Origin: a virus
IMG/VR virus record: IMGVR_UViG_3300036832_001500
Location: 1 to 37,667 of that record
Reading direction: 5' to 3' (one strand)
Length of the DNA: 37,667 nt
Below, in pieces: positions 1 through 37,667 of this stretch. Each line of letters starts with the position of its first letter. Positions within the stretch are counted from its first letter, which is position 1. The translations under genes were made by a program, and so were the position numbers. Below the pieces are notes generated by a model. It searched no databases. It worked only from the letters and a program-made list of their open reading frames with translations, and was not told the origin of the DNA.

Positions 1-96
1 CCTGCTAAGTTACAGGCGGTTCTCACATTAGTTGCATCGGAATTGCACCAAGATTTCTCTTGCGAATTAACATTTAGCGTGGGATTTTCCCCTCCC
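1..96 (+). promoter_or_regulatory. leader upstream of the first XRE gene
   Basis: Gene-free and clearly more AT-rich than its surroundings, as expected of a promoter region. TTGCAC at 43-48 is 17 bases from ATTAAC at 66-71, a weak -35/-10 pair. No convincing Shine-Dalgarno sequence precedes the ATG at 97; the bases just before it are pyrimidine-rich. The region may also hold an operator for one of the phage XRE proteins, but no clear palindrome is visible. The call is an inference from position and composition. Confidence 0.3.
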
Positions 97-369
97 ATGA
101 CAGCCCAGACGGAGTTTGGGGAGCGCGTGCGCCGAGCCCGCAGGAACGCGGGATACACGCAACGGAGTGTTGCGAACCAGCTCGGCTGTTCGTCGCGCAC
201 GATCGGGGATTGGGAGCGCGGCTACCACACGCCGCAACCCGGGCTCTTTCTCGAGTTCGCGCGCCTCGTCAACGCCTCTACCGCCTGGCTCTACGACGGA
301 GAGGGGCCCATCAGTGGCGCAGCAACTAATGACTCGAATCAGCGGAGTGACGCAGTCGGACACGGCTAG
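97..369 (+). CDS. XRE-family helix-turn-helix regulator
   Basis: A 90-residue protein with one Cro/C1-type HTH at about residues 7-62. The family pattern is clear: an arginine-rich first helix, GYTQRSVANQLG as helices 2-3, SSRTIGDWERG as the recognition region, then TPQPGLFLEFARL. It probably binds DNA as a dimer and controls the early operon that starts here. An in-frame TTG at 43 would add 18 residues, but the ATG at 97 gives the normal domain start. Its last 56 bases overlap the SSB-like gene. Whether it is the main repressor or a Cro-like protein cannot be told. Confidence 0.85.
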   Translation: MTAQTEFGERVRRARRNAGYTQRSVANQLGCSSRTIGDWERGYHTPQPGLFLEFARLVNASTAWLYDGEGPISGAATNDSNQRSDAVGHG

Positions 370-877
370 AGGGCCGATCTTCCGCGTCCAGACCGCCAAC
401 GGCGAGTACTCCACGTTCAACGGCGCTGCCGCTCACCAGGCGCGCCAGCTCATCGGCGCCGAGGTCGTCCTCACCTACACGCAGAAGGAGGTCGACAAGA
501 ACGGCCAGCACTTCACGAATCTCTACTACGAGGGCGCAGAGGCGACGACGGGGACGCTGCCCGGCTTCGCGGGCCCGCCGCCCGGCTTCGGTAACTCACC
601 CAGCGGGCTCGCGCCGCTGAACTTCACGCCGCCGGCGGCGCCGCCCGAGTCGGACCGCGAGATCAAGATCATGCGCCAGACCGCGACCAAGGTCGCAGCG
701 CACATGCTCGGCTACCTGGACGCGGCGGAGCAAACGCCGACCGGGTTGCTCGACATCTCGGAGTTCCTCGTCTCGTACTACCAGCACGGGCACACGCCGA
801 CTCGCCCGATGCCCGCCTACGGCGACCCCGGGCCCGAGCAGGCGCCCATGTACTCCGACGACGACATCCCCTTCTGA
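314..877 (+). CDS. single-stranded DNA-binding protein-like
   Basis: A 187-residue protein. Residues about 15-65 look like a small OB-fold (strands around PIFRVQTANGEYSTF, EVVLTYTQKEV and FTNLYYEG). A Pro/Gly-rich linker and a helical stretch (IKIMRQTATKVAAHMLGYL) follow. The C-terminus ends in DDDIPF, the acidic tip that SSB proteins use to recruit partners. This supports a ssDNA-binding role beside the nucleases downstream. GTG at 314 is chosen because GGAGAGGGG lies 7 bases upstream; ATG at 329 is the alternative. The longer frame from 116 is a shadow of the XRE gene. The fold is inferred and similarity to canonical SSB is weak apart from the tip. Confidence 0.6.
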   Translation: MAQQLMTRISGVTQSDTARGPIFRVQTANGEYSTFNGAAAHQARQLIGAEVVLTYTQKEVDKNGQHFTNLYYEGAEATTGTLPGFAGPPPGFGNSPSGLAPLNFTPPAAPPESDREIKIMRQTATKVAAHMLGYLDAAEQTPTGLLDISEFLVSYYQHGHTPTRPMPAYGDPGPEQAPMYSDDDIPF

Positions 878-1038
878 TGACGGGCGAGGAGATTTACGTC
901 ATCTACTGCGAGTCGTGCGCGCATCTCTCTGAGACGACGCGCCGCGGCGAAGCGCTACCCGCCTGGGCGTTCCTGCCCACGGAGCAGAAGCGCGTATGGG
1001 ATCGCATCGCGCGTCAGATCGAGGAGCGCTACGCGTGA
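877..1038 (+). CDS. small conserved-type phage protein
   Basis: A 53-residue protein starting with MTGEEIYVIYCESC. It has a single CxxC-type pair near residues 11-14 and a charged helical C-terminal half (QKRVWDRIARQIEERYA). The start overlaps the stop of the SSB-like gene (TGATG), and the stop is overlapped by the next GTG, so it is probably translationally coupled in the early operon. Function unknown. Half a zinc knuckle is possible, but no second Cys/His pair is evident. Confidence 0.6.
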   Translation: MTGEEIYVIYCESCAHLSETTRRGEALPAWAFLPTEQKRVWDRIARQIEERYA

Positions 1039-1865
1039 AGCTCGCCGACTTCGTCGAGCCCTGGGTGTTGCCGATCGAGCACTGGTCAGCCTCGAGCTTG
1101 AACATGCTCTCTGTCTGCCCACGACAGTGGCAAGCGCGGTATGTCCACGGGCGCAAAGAAGCGCCAGGCGCCGCGCGCATCCTGGGCTCGGCGAACCACG
1201 AGGCCGTCCAGTGGAATTGCGAAGCGAAGATGATGAACGGCGAGGACGCGCCGCTCGAGGAGCTCGTCGAGTTCTTCAACGACGAGGCGTACCCGAAGCA
1301 GCTCGAGCGCGTCGGCGGCGCCGGCGAAGTGCAGTGGGACTACGGCGAGGACGCCGACCAACAGCGCGAGCTCGGCGTGAAGATGGTCAGCGCCTACCAC
1401 CTGAACGTCGCGCCGCGCGTCGAGCCGCGCGAGGTCGAAGCGCGCATCGACGTCGATGTCCCGGGCGTGCCCGTCCCGGTGATCGGCTACGTCGACATCG
1501 TCCAACAGGGTCTCCGTCCGATCATTGACCTGAAGACGTCGAAGCAGAAGCGCACCGAGTTGAAACCCGAGTGGCGCTTGCAGGGACGCATCTACCAGCT
1601 CGCCTACATGCGGCCGGTCGACTGGCAAGTGATCACCAAGGCGAAATGGCCGACCACCTGGACCGGGCTCGACGCGCCGGGGCTTCTGCAGGAAGTCGAA
1701 CACGCTGGCATCACGCGCACGATGATCCGCCAGCTCTCAGACCTCGCCAATCACTACATGACGGTCTACGGGCCCGACACCGACTGGCCGGCTACCGGAA
1801 TCACGCACGACTGGCGCTGCAACTGGTGCGCCTACAAGTCCGACTGCCCCGCTTGGAGGACGTAG
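1035..1865 (+). CDS. PD-(D/E)XK nuclease, RecB/Cas4-like
   Basis: A 276-residue protein with the hallmarks of the RecB/Cas4-type exonuclease fold. There is an N-terminal CPRQW cysteine motif, then GYVDIV, then IIDLKTSKQK (the D...DxK catalytic core), then QGRIYQLAY (the Q-x6-Y motif). The C-terminus carries CNWCAYKSDCPAW, three cysteines. With the N-terminal Cys these probably bind a [4Fe-4S] cluster. Phage members process DNA ends in recombination or replication, which fits the neighbouring SSB-like gene. GTG at 1035 overlaps the preceding stop (GTGA) and starts close to the first motif; the longer frame from 996 runs into the previous gene. Confidence 0.88.
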   Translation: MKLADFVEPWVLPIEHWSASSLNMLSVCPRQWQARYVHGRKEAPGAARILGSANHEAVQWNCEAKMMNGEDAPLEELVEFFNDEAYPKQLERVGGAGEVQWDYGEDADQQRELGVKMVSAYHLNVAPRVEPREVEARIDVDVPGVPVPVIGYVDIVQQGLRPIIDLKTSKQKRTELKPEWRLQGRIYQLAYMRPVDWQVITKAKWPTTWTGLDAPGLLQEVEHAGITRTMIRQLSDLANHYMTVYGPDTDWPATGITHDWRCNWCAYKSDCPAWRT

Positions 1866-2003
1866 ATGATCTACATCCCGATCGCGATCGCTGCGCTCGC
1901 GTTGTTCCGTTGCTTCACGCTCGAACGCCGCTGCCATCGGCTCGAGCGCCGGCTGAATCGCTTCCGCTCGCCGCACGGCGTACTGCGGAGTACGCGCGAG
2001 TGA
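1866..2003 (+). CDS. small single-span membrane protein
   Basis: A 45-residue protein too short for most gene callers. Residues 2-15 are hydrophobic (YIPIAIAALALF), and the rest is strongly basic with many Arg. It starts directly after the nuclease stop, and its own stop is overlapped by the next GTG (GTGA), so the spacing is operon-like. Function unknown. The short hydrophobic stretch followed by a basic tail suggests membrane attachment with the tail in the cytoplasm. Confidence 0.5.
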   Translation: MIYIPIAIAALALFRCFTLERRCHRLERRLNRFRSPHGVLRSTRE

Positions 2004-2671
2004 CGAAGCTCCCGATGGAAAGCTGGGACGTCAAGGGCGTCCAGGGCCCGAAGTACACGGTTGGCCCGAAGTGCGCAGTCGCTACGTGCCCGCATTGGGC
2101 CGACCACGCGCACCACATCTGGCGCCGCTCGTTTCTCGTCGGCGACTACAAGTGGGTGCAGTTGCCCGACACGAGGATCGTGCAGAACTTGTGCGCGCTC
2201 TGCTGGCAATGCCACCAACGGATCACCGAGAACGTCGCCTGGATCGAGCTCGTCGACGGAGCCTTTCGCTACATCGACCCCTTGAGGGAGACCAACGAGG
2301 TTCTCGTCCCCCAGCCGAAGGACTTGCCGTCGTTCGCTACGGCGATGCAAATCAAGATCGACGGCAGTGAGGTCGCTCACGAAGAGGTCGTCCAGGAGCG
2401 CGAGGAGCCGCCGTGTCCAACCTGCGGACATCAAAAGCGCAAGACGACGCGCGAGCTGCCGGCGGGCCCGCGACGTAATCGCGCCTCCTGGACGGTGAGC
2501 GTTCCGAAGGACGAGCGCGAGAACGGCGCCGACGTCCTGGACGCGCTCGCGCTCGCCTGCGCAGAGAAGCTCGGCCGCGCCGATCACTCCTCGTGGAAGT
2601 ACTACACGCTCGCCGAAGTGCTGGCGTCATTCACGCTCGGCCACATCGACGTCGCGGACTTCGTCGAATGA
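2000..2671 (+). CDS. HNH-type endonuclease-like protein
   Basis: A 223-residue protein. The N-terminal ~90 residues resemble an HNH/ββα-metal nuclease: CAVATCPHWADHAHHIWRR supplies Cys and His ligands, and NLCALCWQCHQRITE gives the Asn and Cys pairs. The central region holds a second zinc-knuckle-like motif, CPTCGHQKRK (around residue 138), before a C-terminal helical domain. GTG at 2000 overlaps the upstream stop; the long upstream extension of this frame is antisense-like noise inside the nuclease gene. The role is probably DNA processing in the early operon. The catalytic His pair is read by eye, so the activity is inferred. Confidence 0.7.
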   Translation: MTKLPMESWDVKGVQGPKYTVGPKCAVATCPHWADHAHHIWRRSFLVGDYKWVQLPDTRIVQNLCALCWQCHQRITENVAWIELVDGAFRYIDPLRETNEVLVPQPKDLPSFATAMQIKIDGSEVAHEEVVQEREEPPCPTCGHQKRKTTRELPAGPRRNRASWTVSVPKDERENGADVLDALALACAEKLGRADHSSWKYYTLAEVLASFTLGHIDVADFVE

Positions 2672-3123
2672 GAACGCCGCTTTCGCTTACCTGGCTCGAG
2701 CTCTTCCACGCCGCCGTGGTCGGAGTTACGCGCAACATCGAAGCGCTCGCATTCGGCCGGCGCGATGACCTGCACGGGAAACCAACGCTGAATCCGTGGG
2801 TGCGCCACATCGAAGCCGCTGCGACGGAGCTCGTCTCCGCCAAGTTCTTGAACGAGTACTGGAACGCGTTGGCGCCGAAGCCGAGAGAGCTGAAGAGCGA
2901 CATGGGCACGCGCACGCAGATCCGCTCCTCGATGGACCTAAACGGCCACTTGATCATCCACCCGGACGATCCAGATGACGGGCTCTTCTACCTCGTGATC
3001 GGCACGGCCCCGCACTTCGAGATGCTCGGTCCCGTCCGCGCCGGCGACGTCAAGCGACCGGAGTACTGGACGACGTTCACGGGGCGACCCGCGTTCTGGA
3101 TTCCGCAAGCGGTGCTCCTATGA
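2668..3123 (+). CDS. conserved phage protein of unknown function
   Basis: A 151-residue protein resembling a family I recognise from actinobacterial and environmental phages. The N-terminus has the pattern LTWLELFHAAVVGV, followed by R..DLHG and W..HIEAAATEL. The middle holds QIRSSMDLNGHLIIHPDD and the end FYLVIGTAP, then KRPEYW. The alternation of a helical N-terminus, a charged IHPDD motif and a VIG strand is suggestive of a nuclease-like fold, but no catalytic set is proven. It starts with ATGA on the HNH gene stop and so is coupled to it. Members lie among DNA-metabolism genes. Confidence 0.75.
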   Translation: MRTPLSLTWLELFHAAVVGVTRNIEALAFGRRDDLHGKPTLNPWVRHIEAAATELVSAKFLNEYWNALAPKPRELKSDMGTRTQIRSSMDLNGHLIIHPDDPDDGLFYLVIGTAPHFEMLGPVRAGDVKRPEYWTTFTGRPAFWIPQAVLL

Positions 3124-3284
3124 GCATCGAGCTCCGTCAGGCGACCAATCACACCGACCAGGCGATCAACGTGGCTGGCGCCGAGATGACATCCGGCGAC
3201 CCAGAGAAGGCGTTCACGCTCGCCGTGCTCGCCGTCGCGTTCGCGATTCGCGAGGCAAGCATTCGCGCGAAGGAGCGCACGTGA
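3120..3284 (+). CDS. small helical protein, unknown
   Basis: A 54-residue protein placed between two coupled genes. The start overlaps the upstream stop by ATGA, and the stop overlaps the endonuclease VII GTG by four bases. The sequence is mostly predicted helix, with an alanine-rich second half (FTLAVLAVAFAIREASIRAKE) that is amphipathic rather than a clear membrane span. Function not recognised; the coupling argues that it is expressed. Confidence 0.55.
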   Translation: MSIELRQATNHTDQAINVAGAEMTSGDPEKAFTLAVLAVAFAIREASIRAKERT

Positions 3285-3541
3285 GAAAGCGTAAGCCGAC
3301 ACGCGCGGAGCAGCTCGGCATCAGCGACGAACGCTATGCGGAGATGCTCGAGGATCAAGACGGACACTGCGCGCTCTGCCCCGGCGTCCCGGGGACGCGC
3401 CGGCTACACGTCGACCACAACCACGCGACCGGCGAAGTACGCGGGCTTCTCTGCCATCGCTGCAACCGAGTGCTCGCCACGTGGGTGACGCCGCAATGGT
3501 GCATCGACGCGGCGAACTACTTGTGGAAGTACGCGCGGTGA
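3281..3541 (+). CDS. recombination endonuclease VII-like
   Basis: An 86-residue protein matching the T4 gp49 endonuclease VII family. It has CALC, then LHVDHNHATGEVRGLLCHRCN, which contains the catalytic histidine/DHxHATG motif, the Asn, and the two CxxC zinc-binding pairs. The family resolves branched DNA and mismatches, in phage recombination and before packaging. It is shorter than T4 gp49, as is usual for these phage-encoded core versions. The GTG at 3281 overlaps the upstream stop (GTGA). Confidence 0.9.
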   Translation: MRKRKPTRAEQLGISDERYAEMLEDQDGHCALCPGVPGTRRLHVDHNHATGEVRGLLCHRCNRVLATWVTPQWCIDAANYLWKYAR

Positions 3542-3723
3542 CCTTGTCGGGAACGCTCGAAAGACGCATCGTCGATCTCGAGCTCGCTCTTTCGGAAGCT
3601 CTCGACGACAACGGCGAGCTGCACCTGGCGAATCGTAAGTTGACCCAGCGCGTGCGCGAGCTCGAGGCGCGGATCGAGCGCAAGGACTTGCGCATCGCCG
3701 CCATGCGAAGGGAGCAGAGATGA
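3538..3723 (+). CDS. small coiled-coil protein
   Basis: A 61-residue protein, almost entirely charged helix with heptad-like Leu/Ile spacing (LERRIVDLELALSEAL, then LTQRVRELEARIERK). This suggests a short parallel coiled coil. GTG at 3538 overlaps the endonuclease VII stop, and its own stop is overlapped by the next ATG. Such small coiled coils often precede phage replication-organiser genes, but the function here is unknown. Confidence 0.6.
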   Translation: MTLSGTLERRIVDLELALSEALDDNGELHLANRKLTQRVRELEARIERKDLRIAAMRREQR

Positions 3724-4187
3724 GCGTGCACGTGACGTCGTGGGTTTGGTCGCAGAAGATCGGCGACCCGGAAGCGAAGCTCGTCCTGCTGAAGCTCGCC
3801 GATCAATCGAATGACGAGGGGCACTGCTGGCCGTCGCGCGAGACGATCGCAGAAGCGTGCGAAACGAGCGTTTCGACGGTGAAGCGCCGCGTCGCGTTTC
3901 TCGTCGAGCTCGGCGTGCTCGAGGTTCGCCCGCGCTGGCGCGTCGGGGGACTGCGCTCGAGCAACGAGTACGTCATCCCTTACCGTCGGTCCACTGTTGA
4001 CCCGGCAGTAGGGTCAGCACGTGACCCGGCCGTCGGTCCACCTACGGACCCGCATGTCGGTCCACGCAGGGTGACCCAAGAACCGTCAGTAGAAGCGTTA
4101 TTGAACCATCAGCGCGCGCCGGTAGAAATCGACCTCGATGCCAACCGCGAGGCACTGCGCAAGCTGCGTTCCGAGCTCGGGCTATGA
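3720..4187 (+). CDS. replication-initiator-like HTH protein
   Basis: A 155-residue protein with an N-terminal winged helix-turn-helix (residues about 3-85). It has the features of the HTH_36 type: TSWVWSQ at the start, KLVLLKLADQSNDEGHCWPS, then IAEACETSVSTVKRRVAFL and LGVLEV. In phages this domain is typical of replication-organiser proteins that bind the origin. A linker of three eight-residue repeats (VDPAVGSA, RDPAVGPP, TDPHVGPR) joins it to a short helical tail. The coding DNA of the linker holds iteron-like repeats, as in lambda O where the origin lies inside the gene. A transcription-factor role is also possible. Confidence 0.7.
   Translation: MSVHVTSWVWSQKIGDPEAKLVLLKLADQSNDEGHCWPSRETIAEACETSVSTVKRRVAFLVELGVLEVRPRWRVGGLRSSNEYVIPYRRSTVDPAVGSARDPAVGPPTDPHVGPRRVTQEPSVEALLNHQRAPVEIDLDANREALRKLRSELGL
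3985..4077 (+). repeat. iteron-like repeats inside the HTH gene
   Basis: GTCGGTCCAC occurs exactly at 3985-3994, 4032-4041 and 4056-4065. TGACCC lies at 3998-4003, 4022-4027 and 4072-4077, with the inverse GGGTCA at 4011-4016. The first GTCGGTCCAC is in a different reading frame from the other two, so the repetition is not only a by-product of the repeated protein linker. This could be the phage replication origin, bound by the product of the gene that contains it. The alternative is a simple expansion of a linker-coding repeat. Confidence 0.45.
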
Positions 4188-4360
4188 GAGACCGCGGCGC
4201 CGGTTGCTCGAGCGGCGTTCACCTTGCCGAGATGGGCCAATGCCACGTGTGCAAGAAGTGGTTTATCAGCCTGGTGCGACCCTTCGCCGACCCCTACGTG
4301 TGCGCGCCCTGCACGCGCCAACTCCTTCAGCGCCCGGGGGCGAAGCGACCATCAACCTAA
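4184..4360 (+). CDS. small zinc-ribbon protein
   Basis: A 58-residue protein with two knuckles, CHVC (residues 20-23) and CAPC (40-43), about 16 residues apart. This is the spacing of a small treble-clef or zinc ribbon. The C-terminus is basic. It overlaps the initiator-like gene by ATGA and is the last gene before the integrase promoter. Zinc ribbons of this size usually bind nucleic acid or act as adaptors; the target is unknown. Confidence 0.65.
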   Translation: MRDRGAGCSSGVHLAEMGQCHVCKKWFISLVRPFADPYVCAPCTRQLLQRPGAKRPST

Positions 4361-4363
4361 TGG

Positions 4364-4386
4364 TGTGATAATGTCCTGCGGACATT
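4364..4386 (+). promoter_or_regulatory. integrase promoter with overlapping operator
   Basis: TGTGATAAT at 4364-4372 is an extended -10 element (TGn plus GATAAT). No good -35 is seen. Overlapping it is a perfect inverted repeat, AATGTCC-TGC-GGACATT (4370-4386), between the -10 and the strong ribosome site AAGGAGGAGG (4394-4403). A dimeric repressor bound there would block integrase transcription. The same element could instead act as a leader hairpin in the RNA. Confidence 0.5.
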
Positions 4387-4409
4387 TGTCATCAAGGAGG
4401 AGGATCACT

Positions 4410-5570
4410 ATGACCCGTATTCGCCCGAAGCGCGAGGGTGTCGACAACATCCCCGGCTTCTATCGCGTCCTACAGAAGAACGGCTACAAGTACGAGTTCC
4501 GTCCGCCGGGCGAGCGCAAGCCCGTCTTCGTTCCCGGTAATCCGACCAAGGCGGAAGCGAAGCGCTGGCGTGCGAAGTACCTGGGGCTCGAGGAGCACGA
4601 GCGCACGATCATCACGCAGGAGAAGTTCCACGGCTACGCGCTCGCGTGGATCGAGACGACGCCGACGCTGAAGGTGCGAACGCGGAAGCTCTACAAGTCG
4701 AATCTCGAGCTGCACCTGAAGAAGCTCCACAACCTGAAGCTGCACGAGATCGACGCCGACAAGATTCGCGGGCTCGTCATCACGCCGATGACGGAGGCGG
4801 GCTACGCCGGCAATACGATCTCGAACGTGCTGAAGGTGATCAGCTCTGTGCTCGGCTACGCGCTCGACAAGAAGAAGATCGTCGCTAATCCGATGAACAA
4901 CCTGAGCAAGCGCGACCGTCCGAAGATCAAGAAGAAGCGGAAGCGCATCCTCAAGCCGGAAGAGGCGGCAAAGTTCATCGGGCTCGCCGGCGACTACAAG
5001 GCGTTGTTCGCGGTCATGCTCTTCGGCGGTCTCCGCATCTCCGAAGTGCTCGGACTCTGCTGGGACGACGTCGACCTGAAGGCTGGGAAGATTCATGTCT
5101 GGCGCCAGCTCGCGTACTCGAAGGACGAGGTCACGATCGGCGAGCACTGGACGGAGCTCAAGGGTGAAGACGAAGACGTCAAGGAGCGCTACGTCGAAAT
5201 TGCAGGAGTGCTCAAGGCGTTGCTCGTCGCGCATCGCGGCGACCGCATCGTGCACCGTGATGACTTCGTTTTCTGGACGTCGAATGCGACGCCTTACTCG
5301 CAGCGAAACATCCAGCGCGTTTTCAAGTCGACGGTCGAGCTCGCCGGTCTCGATAACGAGCCAGTCCTAACCCCGCATCAGTGTCGGCACAATTTCGCGT
5401 CGGCTTTGATCGCGAGTGGGGCGGACGTCGGCTTCGTCGCCGACCAGCTCGGGCACGCGGACCCGAACGTCACGCTCGCGATCTACCGGCATGAGTTCCG
5501 CGCGGCGCGCGAGGCCGGCTCGGGCGCGGCGGCTATCGACCGCATCTACAGCGAGGCGATGGCAAAGTAG
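4410..5570 (+). CDS. int: tyrosine-recombinase integrase
   Basis: A 386-residue phage integrase. The N-terminal region (about 15-60) is an arm-binding-like domain. A SAM-like core-binding domain spans about 70-165 and the catalytic domain about 180-375. Catalytic residues are visible: R209 in GGLRISE, K251 in TELKGED, H323 and R326 in HQCRH, H349 in LGHAD, and nucleophile Y359 in AIYRHEF. It catalyses site-specific integration of the phage into the host chromosome. The ATG at 4410 follows AAGGAGGAGG; the long frame upstream is rejected. An attP-like site lies just downstream, the standard arrangement for temperate phages. Confidence 0.95.
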   Translation: MTRIRPKREGVDNIPGFYRVLQKNGYKYEFRPPGERKPVFVPGNPTKAEAKRWRAKYLGLEEHERTIITQEKFHGYALAWIETTPTLKVRTRKLYKSNLELHLKKLHNLKLHEIDADKIRGLVITPMTEAGYAGNTISNVLKVISSVLGYALDKKKIVANPMNNLSKRDRPKIKKKRKRILKPEEAAKFIGLAGDYKALFAVMLFGGLRISEVLGLCWDDVDLKAGKIHVWRQLAYSKDEVTIGEHWTELKGEDEDVKERYVEIAGVLKALLVAHRGDRIVHRDDFVFWTSNATPYSQRNIQRVFKSTVELAGLDNEPVLTPHQCRHNFASALIASGADVGFVADQLGHADPNVTLAIYRHEFRAAREAGSGAAAIDRIYSEAMAK

Positions 5571-5594
5571 AGCCCTGCGGCATCGCGTGTGCAG

Positions 5595-5619
5595 AGGGGC
5601 CCTTCGGGGCCCCTTTTTT
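5595..5619 (+). terminator. rho-independent terminator after integrase
   Basis: AGGGGCCC, loop TTCG, GGGCCCCT: a perfect eight-base stem closed by a stable UUCG tetraloop and followed by a T run at 5614-5619. It lies 25 bases after the integrase stop and separates integrase transcription from the attachment site. Confidence 0.9.
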
Positions 5620-5624
5620 GTAGG

Positions 5625-5648
5625 GTGGTGCGTAAAGTGGTGTGTCAC
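5625..5648 (+). repeat. left pair of attP arm-type repeats
   Basis: GTGGTGCGT at 5625-5633 and GTGGTGTGTCAC at 5637-5648 are direct repeats 12 bases apart. The same pair (GTGGTGCGTCAC and TGGTGTGTCAT) recurs about 230 bases downstream, on the other side of the tRNA segment. Pairs of short direct repeats on both sides of a core are what the N-terminal domain of lambda-type integrases binds. Confidence 0.6.
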
Positions 5649-5710
5649 TTCCAGTTTTCCCGCTCGCAAGGTAGAAAAGTAAGGAGCGGTTTGGCTTAGA
5701 TACACCGTTT

Positions 5711-5748
5711 GCGGGAGTAGCTCAGTTGGTAGAGCATCAGCTTCCCAA
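5711..5748 (+). other. attP: attP core: 5' half of tRNA-Gly(CCC)
   Basis: This reads as the first 38 nucleotides of a tRNA: acceptor 5' strand GCGGGAG, TA, D-arm GCTC...GAGC with AGTTGGTA loop, then anticodon 5' strand TCAGC and loop TTCCCAA. The anticodon would be CCC (Gly). The next bases should pair as GCTGA but are TCTTG, and no T-arm or 3' acceptor follows, so this is not a functional tRNA. Beside the integrase it is best explained as the identity segment shared with the host tRNA gene. The region 5571-5907 holds no convincing gene; it carries the terminator, this segment and the flanking repeats. Confidence 0.75.
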
Positions 5749-5858
5749 TCTTGTCTAAGTCCCGCATCGTTGAGCCAAAAGCCCTGCTCACGGCAACCTA
5801 GTTCTCTCGAACTTCTCACCTAGGTTTCATGCGGGTATCAGCGGGAGCTCAGGCGCGC

Positions 5859-5881
5859 GTGGTGCGTCACTGGTGTGTCAT
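5859..5881 (+). repeat. right pair of attP arm-type repeats
   Basis: GTGGTGCGTCAC at 5859-5870 is followed by TGGTGTGTCAT at 5871-5881, matching the pair at 5625-5648 in sequence, order, orientation and near-helical spacing. With the tRNA segment between them they outline an attP of about 260 bases. The right pair lies just before the HNH gene. Confidence 0.6.
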
Positions 5882-5907
5882 CCTGCCGACGCGATACGCT
5901 CGCTCGC

Positions 5908-6378
5908 GTGGCGTTGCCACGGACACTCCCGGAGCCCCTGTCGATCAGAGACGCGTTGCGCTTCTGGACAATTGTCGACAAGCGCGAGGACGGGTGCTGG
6001 CGCTTCATGCGCAAGGGCGTCGGACGCGATGGTCGCACCTACACGTTCCACGTACAAGGCCGGCAATACTCCGCCAGAAGGATCGCTTGGGAGCTCGAGC
6101 GTCCAGACCGTCCGTTGACGACAAAAGTCCGCCTGCTCGCCACGTGCCGCAATCCCTGGTGCGTGAATCCAGACCACATGCGCATCGCTATCGGCGGAGG
6201 GATTCTCCCCCGAGAGAAGTGCCATCGAGGGCACGACTTCACCGAGGAGAACACCTACTTCACGACGCAAGGAAAGCGCGCCTGCCGCAAATGCATTCGT
6301 TTTATGGGACAAAAACGTAGGAAGCGGTATTTGCGCGAGGGGCGGGGCTGGGCCCGTACCTACAAGCCCATCACCTGA
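5908..6378 (+). CDS. HNH endonuclease (homing type)
   Basis: A 156-residue protein with the layout of phage HNH nucleases. It has DGCWRF near the N-terminus, then ARRIAWELE, then TCRNPWCVNPDHMRI, which carries the Cys, Asn and His metal and catalytic positions. A C-terminal zinc part follows (KCHRGHDF, then CRKC). GTG at 5908 is chosen to leave the attP repeats outside the gene; GTG at 5875 would add 11 residues and overlap them. Neither has a strong ribosome site. It may be a free-standing homing endonuclease, or a nuclease used in the phage cycle. It lies directly beside attP, where accessory genes gather. Confidence 0.8.
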   Translation: MALPRTLPEPLSIRDALRFWTIVDKREDGCWRFMRKGVGRDGRTYTFHVQGRQYSARRIAWELERPDRPLTTKVRLLATCRNPWCVNPDHMRIAIGGGILPREKCHRGHDFTEENTYFTTQGKRACRKCIRFMGQKRRKRYLREGRGWARTYKPIT

Positions 6379-6403
6379 TGGCAAAAGTCCGCACTGAGTA
6401 CGC

Positions 6404-6409
6404 TATAAA
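6404..6409 (+). promoter_or_regulatory. -10 element before the HicA/ParB-like gene
   Basis: TATAAA lies 31 bases upstream of the GTG at 6440, in a short AT-richer gap. The ribosome site GAAGGGAG (6424-6431) follows at good spacing. The -35 region is poor. A separate promoter would allow expression from the prophage independently of the integrase, which is cut off by the terminator at 5595. Confidence 0.4.
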
Positions 6410-6439
6410 CGCCTGCAAACAACGAAGGGAGCTAGGTCG

Positions 6440-7942
6440 GTGGCAACCGCAGCCGCAGCACCAAAGAACAAAGACCTACGCCAGCTCCTCGAGCGAGAGC
6501 TCAAGGACGGATACACCCTCAAGGCCGCACGGGGCGGACATTTCCAGCTCCTAGGGCCCGATGGCAAGGTCGTTAGGGAAGAGGGCAAGCCCGTGATGAT
6601 CGCCAACACGCCGGGCGATCGTCGGGCGACGTCGAACACCCGGGCGATGTTCAAGCGCCTCGACGTCTTGGCGCCCAAGCGGACGCCGAAGCGGGCAGAA
6701 CGCGAACACAGTGTTCGCCCGGATCTCGCCGGCAAGTCGCGTGAAGAGCAGCGCGACGAGGCGAAAGAACGGGCGGAGAAGACCGACAAGTTGCGGGAAG
6801 AGATGGCCCCGTGGATCAAGCAGCTTGGCGGCTGGGAGGCTCGAGGTCTCAAGGCCGACGTCGCAGCGATCCTGGCGAAGCGCTCGCCGGAAGCCTTCGG
6901 GAGCGTGGGGTCAGCCTCGCAGGCCATCCTCAACTTCACGAAGGGAAACTCCGTCAGCGACCGCGTCCGTGCGGCGATGTACGACTTGCACGATCTCTTC
7001 AAGGACGAGGACGATGTACGTGGCGTCTACGTCGACTTGGTCAGGGAAAACCGCGGAATCGGCTCGTCGCTGGGCCCCGTGGAGCTCAAGCCGGGCCAGG
7101 AATGGCCGTTCGACGTCCAGCTCCTAGAGCTCGAGAAGCTCTTCAACGACTACTCGTATCAGCGCCCCGTGCACGAAACGTTCGTGCGTCAGCTCGTGAT
7201 GAACTTCGACGAGCGGCTCGTCGGCGTGATCGACGTAAGCAAGCGCGGGAATGGGGAGTACGCAATTCTCGACGGCCAGCAACGGACTGAGACCATGAAG
7301 CAGCGCGGGAAGACCAAGTGCTTCTGCGCAGTCTACGAGGGGATGAGCGTCGCGGCGGAGGCTCAATTCTTCTTCCACAAGAACAAAGACCGGAAGGGGA
7401 TGTCCGCTTACTACGGCTTCCGCGCTAAGGCGTTGGCCGGCGACGAGAAGGCGATCGCTGTCGACAAGATCACGAAGCAGTTCGGTTTCGTGATGGGTCC
7501 CGTGACCGACAACAACCTGCAAATCGGCGCGGTGCGTGCGATCGAGGATGTGTACGAGTTCGATACAACCGACGTCCGCGAGAACGCATTGCCGCCGACA
7601 CTGAAGGTGATCAAGGAGTCGTGGCTGGGCCGTAAAGGTTCACTTGACGCTGAGATCATCCGCGGTCTCGGGCGGTTCTTCCGCGCCTATCGGGATGACC
7701 AGATCGAATGGGATCACTGGACCGAAGCCCTTGCCGCTCTCGGACCGCTGCTTGTGATCGGTCGCGCTCGCGACTTCAGCGGCGCAACAGAGCAGCGCGG
7801 GCACGGCAAGTCGATGGCTTCGACTCTTGTCGAGATCCACAACACCGGGTTGCCTATGGCGAAGCGGCTACCGCTTAAGCAACTCGACAGCATGGACCAG
7901 ACTCGACAAAAGAGAACAACCGCGTCTACACTCGCCGCGTAG
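6440..7942 (+). CDS. HicA-like and ParB-like domain fusion protein
   Basis: A 500-residue protein. Residues about 10-75 resemble the small HicA dsRBD-like fold, with RGGHFQLLGPDGK (the conserved Gly-His, H34) and a TPGDRR...TRAMFKRL ending. A charged linker (about 78-120) and a helical region follow. Residues about 225-340 match ParB/Srx-type domains of phage proteins (DUF6551-like): YSYQRPV, VIDVSKRGNGEYAILDGQQR (DGQQR at 278-282) and EAQFFFHKNKDR. The C-terminal ~150 residues are helical. HicA toxins cut mRNA; ParB-like domains act as NTPases or nucleases. The start is GTG 6440 with GAAGGGAG 8 bases upstream. No separate HicB antitoxin is seen. Function is inferred. Confidence 0.7.
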   Translation: MATAAAAPKNKDLRQLLERELKDGYTLKAARGGHFQLLGPDGKVVREEGKPVMIANTPGDRRATSNTRAMFKRLDVLAPKRTPKRAEREHSVRPDLAGKSREEQRDEAKERAEKTDKLREEMAPWIKQLGGWEARGLKADVAAILAKRSPEAFGSVGSASQAILNFTKGNSVSDRVRAAMYDLHDLFKDEDDVRGVYVDLVRENRGIGSSLGPVELKPGQEWPFDVQLLELEKLFNDYSYQRPVHETFVRQLVMNFDERLVGVIDVSKRGNGEYAILDGQQRTETMKQRGKTKCFCAVYEGMSVAAEAQFFFHKNKDRKGMSAYYGFRAKALAGDEKAIAVDKITKQFGFVMGPVTDNNLQIGAVRAIEDVYEFDTTDVRENALPPTLKVIKESWLGRKGSLDAEIIRGLGRFFRAYRDDQIEWDHWTEALAALGPLLVIGRARDFSGATEQRGHGKSMASTLVEIHNTGLPMAKRLPLKQLDSMDQTRQKRTTASTLAA

Positions 7943-7984
7943 CTTCTCTGCCGGTCGAGTCTCGGCTTTCAGAACGCTACGGAG

Positions 7985-8010
7985 AAGGGGGCCCCCGACC
8001 GGGCCCCCTT
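7985..8010 (+). terminator. hairpin after the rightward accessory genes
   Basis: AAGGGGGCCC and GGGCCCCCTT form a perfect ten-base stem around a CCGACC loop, 43 bases after the 7942 stop. The downstream tract (ACTCTTGCC) is not a strict T run, but on the opposite strand the stem is preceded by a T-poor region as well, so it most likely ends rightward transcription. Confidence 0.65.
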
Positions 8011-8028
8011 ACTCTTGCCGCAAAGTAG

Positions 8029-8050
8029 TGCGCGCCCCGAAGGGCGCGCA
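8029..8050 (-). terminator. UUCG hairpin ending the late operon
   Basis: On the minus strand TGCGCGCCC, loop TTCG, GGGCGCGCA form a perfect nine-base stem located 40 bases beyond the stop of the last late gene. The trailing bases (CTACTTTGC) are only moderately T-rich. With the 7985-8010 hairpin it separates the two converging transcription units. Confidence 0.65.
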
Positions 8051-8089
8051 AGGCGGAGGAGGATCAGCTCACCCACCAAGGGCGGCAGG

Positions 8090-8410
8090 CTACCACGGCT
8101 TACAAGACCACGGGCCCCAACCTCGACCTGAGTCTAAGAAGTAGCGAAACGCCGCTCTTGATTGCGCCCAGGCGTTGTATCCATCGCCATAGGTCGCGCG
8201 CTCGTGCGAGCCCATTTGGAAGAGACCGAAGTACTGGCCGTTGCGGGCCCAGATGTTGAAGCGAGATTCACAGTAAGCGACCCGAAGAGCCTGCCCGCAA
8301 TACTTGCCGAACGTCATGCAGATCGCCTTTTGTACCCCGTCGCTATGCGTTGGGGTCGAACTATGTGCAGTTCCGCTGAGCGCGAACGCTGCAGTGAGGG
8401 TGCACATCAC
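8090..8410 (-). CDS. secreted transglycosylase-like lysozyme
   Basis: A 106-residue protein. A short hydrophobic N-terminus (about 1-17) may be a signal sequence. It is followed by a compact lysozyme/transglycosylase-like core: ALRVAYCESRFN gives the catalytic Glu in a YCES context, then GLFQMG, then AFRYFLDSGRGWGPWSC. This resembles the Rpf/SLT-type fold that cleaves peptidoglycan glycan strands. It is the last gene of the late operon. The start is GTG 8410 (ATG 8407 is next) with AAGGAG about 13 bases upstream. It may act in lysis or be a virion-associated hydrolase. Confidence 0.7.
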   Translation of the reverse strand: MMCTLTAAFALSGTAHSSTPTHSDGVQKAICMTFGKYCGQALRVAYCESRFNIWARNGQYFGLFQMGSHERATYGDGYNAWAQSRAAFRYFLDSGRGWGPWSCKPW

Positions 8411-8466
8411 TTTCGTGATGGATCTCCTTCTACGGGGACACTGCCTCGGGCTCTAGGCCCGGCTTG

Positions 8467-8700
8467 CTAACCGCGTCGCTCAGGCTTGGTCGGCCAGTTG
8501 ACCGCCGTGTCTTCGTCCGCCTGGTCCTGCACGGTTAGTTCTTCGTCATGGCGCACGCGCTCGAGGAAGACGCCGAGTCGGATTGAACGCAATGACTCGT
8601 CGCGCACATGCAGGTAGGTGAGCAACGAGATGATCAGCACGACGATCAGGGCGAAGATCACCCAACCGAGACCCGTGCTGGGCCAGGTAAACGCGATCAC
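8467..8700 (-). CDS. holin-like membrane protein
   Basis: A 77-residue protein with one strong membrane segment (about residues 9-30, GLGWVIFALIVVLIISLLTYL) and an acidic, charged C-terminal tail. It lies between two peptidoglycan hydrolase genes, the usual place for a holin. GTG at 8700 is chosen because GGGGAG lies just upstream and the hydrophobic span then starts near the N-terminus; the longer frame is a shadow of the upstream gene. Holin function is inferred from size, topology and context. Confidence 0.6.
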   Translation of the reverse strand: MIAFTWPSTGLGWVIFALIVVLIISLLTYLHVRDESLRSIRLGVFLERVRHDEELTVQDQADEDTAVNWPTKPERRG

Positions 8701-8711
8701 GTTGCTCCCCT

Positions 8712-9728
8712 TCAGCGCGTTCGGATGCCGACGTGAAGGTGGTTGAAGTGGTTGCCACCCTCCATTGAGTTGAAGATGATTTGCTTGCCGCCGATGTTGT
8801 AGAGCCCGCCCTTCTGAGCTCGAGCCCACTTGGGGTCTGCGCCGGCGGCGACGAGCGCGTCCTGCCCGAGCTGGGTCAGCGTGCTGCCGGTCGCAGGGAT
8901 GTCCGCTGCGTAGCCGTCCCAATGGTCGGAGACGCGATGCGTCCCTTCGACGAACTGGTTGTGGTTCGTGCCGGTGCCGATCGTGAGCGGCCGGCCGGCG
9001 ATCCCTGCGATCGTCGAGACGAACGTCAAGACCGGTGTCTGGATCGGCACGCCGCTGCGGTCGGCGGTCTTCGAGAGGATCACCTTGCCGAGACCCCGCG
9101 GTGCGACCGGTGCGCTGCCTCCGGTTGGTAGAGGCGTCGACGGAGCGCCCATCGCCGGCGCCGGCGTGAGCGTTGGCGCGGCGAGCCCCGGCAACGGGAT
9201 GTTCGGCATCTTCGGCATCCCCAAGAGCTCGCTGCTCTCGTTCAAGCCTTGCCGCAGGAGAGCTCTCAGGTTGGTGCTGGGCGCCGCCAGGGGAGCCGTG
9301 GGGGCCGTGGGGGCGACAGGCGTGGGAGCCAGTCCCGGAGCCTGCGGCGTCGACGTCGGCGCTGCGGGGGCTTTGGAGCTGCCGAGAATGTCCTTGACAT
9401 AGTTGAACGTCTGCCCGCCCGAGAATTGTGGGTCCTTGTAAGCGTCGGGCCTGCCGCTGTTGTAGACCGAGAGCGCTTCGGCGTAGTTGCCGTACTTGCG
9501 GTAGAGCGTCCCCATCAGGTGCGCGGCATAGTTGAGCGAAGCGACCGGATCAGTGGCGTCGATGCCCGGATGCCAGTGCGGGACGATCTGGGCGATTCCT
9601 ATGGCGCCGGCGCCTGAACGCGCGTTCGGGTTGAAGCCCGACTCCTGGTTGATCTGGCGGACGAAGACGTTCGGGTCGATCCCGTTGCGCTTCGCGGCTG
9701 CGATCGCGACGGCACGATAATTCGCCAC
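8712..9728 (-). CDS. two-domain endolysin: SLT plus M15-like
   Basis: A 338-residue protein. The N-terminal ~110 residues are a lytic transglycosylase (SLT) domain: INQESGFNPNA with catalytic E29, GAIGIAQIVP, then LNYAAHLMGTLYRKYGNYAEALSVYN. A long Pro/Ala linker (about 118-215) follows. The C-terminal ~120 residues resemble a D-Ala-D-Ala peptidase of the M15 type, with VSDHWDGYAADI and HFNHLHVG near the end as the metal-binding His/Asp set. Together they would cut both glycan strand and peptide. The GTG at 9728 follows GAGAGGAGC. It may be the main endolysin or a virion hydrolase. Confidence 0.85.
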   Translation of the reverse strand: MANYRAVAIAAAKRNGIDPNVFVRQINQESGFNPNARSGAGAIGIAQIVPHWHPGIDATDPVASLNYAAHLMGTLYRKYGNYAEALSVYNSGRPDAYKDPQFSGGQTFNYVKDILGSSKAPAAPTSTPQAPGLAPTPVAPTAPTAPLAAPSTNLRALLRQGLNESSELLGMPKMPNIPLPGLAAPTLTPAPAMGAPSTPLPTGGSAPVAPRGLGKVILSKTADRSGVPIQTPVLTFVSTIAGIAGRPLTIGTGTNHNQFVEGTHRVSDHWDGYAADIPATGSTLTQLGQDALVAAGADPKWARAQKGGLYNIGGKQIIFNSMEGGNHFNHLHVGIRTR

Positions 9729-9758
9729 GAAAGCTCCTCTCGATGTAACCTAAGTCTC

Positions 9759-9869
9759 ATGTTCGAGCTAGTAATCACTGCGATCATCGTCGGCGCCGTA
9801 ATCGTCTTCGCGATCTACGAGTTCTTCTTCAACGAGAACGACAGCTACACCGACACGCGCTGGCCGTAG
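9759..9869 (+). CDS. possible tiny antisense membrane protein
   Basis: A 36-residue frame on the plus strand, filling the 141-base gap between two minus-strand late genes. It reads as one membrane span (ELVITAIIVGAVIVFAIYEFFF) followed by an acidic polar tail. The hydrophobic/polar split is very protein-like, but no ribosome site is visible, and it opposes the late operon. It may be a real small membrane protein (antiholin-like or superinfection type) or chance. Confidence 0.35.
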   Translation: MFELVITAIIVGAVIVFAIYEFFFNENDSYTDTRWP

Positions 9870-12800
9870 CTACTTCGGGCCCTGGCCCTGCAAGCCGGCG
9901 ATCTGATGCTCGTGCGCCAGGTCGAGCCGCTTGACCGGAATGCCGAGCAACGCGGCGAGCTGAAGCTGGAACGAAGTGAGCGAGGCCGGCGAGCTCTTGC
10001 GCTTGCCGAGCGGGTGCACGTTCAAGTACTCCTCCGCCAAGCGCGCCTGCGGCGTCTGAAGCGCGACACGGAGCGGGACGTTGAGCACGCCGTGGCTGAG
10101 CTTGTCGGGGAGCGGTGCGCCCGTGAGAAGACTGCGGCCGGTGAGCTGCTCGATCATCCCCGAGAAGAGCGGGTTCAAGTTGCTCGCCTCTTCGGTGTGG
10201 GTGCCGGCGCGACCGTGCGCGAGCGACGACAAGGTTCCCGCGATGTCAGCGTCGCTCTCGAACGGCCCGATCGCGTGCGTCGACAAACCGGTAACGCGCC
10301 CGGCCGAGGGCCCGAAGAGCCGATCCATCGGCGAAATCTTGACCAGGTCGCGAAGGTAGGTCGGGAGCAATCCGAAGTCGCGCTCGTTGATCTGATGTCC
10401 CTGCTGGCCGAGCGCGGCTGCGGCTGCGGTGCGCCCCGGGTGTTCGGCGAGCATCCGGTAGGTCGACTGCACGATGTGCCGGTCCCAGCCGTAGAAGGGG
10501 ACGATCGCGCGAAACTTCTGCTCTGTCGGGGAGTAGTCGCGGTAGTTGCCCTGCGCGTGGTCGACCTTCTGGCTGATTTCGTCGATCACGTGCGGGTGGG
10601 TCTTCGCGACTTCGGCGAACGCTGCGTTAATGTCGCCGCCGTTACGCGCGAGCACGGACTGGAAGACCGGGTCCGAGTTCGCCCACCCTTCAACCATCAG
10701 TCGACGGAGCCAGTTCTCGACGCGGAGCGTGGCCGGCATCACGCCTTCGTAGGCTTTGCTGAGAGCTCGAGCGCCCTTCGTCGAATGCCCGCCGACGCTC
10801 TGAGCGAATGAGCCGTGCGCCTGCTCTGGCAGGTACTCCGCGACGGTGCGATCGGTGAGCTTCCCCATCCGAGCGCCGGGGATCAGGTGGTTGATGTAGC
10901 TGTAGATCCCGTGCCCGTCCGGCGCCGCCTGAAGAAGACCGAGGATGTGCTGCGAAAGAATGATGTTCGCCATGTAGGCGGGGCGAAGACCGAGCACCAG
11001 GTGCTTCCAAACCGCGAGCGGCTTGTCAGCGGCGATGTGACGAACGAGCCCGCGTTCACTCGTCGCGCCCTGCGTCAGCACCCTGGCGACGTTGTCGGGA
11101 ATCATCAGGTGGTGTCCCTCGCCGTCGACCGCCAAGGGCGTATCGTCGGTCAGCTCGCCCGGCTTGGCGGTGAAGCGATTGAGAAGCTCCTGCTTCGACT
11201 CGCCGCCCTTGATCGCTGCCTTGAGTTCGCCGGCGGTCTTTGCCGTGTACGGCAATCCGGTCTGGCCGGATGACTGCAGGAGGAGACGCCATCCTTCCGG
11301 GACGCCGGTCTCGGGGACTTTCGCTGCGCTCTCGAGGAGTGCGGAGTGGACGTCGGAGCGGGCGACGTGACGAGCGAAGCGACGAAACTCTCCGCTGAGC
11401 GAGTCGCCGTGCAGGTTGATCATCCCCTTGCGCAAAAGGATGCCGAGGTTCTGTCGGCTCGAGGCCATCTTCGGCGGCGGGCCCGCACCCGGGCGGTTGA
11501 AGCTGAAGAGCGGACGCTTCTTCGCCGATTCGTCGGGAACGTGGAACGGCTGCATCCGCCCCTCATCGGCGAGCCGATGGGCGAGCTCCTCGAGCGAGTT
11601 CCCTTCGGTGTCATGGATGCCCTGCAACTTGACGCCGCCCTTGCGCGCGAGCCGGCGCGCGTCGGAGGCCCGGGAAAGCTCGAGCCGGCGCTTCGCATCG
11701 CTGAGCGCGGCGCCCTTGTTCTCGAGAATCGCGCCGCCCTTCGGCGTGAGGAGCCGTTGGTCGAAGGTAAGCACCTTGTTGCCGAGCGCCTGCGCGGCGA
11801 AGTCTTCCGGGGTTCCGAGCTCACCCTTGCGCGGCTTCAGGCGCACGCGTTCCTTCGGCGGGAGCTTCGTCGTCCCGAAGTCGACTGGCTCGTCACCCTC
11901 CATCGAGCCGAGCTTCTGCTCCTGGTAGCGGGCGAGCTGCTCGCGGAGCGCCTCGTGCTCGTCGCGGAGCTGGGCGAGCCGCTGCATCTCCGGGTTGTCG
12001 CCGAAGCGCTTGATCGCGTCTTCAACGTATGCCTCCGCGTGCTCTCTTACCTCCTGCCGCGGGAGCTTCCTAATCTCGCGCTTGTAGGTGCCCTTCGCCG
12101 AAGAGACGCGCCCAGACCTCGTCTTGCCCGACTGCTGAAGACGAGCCTTCGCGTTCTCCTTGCCGATGTTCATCGCCTGGACCCGCTGCTCTTTCTCGCT
12201 GAGCCCCGCCGGGTGACCGATCTTCTGCTCGATCCCCTTCATAAAGGCTTCGTACTGGCGATCGAGTTCGGCGAACCGCGCCTGCGCCTCCTCGACCGTG
12301 CGCGGACGAACGCGCTCCGGGGCCGGACGTAGCGGCGTGCCGCCCATCTCTTCCGGCAGGTACTTCTTCGCCTCGTCGCTAATCAGCTTCGACTGCGTCT
12401 TCTCGACGCGCGCGGCGTGGCGATCGTATTCGCCCTGCAACGTCTTGACGTGAGCTTCGCGCGCAAGCGTGCGCGCCGAAGGCTCGCCAGTGACCTGCGC
12501 CTCCTTGCTCACATCTTCGGCGCCATGAAGACGACGGGCCGTCTGGTACGGAGATTCGGCTGCGGTGAGCTCGTCGAGATAGCCGCGCGAAACTTTCTCG
12601 GCGGTCATCAGATCGGAGAGCTCGCGCCCGTGCTCGAGCGCATTGGTGATCTTGCCGTTCGGATTCGCGTAGAGCTTGCGCACCTTGGGCTCGTCAAGCC
12701 GCTTGATCGTCGCCGCTTCCGTTCCCTTCGGATGCTTAATCGCTCCGTCCTCGAGCAACTTCGCCCACATCTCGGGGTCGGCGGCGCGCGCGTGCAAGTG

Positions 12801-13610
12801 CCAGACCACCCGCTCGTTCTTGTTCAACGATGCGAAGGCATGGGCGAACGCCTCGCCCTTGAGGGCGAGTGCTTTGCCGGCGCGCGAATGGACGCGGCCG
12901 ATCGCTCGAGCGAAACGAGCTTCCGACCCGACCGCAGGAGTACCGGCCGGGAGCTTGTTGAACAACTTGTTGACCGCCATTTGCCGCCCGCGGATCAGCG
13001 GGTTGGCGGAAGAGCGGCGAACGGGAAGATCGAATGCGCGCTCGCCTCTCTCGCCGAGACGCTTCGCCGGGTTCGGGACGGTAATGTCGCGCGCCTCGCC
13101 GAGCCGGGCGAGCCTGCTCTCGTCACTGACGACGCCGAGCTTGCCGGCGAGCGCGCCGCCGCGCCCGACTGCGCCGGCGCCGCCGGTGAGGAGCGTCGCG
13201 ACGTCAAGCCCGGTCCCGAACGGATCAGCGTAGACGTTGCTGCCGAGCTTGCCGAAGTCGCCGTGCTCGAGCGGCTTGACGTACTTCTCCTTGTACGCCT
13301 TGATCAGCGGGTCCGAGACGCGCTTCTCGAACGGCGACTTCTTGTTGCTCTTCTTGTTCCAAGACAAGTTCTGGTCGCGGAGCGGGTGGCGGAAGTTCTC
13401 GTATGCCGCCTCGCCAGCGTTGGCGATACCAGGCCCGAAGCCGCGCGCGGTGTCTTCTGCCCCTTGCGCAAGGTTGTGGAAGAAGCCGCCGATGCCGTGC
13501 ACGGAATGGTGCGGGCCCGTCGACACCTTGCCGCCGGCAAGCGCCGGGTTCCATGCGGCGGGAGCGCGGCGACCGCCCGCGAGTGACGGATTCCACTTCG
13601 CCTGCGGCAT
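9870..13610 (-). CDS. very large internal virion-type protein
   Basis: A 1,246-residue protein, the largest in the window. It begins with two copies of a WNPxLAGG motif (KWNPSLAGG and AWNPALAGG). Glycine-rich and helical, charged coiled-coil stretches follow (about 400-600). Near the C-terminus is a region reading PAYMANIILSQHILGLLQA and PFYGWDRHIVQST, with hydrophobic parts. The pattern resembles the large internal or ejected proteins of podoviruses, which help DNA pass the envelope. No enzyme domain is convincing. Its ATG overlaps the stop of the preceding late gene (TAATG). Confidence 0.6.
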   Translation of the reverse strand: MPQAKWNPSLAGGRRAPAAWNPALAGGKVSTGPHHSVHGIGGFFHNLAQGAEDTARGFGPGIANAGEAAYENFRHPLRDQNLSWNKKSNKKSPFEKRVSDPLIKAYKEKYVKPLEHGDFGKLGSNVYADPFGTGLDVATLLTGGAGAVGRGGALAGKLGVVSDESRLARLGEARDITVPNPAKRLGERGERAFDLPVRRSSANPLIRGRQMAVNKLFNKLPAGTPAVGSEARFARAIGRVHSRAGKALALKGEAFAHAFASLNKNERVVWHLHARAADPEMWAKLLEDGAIKHPKGTEAATIKRLDEPKVRKLYANPNGKITNALEHGRELSDLMTAEKVSRGYLDELTAAESPYQTARRLHGAEDVSKEAQVTGEPSARTLAREAHVKTLQGEYDRHAARVEKTQSKLISDEAKKYLPEEMGGTPLRPAPERVRPRTVEEAQARFAELDRQYEAFMKGIEQKIGHPAGLSEKEQRVQAMNIGKENAKARLQQSGKTRSGRVSSAKGTYKREIRKLPRQEVREHAEAYVEDAIKRFGDNPEMQRLAQLRDEHEALREQLARYQEQKLGSMEGDEPVDFGTTKLPPKERVRLKPRKGELGTPEDFAAQALGNKVLTFDQRLLTPKGGAILENKGAALSDAKRRLELSRASDARRLARKGGVKLQGIHDTEGNSLEELAHRLADEGRMQPFHVPDESAKKRPLFSFNRPGAGPPPKMASSRQNLGILLRKGMINLHGDSLSGEFRRFARHVARSDVHSALLESAAKVPETGVPEGWRLLLQSSGQTGLPYTAKTAGELKAAIKGGESKQELLNRFTAKPGELTDDTPLAVDGEGHHLMIPDNVARVLTQGATSERGLVRHIAADKPLAVWKHLVLGLRPAYMANIILSQHILGLLQAAPDGHGIYSYINHLIPGARMGKLTDRTVAEYLPEQAHGSFAQSVGGHSTKGARALSKAYEGVMPATLRVENWLRRLMVEGWANSDPVFQSVLARNGGDINAAFAEVAKTHPHVIDEISQKVDHAQGNYRDYSPTEQKFRAIVPFYGWDRHIVQSTYRMLAEHPGRTAAAAALGQQGHQINERDFGLLPTYLRDLVKISPMDRLFGPSAGRVTGLSTHAIGPFESDADIAGTLSSLAHGRAGTHTEEASNLNPLFSGMIEQLTGRSLLTGAPLPDKLSHGVLNVPLRVALQTPQARLAEEYLNVHPLGKRKSSPASLTSFQLQLAALLGIPVKRLDLAHEHQIAGLQGQGPK

Positions 13611-15217
13611 TACTTAGTCGGCGGCGGGTAGGGGACGGCCGAGTTCGTGTTGACCGGGCCCGTGTAGTTGATCCCGTTCTGCGCAAGCAACGCAACCTCC
13701 TGAGAAGTCGGCTTGCGGTACGGATCGACCTGATGACCGGGCCAAGCCTGCTGCAACGTCATCCGCATCTGCACGTTCAAGTACGGGCGCCCATACGGCA
13801 TCGGCCCGCCATCCGACCCAACCTTGCCCTTATTCTCGTCGCCGTAAGGCCAATAGGCGTCGAGCGCTTTCTGTGCGACTGTCAACGGGACGCCGCCAGC
13901 AACCATTTCCCGAAGCGCAGTCTGGTAGTCGGGCTCACGGTTCTGGGTCGTCACCGACTGCGGCGAGCCGTTGACCATGACCGTCTTCGTCTTGCCGTTG
14001 AAGTACTCGTCGGCGGTCTGTCCAGCCTTCGCCTGGATCTTCTGCAACTGGCTCTTCGTGAAGCCGCCCTTCGACGCCGGATGCTGAGCCTTCCATTCGG
14101 CGAGCGCAGCTTTGCGTCCGGGGAGCGTGAGGTTGCCGTTCGCGTCGACGCCGTACATATCGCTGAGCTGCTTCTGCTGAGCGAGTGTCAAGCGAGCCGC
14201 GGCGTTCGCGGCAGTCGTCTTCGCGCGCGCGAGCGCAGTGTTCGCGTTCTGCTGAGCGATCGTCGTTCTGGCAGTCGGCTTACCGGTGATGGGGTCGTAA
14301 CCAGTCGCGGCTGCGAGCTGCGCGGCGGCTCTCGGCGTCAGTTTCCCGTCGGGCCCGATGCCGGTCGCGAGGATCATGTTGATCCTGTTCTGGCGCTGGA
14401 CGTCCGTCTCGTGCTGGCGCTGCGTTGTCTCGGCGAGGTTCTGCGCTCGCACATCAAGGGCTTGCTTAGCGGCTGCGTTCGCCTGCGCGTCGGCTGCGGA
14501 CTGGTACTGAAGTCGGAGACCCGGGACCTGTGCGGCGAGATCCTGAAGCTGCTTCGTAAAGCCCTGCTGGTCGAGGGTCTGCTGATGGGCGATCTGAGCG
14601 ATGTCAGCGGCGCCCTGGCCGGTTGCGGTCGCAGGGAGCTGCGCTGCGGCTGTTGCGGCGGCTGCACCTTCGCGCTCGAGCGTCGAGCCCGGGAGGTACC
14701 CGCCGAGCCCGTAGAGCGCATCGGTCGCTCCGGTGCCCGCTGCAGGCACGACGGGCGCCGTACCTCCCGAGAGATTCGCAGCGTTCTGCCCTTCGGCGCT
14801 GGTCTGACCCTGAACTTGCGCGAGCCCATTCGCGAAGCCCTTACCGAACGCAGTGTCCGCGCCGGCGGCAGAGCTGTAGATGTTCTGAACCTGCGGAGCG
14901 ATTCCCGTGAGCAAGTTCGCAAGCGCGGCGTAGTAACCCTGAGCAGAGGTCGCGGAATCCTTTGCGGCTTGCGCGGATGCGGACTGCGCGTTCTGAATCT
15001 GCTGGATCTGGGGAAGCTGCGCGGCATCGACCTGCTGCTGAATCGGATCGACCGTCGTCGCCTTGGGCGGAGGGGTCGACTTGACGGTGACGGTCCGCGT
15101 GTGCGCCTTGACCGGGACCTTCTTCGTCGGCAACGGCTTCGGCTTCATCTGGCCGAGGCCATGTTCAGAAATGAGGGGAGGCGCCTGCGTTGCAGAGCTG
15201 CGCGGAGTGGGGGCCAT
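13610..15217 (-). CDS. Ala/Gln-rich internal virion protein
   Basis: A 535-residue protein with a Pro/Lys-rich N-terminus, then a long low-complexity helical region rich in Ala, Gln and Thr (about 55-340), with a coiled-coil-like part (LQDLAAQVPGLRLQYQSAADAQANAAAKQ). The C-terminal part is more ordered (DYQTALREMVAGGVPL and PYGRPYLNVQ). Such proteins are often virion or ejection components. It lies between two other large late proteins of unknown function. No motif ties it to an enzyme. Confidence 0.6.
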   Translation of the reverse strand: MAPTPRSSATQAPPLISEHGLGQMKPKPLPTKKVPVKAHTRTVTVKSTPPPKATTVDPIQQQVDAAQLPQIQQIQNAQSASAQAAKDSATSAQGYYAALANLLTGIAPQVQNIYSSAAGADTAFGKGFANGLAQVQGQTSAEGQNAANLSGGTAPVVPAAGTGATDALYGLGGYLPGSTLEREGAAAATAAAQLPATATGQGAADIAQIAHQQTLDQQGFTKQLQDLAAQVPGLRLQYQSAADAQANAAAKQALDVRAQNLAETTQRQHETDVQRQNRINMILATGIGPDGKLTPRAAAQLAAATGYDPITGKPTARTTIAQQNANTALARAKTTAANAAARLTLAQQKQLSDMYGVDANGNLTLPGRKAALAEWKAQHPASKGGFTKSQLQKIQAKAGQTADEYFNGKTKTVMVNGSPQSVTTQNREPDYQTALREMVAGGVPLTVAQKALDAYWPYGDENKGKVGSDGGPMPYGRPYLNVQMRMTLQQAWPGHQVDPYRKPTSQEVALLAQNGINYTGPVNTNSAVPYPPPTK

Positions 15218-15226
15218 CGAGCTCTC

Positions 15227-16252
15227 CTACTCAGGAAGGTTGAGACGCCGGACGAGGCTGTTCTGAATCGACTGCGCGTCCGCGCGTGACGTCCCGGCGG
15301 GGATCGTTGCTTGCGGCGGAGCGGTGTAACCGATCGAGGGTGAATTCGAGTAGATCGGCTGCGGCGGAGCGGTCGCGGCCACTGTCGCCGGCGGGAGCGG
15401 AACGTTGTGTCCGGCCGCTGCCGCTGCTGCGAGATCGGCGGGCCCAGCGGGCGCTGGCGCCAACGGCGGCGGGACGTAGCCCGGCGCGAAAATGCCGGTG
15501 CCTTCGGTGCCCGCGGTCGGTGCGACATACGGGTGAAGCTGCATCTGACGAGTCATCGCGTCGGTCGCGCTTTGCGCGAGCTGTGACTGCCGCGCGTTCT
15601 CCGATTGCGTGAACGCGGACTGCACGCCGGCGAGGTACTGCAAGAGGGTGTTGCGCGCGTTGAACTGATTCCCGAGGTAGCTCTGATTCTCGAGCCCCGT
15701 TCCCGCACCCGTGGCACCCGAGCGCACGATGCCTCGAGCCGCCAAGTTGTCCATCAGGTCGTTCAGGTTCTTCTTGTGCCCCTGCGCGAGCTGCGCGACA
15801 GTCGAGAGCCCTGCGTTTGTCAAGCCCTGCGCGCTTGTCTGCGTCGCGGGGTCGACGTCGCCGAAGAGCATCTTGTACATCGGGCTGTTCGGATCGAGCC
15901 CGAGCCCGGTGATCGCATTGTTGAAATCAGGGATCTCGCCGAAGTTGATCAACGCCTGGTCGGTTGACGCCTTGCGTGACGCAGCATCATTGACCGACTG
16001 CGACTTCAGGTTGGCTTGGTTCTGCAGGTAAAGCGGATCGGTCGCAATCAGATTCCCATAGTCCGGCGTGTAGCCAGGGTCGCCCGGAGTGCCCGGCGAG
16101 CCTTGATAGGCGAATGGCGTGCCGTTCGCACCGGCCGCTTGCGGGTTCGCCGCGTTCGACGCTGCCATTGCGGCGCGCGTTGCTGGCGTGTCGATGATGA
16201 CGCCGTTCGCGTCGACGTCAATCTCGCCGTAAGGCGTTTGCAGTTTCGCCAC
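15227..16252 (-). CDS. late structural protein, unknown
   Basis: A 341-residue protein rich in Ala, Pro and Gly. Residues 1-30 look like a small beta unit (TPYGEIDVDANGVIIDTPAT), followed by a flexible part and then a helical region (ALINFGEIPDFNNAITGLG and LSTVAQLAQGHKKNLNDLM). The C-terminus is a Pro-rich tail. It shares composition with the next gene, suggesting that both belong to the same virion sub-assembly. Function not recognised. Confidence 0.6.
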   Translation of the reverse strand: MAKLQTPYGEIDVDANGVIIDTPATRAAMAASNAANPQAAGANGTPFAYQGSPGTPGDPGYTPDYGNLIATDPLYLQNQANLKSQSVNDAASRKASTDQALINFGEIPDFNNAITGLGLDPNSPMYKMLFGDVDPATQTSAQGLTNAGLSTVAQLAQGHKKNLNDLMDNLAARGIVRSGATGAGTGLENQSYLGNQFNARNTLLQYLAGVQSAFTQSENARQSQLAQSATDAMTRQMQLHPYVAPTAGTEGTGIFAPGYVPPPLAPAPAGPADLAAAAAAGHNVPLPPATVAATAPPQPIYSNSPSIGYTAPPQATIPAGTSRADAQSIQNSLVRRLNLPE

Positions 16253-16264
16253 GCACGCTCTCCT

Positions 16265-16936
16265 TTACAACACTCGGATCGGCAGGATTTCCCAGCCGAG
16301 AAGCTGGAAGGTGCCGCTGGCCGTGTTCGACTGTCCCGACATCCCAACCGCCAAGCCTGCTGGGCACCCGTTGACGCGAGTCGGTGCGACGGCAATCGTG
16401 CCGCTGTAGCCGCCTGCGACCGGGAAACCGAACTGACCGTAATTTTCGATGGTGGTCGCCGCACCGACGTAGATGCCGATGTAGCTCGTCGCCCCGGCGC
16501 TCGGATGAGTCACCACTCCGCTGCCGGCCATTCGATAGTCGCCCTGACGCGGCACGGCAATCGTCGTGCCAACGACGTTGACCCACGTGTTAAGCGTGGC
16601 CCCGTTTGAAACGGAGGCAATCGACGCACCGATCAGTGGCGCGCCGCCAATGAATTCCCACTTGAAGCTCGAGCTCGAGGAGGCGTTGTAGCGAAAGAGC
16701 CATGTGAAGTTCGGGGCGGTAAGGGAGTCGACGAGAATCGCTTGCTGTTTGTCGGACGGGGAAGTAGGCAACGTGGTCCCGAAACTTGGAACGGCGGCGC
16801 CTGCCTGCGTCGAGGGAACATTCATTTCCAAGTAGTTGAGAAGCCACTGCTTGAACTCGAGCGGGAAGCTCAGAGGGTCTTTGAAGTACGCCTCGATCGA
16901 CGCGCGCGTGTTCGGGCTCGAGTAGCTGCTCGTCAC
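16265..16936 (-). CDS. tail or fibre-associated protein, unknown
   Basis: A 223-residue protein. The N-terminal ~50 residues are helical (ASIEAYFKDPLSFPLEFKQWLLNYL) and resemble an attachment segment. The rest is beta-rich with Gly/Ser/Thr, as in small tail-fibre or jelly-roll domains, with a possible C1q/TNF-like repeat (WVNVVGTTIAVPRQGDYRMAGSG). The ATG overlaps the stop of the upstream propeller-like protein (ATGA). The role is inferred as receptor-side or accessory tail. Confidence 0.55.
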   Translation of the reverse strand: MTSSYSSPNTRASIEAYFKDPLSFPLEFKQWLLNYLEMNVPSTQAGAAVPSFGTTLPTSPSDKQQAILVDSLTAPNFTWLFRYNASSSSSFKWEFIGGAPLIGASIASVSNGATLNTWVNVVGTTIAVPRQGDYRMAGSGVVTHPSAGATSYIGIYVGAATTIENYGQFGFPVAGGYSGTIAVAPTRVNGCPAGLAVGMSGQSNTASGTFQLLGWEILPIRVL

Positions 16937-18432
16937 GACGGGTAGGTCTTGCTCGACTCGAGGGGGCTGTACTCAGACTCGATTGCGAGGAATTGCGCGG
17001 CGCCGGCGCCGTTTGTCTGCGTGACCGCAAGTTGCAGTTGACCGGAGCTCGCGCCGCAGCGAAGCCGGACGCGCTCGATGCGATTGTTGAACGTGGCCGG
17101 CAACGTCGGCGTCAGCGTCTTCTGCCCGATGTTCACATCGGTTCGGTACTTCACGGTGTAGCTGGGCGCGGGCCCGCCAGCCGGCGCTGCCGAGTAGGTG
17201 AAGTAGAGGGTGTCCCAATTCTGGAACGCCATCGAGGGGAGCCACTTGCGACGCACGTGTGTGAAGCCGCGATAGAAGCCGGTTAAGAGCGAGGGCTGGA
17301 TCGCGGTGTTGTCGTTGTCCGCCGAAGTAAACGCCGTGAACATCTGGTTGACGTCCATGACGCGGCCCGTTGCGGAGGAGGCAACGTGGGTCGTGTCGGG
17401 AGCGCTCGAGTCGACGATGCGCGCGAACGCACGAAAGCCGACATTGCTCATTCGATACCAGGTGCCGCGGAGAAGGTCGTAACAGAGGCAGTAGAAGAAC
17501 GACGTTCCGCTCGTGAAGGAGAGGATCAAGGTGTCTTGGCAAATGGCCGTCGCCATCGTCGAGGAGCCGACGACGAAGCCGTTCGCTAGGAGCCGCCAGA
17601 AGGAGGCAATGCCGCCGGTTGCGGTGAGGTTTTTCAGCGTCGCGCCGTCCGACTGGTAGACCCCCGTCCCGCTCGCCCAAATGAGCGTGTCGTTGTAGTT
17701 GACGATCGTGCGCGCGTCGATACAGCCGACCTGGAACGCAACGTCCTGCGTCATGTCGCCGGTCGTCGTAGAGGATGGAGGCGTGGTGCCGCGGAGACGC
17801 TCCGTCGAGCCCTGGTGGAAGAGCAAGATCGTGTTCGGAAGAACGCCGATGCCAGTGACCGGAAGCTGCGTGTCGAACCAGGCGTTCGTTGTGTCCCATA
17901 CGCCGGCGGAGTCGCCGATCGGTCCGAACCAAACGCGGTTCGGGAGCGCCGTGCTGTTCGCAAGCAGCAAGCGGTCCTTCCAGACCGCGTTGTAAATGCC
18001 AGTCGGCGCCGTGGCCGAGAGCGTGCCGAGCGTCGTCCCGTCGTAGGACTTCGGCGTGGTCGAGCCGCTCTTCGCGGAGATACACACGAGCCCCGTTGCG
18101 CCGGTGCGATGGAACGCGGGGTTCTGCGCTACGGCGAAGGTCGCGCCGATGCTCGTTTGCGTTCCGCTCGTGTAGCTACGAAGCGTCCCGCCCGAGTCAA
18201 TCGCAAGCGTCTTCGAGCCCGCGGCGAACGGCGCCCAGATCAGCGCGTCGACGTTCGTTGTCGAGAAGGTCGGAGAGGCCCATGCCCAGCCAGCGCGCGA
18301 GCGTAGGGGCGCGCCGAAGCGGACGGGGAGCCAATCGGCGAGGTCGAGCAGCGCGCCGGCCGGGAGCGAGTTGGGCGGGAAGTCGGACACGAATCCCGTG
18401 AACTCCGTTTGCAGCGGGTAGGGAAGTCCCAC
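16933..18432 (-). CDS. tail protein, beta-propeller-like
   Basis: A 499-residue protein, predominantly beta with many Gly/Thr/Ser turns and repeated aromatic/Gly strand patterns (for example FSTTNVDALIWAPFAAGSKTL and GTGVYQSDGATLK). It follows directly after the tail-tubular-A-like adaptor in gene order. In podoviruses that position holds the tail-tubular-B or nozzle protein, which is also propeller-like and about this size or larger. The call is from order and composition. Confidence 0.55.
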   Translation of the reverse strand: MGLPYPLQTEFTGFVSDFPPNSLPAGALLDLADWLPVRFGAPLRSRAGWAWASPTFSTTNVDALIWAPFAAGSKTLAIDSGGTLRSYTSGTQTSIGATFAVAQNPAFHRTGATGLVCISAKSGSTTPKSYDGTTLGTLSATAPTGIYNAVWKDRLLLANSTALPNRVWFGPIGDSAGVWDTTNAWFDTQLPVTGIGVLPNTILLFHQGSTERLRGTTPPSSTTTGDMTQDVAFQVGCIDARTIVNYNDTLIWASGTGVYQSDGATLKNLTATGGIASFWRLLANGFVVGSSTMATAICQDTLILSFTSGTSFFYCLCYDLLRGTWYRMSNVGFRAFARIVDSSAPDTTHVASSATGRVMDVNQMFTAFTSADNDNTAIQPSLLTGFYRGFTHVRRKWLPSMAFQNWDTLYFTYSAAPAGGPAPSYTVKYRTDVNIGQKTLTPTLPATFNNRIERVRLRCGASSGQLQLAVTQTNGAGAAQFLAIESEYSPLESSKTYPS

Positions 18433-19122
18433 CTAGACGCCTTGCTGGCTCGGAGAGCCGATCAGGCTTACGCGGCCCGGGTAGCGACCGACGACGGCAG
18501 GGCTGAGCTTGCGTCCGCCGCGCTGGCGCATCGCCTTCTTGATCGCGATGAGCTCGGCTTCGTAGAGCTTCTGCCACATCTGGCCCATCTGCGAGGAGCT
18601 GTTGTCGGTGTACTGAGCGGCGCGGAAACAGCCGTAGTACTCGATCGCCTTGTGCCACTCGACGGGAATGTCTGATGGTGTGTCCGCGGGGCTCGAGAGC
18701 GTCGCCGGCCGCGGCACGTTGTAGTAGGTGATGACGTCCGCCGCGGTCGGAGTGGGGTAGACCATCAAGGTGGTCGCGCCGTTGAGCGCGTAGAAGCGGA
18801 CCGGCGGCGTGCCTCCGCTTGCGCCCACCCGCATCTGGATGATCTCGCCCGGCGTCTTGCGGTACATCAGGTACGCCTGCGTCTGGCCGACCGGAGTGAC
18901 GAACATCTCCTCGAGCGCCAAGATCGTGGTCGAGAGGGTGTAATCGAACTGAGCGGCGACGAGAATCAACGTCCCCGAGACGACGTTGATCCGACAACGC
19001 TGCATGACTTCGACGACGCCTTCGTTCACCCATCCGTCGACGAAGGTCTGGTCGCTGTTCCCGATGGCGTCGAGCCCGAGCTGCGCGGTGATGTTCGTGC
19101 GAAAGTCCTGAAGGGTCGCCAC
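18433..19122 (-). CDS. head-tail adaptor, tail-tubular-A-like
   Basis: A 229-residue protein with the pattern of podovirus adaptor proteins (T7 gp11 or P22 gp4-like). There is an N-terminal helix, TFVDGWVNEGVVEVMQRCRI, then strand pairs around FDYTLSTTILALEEMFV. A central YALNGATTLMVYPTPTAADVITYYN and a C-terminal IPVEWHKAIEYYGCFRAAQY helical hairpin follow. These proteins form the ring under the portal and carry the tail. It abuts the next gene with no gap. Confidence 0.75.
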   Translation of the reverse strand: MATLQDFRTNITAQLGLDAIGNSDQTFVDGWVNEGVVEVMQRCRINVVSGTLILVAAQFDYTLSTTILALEEMFVTPVGQTQAYLMYRKTPGEIIQMRVGASGGTPPVRFYALNGATTLMVYPTPTAADVITYYNVPRPATLSSPADTPSDIPVEWHKAIEYYGCFRAAQYTDNSSSQMGQMWQKLYEAELIAIKKAMRQRGGRKLSPAVVGRYPGRVSLIGSPSQQGV

Positions 19123-19148
19123 ATGCGCTTACTCCGAAGGAAGAGGGT

Positions 19149-20603
19149 TTACTGCCCGACGCCCAGCAAGGTGCGCAGTCGGCGAATGCCGACGCCGGCG
19201 CGTTGCACGACCGTGCCGATCGTGGCGGTGATCGTGCTCGTCGCCGTCAACAGGAGTTGATGCACGGAGCCGGTGACGATCGTCGCGGTACCAGTGACGT
19301 TCGCGGTTAGGTTCTTCAATGTCTTACGCGCGATCGTCGGCGTGATTGCGACGTTTGCTCTCACGAGCTTGTTTGTCTGACGAGTGATCGTCGCCGTGAG
19401 CGTGGAGCTCGTGGTCAGCAACTTGTTCGCCTGACGCTGGATCGTCGCGGTGATCGCGACGTTCGCGGTAAGCGTGAGCAACTTGACGAGCTTGGCAGTG
19501 AGCGTCGCCGTGATCGTGACGTTCGCCGAGAGGAGCTTGTTGATCTGCCGCGCGATCGTGGCCGTTATTGCGACGGTGACGGTCAGGAGCTTGTTCGCCT
19601 GCCGCTGCATGGTCGCCGTGACCGCGACGTTCGCCAGGAGCGTCACCAATTTGACGAGCTTCGGCAGAAGTGACGGAGTGATCGTCACGTTTGCAGTGAC
19701 GGCCTTGTTCACCTGCTTGATCGCGGTCGCAAGGAGCGTGACGTTCGCGAGGACGCCTTTGTTGACCTGCTTCTGAATCGTCGGCGTGAGCGTCACGTTC
19801 GCCGTGATGGTCAGCGGATTCGTGACGTTGGTCGGCGCAATGACCTGCGGGACGTAGGGCTGGCGGAACGTGCGGCGAAGAGCGATCGGCCCGACACTCT
19901 TGTTCGGCACGTAGAGGGGGATCGCTCGAGCTGCGGATGTGCCGGCGGAATAGTGCGCCTGAATCCGCTGCACCGAGAGCACGCTGTTGTAGACCGCGCA
20001 GTGACCGAGATCGCCAACCCAAGGATCGTTGATCGCGCCCCAGGCGCCCCATTCAACGTTGCCCGGGGTCGCCGTGAAATCCGCGGACATGATGAACGGG
20101 CCCTTCGTGAGCCCGTTGATATAGAGCGTCACCTGTTTCGTCGAGCCCGTGTAGGTGACGGCCCAATGAAACGCGACGCCGGCGGCGGGGCAGGCGCCCG
20201 TCCAGGTCGCGGAGGCAAGCGCGGAGCTCGTCCAGAAGCCGATGTCGTTCGTGGCCGCGTTCGCACGCAAGAGCGGGAAGCCACCCGCCTGCGTCTCATC
20301 GCCGCCAAAGATCGTGTCATTGGTCGTCGTTGTCGCGCGACGAGCCCATCCCTCGAACGTCAGCGTCGAATTAGTCACGAACGGGTTGAAGCCACCACGG
20401 CAACGGCCGGCCGTCCCGTTCAGCGTGACGCAGGTAGCGAAGTCGGTCGGGACCATGCTCGGCGTCGAGTACGTGGTGCCGGTCGCGTCGTAGGTCCCGT
20501 TGTGCGCGCCCGTCGAGCTATCGGTTGCCGTCGTCCCGCTCGTCTCGTTCAGGATCAAGTACTGAACGGGGCTGTCGGCTAGAACCTCGCTCCGGTAGGA
20601 CAT
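19149..20603 (-). CDS. LamG-domain fibre with eleven tandem repeats
   Basis: A 484-residue protein. Residues about 5-225 form a concanavalin-like LamG domain: DSPVQYLILNETSGT start, FEGWARR, FHWAVTYTGSTKQVTLYINGL and DLGHCAVYN. Such domains bind sugars. Residues 268-467 are eleven tandem units of 18-20 residues (consensus like ANVTITATIxRQxNKLLT). These may build a solenoid or trimeric stalk. It lies in the tail region and is a good candidate for the receptor-binding fibre. The repeats end in a short basic C-terminus (RRLRTLL). Confidence 0.75.
   Translation of the reverse strand: MSYRSEVLADSPVQYLILNETSGTTATDSSTGAHNGTYDATGTTYSTPSMVPTDFATCVTLNGTAGRCRGGFNPFVTNSTLTFEGWARRATTTTNDTIFGGDETQAGGFPLLRANAATNDIGFWTSSALASATWTGACPAAGVAFHWAVTYTGSTKQVTLYINGLTKGPFIMSADFTATPGNVEWGAWGAINDPWVGDLGHCAVYNSVLSVQRIQAHYSAGTSAARAIPLYVPNKSVGPIALRRTFRQPYVPQVIAPTNVTNPLTITANVTLTPTIQKQVNKGVLANVTLLATAIKQVNKAVTANVTITPSLLPKLVKLVTLLANVAVTATMQRQANKLLTVTVAITATIARQINKLLSANVTITATLTAKLVKLLTLTANVAITATIQRQANKLLTTSSTLTATITRQTNKLVRANVAITPTIARKTLKNLTANVTGTATIVTGSVHQLLLTATSTITATIGTVVQRAGVGIRRLRTLLGVGQ
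19203..19802 (-). repeat. eleven 54-60 base tandem coding repeats
   Basis: Imperfect tandem units of 18-20 codons in the C-terminal half of the LamG fibre. Units start with ANV, VTV or similar, and carry a TATI core and an xNKLL end. Two units (starting at residues 304 and 360) share the divergent KLVKL end and are 20 residues long. Such arrays change copy number readily by slippage or recombination. Confidence 0.8.
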
Positions 20604-20618
20604 TCGCCCTCCCGAGGG

Positions 20619-21206
20619 TTAGTTCAGGCCCCAGACCATCAGTTGAAGGATCTGAATCTGGTTCGAGACCGAGCTCGCTGAGCACGCGACGTTGAAGTTG
20701 ATGAAGTTGACGATCGTCGTGTCGACGGTCGCGACGGTCCCCGGCGTTGCTCCGCCGCCGAAGACGGCGAAGTTGAAGGGGCTCGCAAAGCCGCCGCCTG
20801 CGATCTGCCCGAGCCCGCGCACGGTCGAGTTGGTGCCCGCTGCGCCGATCGTCTCGAGGATGATGTCGCCCTCGAGCTCCCAGAGCTGGTTCGAGACGCC
20901 CGAGCCAGTGGTGATCGCCGCGGTGCCCAAGACGTTCGCCGACGTCGTATTGCCGGCGGCGCCGAAGCGAATACTGAAGGTGAAGGTCGGCGTGGCCGTG
21001 GTGGAGACGATGCCGCGAGCGACGAGCCGCAAGCCGCGCCCGACGCTGCTCTTGTTCGGCAACCAGAAGTCGGCGGGAAGGTGAGCCTGGACGCCCATGC
21101 CCGCGGTGTCATTGATCTGCACTTCGGCCGTGAAGGTGTTCTTCGCGGTGCCGGCCGACGTCGAGGCATAGATCAGCTCTTGGCTTGTGCCAGTAAGGAA
21201 CGACAT
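20619..21206 (-). CDS. beta-rich tail or capsid accessory protein
   Basis: A 195-residue protein that is beta-rich with many Thr/Gly/Ser residues (TPTFTFSIRFGAAGNTTSANVLG and QLWELEGDIILETIGAAG). This suggests a jelly-roll or decoration domain. The C-terminus (IQILQLMVWGLN) is an ordered strand. It overlaps the upstream stop by one base. No known family is certain. Confidence 0.6.
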   Translation of the reverse strand: MSFLTGTSQELIYASTSAGTAKNTFTAEVQINDTAGMGVQAHLPADFWLPNKSSVGRGLRLVARGIVSTTATPTFTFSIRFGAAGNTTSANVLGTAAITTGSGVSNQLWELEGDIILETIGAAGTNSTVRGLGQIAGGGFASPFNFAVFGGGATPGTVATVDTTIVNFINFNVACSASSVSNQIQILQLMVWGLN

Positions 21207-21601
21207 TAGGCGAACTTCGCTTTGATCGTGAACTGAATGGCGTCACCGATCGCGAGCCCGATGCCCGTGAAGTCGCCCTTCAGATAGAGGTTGCCCGAGG
21301 CGATCGTGATGTTGTCGAAGAGCCCCGCGTTCGTGACCGTGCCGGCGCCGGTTGCGGTCAACGTCGCGAGCACCTGGTAGGTGTCGCTGGTGGTCGTCGT
21401 CGTCTGTTGCGTCGACGTGCCGGCGGTGCGGGACCCCGACGTCGCGGCGAGGTCGAGCGCCTTCTCGCCGAACAAGGTGGTGTCGGTATCGGCGGTAGTA
21501 CCGGCGGACGTTCCCCAGCCGACGTTGAGCGGTTCGGTGCCGGCGCCCTTGAGCCGGTTGGTGATGATCGCGCGTCCGGTCGCGACTACAAGCGTTGCCA
21601 T
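21206..21601 (-). CDS. small tail-type structural protein
   Basis: A 131-residue protein. The N-terminus reads ATLVVATGRAIITNRLKG, followed by GTEPLNVGWGTSAGTT, a Thr-rich stretch, and TNAGLFDNITIASGNLYLKGDF. This pattern is familiar from small conserved phage proteins near receptor-binding genes. It is beta-rich with no enzyme motif. The start is ATG at 21601, and its stop overlaps the next ATG. Confidence 0.6.
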   Translation of the reverse strand: MATLVVATGRAIITNRLKGAGTEPLNVGWGTSAGTTADTDTTLFGEKALDLAATSGSRTAGTSTQQTTTTTSDTYQVLATLTATGAGTVTNAGLFDNITIASGNLYLKGDFTGIGLAIGDAIQFTIKAKFA

Positions 21602-21787
21602 CTAGCTCTCCTTCAGGTGCCTGTTTGCGCGCCGCGTGCGAAGCGCGGCCATGAGTCGACCGGGCCCGTAGCGCCAGTGAAGTGCGGAGTCGCTTACGAC
21701 GCCAAGCGGTTCTTTCGTCCCGTCAGCGCGAATGACGACGGCCTCGATCTGGACGCGTTCCACGCGCCCTTCAGCGGATTGATCCAT
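21602..21787 (-). CDS. small basic protein, unknown
   Basis: A 61-residue protein that starts at ATG 21787 (MDQSAEGRVERVQIEAVVI). The first half forms strands (QIEAVVIRADGTKEPLGVVS) and the second half is Arg/His-rich and helical. It directly abuts the next late gene (stop at 21602). The longer frame upstream lies inside the preceding gene and is not used. Function not recognised. Confidence 0.5.
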   Translation of the reverse strand: MDQSAEGRVERVQIEAVVIRADGTKEPLGVVSDSALHWRYGPGRLMAALRTRRANRHLKES

Positions 21788-21795
21788 GTCGCCCC

Positions 21796-22116
21796 TTACT
21801 CGTAGGTGAAGGCGACGTGCCCGGAGACTTGCACTGCGCCGTCCAGGTTCAGAATCAGCGCCTCGCCGAGCCCGCAAAGAAACCAACGGGTGTCGATGCC
21901 ACCTGTAGCGGCGATGCCGCCGTTAGCGATGAACGGCATCGCGCCGGACTTGTCGGTCGCGCCGCTCTTCCACTTGCACGCTACGGCGCCGGCTGCGACC
22001 AATGCGTAGCTGTGCACGACGATCCGACCGTTGCTGTTCGCTGGAACGATCGTGGTGTCGCCGGACGCTGCCGTCGAGACCGGAGCGTCGCGGATCTGAG
22101 CGGCTTCGCGTGCCAC
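21796..22116 (-). CDS. small beta-rich virion protein
   Basis: A 106-residue protein reading as a compact beta domain: DTTIVPANSNGRIVVHSYALVAAG, then KWKSGATDKSG and WFLCGLGEALILNLDG, with a VSGHVAFTYE end. This pattern is known in small phage head or tail-decoration proteins. GTG at 22116 overlaps the upstream TAG by one base. Placement in the virion is inferred. Confidence 0.6.
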   Translation of the reverse strand: MAREAAQIRDAPVSTAASGDTTIVPANSNGRIVVHSYALVAAGAVACKWKSGATDKSGAMPFIANGGIAATGGIDTRWFLCGLGEALILNLDGAVQVSGHVAFTYE

Positions 22117-22442
22117 TACTTCGTGAGCTTCGCCAGTGCGTCGACGAGCTGGGCCGCGGCTTCGGCCTGAGCGCTAGACGCTTCGGCCTGAGTCGACGCC
22201 GCCTTCGCCGCTGTGTTCGCGGCGGCTGCGTCGCGGTCAGCCTTGTCGGCGCGAGCGTTCGCCGCAGCGAGATCCGCCGTCAGCTTGTCGATTGACTCGC
22301 GGGCTGCGATCGCCTCGTTCTGGTAGCTAGCGAGATCGCGGACGCGCTCCTCGAGCGCTGTGATCTGGCGAGCCGACTGGTCGAGCGCGGCCTCATACTC
22401 TGCCGCCTGGTCTTCCGGCGACAACTTGGTCTTCGTAGGCAA
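22116..22442 (-). CDS. coiled-coil protein
   Basis: A 108-residue protein dominated by charged and Ala-rich helix from residue ~10 to the end (SARQITALEERVRDLASYQ, then ADLAAANARADKADRDAAAAN). It is strongly predicted to form a coiled coil. TTG at 22442 is chosen because AGGAGAGAG lies just upstream; the in-frame extension to 22529 would run into the basic peptide gene. It may be a scaffold or fibre-chaperone-like part, but the function is unknown. Confidence 0.6.
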   Translation of the reverse strand: MPTKTKLSPEDQAAEYEAALDQSARQITALEERVRDLASYQNEAIAARESIDKLTADLAAANARADKADRDAAAANTAAKAASTQAEASSAQAEAAAQLVDALAKLTK

Positions 22443-22452
22443 CTTCTCTCTC

Positions 22453-22569
22453 CTAGACCTTGTCGTTGTTTTTGCCCAGCCGAGCGTCGCGGGCCCGCTT
22501 CTGCTTGCCCACCCGCTTGCGACGCCCACGCGTCCGGTTTTTCTCAGAGACGCCGCTCTTACGAGCCAC
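22453..22569 (-). CDS. tiny very basic protein
   Basis: A 38-residue Arg/Lys-rich peptide (VARKSGVSEKNRTRGRRKR at its start). GTG at 22569 overlaps the end of the zinc-ribbon gene by 11 bases. No good Shine-Dalgarno is seen, so translation is uncertain, perhaps coupled. It could bind nucleic acid. The call rests on operon position and skewed composition. Confidence 0.4.
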   Translation of the reverse strand: MARKSGVSEKNRTRGRRKRVGKQKRARDARLGKNNDKV

Positions 22570-22933
22570 GGACGCCCGGAGGGAGGACGATCTTGCTCTT
22601 CGCGCGCCGCTCCTCGAGCTCGAGGATCTCGTCCTCAAGCGACTGCCGCGGGCCTAGCCACTGCGTCCCCTGATAGTCCGCCTCGAGCTGGTCGAGCTGC
22701 GAGCGGCGGATCGGGAAGCCACACCCTGGCATCGCGCAAATCTCAGGGAACGCCTCGCCCTGGGGCTCGTAGCACTTCGCGCACACGCGCCCTTCGCGCA
22801 TCCGCTCGAACGTTTCCGCGTCGATCGTGACGCGCGCGTCGAGCGTGCGCCGGCCTTCGTCGAGGATCACGTAATTCTGCGGGTCGTGTTCAACCGCGCG
22901 GATGCCGGGCTTCTTGCGCCAACGCTCTTCCAC
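22559..22933 (-). CDS. zinc-ribbon protein of the glycan region
   Basis: A 124-residue protein with CAKC and, about 15 residues later, CAMPGC, spaced as in a zinc ribbon. N-terminal strands (NYVILDEGRRTLDARVTID) and a C-terminal coiled-coil-like helix (LEDEILELEERRAKSK) surround it. It directly abuts the glycosyltransferase gene upstream. The family is not recognised; it may be structural or an adaptor. Confidence 0.6.
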   Translation of the reverse strand: MEERWRKKPGIRAVEHDPQNYVILDEGRRTLDARVTIDAETFERMREGRVCAKCYEPQGEAFPEICAMPGCGFPIRRSQLDQLEADYQGTQWLGPRQSLEDEILELEERRAKSKIVLPPGVRGS

Positions 22934-23611
22934 TTAGACGCCTACTGCCTTCGACTTCGGGATGTGATGGTCGTCGTGGACGTTCGCGCCGCCGACCGGA
23001 TGGAAGCTGCCCAAGCTCTTGTGTAGGGCTCGCCAGAAAAGCCCATCCGCGATGTCCGGGTCCGCGTGCTGCATATCAAGCGACCATCGGTCTTCGGTCA
23101 GGCGGTGAATCACCTGCGTGTAGTTGAGGTTGCAGAACGCGTCTTCGATCGGTGTCTCGGCGACCGAGACGAGCGGCGCAAAACCCGTGCGCTTCTGAGT
23201 CACGTAGACCGCGCCCCATTCCGGGTGATGACTTAGGGCATCAACGGCGAGCGCGTACTTGTACGGACTAGGCATCGAGTTGTTGTCGAGGTACGCGATC
23301 GCCTCGCACTCCGTGTGGTCGAGCGCGTAGTTGATCTTGTACGAGTACGGGATGACCTTGTAACCGGCCTCGTCTCGAGGAGTGGGGAGGATCTCGATCT
23401 TCGCGTTGGTGGGAATGCCATCGAGAAGATGAAGTTCGAAGAGCTCGTCGAACGCGTCAAGCATGGCGTCGCGATCGTCTTCGTCCTCGCACATAAGCCA
23501 GACTTCGTCGGGCTCGTGAACGCCGTCGACGAAGAGCCTGTGCATGAGCGGAAGCGTGTTTTCGTAGCGGCCGTGAAACGTCGCTATGACTGCAAGTCTG
23601 ACTGCCGGCAC
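22934..23611 (-). CDS. family 2-like glycosyltransferase
   Basis: A 225-residue protein with features of the GT-A fold. It starts with a strand-loop-helix (LAVIATFHGRYENTLPLMHRL), has VWLMCEDEDDRDAM, and a central IAYLDNNSMPSPYKYALAVDAL, where the D-x-N/D-like motif would bind the nucleotide-sugar metal. The C-terminal HPVGGANVHDDHHIP adds possible ligands. It would transfer a sugar to a phage or host acceptor. GTG at 23611 overlaps the upstream cytidylyltransferase gene, so the two are coupled. Donor and acceptor are unknown. Confidence 0.65.
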   Translation of the reverse strand: MPAVRLAVIATFHGRYENTLPLMHRLFVDGVHEPDEVWLMCEDEDDRDAMLDAFDELFELHLLDGIPTNAKIEILPTPRDEAGYKVIPYSYKINYALDHTECEAIAYLDNNSMPSPYKYALAVDALSHHPEWGAVYVTQKRTGFAPLVSVAETPIEDAFCNLNYTQVIHRLTEDRWSLDMQHADPDIADGLFWRALHKSLGSFHPVGGANVHDDHHIPKSKAVGV

Positions 23612-24015
23612 CTTGCGATTACCTCCGAACTCGAGATGTCAGCGGTGTACGGCAAATAGAGCATCTCTATGCCGTAGTCACCTAGGAACTCTTCTGTGAT
23701 GCCGAGCTGGCGAAGAAGGTCAGACCCCTGCCAATCGTCACCATGAGCTATATACCGCGGACGCCAACGCGTAATCGTCGGCGCGGAGTTTGCGCCCTCG
23801 AGGTTGACGTCGACGTGAGTGACGTACTTGCACGCTTCAACCACTGCCCAGCGTTCGGCCAAGTTCATTATCGGTTGCCGCTTATAGGCCGCGGCGAAGT
23901 CGTCTGGGTTGAGCGCCACAACCACATCCCCGTAGCGACAAGCTCTCTTGAGGAGCTGAACGTGCCCCCAATGGAAGAGATCGAACGTCCCGCCAATGTA
24001 AACGAGATCAGGCAT
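23584..24015 (-). CDS. cytidylyltransferase-like protein (TagD type)
   Basis: A 143-residue protein with the nucleotidyltransferase signature GGTFDLFHWGH (residues 8-18) and, near the end, ISSSEVI, the second signature. A middle motif, HGDDWQG, resembles glycerol-3-phosphate cytidylyltransferases (TagD). Such enzymes join CTP to a phosphorylated alcohol, giving CDP-glycerol or related donors; the sugar-phosphate adenylyl type (HldE-like) is the alternative. ATG at 24015 overlaps the methyltransferase stop by eight bases. It would activate a substrate for transfer by neighbouring enzymes. Confidence 0.82.
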   Translation of the reverse strand: MPDLVYIGGTFDLFHWGHVQLLKRACRYGDVVVALNPDDFAAAYKRQPIMNLAERWAVVEACKYVTHVDVNLEGANSAPTITRWRPRYIAHGDDWQGSDLLRQLGITEEFLGDYGIEMLYLPYTADISSSEVIARCRQSDLQS

Positions 24016-24493
24016 CTTTTCGCGCGATTCCGAATACACCGGGATGCCCTGGCTGCGGGTCCGGGCTAACCTCGAGAACTTCTAGTCCCACATACTCGAA
24101 CAAGAAGTTCAAGGCGTCTTCGGTGAAGCGCCAGAAGTCGCCCGGGTATTCGTGGTAGGGGAAGCCGATCCCGCGCGTGGTGATGATCAAGTATCCGCCG
24201 GGCGCGAGCACCCGTTCCATCTCTGCCATCGAAAGCCAGAAGGTGGAGTCGTGCTCAAACATCTCCGTGGTGATCACGCACTGAAACTGCTTGTCGGCGA
24301 AGGAGAGCTTCGACGCGCGCATGACGTAGTCGACGCCTTTGCCGGCCTCCATGTCGACGCCGATGTACTGGCCGGTGAAGAACTCGCGGGGGGAGCCGTT
24401 GTAGTTTCGACTGCCTACCTCGAGAGTCTCGAGCTCCGCGAGCTCGTACTTCCTGACGGTTGAGCGCACCCACATGCGCACGCTCTCATGCAA
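24008..24493 (-). CDS. class I SAM-dependent methyltransferase
   Basis: A 161-residue protein. LEVGSRNYNGS (residues about 24-34) is the SAM-binding glycine motif, YIGVDMEAG the acidic loop, and FQCVITTEMFEHDSTFWLSMAEMERVL the motif IV/V region. LAPGGYLIITTRG follows, as in Methyltransf_11/23 proteins. The TTG at 24493 has GGAGG at good distance and overlaps the end of the glycosyltransferase gene. It may methylate a sugar or a nucleotide-linked glycan. DNA methylation is less likely, since no target-recognition part is present. Confidence 0.8.
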   Translation of the reverse strand: MHESVRMWVRSTVRKYELAELETLEVGSRNYNGSPREFFTGQYIGVDMEAGKGVDYVMRASKLSFADKQFQCVITTEMFEHDSTFWLSMAEMERVLAPGGYLIITTRGIGFPYHEYPGDFWRFTEDALNFLFEYVGLEVLEVSPDPQPGHPGVFGIARKDA

Positions 24494-25511
24494 CGCCGAC
24501 CGCCTCCTTCCAGCGCCATATCTCGTGCTCGATCAGGCGGTTGTCGAGCACGTAGTTCTTCGCGATCGTCGCGTAATGCTTGACCGCGTCACGGTTTTTG
24601 ACCGCGTAACGGACCGCCTTGAGAAACTCTTTTGGCGTCTCGCAGGTGGGCACGAGATCCCACCAGGGCTGGTAGGGGATCGTGCGCGAGACGATCGGCA
24701 TCGCGCCGGCCATCGCGTATTCCATCGCCTTGATGTCGGACTTTCCATTCGCCCACGTACCGGGCCTTAGTGGGCAAACACCAATGTCGAGCCACTGCAA
24801 GCTCTTGCGGTAGAGCGCTAGGTCGGTCGTCCATTCCGCGTGGACGTGGGGGAATGACCACGGTCTTTTGAGACCGAACATGACCACTTCCACACCGGGC
24901 TGTTCGGACGCCCAGGACAAGGCGCGGCGGACGTCTTCGGCGTCGTAGAAGTGCGAGTGGCTTGCGGCGTAGCCGATTCTGAGGATGCCATCTTCGGGCT
25001 TCTCCGGTTCCGGCCAATCGTCGACGTCGACCGAGTTGCGACACACGTAGACGTTCTCGTTCAACTTCCGGTACGGCTTCGCGAGCTCTTCGGTCGTGAC
25101 TACAACGCCGTCGACGCATTCGGCTAGGCGCTGATGGGCGCGAATCGAATGCTTGTCATTGACCAAGTCGAAATCGTAGGACCAGTCAGTCGCGCGATTG
25201 GGGATCTCGGGAGGAGTGATCAGGTAGTTGTCATCGACTTCCATCAGCACGCGACAACCAGCCTCTTGCTGCGCGCCCATCAGGATGCCGCGCGTCGCGT
25301 TGCCGGCGAACGCCCAGATTGCGGCGCCACCCTTCTGACGCGGCATCGTGATGTAGCTGTCTTCGGTCTTGACGAGATCGTCGAACCGAAGCTGCAACGT
25401 CTGTCCGGGAAGACGACGGGAAGGTACCTCGCAACGCCAGTAGGTATTTCCCCCTGGCTTTTGCACCCACCAGGTTGCGAGGTACTCGCCGTCGAGCTCG
25501 AGCTTCAGCAC
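24486..25511 (-). CDS. GT-B glycosyltransferase (GT4-like)
   Basis: A 341-residue protein. The N-terminal half has GGAAIWAFAGNATRGI and LMEVDDNYLITPP. The second half has the donor-site pattern of GT-B enzymes: GYAASHSHFYDAEDVRRAL, VVMFGLKRPW and SDIKAMEYAMAGAMPIVS, with the EX7E-like acidic region. The last helix ends in EIWRWKEAVGV. It probably uses a nucleotide sugar, with an acceptor on the virion, the host envelope or a lipid. GTG at 25511 overlaps the upstream gene. Confidence 0.8.
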   Translation of the reverse strand: MLKLELDGEYLATWWVQKPGGNTYWRCEVPSRRLPGQTLQLRFDDLVKTEDSYITMPRQKGGAAIWAFAGNATRGILMGAQQEAGCRVLMEVDDNYLITPPEIPNRATDWSYDFDLVNDKHSIRAHQRLAECVDGVVVTTEELAKPYRKLNENVYVCRNSVDVDDWPEPEKPEDGILRIGYAASHSHFYDAEDVRRALSWASEQPGVEVVMFGLKRPWSFPHVHAEWTTDLALYRKSLQWLDIGVCPLRPGTWANGKSDIKAMEYAMAGAMPIVSRTIPYQPWWDLVPTCETPKEFLKAVRYAVKNRDAVKHYATIAKNYVLDNRLIEHEIWRWKEAVGVA

Positions 25512-26083
25512 TACGCTTCGATAAGCGTCTCGTCCGTGACCGGAGTCGCGCCGATTGCCTCGAGCGCGTCGATCACTTCCTGGCGGTTGGCGTTCTGCCG
25601 CTCGTATGCCACAACCTCGAGCGCATCGAAACCGTCCTCTTCGACCTTGCGCGCGATCGCGATCGGCGTCGGGGCGCCGCGCACGCCGCGGAAGGAGTCG
25701 TAGTTCGGCCAGGGCGGAGCGAGCTTCGGCTCTTCGACGAGGATGAAGTCGGTCCCGTATTCGGGGAGCGAGAGCAAGAACTGCTCCATCTCGATCCGCT
25801 TCTCGTCAGTGATCCGCTTCTGCTGCTGGAAGAGCTCCGTGTCGAACACCGAGAAGCGTGTCAACGGGTCGATCTGAGTGACCATGTCGACTTCAGTCGG
25901 GAGCCCGTAGTTGATGAAGGTCTCGCGCGCCGCGGTGATCTCATGCGGGCGCATTGAGCCGTAGAGATCGAACTCGCAAATCAGCGCCGGCTGAATCTCG
26001 TGCTCCTGGCCGGTCGCGAAATGCTCGATGATCTCGCGCTGAAAGATCACCTGGTAGCGCTTGTACTTGGCAATGAACCTCAA
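25511..26083 (-). CDS. conserved head-region protein
   Basis: A 190-residue protein directly downstream of the major capsid gene. The N-terminus (MRFIAKYKRYQVIFQREI) is an ordered strand/helix unit, and residues 120-160 read LPEYGTDFILVEEPK. The C-terminal EVIDALEAIGATPVTDE is helix-like. Similar small proteins behind capsid genes in SU10-type heads are accessory or neck components. The TTG at 26083 follows GGAGG seven bases upstream. Function unknown. Confidence 0.55.
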   Translation of the reverse strand: MRFIAKYKRYQVIFQREIIEHFATGQEHEIQPALICEFDLYGSMRPHEITAARETFINYGLPTEVDMVTQIDPLTRFSVFDTELFQQQKRITDEKRIEMEQFLLSLPEYGTDFILVEEPKLAPPWPNYDSFRGVRGAPTPIAIARKVEEDGFDALEVVAYERQNANRQEVIDALEAIGATPVTDETLIEA

Positions 26084-26104
26084 GGGTTGTCCTCCTAGAA
26101 AGAT

Positions 26105-26136
26105 GGAGGAGCCGAGCGGTCGGGCCCGGCCCCTCC
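26105..26136 (-). terminator. hairpin between capsid gene and next gene
   Basis: On the minus strand GGAGGGGCCG and CGGCTCCTCC form a ten-base stem with one G-U pair and a 12-base loop, followed by a modestly T-rich ATCTTTCTA. It sits after the capsid stop (26169). It would partly end transcription and so raise capsid mRNA relative to downstream genes. Confidence 0.45.
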
Positions 26137-26168
26137 TTCTGACCCCGAAGGACGATCGCGCTGCCGGT

Positions 26169-27338
26169 CTAGCCGGTCACGCCCTTCAGGATGCCGTGGC
26201 ACTTCTCCTGCGCGAACTCGAACGAGAACTCCGTGCGGTACTCGTGCGTGATCTCGTCCGCGTCGTTCGCCTGGCGGTTACGCAAGAGCTGCGTGTTCCG
26301 CTCACGGAGCGGGCGCAGCTTCACGTAGTCCATGTCGATCAGGAAGCCCCAGCCGCCATAGCCCGTGGAGGTCGACGAGAAGTCGTTCCACGCGCGCTTG
26401 ACAACGATCGGGACCTGCCAACCGTAGGCACCAGAGATGTAGGCGTCGACCTTCGCGCCGAACCTCCGGTCATCAACCGTCGTCGGGTTCCATGCCGTCT
26501 TCAGGAAGCCCGAGATTGCGCGGGCGACGAGCGGTGCACAGAAGAACACCTTGTTCTTCGAGCCGTTCTGCAGCGCTGCCTGAAGGAAGACATCGAAGCC
26601 GGAGTGCGAGAGCGCGCCGGCGACGTTGGTGATGTTGGTTGCGATGTACTCGACCGCTCCGCCGCAGGTACCCACCGAGTTGGGGGCTGCGGACGTGAAG
26701 GAGCGGGCGCCCCAGAAGACCGTCTGCTCGATCGCGCGCTTGTGCTCGACGAGCTTCTTGACTTCCTCGTGCATTGGCGCGGGACCTCCGTAGGTTTCCA
26801 CCACGGATTCGGTCCCGGTGAAGCCGAACGGATCGCGCTGAATCTGGGTGTAGTTGTAACCCAGAACCTTCTTCGTGATGTGACGCGTGCCGAGCGTTGC
26901 GCCCTGCGCTGCCGCGTTACCCACGATCAGGAGATCCGAGCCCGTCTGTGCGGTCGCCGCTGCAACGGCGCCGAGCGCGCGGGTGACAGTGAGCGTGTCC
27001 GTCGCGACGGAGACCACCGAGAACGCTTCGCCGGTCTGGGCGATGCGGACGATGTCCTTCGGGCGGAAGTACGCTCCCTGGCCCGTGGTGACCACGATCG
27101 AAGTCGCCGCCGAAGTGGCGGACGCTGCGAGCGAGGAAAGCCGCGGGAAGAGCTGGTCTTCGAGCCAGTTGATCTGCTCACGAACGGCCGGCGTAGAGCC
27201 GAGCGTCATCAGCATGGTCGTGAACTGACTCTCGTCCGGGTCGAGCATCTTGATCTCGTTGTCCATGTCCACGACGAGCTCCGAAGAGAGAGGCGTCGCG
27301 GTGTCGACGAGACCTGTGGCAACAGTGACGTTTGCCAT
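26169..27338 (-). CDS. major capsid protein (HK97 fold, SU10-like)
   Basis: A 389-residue protein in the expected place after scaffold. It reads LSSELVVDMDNEIKMLDP, TTMLMTLGSTPAVREQINW (N-arm to E-loop region), VTRALGAVAAA, RHITKKVLGYNYTQIQRDPFG, and AFLIDMDYVKLRPLR-type C-terminal strands. The pattern fits SU10-like/DUF5309 capsid proteins. It forms the icosahedral shell. ATG at 27338 gives the natural length; the longer frame is the scaffold's shadow. The family call is from pattern memory. Confidence 0.82.
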   Translation of the reverse strand: MANVTVATGLVDTATPLSSELVVDMDNEIKMLDPDESQFTTMLMTLGSTPAVREQINWLEDQLFPRLSSLAASATSAATSIVVTTGQGAYFRPKDIVRIAQTGEAFSVVSVATDTLTVTRALGAVAAATAQTGSDLLIVGNAAAQGATLGTRHITKKVLGYNYTQIQRDPFGFTGTESVVETYGGPAPMHEEVKKLVEHKRAIEQTVFWGARSFTSAAPNSVGTCGGAVEYIATNITNVAGALSHSGFDVFLQAALQNGSKNKVFFCAPLVARAISGFLKTAWNPTTVDDRRFGAKVDAYISGAYGWQVPIVVKRAWNDFSSTSTGYGGWGFLIDMDYVKLRPLRERNTQLLRNRQANDADEITHEYRTEFSFEFAQEKCHGILKGVTG

Positions 27339-27402
27339 GAGGTTTTCGTACTCCGGTGTGTCGAGAGGAAAGGAAGCTCCGACTCGCCGGGGGGTATCTG
27401 GA

Positions 27403-28368
27403 CTAAGCCAGGCCCGCTGCTTTGCGGAATGCATCGGACTGCTGGAACGCCTCGTGAAAAGCGTCCAGGCCCGACTTGGGCTCACGTGATTGCGAGCCCG
27501 AGCTCGTCGCCACTGCCGCCTCTGTGCGTGCGGCGCGACTTGCCTCGTGCGTTTGGCGAGCGGCATCGGTTGCCGCTTGCGAGAGGTTCCCGGCCTGCTC
27601 CGCCTTCGTCCAGCGGTACAGGGTTTCGAGAACCTCCTGCTTGCTCGCCGCATCACCCGTCTGAAGAGCGCCGAGCACCGTCTTGGGGAAGCCGGCGATC
27701 GTCTCTTCGGTGATCGCGTTCATCACCTGGGTGAAGTCTTCGTGCTTTGCGGACGCCGCTTCGAACGCGGCGACAAACTGGTTGGTCGTCTGGACTTGCT
27801 CGACCTGCTGAAGCGCCGGCTGCATCTCGGCGCGGAGCTGAGCCATGTTCGCTTCGGAGACCTTGCGCGCGTGAAAGTCCATCGCGCCGACGTTGTCGAA
27901 CTCCGACCATGCGGCGAGCGCACGGTTGTAGAGGTAGCCGTCGCCGGTGTCGATCGCCTGCTGGGCGAGCGCTGGGATCTGCTGGGGGTTGTCGACCAGG
28001 AACTCGTCGATCGAGCCCGGGTCGTAAGGCGGAGTCTCGGGCTGGGTGATCTGGTCACGGAGCTGCGAGAACTCGTCACGGAGCGCACGAAGATCGCCGA
28101 TCTCGGCGCCCTGCTCGCCGAGCTTGACCTGCAGCTCGTCATAGGCTTTCTCGAGCTCGTCGACCGTCTTGTACTTGCCAGCAAGAAGCGGTTCCTCGGC
28201 GGGCTGCTCGTCTACGGGCTCGAGCCCCGGCTCGTCGGTCGTCTCCTCTTCGGGTGCCGCTACTTCTTCGCCGGTATCCGCCTCTTCGGCGGGCGGCTCT
28301 TCGGGCTCTTCCGCGGTCGGCAGGCTCGCTGCCTCGGCGAAGCGCGCCCGGAACTCGTCCACGCTCAC
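27403..28368 (-). CDS. scaffolding protein
   Basis: A 321-residue protein directly before the capsid gene. The first ~65 residues are an acidic, low-complexity tail rich in Glu and Pro. A coiled-coil core follows (LEKAYDELQVKLGEQGAEIGDL) and a helical C-terminal region with ALQQVEQVQTTNQFVAAFEAAS. The acidic N-terminus and coiled-coil body are typical of phage scaffolding proteins, which assemble the procapsid and then leave. GTG at 28368 overlaps the upstream gene by four bases. Confidence 0.8.
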   Translation of the reverse strand: MSVDEFRARFAEAASLPTAEEPEEPPAEEADTGEEVAAPEEETTDEPGLEPVDEQPAEEPLLAGKYKTVDELEKAYDELQVKLGEQGAEIGDLRALRDEFSQLRDQITQPETPPYDPGSIDEFLVDNPQQIPALAQQAIDTGDGYLYNRALAAWSEFDNVGAMDFHARKVSEANMAQLRAEMQPALQQVEQVQTTNQFVAAFEAASAKHEDFTQVMNAITEETIAGFPKTVLGALQTGDAASKQEVLETLYRWTKAEQAGNLSQAATDAARQTHEASRAARTEAAVATSSGSQSREPKSGLDAFHEAFQQSDAFRKAAGLA

Positions 28369-28631
28369 GCGCTATCTCCCTCTTCTCTGCTCTTCGCGAT
28401 CGCTCGCTCGAGCGTCTTCTCTGCAACTCCTGGGTATCGGGTGACGTGTTTCATTCCGGCCAGGAAGCCGCGCTTGTACTCGAAGTCGTCCGGCAACTCG
28501 CCGGTCGCCATGAGGTTCTTGCTTACGAAGTCGACGTACTTCTCGTGGTACTCGTCGATCGTGTCTTGAAGCTCTTGCCAGCTTGGGTGTTGCAGGAGAG
28601 CCTGCAAACGGCCGGCGCGTTGTTCATCCAT
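28365..28631 (-). CDS. small head-region protein, unknown
   Basis: An 88-residue protein, helical and charged, with LLQHPSWQELQDTIDEYHEKYV at the N-terminal half and a C-terminal helix that includes AKSREEG. It is coupled to both neighbours by short overlaps. The position between the CHAP protein and scaffold suggests a head-assembly part, but no family is recognised. Confidence 0.6.
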   Translation of the reverse strand: MDEQRAGRLQALLQHPSWQELQDTIDEYHEKYVDFVSKNLMATGELPDDFEYKRGFLAGMKHVTRYPGVAEKTLERAIAKSREEGDSA

Positions 28632-29520
28632 TGACTCGCACGAACGTGACGTGTGCGACGTCGAACGGGGAGCGCTCGCGACTCATAACTTGACCGCCGT
28701 TCGAGTTGCTCGAGGTTGACGTATTGCCTTCGACTGCGATCCAGCCGCCCGGATTGCCGGACATGAAGATCCCGATGTGGTCGTAGTCGCCGCCGTTCCA
28801 GTCGTAACAGACAAGATCGCCGGGCATCGGATCGTTCGTGACCTTGAGCCCGTACTGACCGTTCTGCGCTGCGTTGACGACGTATGGGACATACGCCCAA
28901 CGCGAACCACGAACGAAGCTCTGGCTCTCCACGCCGATGTCGATCGCGCCGAGCACGAAACACCAGGTCAAAAACATCGAGCACCACGGCTGGTTATTGG
29001 CGCCGTACCAGTCGCCGTACTTGTTCGCGTTGTTCGGGCCTTCGACGTAGTTGATCTGTCCCGTCGCGCGCGCGAGCGCAGCTTGACGGAGCGTGCCGCT
29101 GCCGGCGGGCTCGTAGCCGCCGAAGCGTGACCACGCTTCTGCGATCAGAGTCGCGGCGACGCTGTCCATTGCCATCTCGCCCGCGTGAGGGAGACCGTCC
29201 GGGACGCGAATGCTGCGCAAGGTGTTGAAGGTGAGCTCGCCGATCCAACCCGTAGCTTCGATCGACTGCTGCCGTTGCACGCCGGCGATGCCGGTGTCAA
29301 TCACGTTGGGCCCCGCGCCATGACTGAAACCGTTCGAGTAAACGTTGTCGAACTGCTGCCACGGCCATCGACCGGCCCTAGAGCAAGTCCTCTTATACGC
29401 CTCTATGTCCGGCCCGTTGATGCTGCCCTTGCCCGAGTCAGGTGGATAGACAGGCCGCGGGAAACCAGGCACTTTCACCATCGGACCCCCGCTATACGCG
29501 TGCGTCCACCAGTCGCTCAA
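28624..29520 (-). CDS. CHAP-domain peptidoglycan hydrolase
   Basis: A 298-residue protein. Residues about 70-105 (GIAGVQRQQSIEATGWIGE) resemble a peptidoglycan-binding domain (PG_binding_1 type). The C-terminal part (about 165-295) is a CHAP amidase/peptidase: PWCSMFLTWCF with catalytic C180, PGDLVCYDW, DHIGIF with catalytic H248, and AVEGN with E264. It would cut the peptide part of the cell wall. The gene lies between portal and scaffold rather than with the other lysis genes, suggesting a virion-associated hydrolase. TTG 29520 follows GGGAGG. Confidence 0.82.
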   Translation of the reverse strand: MSDWWTHAYSGGPMVKVPGFPRPVYPPDSGKGSINGPDIEAYKRTCSRAGRWPWQQFDNVYSNGFSHGAGPNVIDTGIAGVQRQQSIEATGWIGELTFNTLRSIRVPDGLPHAGEMAMDSVAATLIAEAWSRFGGYEPAGSGTLRQAALARATGQINYVEGPNNANKYGDWYGANNQPWCSMFLTWCFVLGAIDIGVESQSFVRGSRWAYVPYVVNAAQNGQYGLKVTNDPMPGDLVCYDWNGGDYDHIGIFMSGNPGGWIAVEGNTSTSSNSNGGQVMSRERSPFDVAHVTFVRVNG

Positions 29521-29529
29521 AGAGCCTCC

Positions 29530-31401
29530 CTAGACGTTGTTCGGTCCGCCGGTTGCGGCGCCCATGCGCTGCACGGCTGCGACCGGCGACTGCGAGAACG
29601 CGTTCGACGGCGAGTTGACGTCCGTCGCTTGCGGTGCCGACACGTTGGGCCCGCCCGGCTGCGGCGGTTGCCCTGGTTGCCCCGGCTGCGCCGGCTGCTG
29701 CATGTTCGGCAACGGGTTCTTCACCGTGTAGTACTTCGACGTGTCCTGCACATCGAACGCCTGCAGGTAGTCGTCCATAAACGCCTGCAGGTTGAGCGGC
29801 GTCGCCGACTGCGCGAAGGGGAGCGCTGCCTGTAGCGCGGTCATCAACTTCGACTGCGCTTCGGCGCGACGCTCCTGGCGGTTCAGGCTCTCGTCCATCA
29901 TCTCGCCGACGATGTGGTAGCGACCCTGGATCTCCATCGGCGAGATGACCTTGATCAGCTTGCCTCCGTCGGGCCCGATAACCTCGAGCGCGCGCTCCTC
30001 GCGGATGAACTGCTGGTTGAGCTCGATCCACTGCTCGCCCATCCGGTTGTAGGCCCACGTGAAGTTCTGCTTCTTGGCGGCGAGCCGGCGCTGCGCGAGG
30101 TTCGTGAAGATCGAAGCTGCAGTTGCGGTCTTGTTGTCGACCTGAGTGTCCTGCCCTGAGAGAAGCGGCATTCCGCCCGAGATGTTCTGCAGGTCGCCCT
30201 TGATGCCGGCTTCTGCCTGCACGGCGAGCTCCGCGGTGATCGGCGGCGTCTCGAGGAACTTCACCTGGTTGACGTCGTCGACGAGCCAGCGCTCGCCCGG
30301 AGCGAACTCGAACATATCGGGGTCGTCGACGTCGCTGCGGATGATCGCGATCGCGTTGTTCAAGAGCTGCAGGTTGTCGAGCCGCTGGTTCATCAGCGTC
30401 CACAACATCTCCTGAAGATCCGAGATGACTTCGACTTCGGAGATCCCCGGGATGCGGAAGAGGTCCGGCATCGACGTTGCGTCAATGAACGGGTACTGAC
30501 CGTGCTGGAACGGGTTCGGCTTCGCCTTGCCGCCCGGCGTCAGACAGACCTTGCGGTTACCGACCGTGACCACCCAAATCTCGCCCTGGTCGTAGAACCA
30601 CTGCTCGAGAACTTCGATCTGGTCTTTCGAGCGGTTGGTACGGAAGAGCTCTTGCTCGCGGTTAATGAGCTGCCCGGAGAAGTCGCGCGTCTCTTTGAGC
30701 TGGTCGACGTTCTCGTAGACGCCGGCTTTCTCGAGCTGCTTGAGCTCGTCGAACGAGTACCAGACGCGATGTGTGATCCGCATCGCGCGCTCGAGTGAGG
30801 TCGCAGCTTCCTGCCAGATCCAGTCGCGGACATCGACGACATCGACCGTGGGGTTGTCATGGAAGATGTGTGTGCCCGGGACGGACTGAATCTGCGGCAC
30901 TGTCCACGGTGAGCCGTCGACGGGGACGCGCGCTTCGACGAGTCGGTTCTTCGTTCCCTCGCTGTAGCGCCAGTAGTTCTTGAGCACGGACAAGCCGGCG
31001 ATGAAGCCCTGCATCGCGAACGGGCGCTGCTTCTCGGCGAAGTGATCGACGTCGAGCTGCTCCGTGAGGAGGATCTCCATCGCCTTGGCGCCGTTGGCTT
31101 CCGCCTCGATGATCGCCGGCGACGCCATCTTCGGCCGCGCCTTGACCTGCCAACGCGGATCGGGATCGAGCGCCGAAGCGATCATCGTCTCGATGATCTG
31201 CAGGATGTAGGGCGGGTGCTGCTTGTTCGTCCAGGAGGCCGAACGTGACCGCTGCTCGAGGATGCCGCGATAAGCCCGGTAGCGACGATCGACTGCGAGC
31301 GCAAAGTCGCGGTGCGGCTTGTCATCCTGGTCGAACGCCTTCATTACGCGCCCGACGATGTCCGGCGGTTCGCCAGGCTTGACCGCAGCGATGCTGCTCA
31401 T
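29530..31401 (-). CDS. portal protein (P22/podovirus-like)
   Basis: A 623-residue protein in the expected place between terminase and head genes. Its patterns fit podovirus portals: RYRAYRGILEQRSRSASW, IIETMIASALDPDPRW, FAMQGFIAGLSVLKNYWRYSEG, VPGTHIFHDNPTVDVVDVRDW, LWTLMNQRLDNLQLLNNAI, then a Pro/Gln-rich C-terminal tail. It forms the dodecameric ring for DNA entry and exit. The size fits the family. Confidence 0.85.
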   Translation of the reverse strand: MSSIAAVKPGEPPDIVGRVMKAFDQDDKPHRDFALAVDRRYRAYRGILEQRSRSASWTNKQHPPYILQIIETMIASALDPDPRWQVKARPKMASPAIIEAEANGAKAMEILLTEQLDVDHFAEKQRPFAMQGFIAGLSVLKNYWRYSEGTKNRLVEARVPVDGSPWTVPQIQSVPGTHIFHDNPTVDVVDVRDWIWQEAATSLERAMRITHRVWYSFDELKQLEKAGVYENVDQLKETRDFSGQLINREQELFRTNRSKDQIEVLEQWFYDQGEIWVVTVGNRKVCLTPGGKAKPNPFQHGQYPFIDATSMPDLFRIPGISEVEVISDLQEMLWTLMNQRLDNLQLLNNAIAIIRSDVDDPDMFEFAPGERWLVDDVNQVKFLETPPITAELAVQAEAGIKGDLQNISGGMPLLSGQDTQVDNKTATAASIFTNLAQRRLAAKKQNFTWAYNRMGEQWIELNQQFIREERALEVIGPDGGKLIKVISPMEIQGRYHIVGEMMDESLNRQERRAEAQSKLMTALQAALPFAQSATPLNLQAFMDDYLQAFDVQDTSKYYTVKNPLPNMQQPAQPGQPGQPPQPGGPNVSAPQATDVNSPSNAFSQSPVAAVQRMGAATGGPNNV

Positions 31402-31737
31402 CTAGCCCAGCTTCCGAAGCGTGCGCGTCGCGCTGCCGGCGCCGCCGCCAAGCGCGGCTTCGGCGTCCTGCTGGTCCTTCGCGAGATACTGATGCAGCGT
31501 CGCGAGCAACTTCGCCATCGTCGCCTTGTCTTCCGCGTCGGGCTCGACAGACTGATAACGCTCGCCGAGCGCGATCATCTGCTTGAGGATCTGCATCGGC
31601 TCGCGCTCGCCGCCGCCGGCGGCGCCCGCATCGGGCCCTGGCGGCGGTGCGGCCCCGCCGACCCCGGGAGCGCCGCCGGCGCGCGCGGCGAGCATGGCGA
31701 GAAGAGCCGGCGGTGGTCCGGCGGTCTGCGGATTCAT
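31402..31737 (-). CDS. small Pro/Gly-rich protein before portal
   Basis: A 111-residue protein. The first 50 residues are low complexity (Ala/Gly/Pro). The second half is helical (MQILKQMIALGERYQSVEPDAEDKATMAKLLATLHQYL). It directly abuts the portal gene. Such proteins are known as conserved companions of podovirus portals, but the function is unknown. Confidence 0.6.
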   Translation of the reverse strand: MNPQTAGPPPALLAMLAARAGGAPGVGGAAPPPGPDAGAAGGGEREPMQILKQMIALGERYQSVEPDAEDKATMAKLLATLHQYLAKDQQDAEAALGGGAGSATRTLRKLG

Positions 31738-31882
31738 GCGTGCTCTCCTTCAAAAGCCGTGTCAAATCGGCTTAACAATCGAGATGGTTGAGCCAAGAAC
31801 GAGCTCGAGCGAGCACGTTTTCGAGGTTCGCGAAAAGACCGTTTACTAAAATGGCACCGTCAACTCACGGAGGAGGATCGGA
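31738..31882 (+). promoter_or_regulatory. control region for the plus-strand island
   Basis: A 145-base gap with two signals. TACTAAAAT ends at 31852 with a TAAAAT -10-like hexamer (31847-31852), 30 bases before the ATG at 31883. An inverted repeat, GGCTTAAC...GTTGAGCC (31769-31794, one mismatch), lies further upstream, and TTTTCG...CGAAAA (31818-31836) sits near the -35 position. Together they suggest a regulated rightward promoter inside the leftward late operon. No -35 consensus is visible. Confidence 0.4.
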
Positions 31883-32053
31883 ATGCCGACCTGCAAGAAG
31901 TGCTCCTACAACGGCGCAACTGCGAACTTCCGCAGGAGCCCGAAGGGCGGTTTCATCTGTCTCGACAAGCAGGGCTGCGCGCACGACGCAAAGGTGCGCG
32001 CGCAGGGACAGGAGCCCGGGCCCCGCTCACTGCAAGCGCTGCTGCGGTTCTGA
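31883..32053 (+). CDS. small zinc-binding protein
   Basis: A 56-residue protein on the opposite strand from its late-gene neighbours. CKKC (residues 4-7) and a second Cys pair around residues 26-32 (FICLDKQGC) give a zinc-ribbon-like layout. A strong ribosome site, GGAGGAGGATCGG, precedes the ATG. It is coupled to the next gene by a TGATG overlap. Possibly an early or lysogenic nucleic-acid-binding protein. Function unknown. Confidence 0.6.
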   Translation: MPTCKKCSYNGATANFRRSPKGGFICLDKQGCAHDAKVRAQGQEPGPRSLQALLRF

Positions 32054-32151
32054 TGCAACGCTGTACGTGCGGACGCTTCGCACGCTGGGACGCGTACTAC
32101 GGGCGCTGGTGGTGCGACCGCTGCGAGCGCACGGTGATCGTCAAGAAGTAG
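32053..32151 (+). CDS. tiny zinc-ribbon protein
   Basis: A 32-residue protein, MQRCTCGRFARWDAYYGRWW at its start, with CTC and CDRC. This is a minimal Cys4 ribbon with aromatic residues between the knuckles. It is coupled to the preceding plus-strand zinc gene by TGATG. It ends 18 bases before the convergent small minus-strand gene. Such rubredoxin-like knuckles occur in small phage proteins. The pair probably works together. Confidence 0.55.
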   Translation: MQRCTCGRFARWDAYYGRWWCDRCERTVIVKK

Positions 32152-32169
32152 GCGACGGTGCTGGCGTGG

Positions 32170-32334
32170 CTACGAGAGCTGCGCCAGCATTTCGCCGTCC
32201 GGGACCCAATGCTCTGTCAACGTCGCGACCACTGCGGCGTCGATCAGCTCGTCACGAGAGAGACCGGTCGACTCCTCGAGCTTCTCCATCGCCGTTGGTT
32301 CCTTCTTCTTGCTGTCCGTCTTGCTCTCCGTCAT
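32170..32334 (-). CDS. small acidic-helical protein
   Basis: A 54-residue protein. The first 18 residues are Lys/Glu-rich. The rest is helical, with ESTGLSRDELIDAAVVATLTEHW in the second half. ATG at 32334 follows AAGGAG. It lies just downstream of the large terminase, where small packaging or head-related proteins can sit, but it is too small for a typical small terminase. Function unknown. Confidence 0.6.
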   Translation of the reverse strand: MTESKTDSKKKEPTAMEKLEESTGLSRDELIDAAVVATLTEHWVPDGEMLAQLS

Positions 32335-32347
32335 TGCTGTTCTCCTT

Positions 32348-33988
32348 TCACGCCCGTTGCCACGGGTATGCGGATTGCGGCGTTCGCCTGACGCGGCGTG
32401 CGCGGCGAAGTTCTCTGCCAGGGTGATGTCCCCGTTGGCGGTAAAGCTCAAGCGCGATTCCGAGACTCATTACGCGGTCGTCGTTGCATCCCTCTTGTGC
32501 GCGCGGGGACGGTGTGGTCGTTCGATAGACGAAGGTCTGCAGCTCGGAGAGGAGCTCGGAGTCGAGCGAGGGGAAGAGCCGCTCGCGCAACGCCTCCTCG
32601 AGCCCCTCGATCACGGTCGGTCGTGTCTTCAGGTTCATCGGGAAACCGAACGGCTTCGCTTCCGGCTGGTCGCCGCGGTCTAGCTGGCGGTGTCTATAGA
32701 GACGCGGGTAGGCGGGCCGACCTTCTCTGCCATCACGTAGTGCCAGAACGATCGGCTCGCCGTAGCCTCCGCCCATTTCAACCGCAAGCCATGCCGTGTT
32801 GAAAAATCGCGCAAGGTAATGAAGCTGGAAGGCGTAGAGATCGGCGTCGATCTTGCCGTGGAAATGGGCGCAAATGCCCATGTCTCCGAGGTCGATGACG
32901 TGAGCTGACGAATAGTCGGCGCCGCGCCCTGTAGCGACATCCGCAGCAAGCGCGTACTGATGATTTTCTTCGGGCTCGCGGAAGACACGAATCCATCCTT
33001 GTTCGCTCTTGACGATGCGTGCGTGATCGAAGCTCGCCTTGTCGAAGCGCATCCGGTAGAGCGGTTCGGCGAGCGCGTTCTGCGAGTACCAGACGAGCGA
33101 GTCCATGTCGAAGTACGGCGTGCCGGTGAGGATGAACGCCTCGAGCTCCGTCTTCGGGAACTGCTCGGCGCGGTCGGTCGCCGGCATCCCCATCGCGATC
33201 CGCGCGTACCACTCTTCGTCGCGGTCGGGATGCAAGTCCCAGCGCAGGAAGTGCTGGGCGATGTCGTACTGCTCGGCGTTGACCCAAAGATGGTGGAAGA
33301 AGTTGCCTTCGCCGGTGAGCGCATTCGAGACGCCGTTGCCGGTCGAGATGGCGAGAATCTTGCCGCCGTGCGACATCGTCGGCAGAACCGCCTTCCACGA
33401 CTCGCGCGCGTACTCGTGCCGCGCGTACTCGTCGAGGATGACGAGCGCCGCCGTCTCGCCGTGGCCGGCTTTCTTCGTCGACGGCAGACCGATCACGGAG
33501 GAGATCCGTCCATCGGGATGCTTGAGCTCGATGTGCAGGTTCGGGCGAGTGCCGCGCGAGGGCTTGAGAATCTCGACGCCCATGCGCAGGTGCGGCGGCA
33601 AAGACTCGAGCATGTCCCACAACCGATTGACAACCTTCGATGCTTCTTCTTCGTTGATCGAGATGACGAGCACGCGCGAGCCCGGCTTGAAGAGCACCGT
33701 CCAGAGCCCGAGCCCGGCGGCGAGCCAGGTGATCCCAAGCTGCCGCGCCTTGAGGACGATCGACTTCTCGCTCGACATCCAGTGATCGAGCACGGCGCGC
33801 TGCCAGTACCACCCAGCGGTCTCGTCGAGAAGGTGGAACTGGAAGGTCTCGCCCGTGGTCGCGTCGATGCACTTGACGCGCTCGAGCAAGTAGGCGGGAT
33901 CGGCGCGGCACGCCTCCTGCTCTGCCTGCTCGAAGATGTTGACGACGAGCGCGGCGGCGGTCGCCTCCTCGAGCACGATCTCGGACAA
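32348..33988 (-). CDS. terL: terminase large subunit
   Basis: A 546-residue packaging motor. Residues about 77-90 hold a diverged Walker A (LKARQLGITW). Walker B with the catalytic Glu is VILDE (about 183-187), and ILAISTGNG (about 211-219) is the coupling motif. The C-terminal RNase H-like nuclease has ALAADVATGRGADYS (D near 350), LAVEMGGG and NDDRV (near 502). It translocates DNA into the prohead and cuts it. The TTG at 33988 is chosen because GAGGAG lies 6 bases upstream; a TTG at 34024 would add 12 residues. No obvious terS is found beside it. Confidence 0.9.
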   Translation of the reverse strand: MSEIVLEEATAAALVVNIFEQAEQEACRADPAYLLERVKCIDATTGETFQFHLLDETAGWYWQRAVLDHWMSSEKSIVLKARQLGITWLAAGLGLWTVLFKPGSRVLVISINEEEASKVVNRLWDMLESLPPHLRMGVEILKPSRGTRPNLHIELKHPDGRISSVIGLPSTKKAGHGETAALVILDEYARHEYARESWKAVLPTMSHGGKILAISTGNGVSNALTGEGNFFHHLWVNAEQYDIAQHFLRWDLHPDRDEEWYARIAMGMPATDRAEQFPKTELEAFILTGTPYFDMDSLVWYSQNALAEPLYRMRFDKASFDHARIVKSEQGWIRVFREPEENHQYALAADVATGRGADYSSAHVIDLGDMGICAHFHGKIDADLYAFQLHYLARFFNTAWLAVEMGGGYGEPIVLALRDGREGRPAYPRLYRHRQLDRGDQPEAKPFGFPMNLKTRPTVIEGLEEALRERLFPSLDSELLSELQTFVYRTTTPSPRAQEGCNDDRVMSLGIALELYRQRGHHPGRELRRARRVRRTPQSAYPWQRA

Positions 33989-34050
33989 GGGCGACTCCTC
34001 GCTGGTGCGCACCAAAGTCCGCAAGCAGCGCGATAGAGTCGCCTGCCAAA

Positions 34051-34275
34051 GTGGACAACGGAGAGCTTGGTCGGAAGCTGGAAGAGATTCGTGTGGCGCG
34101 GAAGCTCACGCAGCGCTCACTCGCGTCTCGCACGCCCGGGGTCACTGCGCAAGGGATTTCGTTGATCGAGAACGGGGAGCGCTACCCGACGTTGGTCACG
34201 CTCGAGGCATTGGCAAAGAGCTTGAAGTGCCGCTTCACCATCGACCCGGACGGGGTCCGGTGTCAGACGCTCTAG
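34051..34275 (+). CDS. XRE-family regulator
   Basis: A 74-residue Cro/C1-type protein. LGRKLEEIRVARKLTQRSLASRTP, then GISLIENGERYPTLVTLEALAKSL, is a textbook XRE HTH, and the remainder (KCRFTIDPDG) is a short beta tail. GTG at 34051 has no good ribosome site; the gene lies divergent from the terminase with about 60 bases between. CCAAAGT occurs twice (34012-34018 and 34046-34052), a possible operator. It could regulate the late operon. Confidence 0.85.
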   Translation: MDNGELGRKLEEIRVARKLTQRSLASRTPGVTAQGISLIENGERYPTLVTLEALAKSLKCRFTIDPDGVRCQTL

Positions 34276-34487
34276 GCGGCTGCACCTTGTGCGGGATGCA
34301 GCTCAACGATCGCTACCGGACATTCGCCGAAGGGCCGTTCTGCGATGACAGTGCGGGTTGCCGGCGACGAGCACTGCACATCAAGCGCGAGCTCGAGAGC
34401 ACAGTGATAGAGCTTCATGGTCGGCTCGAGACGTTCGAGAAATTTGAAGACCCGACCACCGAGCCCGACGAGCCGGCGCACAGGTAA
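34260..34487 (+). CDS. small zinc-ribbon protein with helical tail
   Basis: A 75-residue protein. CTLCG (residues 8-12) and, about 18 residues on, CDDSAGC supply a zinc-ribbon-like set; the tail is a charged helix (IKRELESTVIELHGRLETFEKF). GTG at 34260 overlaps the end of the XRE gene by 16 bases, so the two are probably coupled. Function unknown; it resembles other small zinc proteins of this phage. Confidence 0.6.
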   Translation: MSDALGGCTLCGMQLNDRYRTFAEGPFCDDSAGCRRRALHIKRELESTVIELHGRLETFEKFEDPTTEPDEPAHR

Positions 34488-34643
34488 CTACGTGAGACGT
34501 GCGACCGCGAGCGCGGCGATCAAGCCGAGTGTCAGGTGCGACGGTGATCCGTGCCCGCCGACGATCAAGAGGATGATGCAGATCACGAGCACGACGAGCG
34601 CGATGATCGCGCCGATGCTCCATGTGGGCATGACGACGTTCAT
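34488..34643 (-). CDS. small membrane protein
   Basis: A 51-residue protein with two hydrophobic stretches: GAIIALVVLVICIILLIVGG near residues 10-29 and LTLGLIAALAVARL at the end. ATG at 34643 overlaps the upstream stop (ATGA). It may be a hairpin holin-like or antiholin-like protein, but it lies far from the lysins. Function unknown. Confidence 0.55.
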   Translation of the reverse strand: MNVVMPTWSIGAIIALVVLVICIILLIVGGHGSPSHLTLGLIAALAVARLT

Positions 34644-34882
34644 CGGTTCGCACTCGGGGCCGAAGGGATGGAGGTCGCGTTGTTGCTGAGCCCACTCGCG
34701 TACCCCGCGGGGTTCGGGCCGTTGTTCGTGACGTCGCCGCCCTGGTCGTGCGCGTTCTCGACCGTCTCGGGCGGGCCCCACTGCACCCAGGCCGCGGTCG
34801 CCGACGTATCGGGCCCGAGCTCGTCGCCGTCGCTGCCGGCGCCCGAGTCGAACGTCCCGGCGTTATTGACGCTGTTTGTCAT
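34640..34882 (-). CDS. small Asn/Gly/Ser-rich protein
   Basis: An 80-residue acidic, low-complexity protein with many Asn, Gly, Ser and Pro, probably disordered (TFDSGAGSDGDELGPDTS). It has no hydrophobic core or motif. It is coupled to the membrane protein gene by ATGA and starts just after the next small gene. Function unknown. Confidence 0.5.
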   Translation of the reverse strand: MTNSVNNAGTFDSGAGSDGDELGPDTSATAAWVQWGPPETVENAHDQGGDVTNNGPNPAGYASGLSNNATSIPSAPSANR

Positions 34883-34883
34883 C

Positions 34884-35069
34884 TCACTGAACCTCTTCCG
34901 GCTTCGAGAGGGTCTTCGTGACGTTGCGATTCGGCCTACCCTGCGGCTTGTTCTCCTGCGGGCTCTTCGACTTCGCGTTACCGCTCTCGGGCGGACGCTG
35001 ATGGATCGGGCCCTTCACGCGCGTGTTCTCGAGCGACTGCCGTCCGCCCGGGTATCCAGACTTTGCCAT
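34884..35069 (-). CDS. small basic disordered protein
   Basis: A 61-residue protein rich in Lys, Arg, Pro, Asn and Gln. It contains SLENTRVKGPIHQRPPESG and shows no ordered domain. AAGGAG lies 9 bases before the ATG at 35069, a good ribosome site. It heads the three-gene minus-strand group (34488-35069), which is separated from the terminase by two plus-strand genes. Function unknown. Confidence 0.5.
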   Translation of the reverse strand: MAKSGYPGGRQSLENTRVKGPIHQRPPESGNAKSKSPQENKPQGRPNRNVTKTLSKPEEVQ

Positions 35070-35103
35070 TGTCTACGACTCCTTACGACGATTGGAGGAC
35101 GGT

Positions 35104-35382
35104 TTGGGTGGAACTGCGAACGTGGAATTGGTCTGGGAGGACCCGCCGCCAACGGGCAGGCCGGGCAAGACGGCCGCACAGTTCGGAGAGCTCCTGCTCG
35201 AGCTGAAGAAGAAACCGAACACGTGGGCGAAGATCGCGGTCTGGGCCGGCGAGTCAGGCGCCTACTCGGGGAAAAAGCGCCTCACAGCAAATCCCCCGGT
35301 GCCGGGGACGTTCGAGTACGCGGTCCGCAAGACGCCAGAAGGAGGGTCGATGCTGTACGCCCGCTACGTGGGTCGCGGGTAG
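35104..35382 (+). CDS. small conserved phage protein
   Basis: A 92-residue protein resembling a small family I recall from actinobacteriophages: a WEDPPPTGRPGK N-terminus, a helical AAQFGELLLELKKKPNTWAKIA middle, and an ending in MLYARYVG. The middle looks like a DNA-contact or winged-helix-like element, but this is inferred. TTG at 35104 is chosen for GGAGG five bases upstream; GTG 35122 is the alternative. The frame further left is antisense to the gene at 34884-35069. Confidence 0.65.
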   Translation: MGGTANVELVWEDPPPTGRPGKTAAQFGELLLELKKKPNTWAKIAVWAGESGAYSGKKRLTANPPVPGTFEYAVRKTPEGGSMLYARYVGRG

Positions 35383-35410
35383 AGCTCGAACGACGCGATC
35401 GGGGAGCCGC

Positions 35411-35587
35411 ATGACCGCACGCGAAGGGCGACAGATCGCGCTGCTCTTGAACTTCATCTTCAACGCCGGCGGCTACACGCCGCGGACGTTGCACGACACG
35501 TGCGCCAGCTTGGCATCGAACGAGAAGGTGCCGGGCTGGACTGCGGCACGCGTGCGCGACCACTACTGGCCGAAGGGGATGCAATGA
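35411..35587 (+). CDS. small protein, unknown
   Basis: A 58-residue protein starting MTAREGRQIALLLNFIFNAGG. It is probably helical, ending in ARVRDHYWPKGMQ. It overlaps the next gene by ATGA (35584), so both are in one operon. No clear motif; it could be a small DNA-binding or regulatory protein. Confidence 0.55.
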   Translation: MTAREGRQIALLLNFIFNAGGYTPRTLHDTCASLASNEKVPGWTAARVRDHYWPKGMQ

Positions 35588-35808
35588 CGCTGGGGGAATG
35601 TCTCGCCGAAGGGCGCCGTTACCGCGGGCTCACACAGCCGGCGCTCGCGGAGCTCTTGGGCATCCCGTACAGGAACCGCTCGATCGTCGGGGGCTACGAG
35701 AACGACAAGCGCCACATGCAAATCACGAAGCTGGCGCCGTATGCGCAAGCCTTGAACATCACACTCACGTTGCGCGACGGGGAGTGGTCGTGGCGCCCGA
35801 TCGGGTGA
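35584..35808 (+). CDS. XRE-family regulator (first of a pair)
   Basis: A 74-residue protein with a Cro/C1 HTH: LGECLAEGRRYRGLTQPALAELLG, then SIVGGYENDKRHMQITKLAPYAQALN, followed by a short beta tail (TLTLRDGEW). Its ATG overlaps the upstream stop, and its own TGA is overlapped by the GTG of a second XRE gene. Two adjacent XRE proteins in one transcript could form heterodimers or act on separate operators. Confidence 0.8.
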   Translation: MTLGECLAEGRRYRGLTQPALAELLGIPYRNRSIVGGYENDKRHMQITKLAPYAQALNITLTLRDGEWSWRPIG

Positions 35809-36050
35809 GGTTCGCCGACTGGTTGCGCAAGGAGCGCGAAGGACGCGACCTGACACAGCGCGAGCTCGCGGCGTTGACCGGCGGACCGCCGGACGGCATC
35901 GGCAACTCGACCGTGCACCGCGTTGAGAACGGCGAGCGCAAGCCCGGGCTCTCGACGCTGCGTGGGCTGAGCGTCGCGTTGGGAGTCGAGTTCACCGTCG
36001 ACAAACAGGGCCGCGTTTTCCATGACGGTGTCGAACTGACCTTGGACTGA
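35805..36050 (+). CDS. XRE-family regulator (second of a pair)
   Basis: An 81-residue protein with an XRE HTH: FADWLRKEREGRDLTQRELAALTG, then NSTVHRVENGERKPGLSTLRGLSVAL, and a beta tail (EFTVDKQGRVFHDGVE). Its overall pattern resembles the gene at 34051 (ERKPxLxTLxxL and FTxDxxG), so these two may be duplicates. GTG at 35805 overlaps the preceding stop. Confidence 0.85.
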   Translation: MRFADWLRKEREGRDLTQRELAALTGGPPDGIGNSTVHRVENGERKPGLSTLRGLSVALGVEFTVDKQGRVFHDGVELTLD

Positions 36051-36079
36051 GACGAAACCGTTACGCCACGGAAAAATTG

Positions 36080-36122
36080 CTGACAACAGTCAGTTGACAA
36101 CGCGTTACTGATGCGCGACGAT
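36080..36122 (+). promoter_or_regulatory. promoter with palindromic operator
   Basis: TTGACA at 36094-36099 is a consensus -35. After a 17-base spacer, GACGAT at 36117-36122 is a weak -10. CTGAC-AACA-GTCAG (36080-36093) is a perfect palindrome directly upstream of the -35. The ribosome site GAGAGAAGGGG and the ATG at 36160 follow. This gap (36051-36159) probably starts the next rightward operon and is likely controlled by one of the adjacent XRE proteins. Confidence 0.6.
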
Positions 36123-36159
36123 CCCCGCTTCATCATCGAAGAGAGAAGGGGATGGTCGG

Positions 36160-36381
36160 ATGTCCACTCTCGAGATCGTTCGTCCGCAGGGCGTAGAGAC
36201 CCTGAGCTGGGATGAGACGAACGACGAAGAAGTCTCCGCCGCACGCGCGCGGTTCGAGGCGGAGATGAACATCGGCGGACTGGCATACACGACGCAGTCT
36301 CCTGGTCGTGCCAGGCAGATTCGGGAGTTCGACCCCGAGTCTCAGTCGATGACGATCACGTCGCCCCTGGTCGGAGGCTGA
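36160..36381 (+). CDS. conserved small phage protein
   Basis: A 73-residue protein with a recurrent pattern seen in actinobacterial phages and prophages: TLEIVRPQGVETLSWDE, then GGLAYTT, then RQIREFDPESQSMTITSPLVGG. The IREFDP motif and GG end are characteristic. It is often found with the kind of gene that follows. Function unknown. It is the first gene after the 36080 promoter. Confidence 0.7.
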   Translation: MSTLEIVRPQGVETLSWDETNDEEVSAARARFEAEMNIGGLAYTTQSPGRARQIREFDPESQSMTITSPLVGG

Positions 36382-36386
36382 GTGGC

Positions 36387-36860
36387 GTGAGTAGCCACGC
36401 CGAAGATCATCGGGCCGTCAACGAAGCACAGGCCGTCCGCGTCTTCGGCGAGGTCTGGGCGTTGGTGGGTGGAGCAACCGCAACTCCACCTGCCCGCCCG
36501 GGCCCCTCGCCGACCGAGGAGGCGTTCCGCCGGCATCTCACTCCCGCCCAGACGGAAGAGCTCGAGAACCACTCGCCGATCACCGTTGTCGGCAAGAACT
36601 ACGCCTGGTTCATCACCCGCACGGGACTGCTCTACGGACCGATCATGCCCGAGTCGCCACTGCAACTCCGCGGCCGGTGCATTCACGTGGGCCAAAGGAC
36701 AAATCGGCGGGACTGCAATTGCGACGAATGCCGCAGCATCGAGCCCAGCAAGATGCCCTACTACACCGAGGCAGTGGCGTCTGACGTATGGGCGAGAATG
36801 CTGACCATGAAGCTCGCGCTCGAGGCGGACGACGCCTACATCCACGATCTCGCGGGGTAA
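36387..36860 (+). CDS. conserved phage protein with Cys pairs
   Basis: A 157-residue protein. The N-terminal region is flexible and Pro-rich; then FRRHLTPAQTEELENHSPITVVGKNYAWFI resembles a recurrent FxxxLTPxQ module. Cysteines at CIHV, CNCDEC form a possible zinc site. The end has MLTMKLALEADDAYIHDLA, a recurring motif of this family. Such proteins are paired with the gene type at 36160 in phages. Function unknown. GTG 36387 is used. Confidence 0.65.
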   Translation: MSSHAEDHRAVNEAQAVRVFGEVWALVGGATATPPARPGPSPTEEAFRRHLTPAQTEELENHSPITVVGKNYAWFITRTGLLYGPIMPESPLQLRGRCIHVGQRTNRRDCNCDECRSIEPSKMPYYTEAVASDVWARMLTMKLALEADDAYIHDLAG

Positions 36861-36863
36861 CCC

Positions 36864-37007
36864 GTGCGGGACGGCCTGTACCGCGTCACAACGCGCTACC
36901 TCTGCGCCGGCTTCGTTGTCGAACGGGGGCTCGTCGTTGCGTGCGCGCCGATCTTGCGCAAAAAACTCGCCTACTGGACGACGATCGCGGAGTACGTCGA
37001 CGAATGA
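36864..37007 (+). CDS. tiny conserved phage protein
   Basis: A 47-residue protein with the pattern GLYRVTTRYLCAGFVVERG, then VACAPILRKKLAYWTTIA. It resembles a small family I recall from many actinobacteriophages, where it is unexplained. It is a compact beta fold with two Cys. GTG at 36864 lies three bases after the preceding stop, and its stop overlaps the next ATG (ATGA), so it is in the operon. Confidence 0.7.
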   Translation: MRDGLYRVTTRYLCAGFVVERGLVVACAPILRKKLAYWTTIAEYVDE

Positions 37008-37348
37008 CGGTCGTCGTTGTCTGCGGCTCGCGAAGCTGGAAAGACCCAGACCGCATCCGCCGCAAGCTGCGCGAGCTGCCGCGCGGCTCGACGATCGTGC
37101 ACGGCGGAGCTCGAGGAGCTGACCGAATGGCCGGCGAGATCGCGCGCTCGCTCGGGCTCGAGGAGCGCGTCTTCCTGCCCGACTGGAACAGTCACGGAAA
37201 ACGAGCTGGCTTCATGCGCAACATCGTGATGCTCGAGCTCGTGCCGGACATCGTCTACGCGTTCTGGGATGGCGCATCGACCGGGACAGGACATACGATC
37301 GGTGAAGCACGCCGGCGCGGCATCCCCGTCGACGTCACACTCGCATGA
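37004..37348 (+). CDS. SLOG-fold protein (YspA/DUF2493-like)
   Basis: A 114-residue Rossmann-like protein. VVVVCGSRSWKD at the start, then TIVHGGARGADRMAGEIARSL and GKRAGFMRNIVMLELVPDIVYAFWDG, are the signatures of the DUF2493/YspA branch of the SLOG superfamily. SLOG domains bind nucleotides or related ligands and act as sensors in some conflict systems. The ATG overlaps the upstream stop (ATGA), and its stop is overlapped by a membrane protein gene. The ligand is unknown. Confidence 0.85.
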   Translation: MTVVVVCGSRSWKDPDRIRRKLRELPRGSTIVHGGARGADRMAGEIARSLGLEERVFLPDWNSHGKRAGFMRNIVMLELVPDIVYAFWDGASTGTGHTIGEARRRGIPVDVTLA

Positions 37349-37667
37349 TGAAGAAACTGATGCATCTCGATTGGTCGACGATCGGCGCCGGCGCGCTCGC
37401 GGGCTACTTCTTCGCGCAAGCGTTGGTCGTCGACGAGACCTGGTTCGTCGCGCTCTCGATCTTCGCGATGGCCGCGCAGGTGGCCGTCGTCTCCTTCCGG
37501 TTGACGCGGCGGCTCTATGCGCCCGACCCAGCCTTCAGGGCGAAGGTCGACGCGTACATCCCCTCGAGGATCGTCCTGGAACGCACCGAGGACGGCGTCA
37601 CGGCGCTCGTCACATCCCAAGACGGAACGTTGTCGACCTACCACGTACCGGAAGAGATCAGCGAGCA
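37345..37667 (+). CDS. membrane protein, cut by the window edge
   Basis: At least 107 residues, truncated at 37667. Two likely membrane segments lie near residues 13-28 (IGAGALAGYFFAQALV) and 33-51 (WFVALSIFAMAAQVAVVSF). A soluble C-terminal part with strands follows (RIVLERTEDGVTALVTSQDG). Two start codons (ATGATG) overlap the SLOG gene stop, so the pair is tightly coupled. It could be a membrane effector linked to the SLOG protein or a separate phage protein. Confidence 0.7.
   Translation, partial: MMKKLMHLDWSTIGAGALAGYFFAQALVVDETWFVALSIFAMAAQVAVVSFRLTRRLYAPDPAFRAKVDAYIPSRIVLERTEDGVTALVTSQDGTLSTYHVPEEISE

Follow-up and report, generated by a model that had tools for sequence, protein, structure and literature searches.

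Among the virion genes of an uncultured virus (IMG/VR record IMGVR_UViG_3300036832_001500) lie four overlapping genes that are predicted to encode glycan enzymes, which raises the question of whether these enzymes act on the virus particle, on the host surface or on phage DNA. The record, which may be a fragment, was analysed as a single stretch of 37,667 bases, referred to here as the window. Its portal, capsid and adaptor proteins are all of the SU10 type (PF23899, E 1e-23; PF17236, E 1.9e-43; PF24175, E 1.6e-19), and by these three families the window is assigned to an SU10-like phage. A tyrosine integrase is encoded at 4224-5570 (PF00589, E 3.6e-27), therefore the phage, a virus of bacteria, is probably temperate. 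Two scans of genome contigs for a prophage carrying the capsid protein found none. Near the integrase, a plus-strand gene (6440-7942) encodes a 500-aa protein with DUF6551 and ParB-like matches.

Layout of the cassette in the head block

The four open reading frames, for a GT-B glycosyltransferase (GTB), a methyltransferase (MT), a cytidylyltransferase-like protein (CYT) and a GT-A glycosyltransferase (GTA), are all present on the minus strand between the capsid and adaptor genes (Table 1), as the initial annotation had described. Transcription on this strand would run through TerL, portal, scaffold, capsid, h190, the four cassette genes, h124 and more virion genes. The overlaps amount to 1 nt between h190 and GTB, 8 nt between GTB and MT, 8 nt between MT and CYT and 28 nt between CYT and GTA, and GTA and h124 abut; the cassette genes are predicted from this arrangement to be translationally coupled within the head block. 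No separate promoter had been seen in the initial annotation, and a search for sigma-70-like sites in 18000-35500, which found 0 against 1.7 expected by chance, lends this weak support. The strong, G+C-rich terminator-like hairpin directly behind the capsid gene may leave the cassette less strongly transcribed than the capsid gene, although it is a consensus match only and such sites are as frequent as expected (13 found versus 13.8). No match to the cassette block was returned by megablast against phage records.

Table 1. Coordinates of the cassette, its borders and neighbouring virion features, in minus-strand order
Feature	Positions	Strand	Basis and remarks
Major capsid protein, SU10 type, 389 aa	26169..27338	-	PF17236; ATG start at 27338 set by alignment with relatives
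Terminator-like hairpin, directly 3' of capsid gene	26105..26136	-	13-pair stem, 10 G-C, T-rich tail
h190, conserved small head-block protein, upstream slot border	25511..26083	-	Homologues 3' of capsid gene throughout relatives
GTB, predicted GT-B glycosyltransferase, GT4-like	24486..25511	-	phrog_7162 and predicted fold; GTG start
MT, predicted class I SAM methyltransferase	24008..24493	-	PF08241; TTG start
CYT, predicted cytidylyltransferase-like nucleotidyltransferase	23584..24015	-	PF01467, TIGR00125; best start ATG 24015 (listed ORF 23584-24039)
GTA, predicted GT-A glycosyltransferase, SpsA-like	22934..23611	-	Profile match to SpsA; GTG start
h124, CxxC zinc-ribbon-like small protein, downstream slot border	22559..22933	-	Directly 3' of h190 in L012 and many relatives
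SU10-type adaptor	18433..19122	-	PF24175

Two further minus-strand genes of the window may be mentioned here. One (19149-20603) lies in the virion block and encodes a protein of 484 aa that includes a lectin domain of the LamG/concanavalin-like kind (PF13385, E 8.8e-12); the protein is also present in the related phages L015 and L048. The other (21206-21601) encodes a Thr/Ser-rich protein of 131 aa (26% S+T) that is 69% identical to its counterpart in L015, well above the 46% identity between the capsid proteins of the two phages; apart from the window, L015 alone has GTB and MT together in the slot behind h190.

Predicted activities of the four enzymes

GTB matches PHROG 7162 (E 1.1e-22), and its best Pfam match (E 0.022) lies below the cut-off. 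An AF2 model built from 11 sequences, those of the window and 10 relatives, reached a pLDDT of 88.5 and resembles GT4 structures, with Z scores of 25.2 for BshA, 24.9 for HepE and 24.0 for both PimA and MshA, and an rmsd of 3.2 over 302 aligned residues for BshA (3mbo). The model suggests a GT-B fold with two Rossmann-like domains in the GT4 arrangement, and GTB is accordingly a predicted glycosyltransferase; the motifs VDDNY, H..D and KSD.KA.EYAM.G are conserved. MT appears to be a class I SAM methyltransferase (PF08241, Methyltransf_11, E 4.4e-8, 34.1 bits against a cut-off of 21.2), and its relative in the same position in L015 is 61% identical.

Structure prediction, which had been proposed as a check on the enzymes, was informative for GTB and failed for GTA, whose single-sequence model (pLDDT 40) was too poor to use. 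Searched on its own, the GTA sequence gave no significant match among phage records, plasmids, viral contigs and 50 related records. Homologues were found by way of CYT neighbours: in four uncultured phages (L121, L126, L146 and L149) the gene directly after CYT encodes a protein 49-51% identical to GTA. A profile of GTA and these four homologues (A7) matched SpsA (1h7l) with an E value of 1.8e-6, profile positions 5-196 aligning to SpsA 2-208, and GTA carries DNN in register with the DxD position. GTA is therefore predicted to be a GT-A glycosyltransferase of the SpsA/GT2 kind. In the four phages both CYT and GTA are about 50% identical to those of the window, but the pair is located just upstream of TerL and not beside the capsid gene, and neither a GTB nor an MT like those of the window was found there. 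Among the phage records L114-L193, a very common order is CYT, in many cases accompanied by a GT2 gene, and then an ORF of 99-105 aa and one of about 430-520 aa; in L121, the sole one scanned, the latter is TerL.

CYT can be placed at the superfamily level. It passed the cut-offs of both PF01467 (E 2.7e-17, 63.6 bits) and TIGR00125 (68.2 bits), its PDB matches include ECT, Fom1 and TagD, and it contains the motifs GTFDLFHWGH (of the GxFDxxHxGH or GTFDLxHxGH type), ER and SSS/STT, all of which points to a member of the cytidylyltransferase-like superfamily. With TagD- and HldE-type nucleotidyltransferases it has the superfamily fold and the catalytic motifs in common, but it falls far under both equivalog cut-offs, scoring 65.9 bits with the TagD glycerol-3-phosphate cytidylyltransferase model TIGR01518 (cut-off 165.4) and 60.0 bits with the HldE/RfaE heptose-1-phosphate adenylyltransferase model TIGR02199 (cut-off 181.5). 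These scores are nearly equal and both far too low for the curated models to assign a donor to CYT. The earlier assignment as a TagD-like cytidylyltransferase thus stands for the superfamily and not for the TagD equivalog, and the chemistry derived from it, a CDP-activated alcohol made from CTP and glycerol-3-phosphate, is not established. Related CYTs are likewise divided: the heptose model scores slightly higher for that of L001 and for those encoded behind h190 in L070 and L124, the TagD model for those of L121 and Atuin.

CYT has at least 570 viral relatives; for the best 80 of these, Glycos_transf_2 matches were found in 20 of 89 genes directly adjoining the CYT genes. In Arthrobacter and Streptomyces phages, CYT and GT2 genes are found in replication regions, therefore a CYT-GT pair alone is not diagnostic of its target, and since such pairs also occur upstream of TerL, the capsid-side position is not a fixed property of these enzymes. 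This bears on the possibility that the glycosyltransferases place a CYT-activated group on phage DNA bases as protection against restriction. The homologous genes of Streptomyces phages are indeed located amid replication and nucleotide genes, and in Beuffert they adjoin a dNMP kinase gene. In the parts of the window scanned, however, where many genes are of no known family, hydroxymethylase, thymidylate-synthase-like and dNMP-kinase genes were not recognised, and the cassette lies between head genes and would be made with them, whereas DNA modification must precede packaging. We therefore consider DNA modification very unlikely.

A variable slot between h190 and h124

The cassette occupies a position that differs between related phages. 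The sister phage L012 (76-78% identity in the capsid protein) lacks all four genes: its capsid gene is followed by h190 and h124, which overlap each other by 4 nt; since such close phages lack it, the cassette is dispensable. In L002/L014 the slot contains GTB alone. When capsid proteins were clustered at 95% identity, 50 clusters contained the slot, which was empty in 28, held GTB in 19, GTB and MT in one (L015), CYT, GT2 and a further GT in one (L070) and the four-gene set in the window; GTB is thus the most frequent occupant. Three of the 22 occupied clusters (L019, L022/23 and L030) were found only via GTB, and without them 28 empty clusters stand against 19 occupied ones. A search for GTB across the whole of 27 records with an empty slot, possibly fragments, found none. 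On the capsid tree, slot state requires at least 5 changes. The slot is thus a hotspot at which glycan enzymes are gained and lost across SU10-like phages.

The cargo of the slot varies in kind as well as in number. GTB is fused behind a GT2 domain in 9-10 clusters, and the slot holds GTB, CYT, a 242-aa gene and GT2 in L124, GTB and a CmcI-like methyltransferase in L054, and a nucleotide-sugar epimerase plus GT fusion in L106. L042 and L045 have, besides GTB in the slot, further genes upstream of TerL: a CYT-GT2 pair in the former and an MT in the latter. In L025, L026, L049, L064, L067, L073 and their kin, the slot contains a single GT2-GTB fusion protein of 520 aa. L105 and L106 carry, at about 3265-6350, genes similar to the ctKR88 genes labelled 'hyp', 'has synthase' and methyltransferase; these lie between portal and scaffold and form a second glycan-enzyme site in one phage.

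This variability, with its different MT, epimerase and GT families, could also be read as host-derived patchwork, in which a permissive intergenic slot collects glycan genes that have no role in the virion. The G+C content of the cassette (57-60%) is slightly under that of most neighbours (63-67%), as such an origin might suggest, though h190 is also at 61%. A merely permissive site, however, predicts mixed contents, whereas the recognised cargo of the h190-h124 slot is, by family assignment, nearly always glycan enzymes. The identity of GTB also tracks that of the capsid protein (r 0.82 for 12 unfused phages, permutation p 0.0002), a correlation that fits linkage or co-adaptation and that linkage alone would also yield. 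Taken together, the conserved catalytic motifs and this capsid-tracking identity, over a divergence of 40-50%, argue for selection on GTB, and we hold cargo without a virion role to be improbable.

Precedents and the likely target

No other contig was found to contain all four genes of the cassette, and beside the capsid genes of other phages only analogous sets were found. The initial annotation knew of no named system with this exact gene set in a podovirus-like phage, which was an overstatement, since sets of methyltransferase and glycosyltransferase genes on the capsid side have been published. The portal and protease genes of Cluster O mycobacteriophages flank genes for an O-methyltransferase and three GTs, whose products are synthesised during infection, do not form part of the virion and have been suggested to act on the capsid (PMC4351075). 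Glycosylation of capsid and tail tube has been reported for Corndog-type and Che8 mycobacteriophages, and that of the capsid reportedly requires gp38 in Corndog and gp110 in Che8 (PMC12363180, citing Freeman 2023). The Corndog-type set (gp35-gp38), which in Firecracker is gp33-gp36, is there likewise placed between portal and protease. These sets resemble that of the window in combining MT and GT genes, several of the latter in the mycobacteriophages, within the virion block, where they overlap and are co-directional, but they belong to long-tailed phages, occupy a different slot and have no cytidylyltransferase listed. Comparison of the window enzymes with Firecracker gp33-gp36 by hhalign gave no probability above 20 and nothing beyond the general GT2 fold. 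The window set would thus work like the Corndog-type set without being a member of it by descent.

Further sets, analogous and often non-homologous, adjoin the capsid or portal genes of phiPsal1, ctKR88, S-CBS4 and L001, and L070 and L124 add to these. The Pontimonas phage phiPsal1 has the order MCP, GT-B, MT, GT2 and neck protein, which resembles the window, and its MT is homologous to that of the window (37% over 95 aa; hhalign probability 99). It is, however, an HK97-type phage with MT on the opposite strand, without CYT and with a GT-B that has no detectable kinship to GTB. In L001, an uncultured HK97-type contig, MCP is followed by GT-B, CYT and GT-A, the CYT being 50% identical to that of the window, and its kin L170, L172, L174, L187 and L188 have GT-B, GT2 and CYT in a row; in all of these the GT-B and GT-A families are unrelated to those of the window and MT is missing. 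What is new is therefore the four-gene combination that includes CYT and the variable slot in SU10-like phages, virion-glycosylation sets as such being already known, mainly from a few mycobacteriophages.

The late, coupled expression, the glycan-enzyme cargo of the slot and the Corndog/Che8 precedent together favour glycosylation of a virion protein, which we consider the probable function of the cassette. The original proposal that the set modifies glycans and is expressed together with the virion genes is borne out to this extent by the coupling within the head block, by the gain and loss of glycan enzymes in the slot of relatives and by this precedent. The same enzymes could instead alter a polymer of the host wall or capsule, either an exopolysaccharide or one akin to wall teichoic acid, and so act against superinfection or re-adsorption to debris, whether in lysogens or late in an infection. 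The tyrosine integrase fits such a role, cell-surface polymers typically involve TagD-like chemistry and methyl-capped glycans, and TarM and HepE are among the GT4 relatives of GTB. Conversion genes, however, usually lie apart under their own promoter, whereas for the cassette, which is coupled to the late head genes, no such promoter was seen, and its slot travels with the head genes through many phages. A flippase, membrane anchor or lipid-carrier enzyme was not recognised among the genes scanned. On balance we regard conversion of the host surface as unlikely.

For glycosylation of a virion protein, we propose that the cassette serves as an accessory module for glycan synthesis, which has been inserted in the fixed h190-h124 slot of the late head-gene operon and is transcribed along with the capsid genes. 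GTB and the SpsA-like GTA would attach sugars, or units resembling them, to a virion protein, for which the major capsid protein or a different abundant head-block protein is the most likely candidate. CYT would provide the activated donor, a CDP-alditol or a sugar nucleotide, for its partner GTA, and MT would methylate the glycan. The benefit may be a shield or a changed surface, serving host-surface mimicry, tuning of adsorption or protection outside the cell.

A lead to the acceptor comes from the capsid alignment, in which three columns (S73, T129 and T132 of the window protein, numbered from its ATG at 27338) hold Ser or Thr chiefly where the phage has GTB, while every other residue class gave at most 1 such column. 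Random tree-shaped traits match this signal in 3-5% of cases, a post hoc and unadjusted figure, an independent-contrast test had 5 contrasts, too few to reach significance, and the columns sit in hard-to-align loops; these residues are a lead to candidate glycan acceptor sites, not evidence for them. A C-terminal extension of the capsid protein accompanying GTB was sought and none was found. It is tempting to speculate, although we think it quite unlikely, that the capsid carries a teichoic-acid-like or phospho-alditol decoration, CDP-derived and methyl-capped, which is made by CYT and GTA and anchored by GTB, and that swapping of the slot amounts to a serotype-like change of surface in which the acceptor residues, with S73, T129 and T132 as candidates, change with the enzymes.

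To our knowledge, only a few mycobacteriophages have been shown to have glycosylated particles, and in these the glycans changed recognition by antibodies. If the cassette does glycosylate a virion protein, a capsid-side slot whose glycan enzymes are gained, lost and swapped throughout an uncultured phage lineage would make decoration of the particle a common and evolving trait, and sister phages with and without the cassette would provide a natural test of the effect of a glycan coat.
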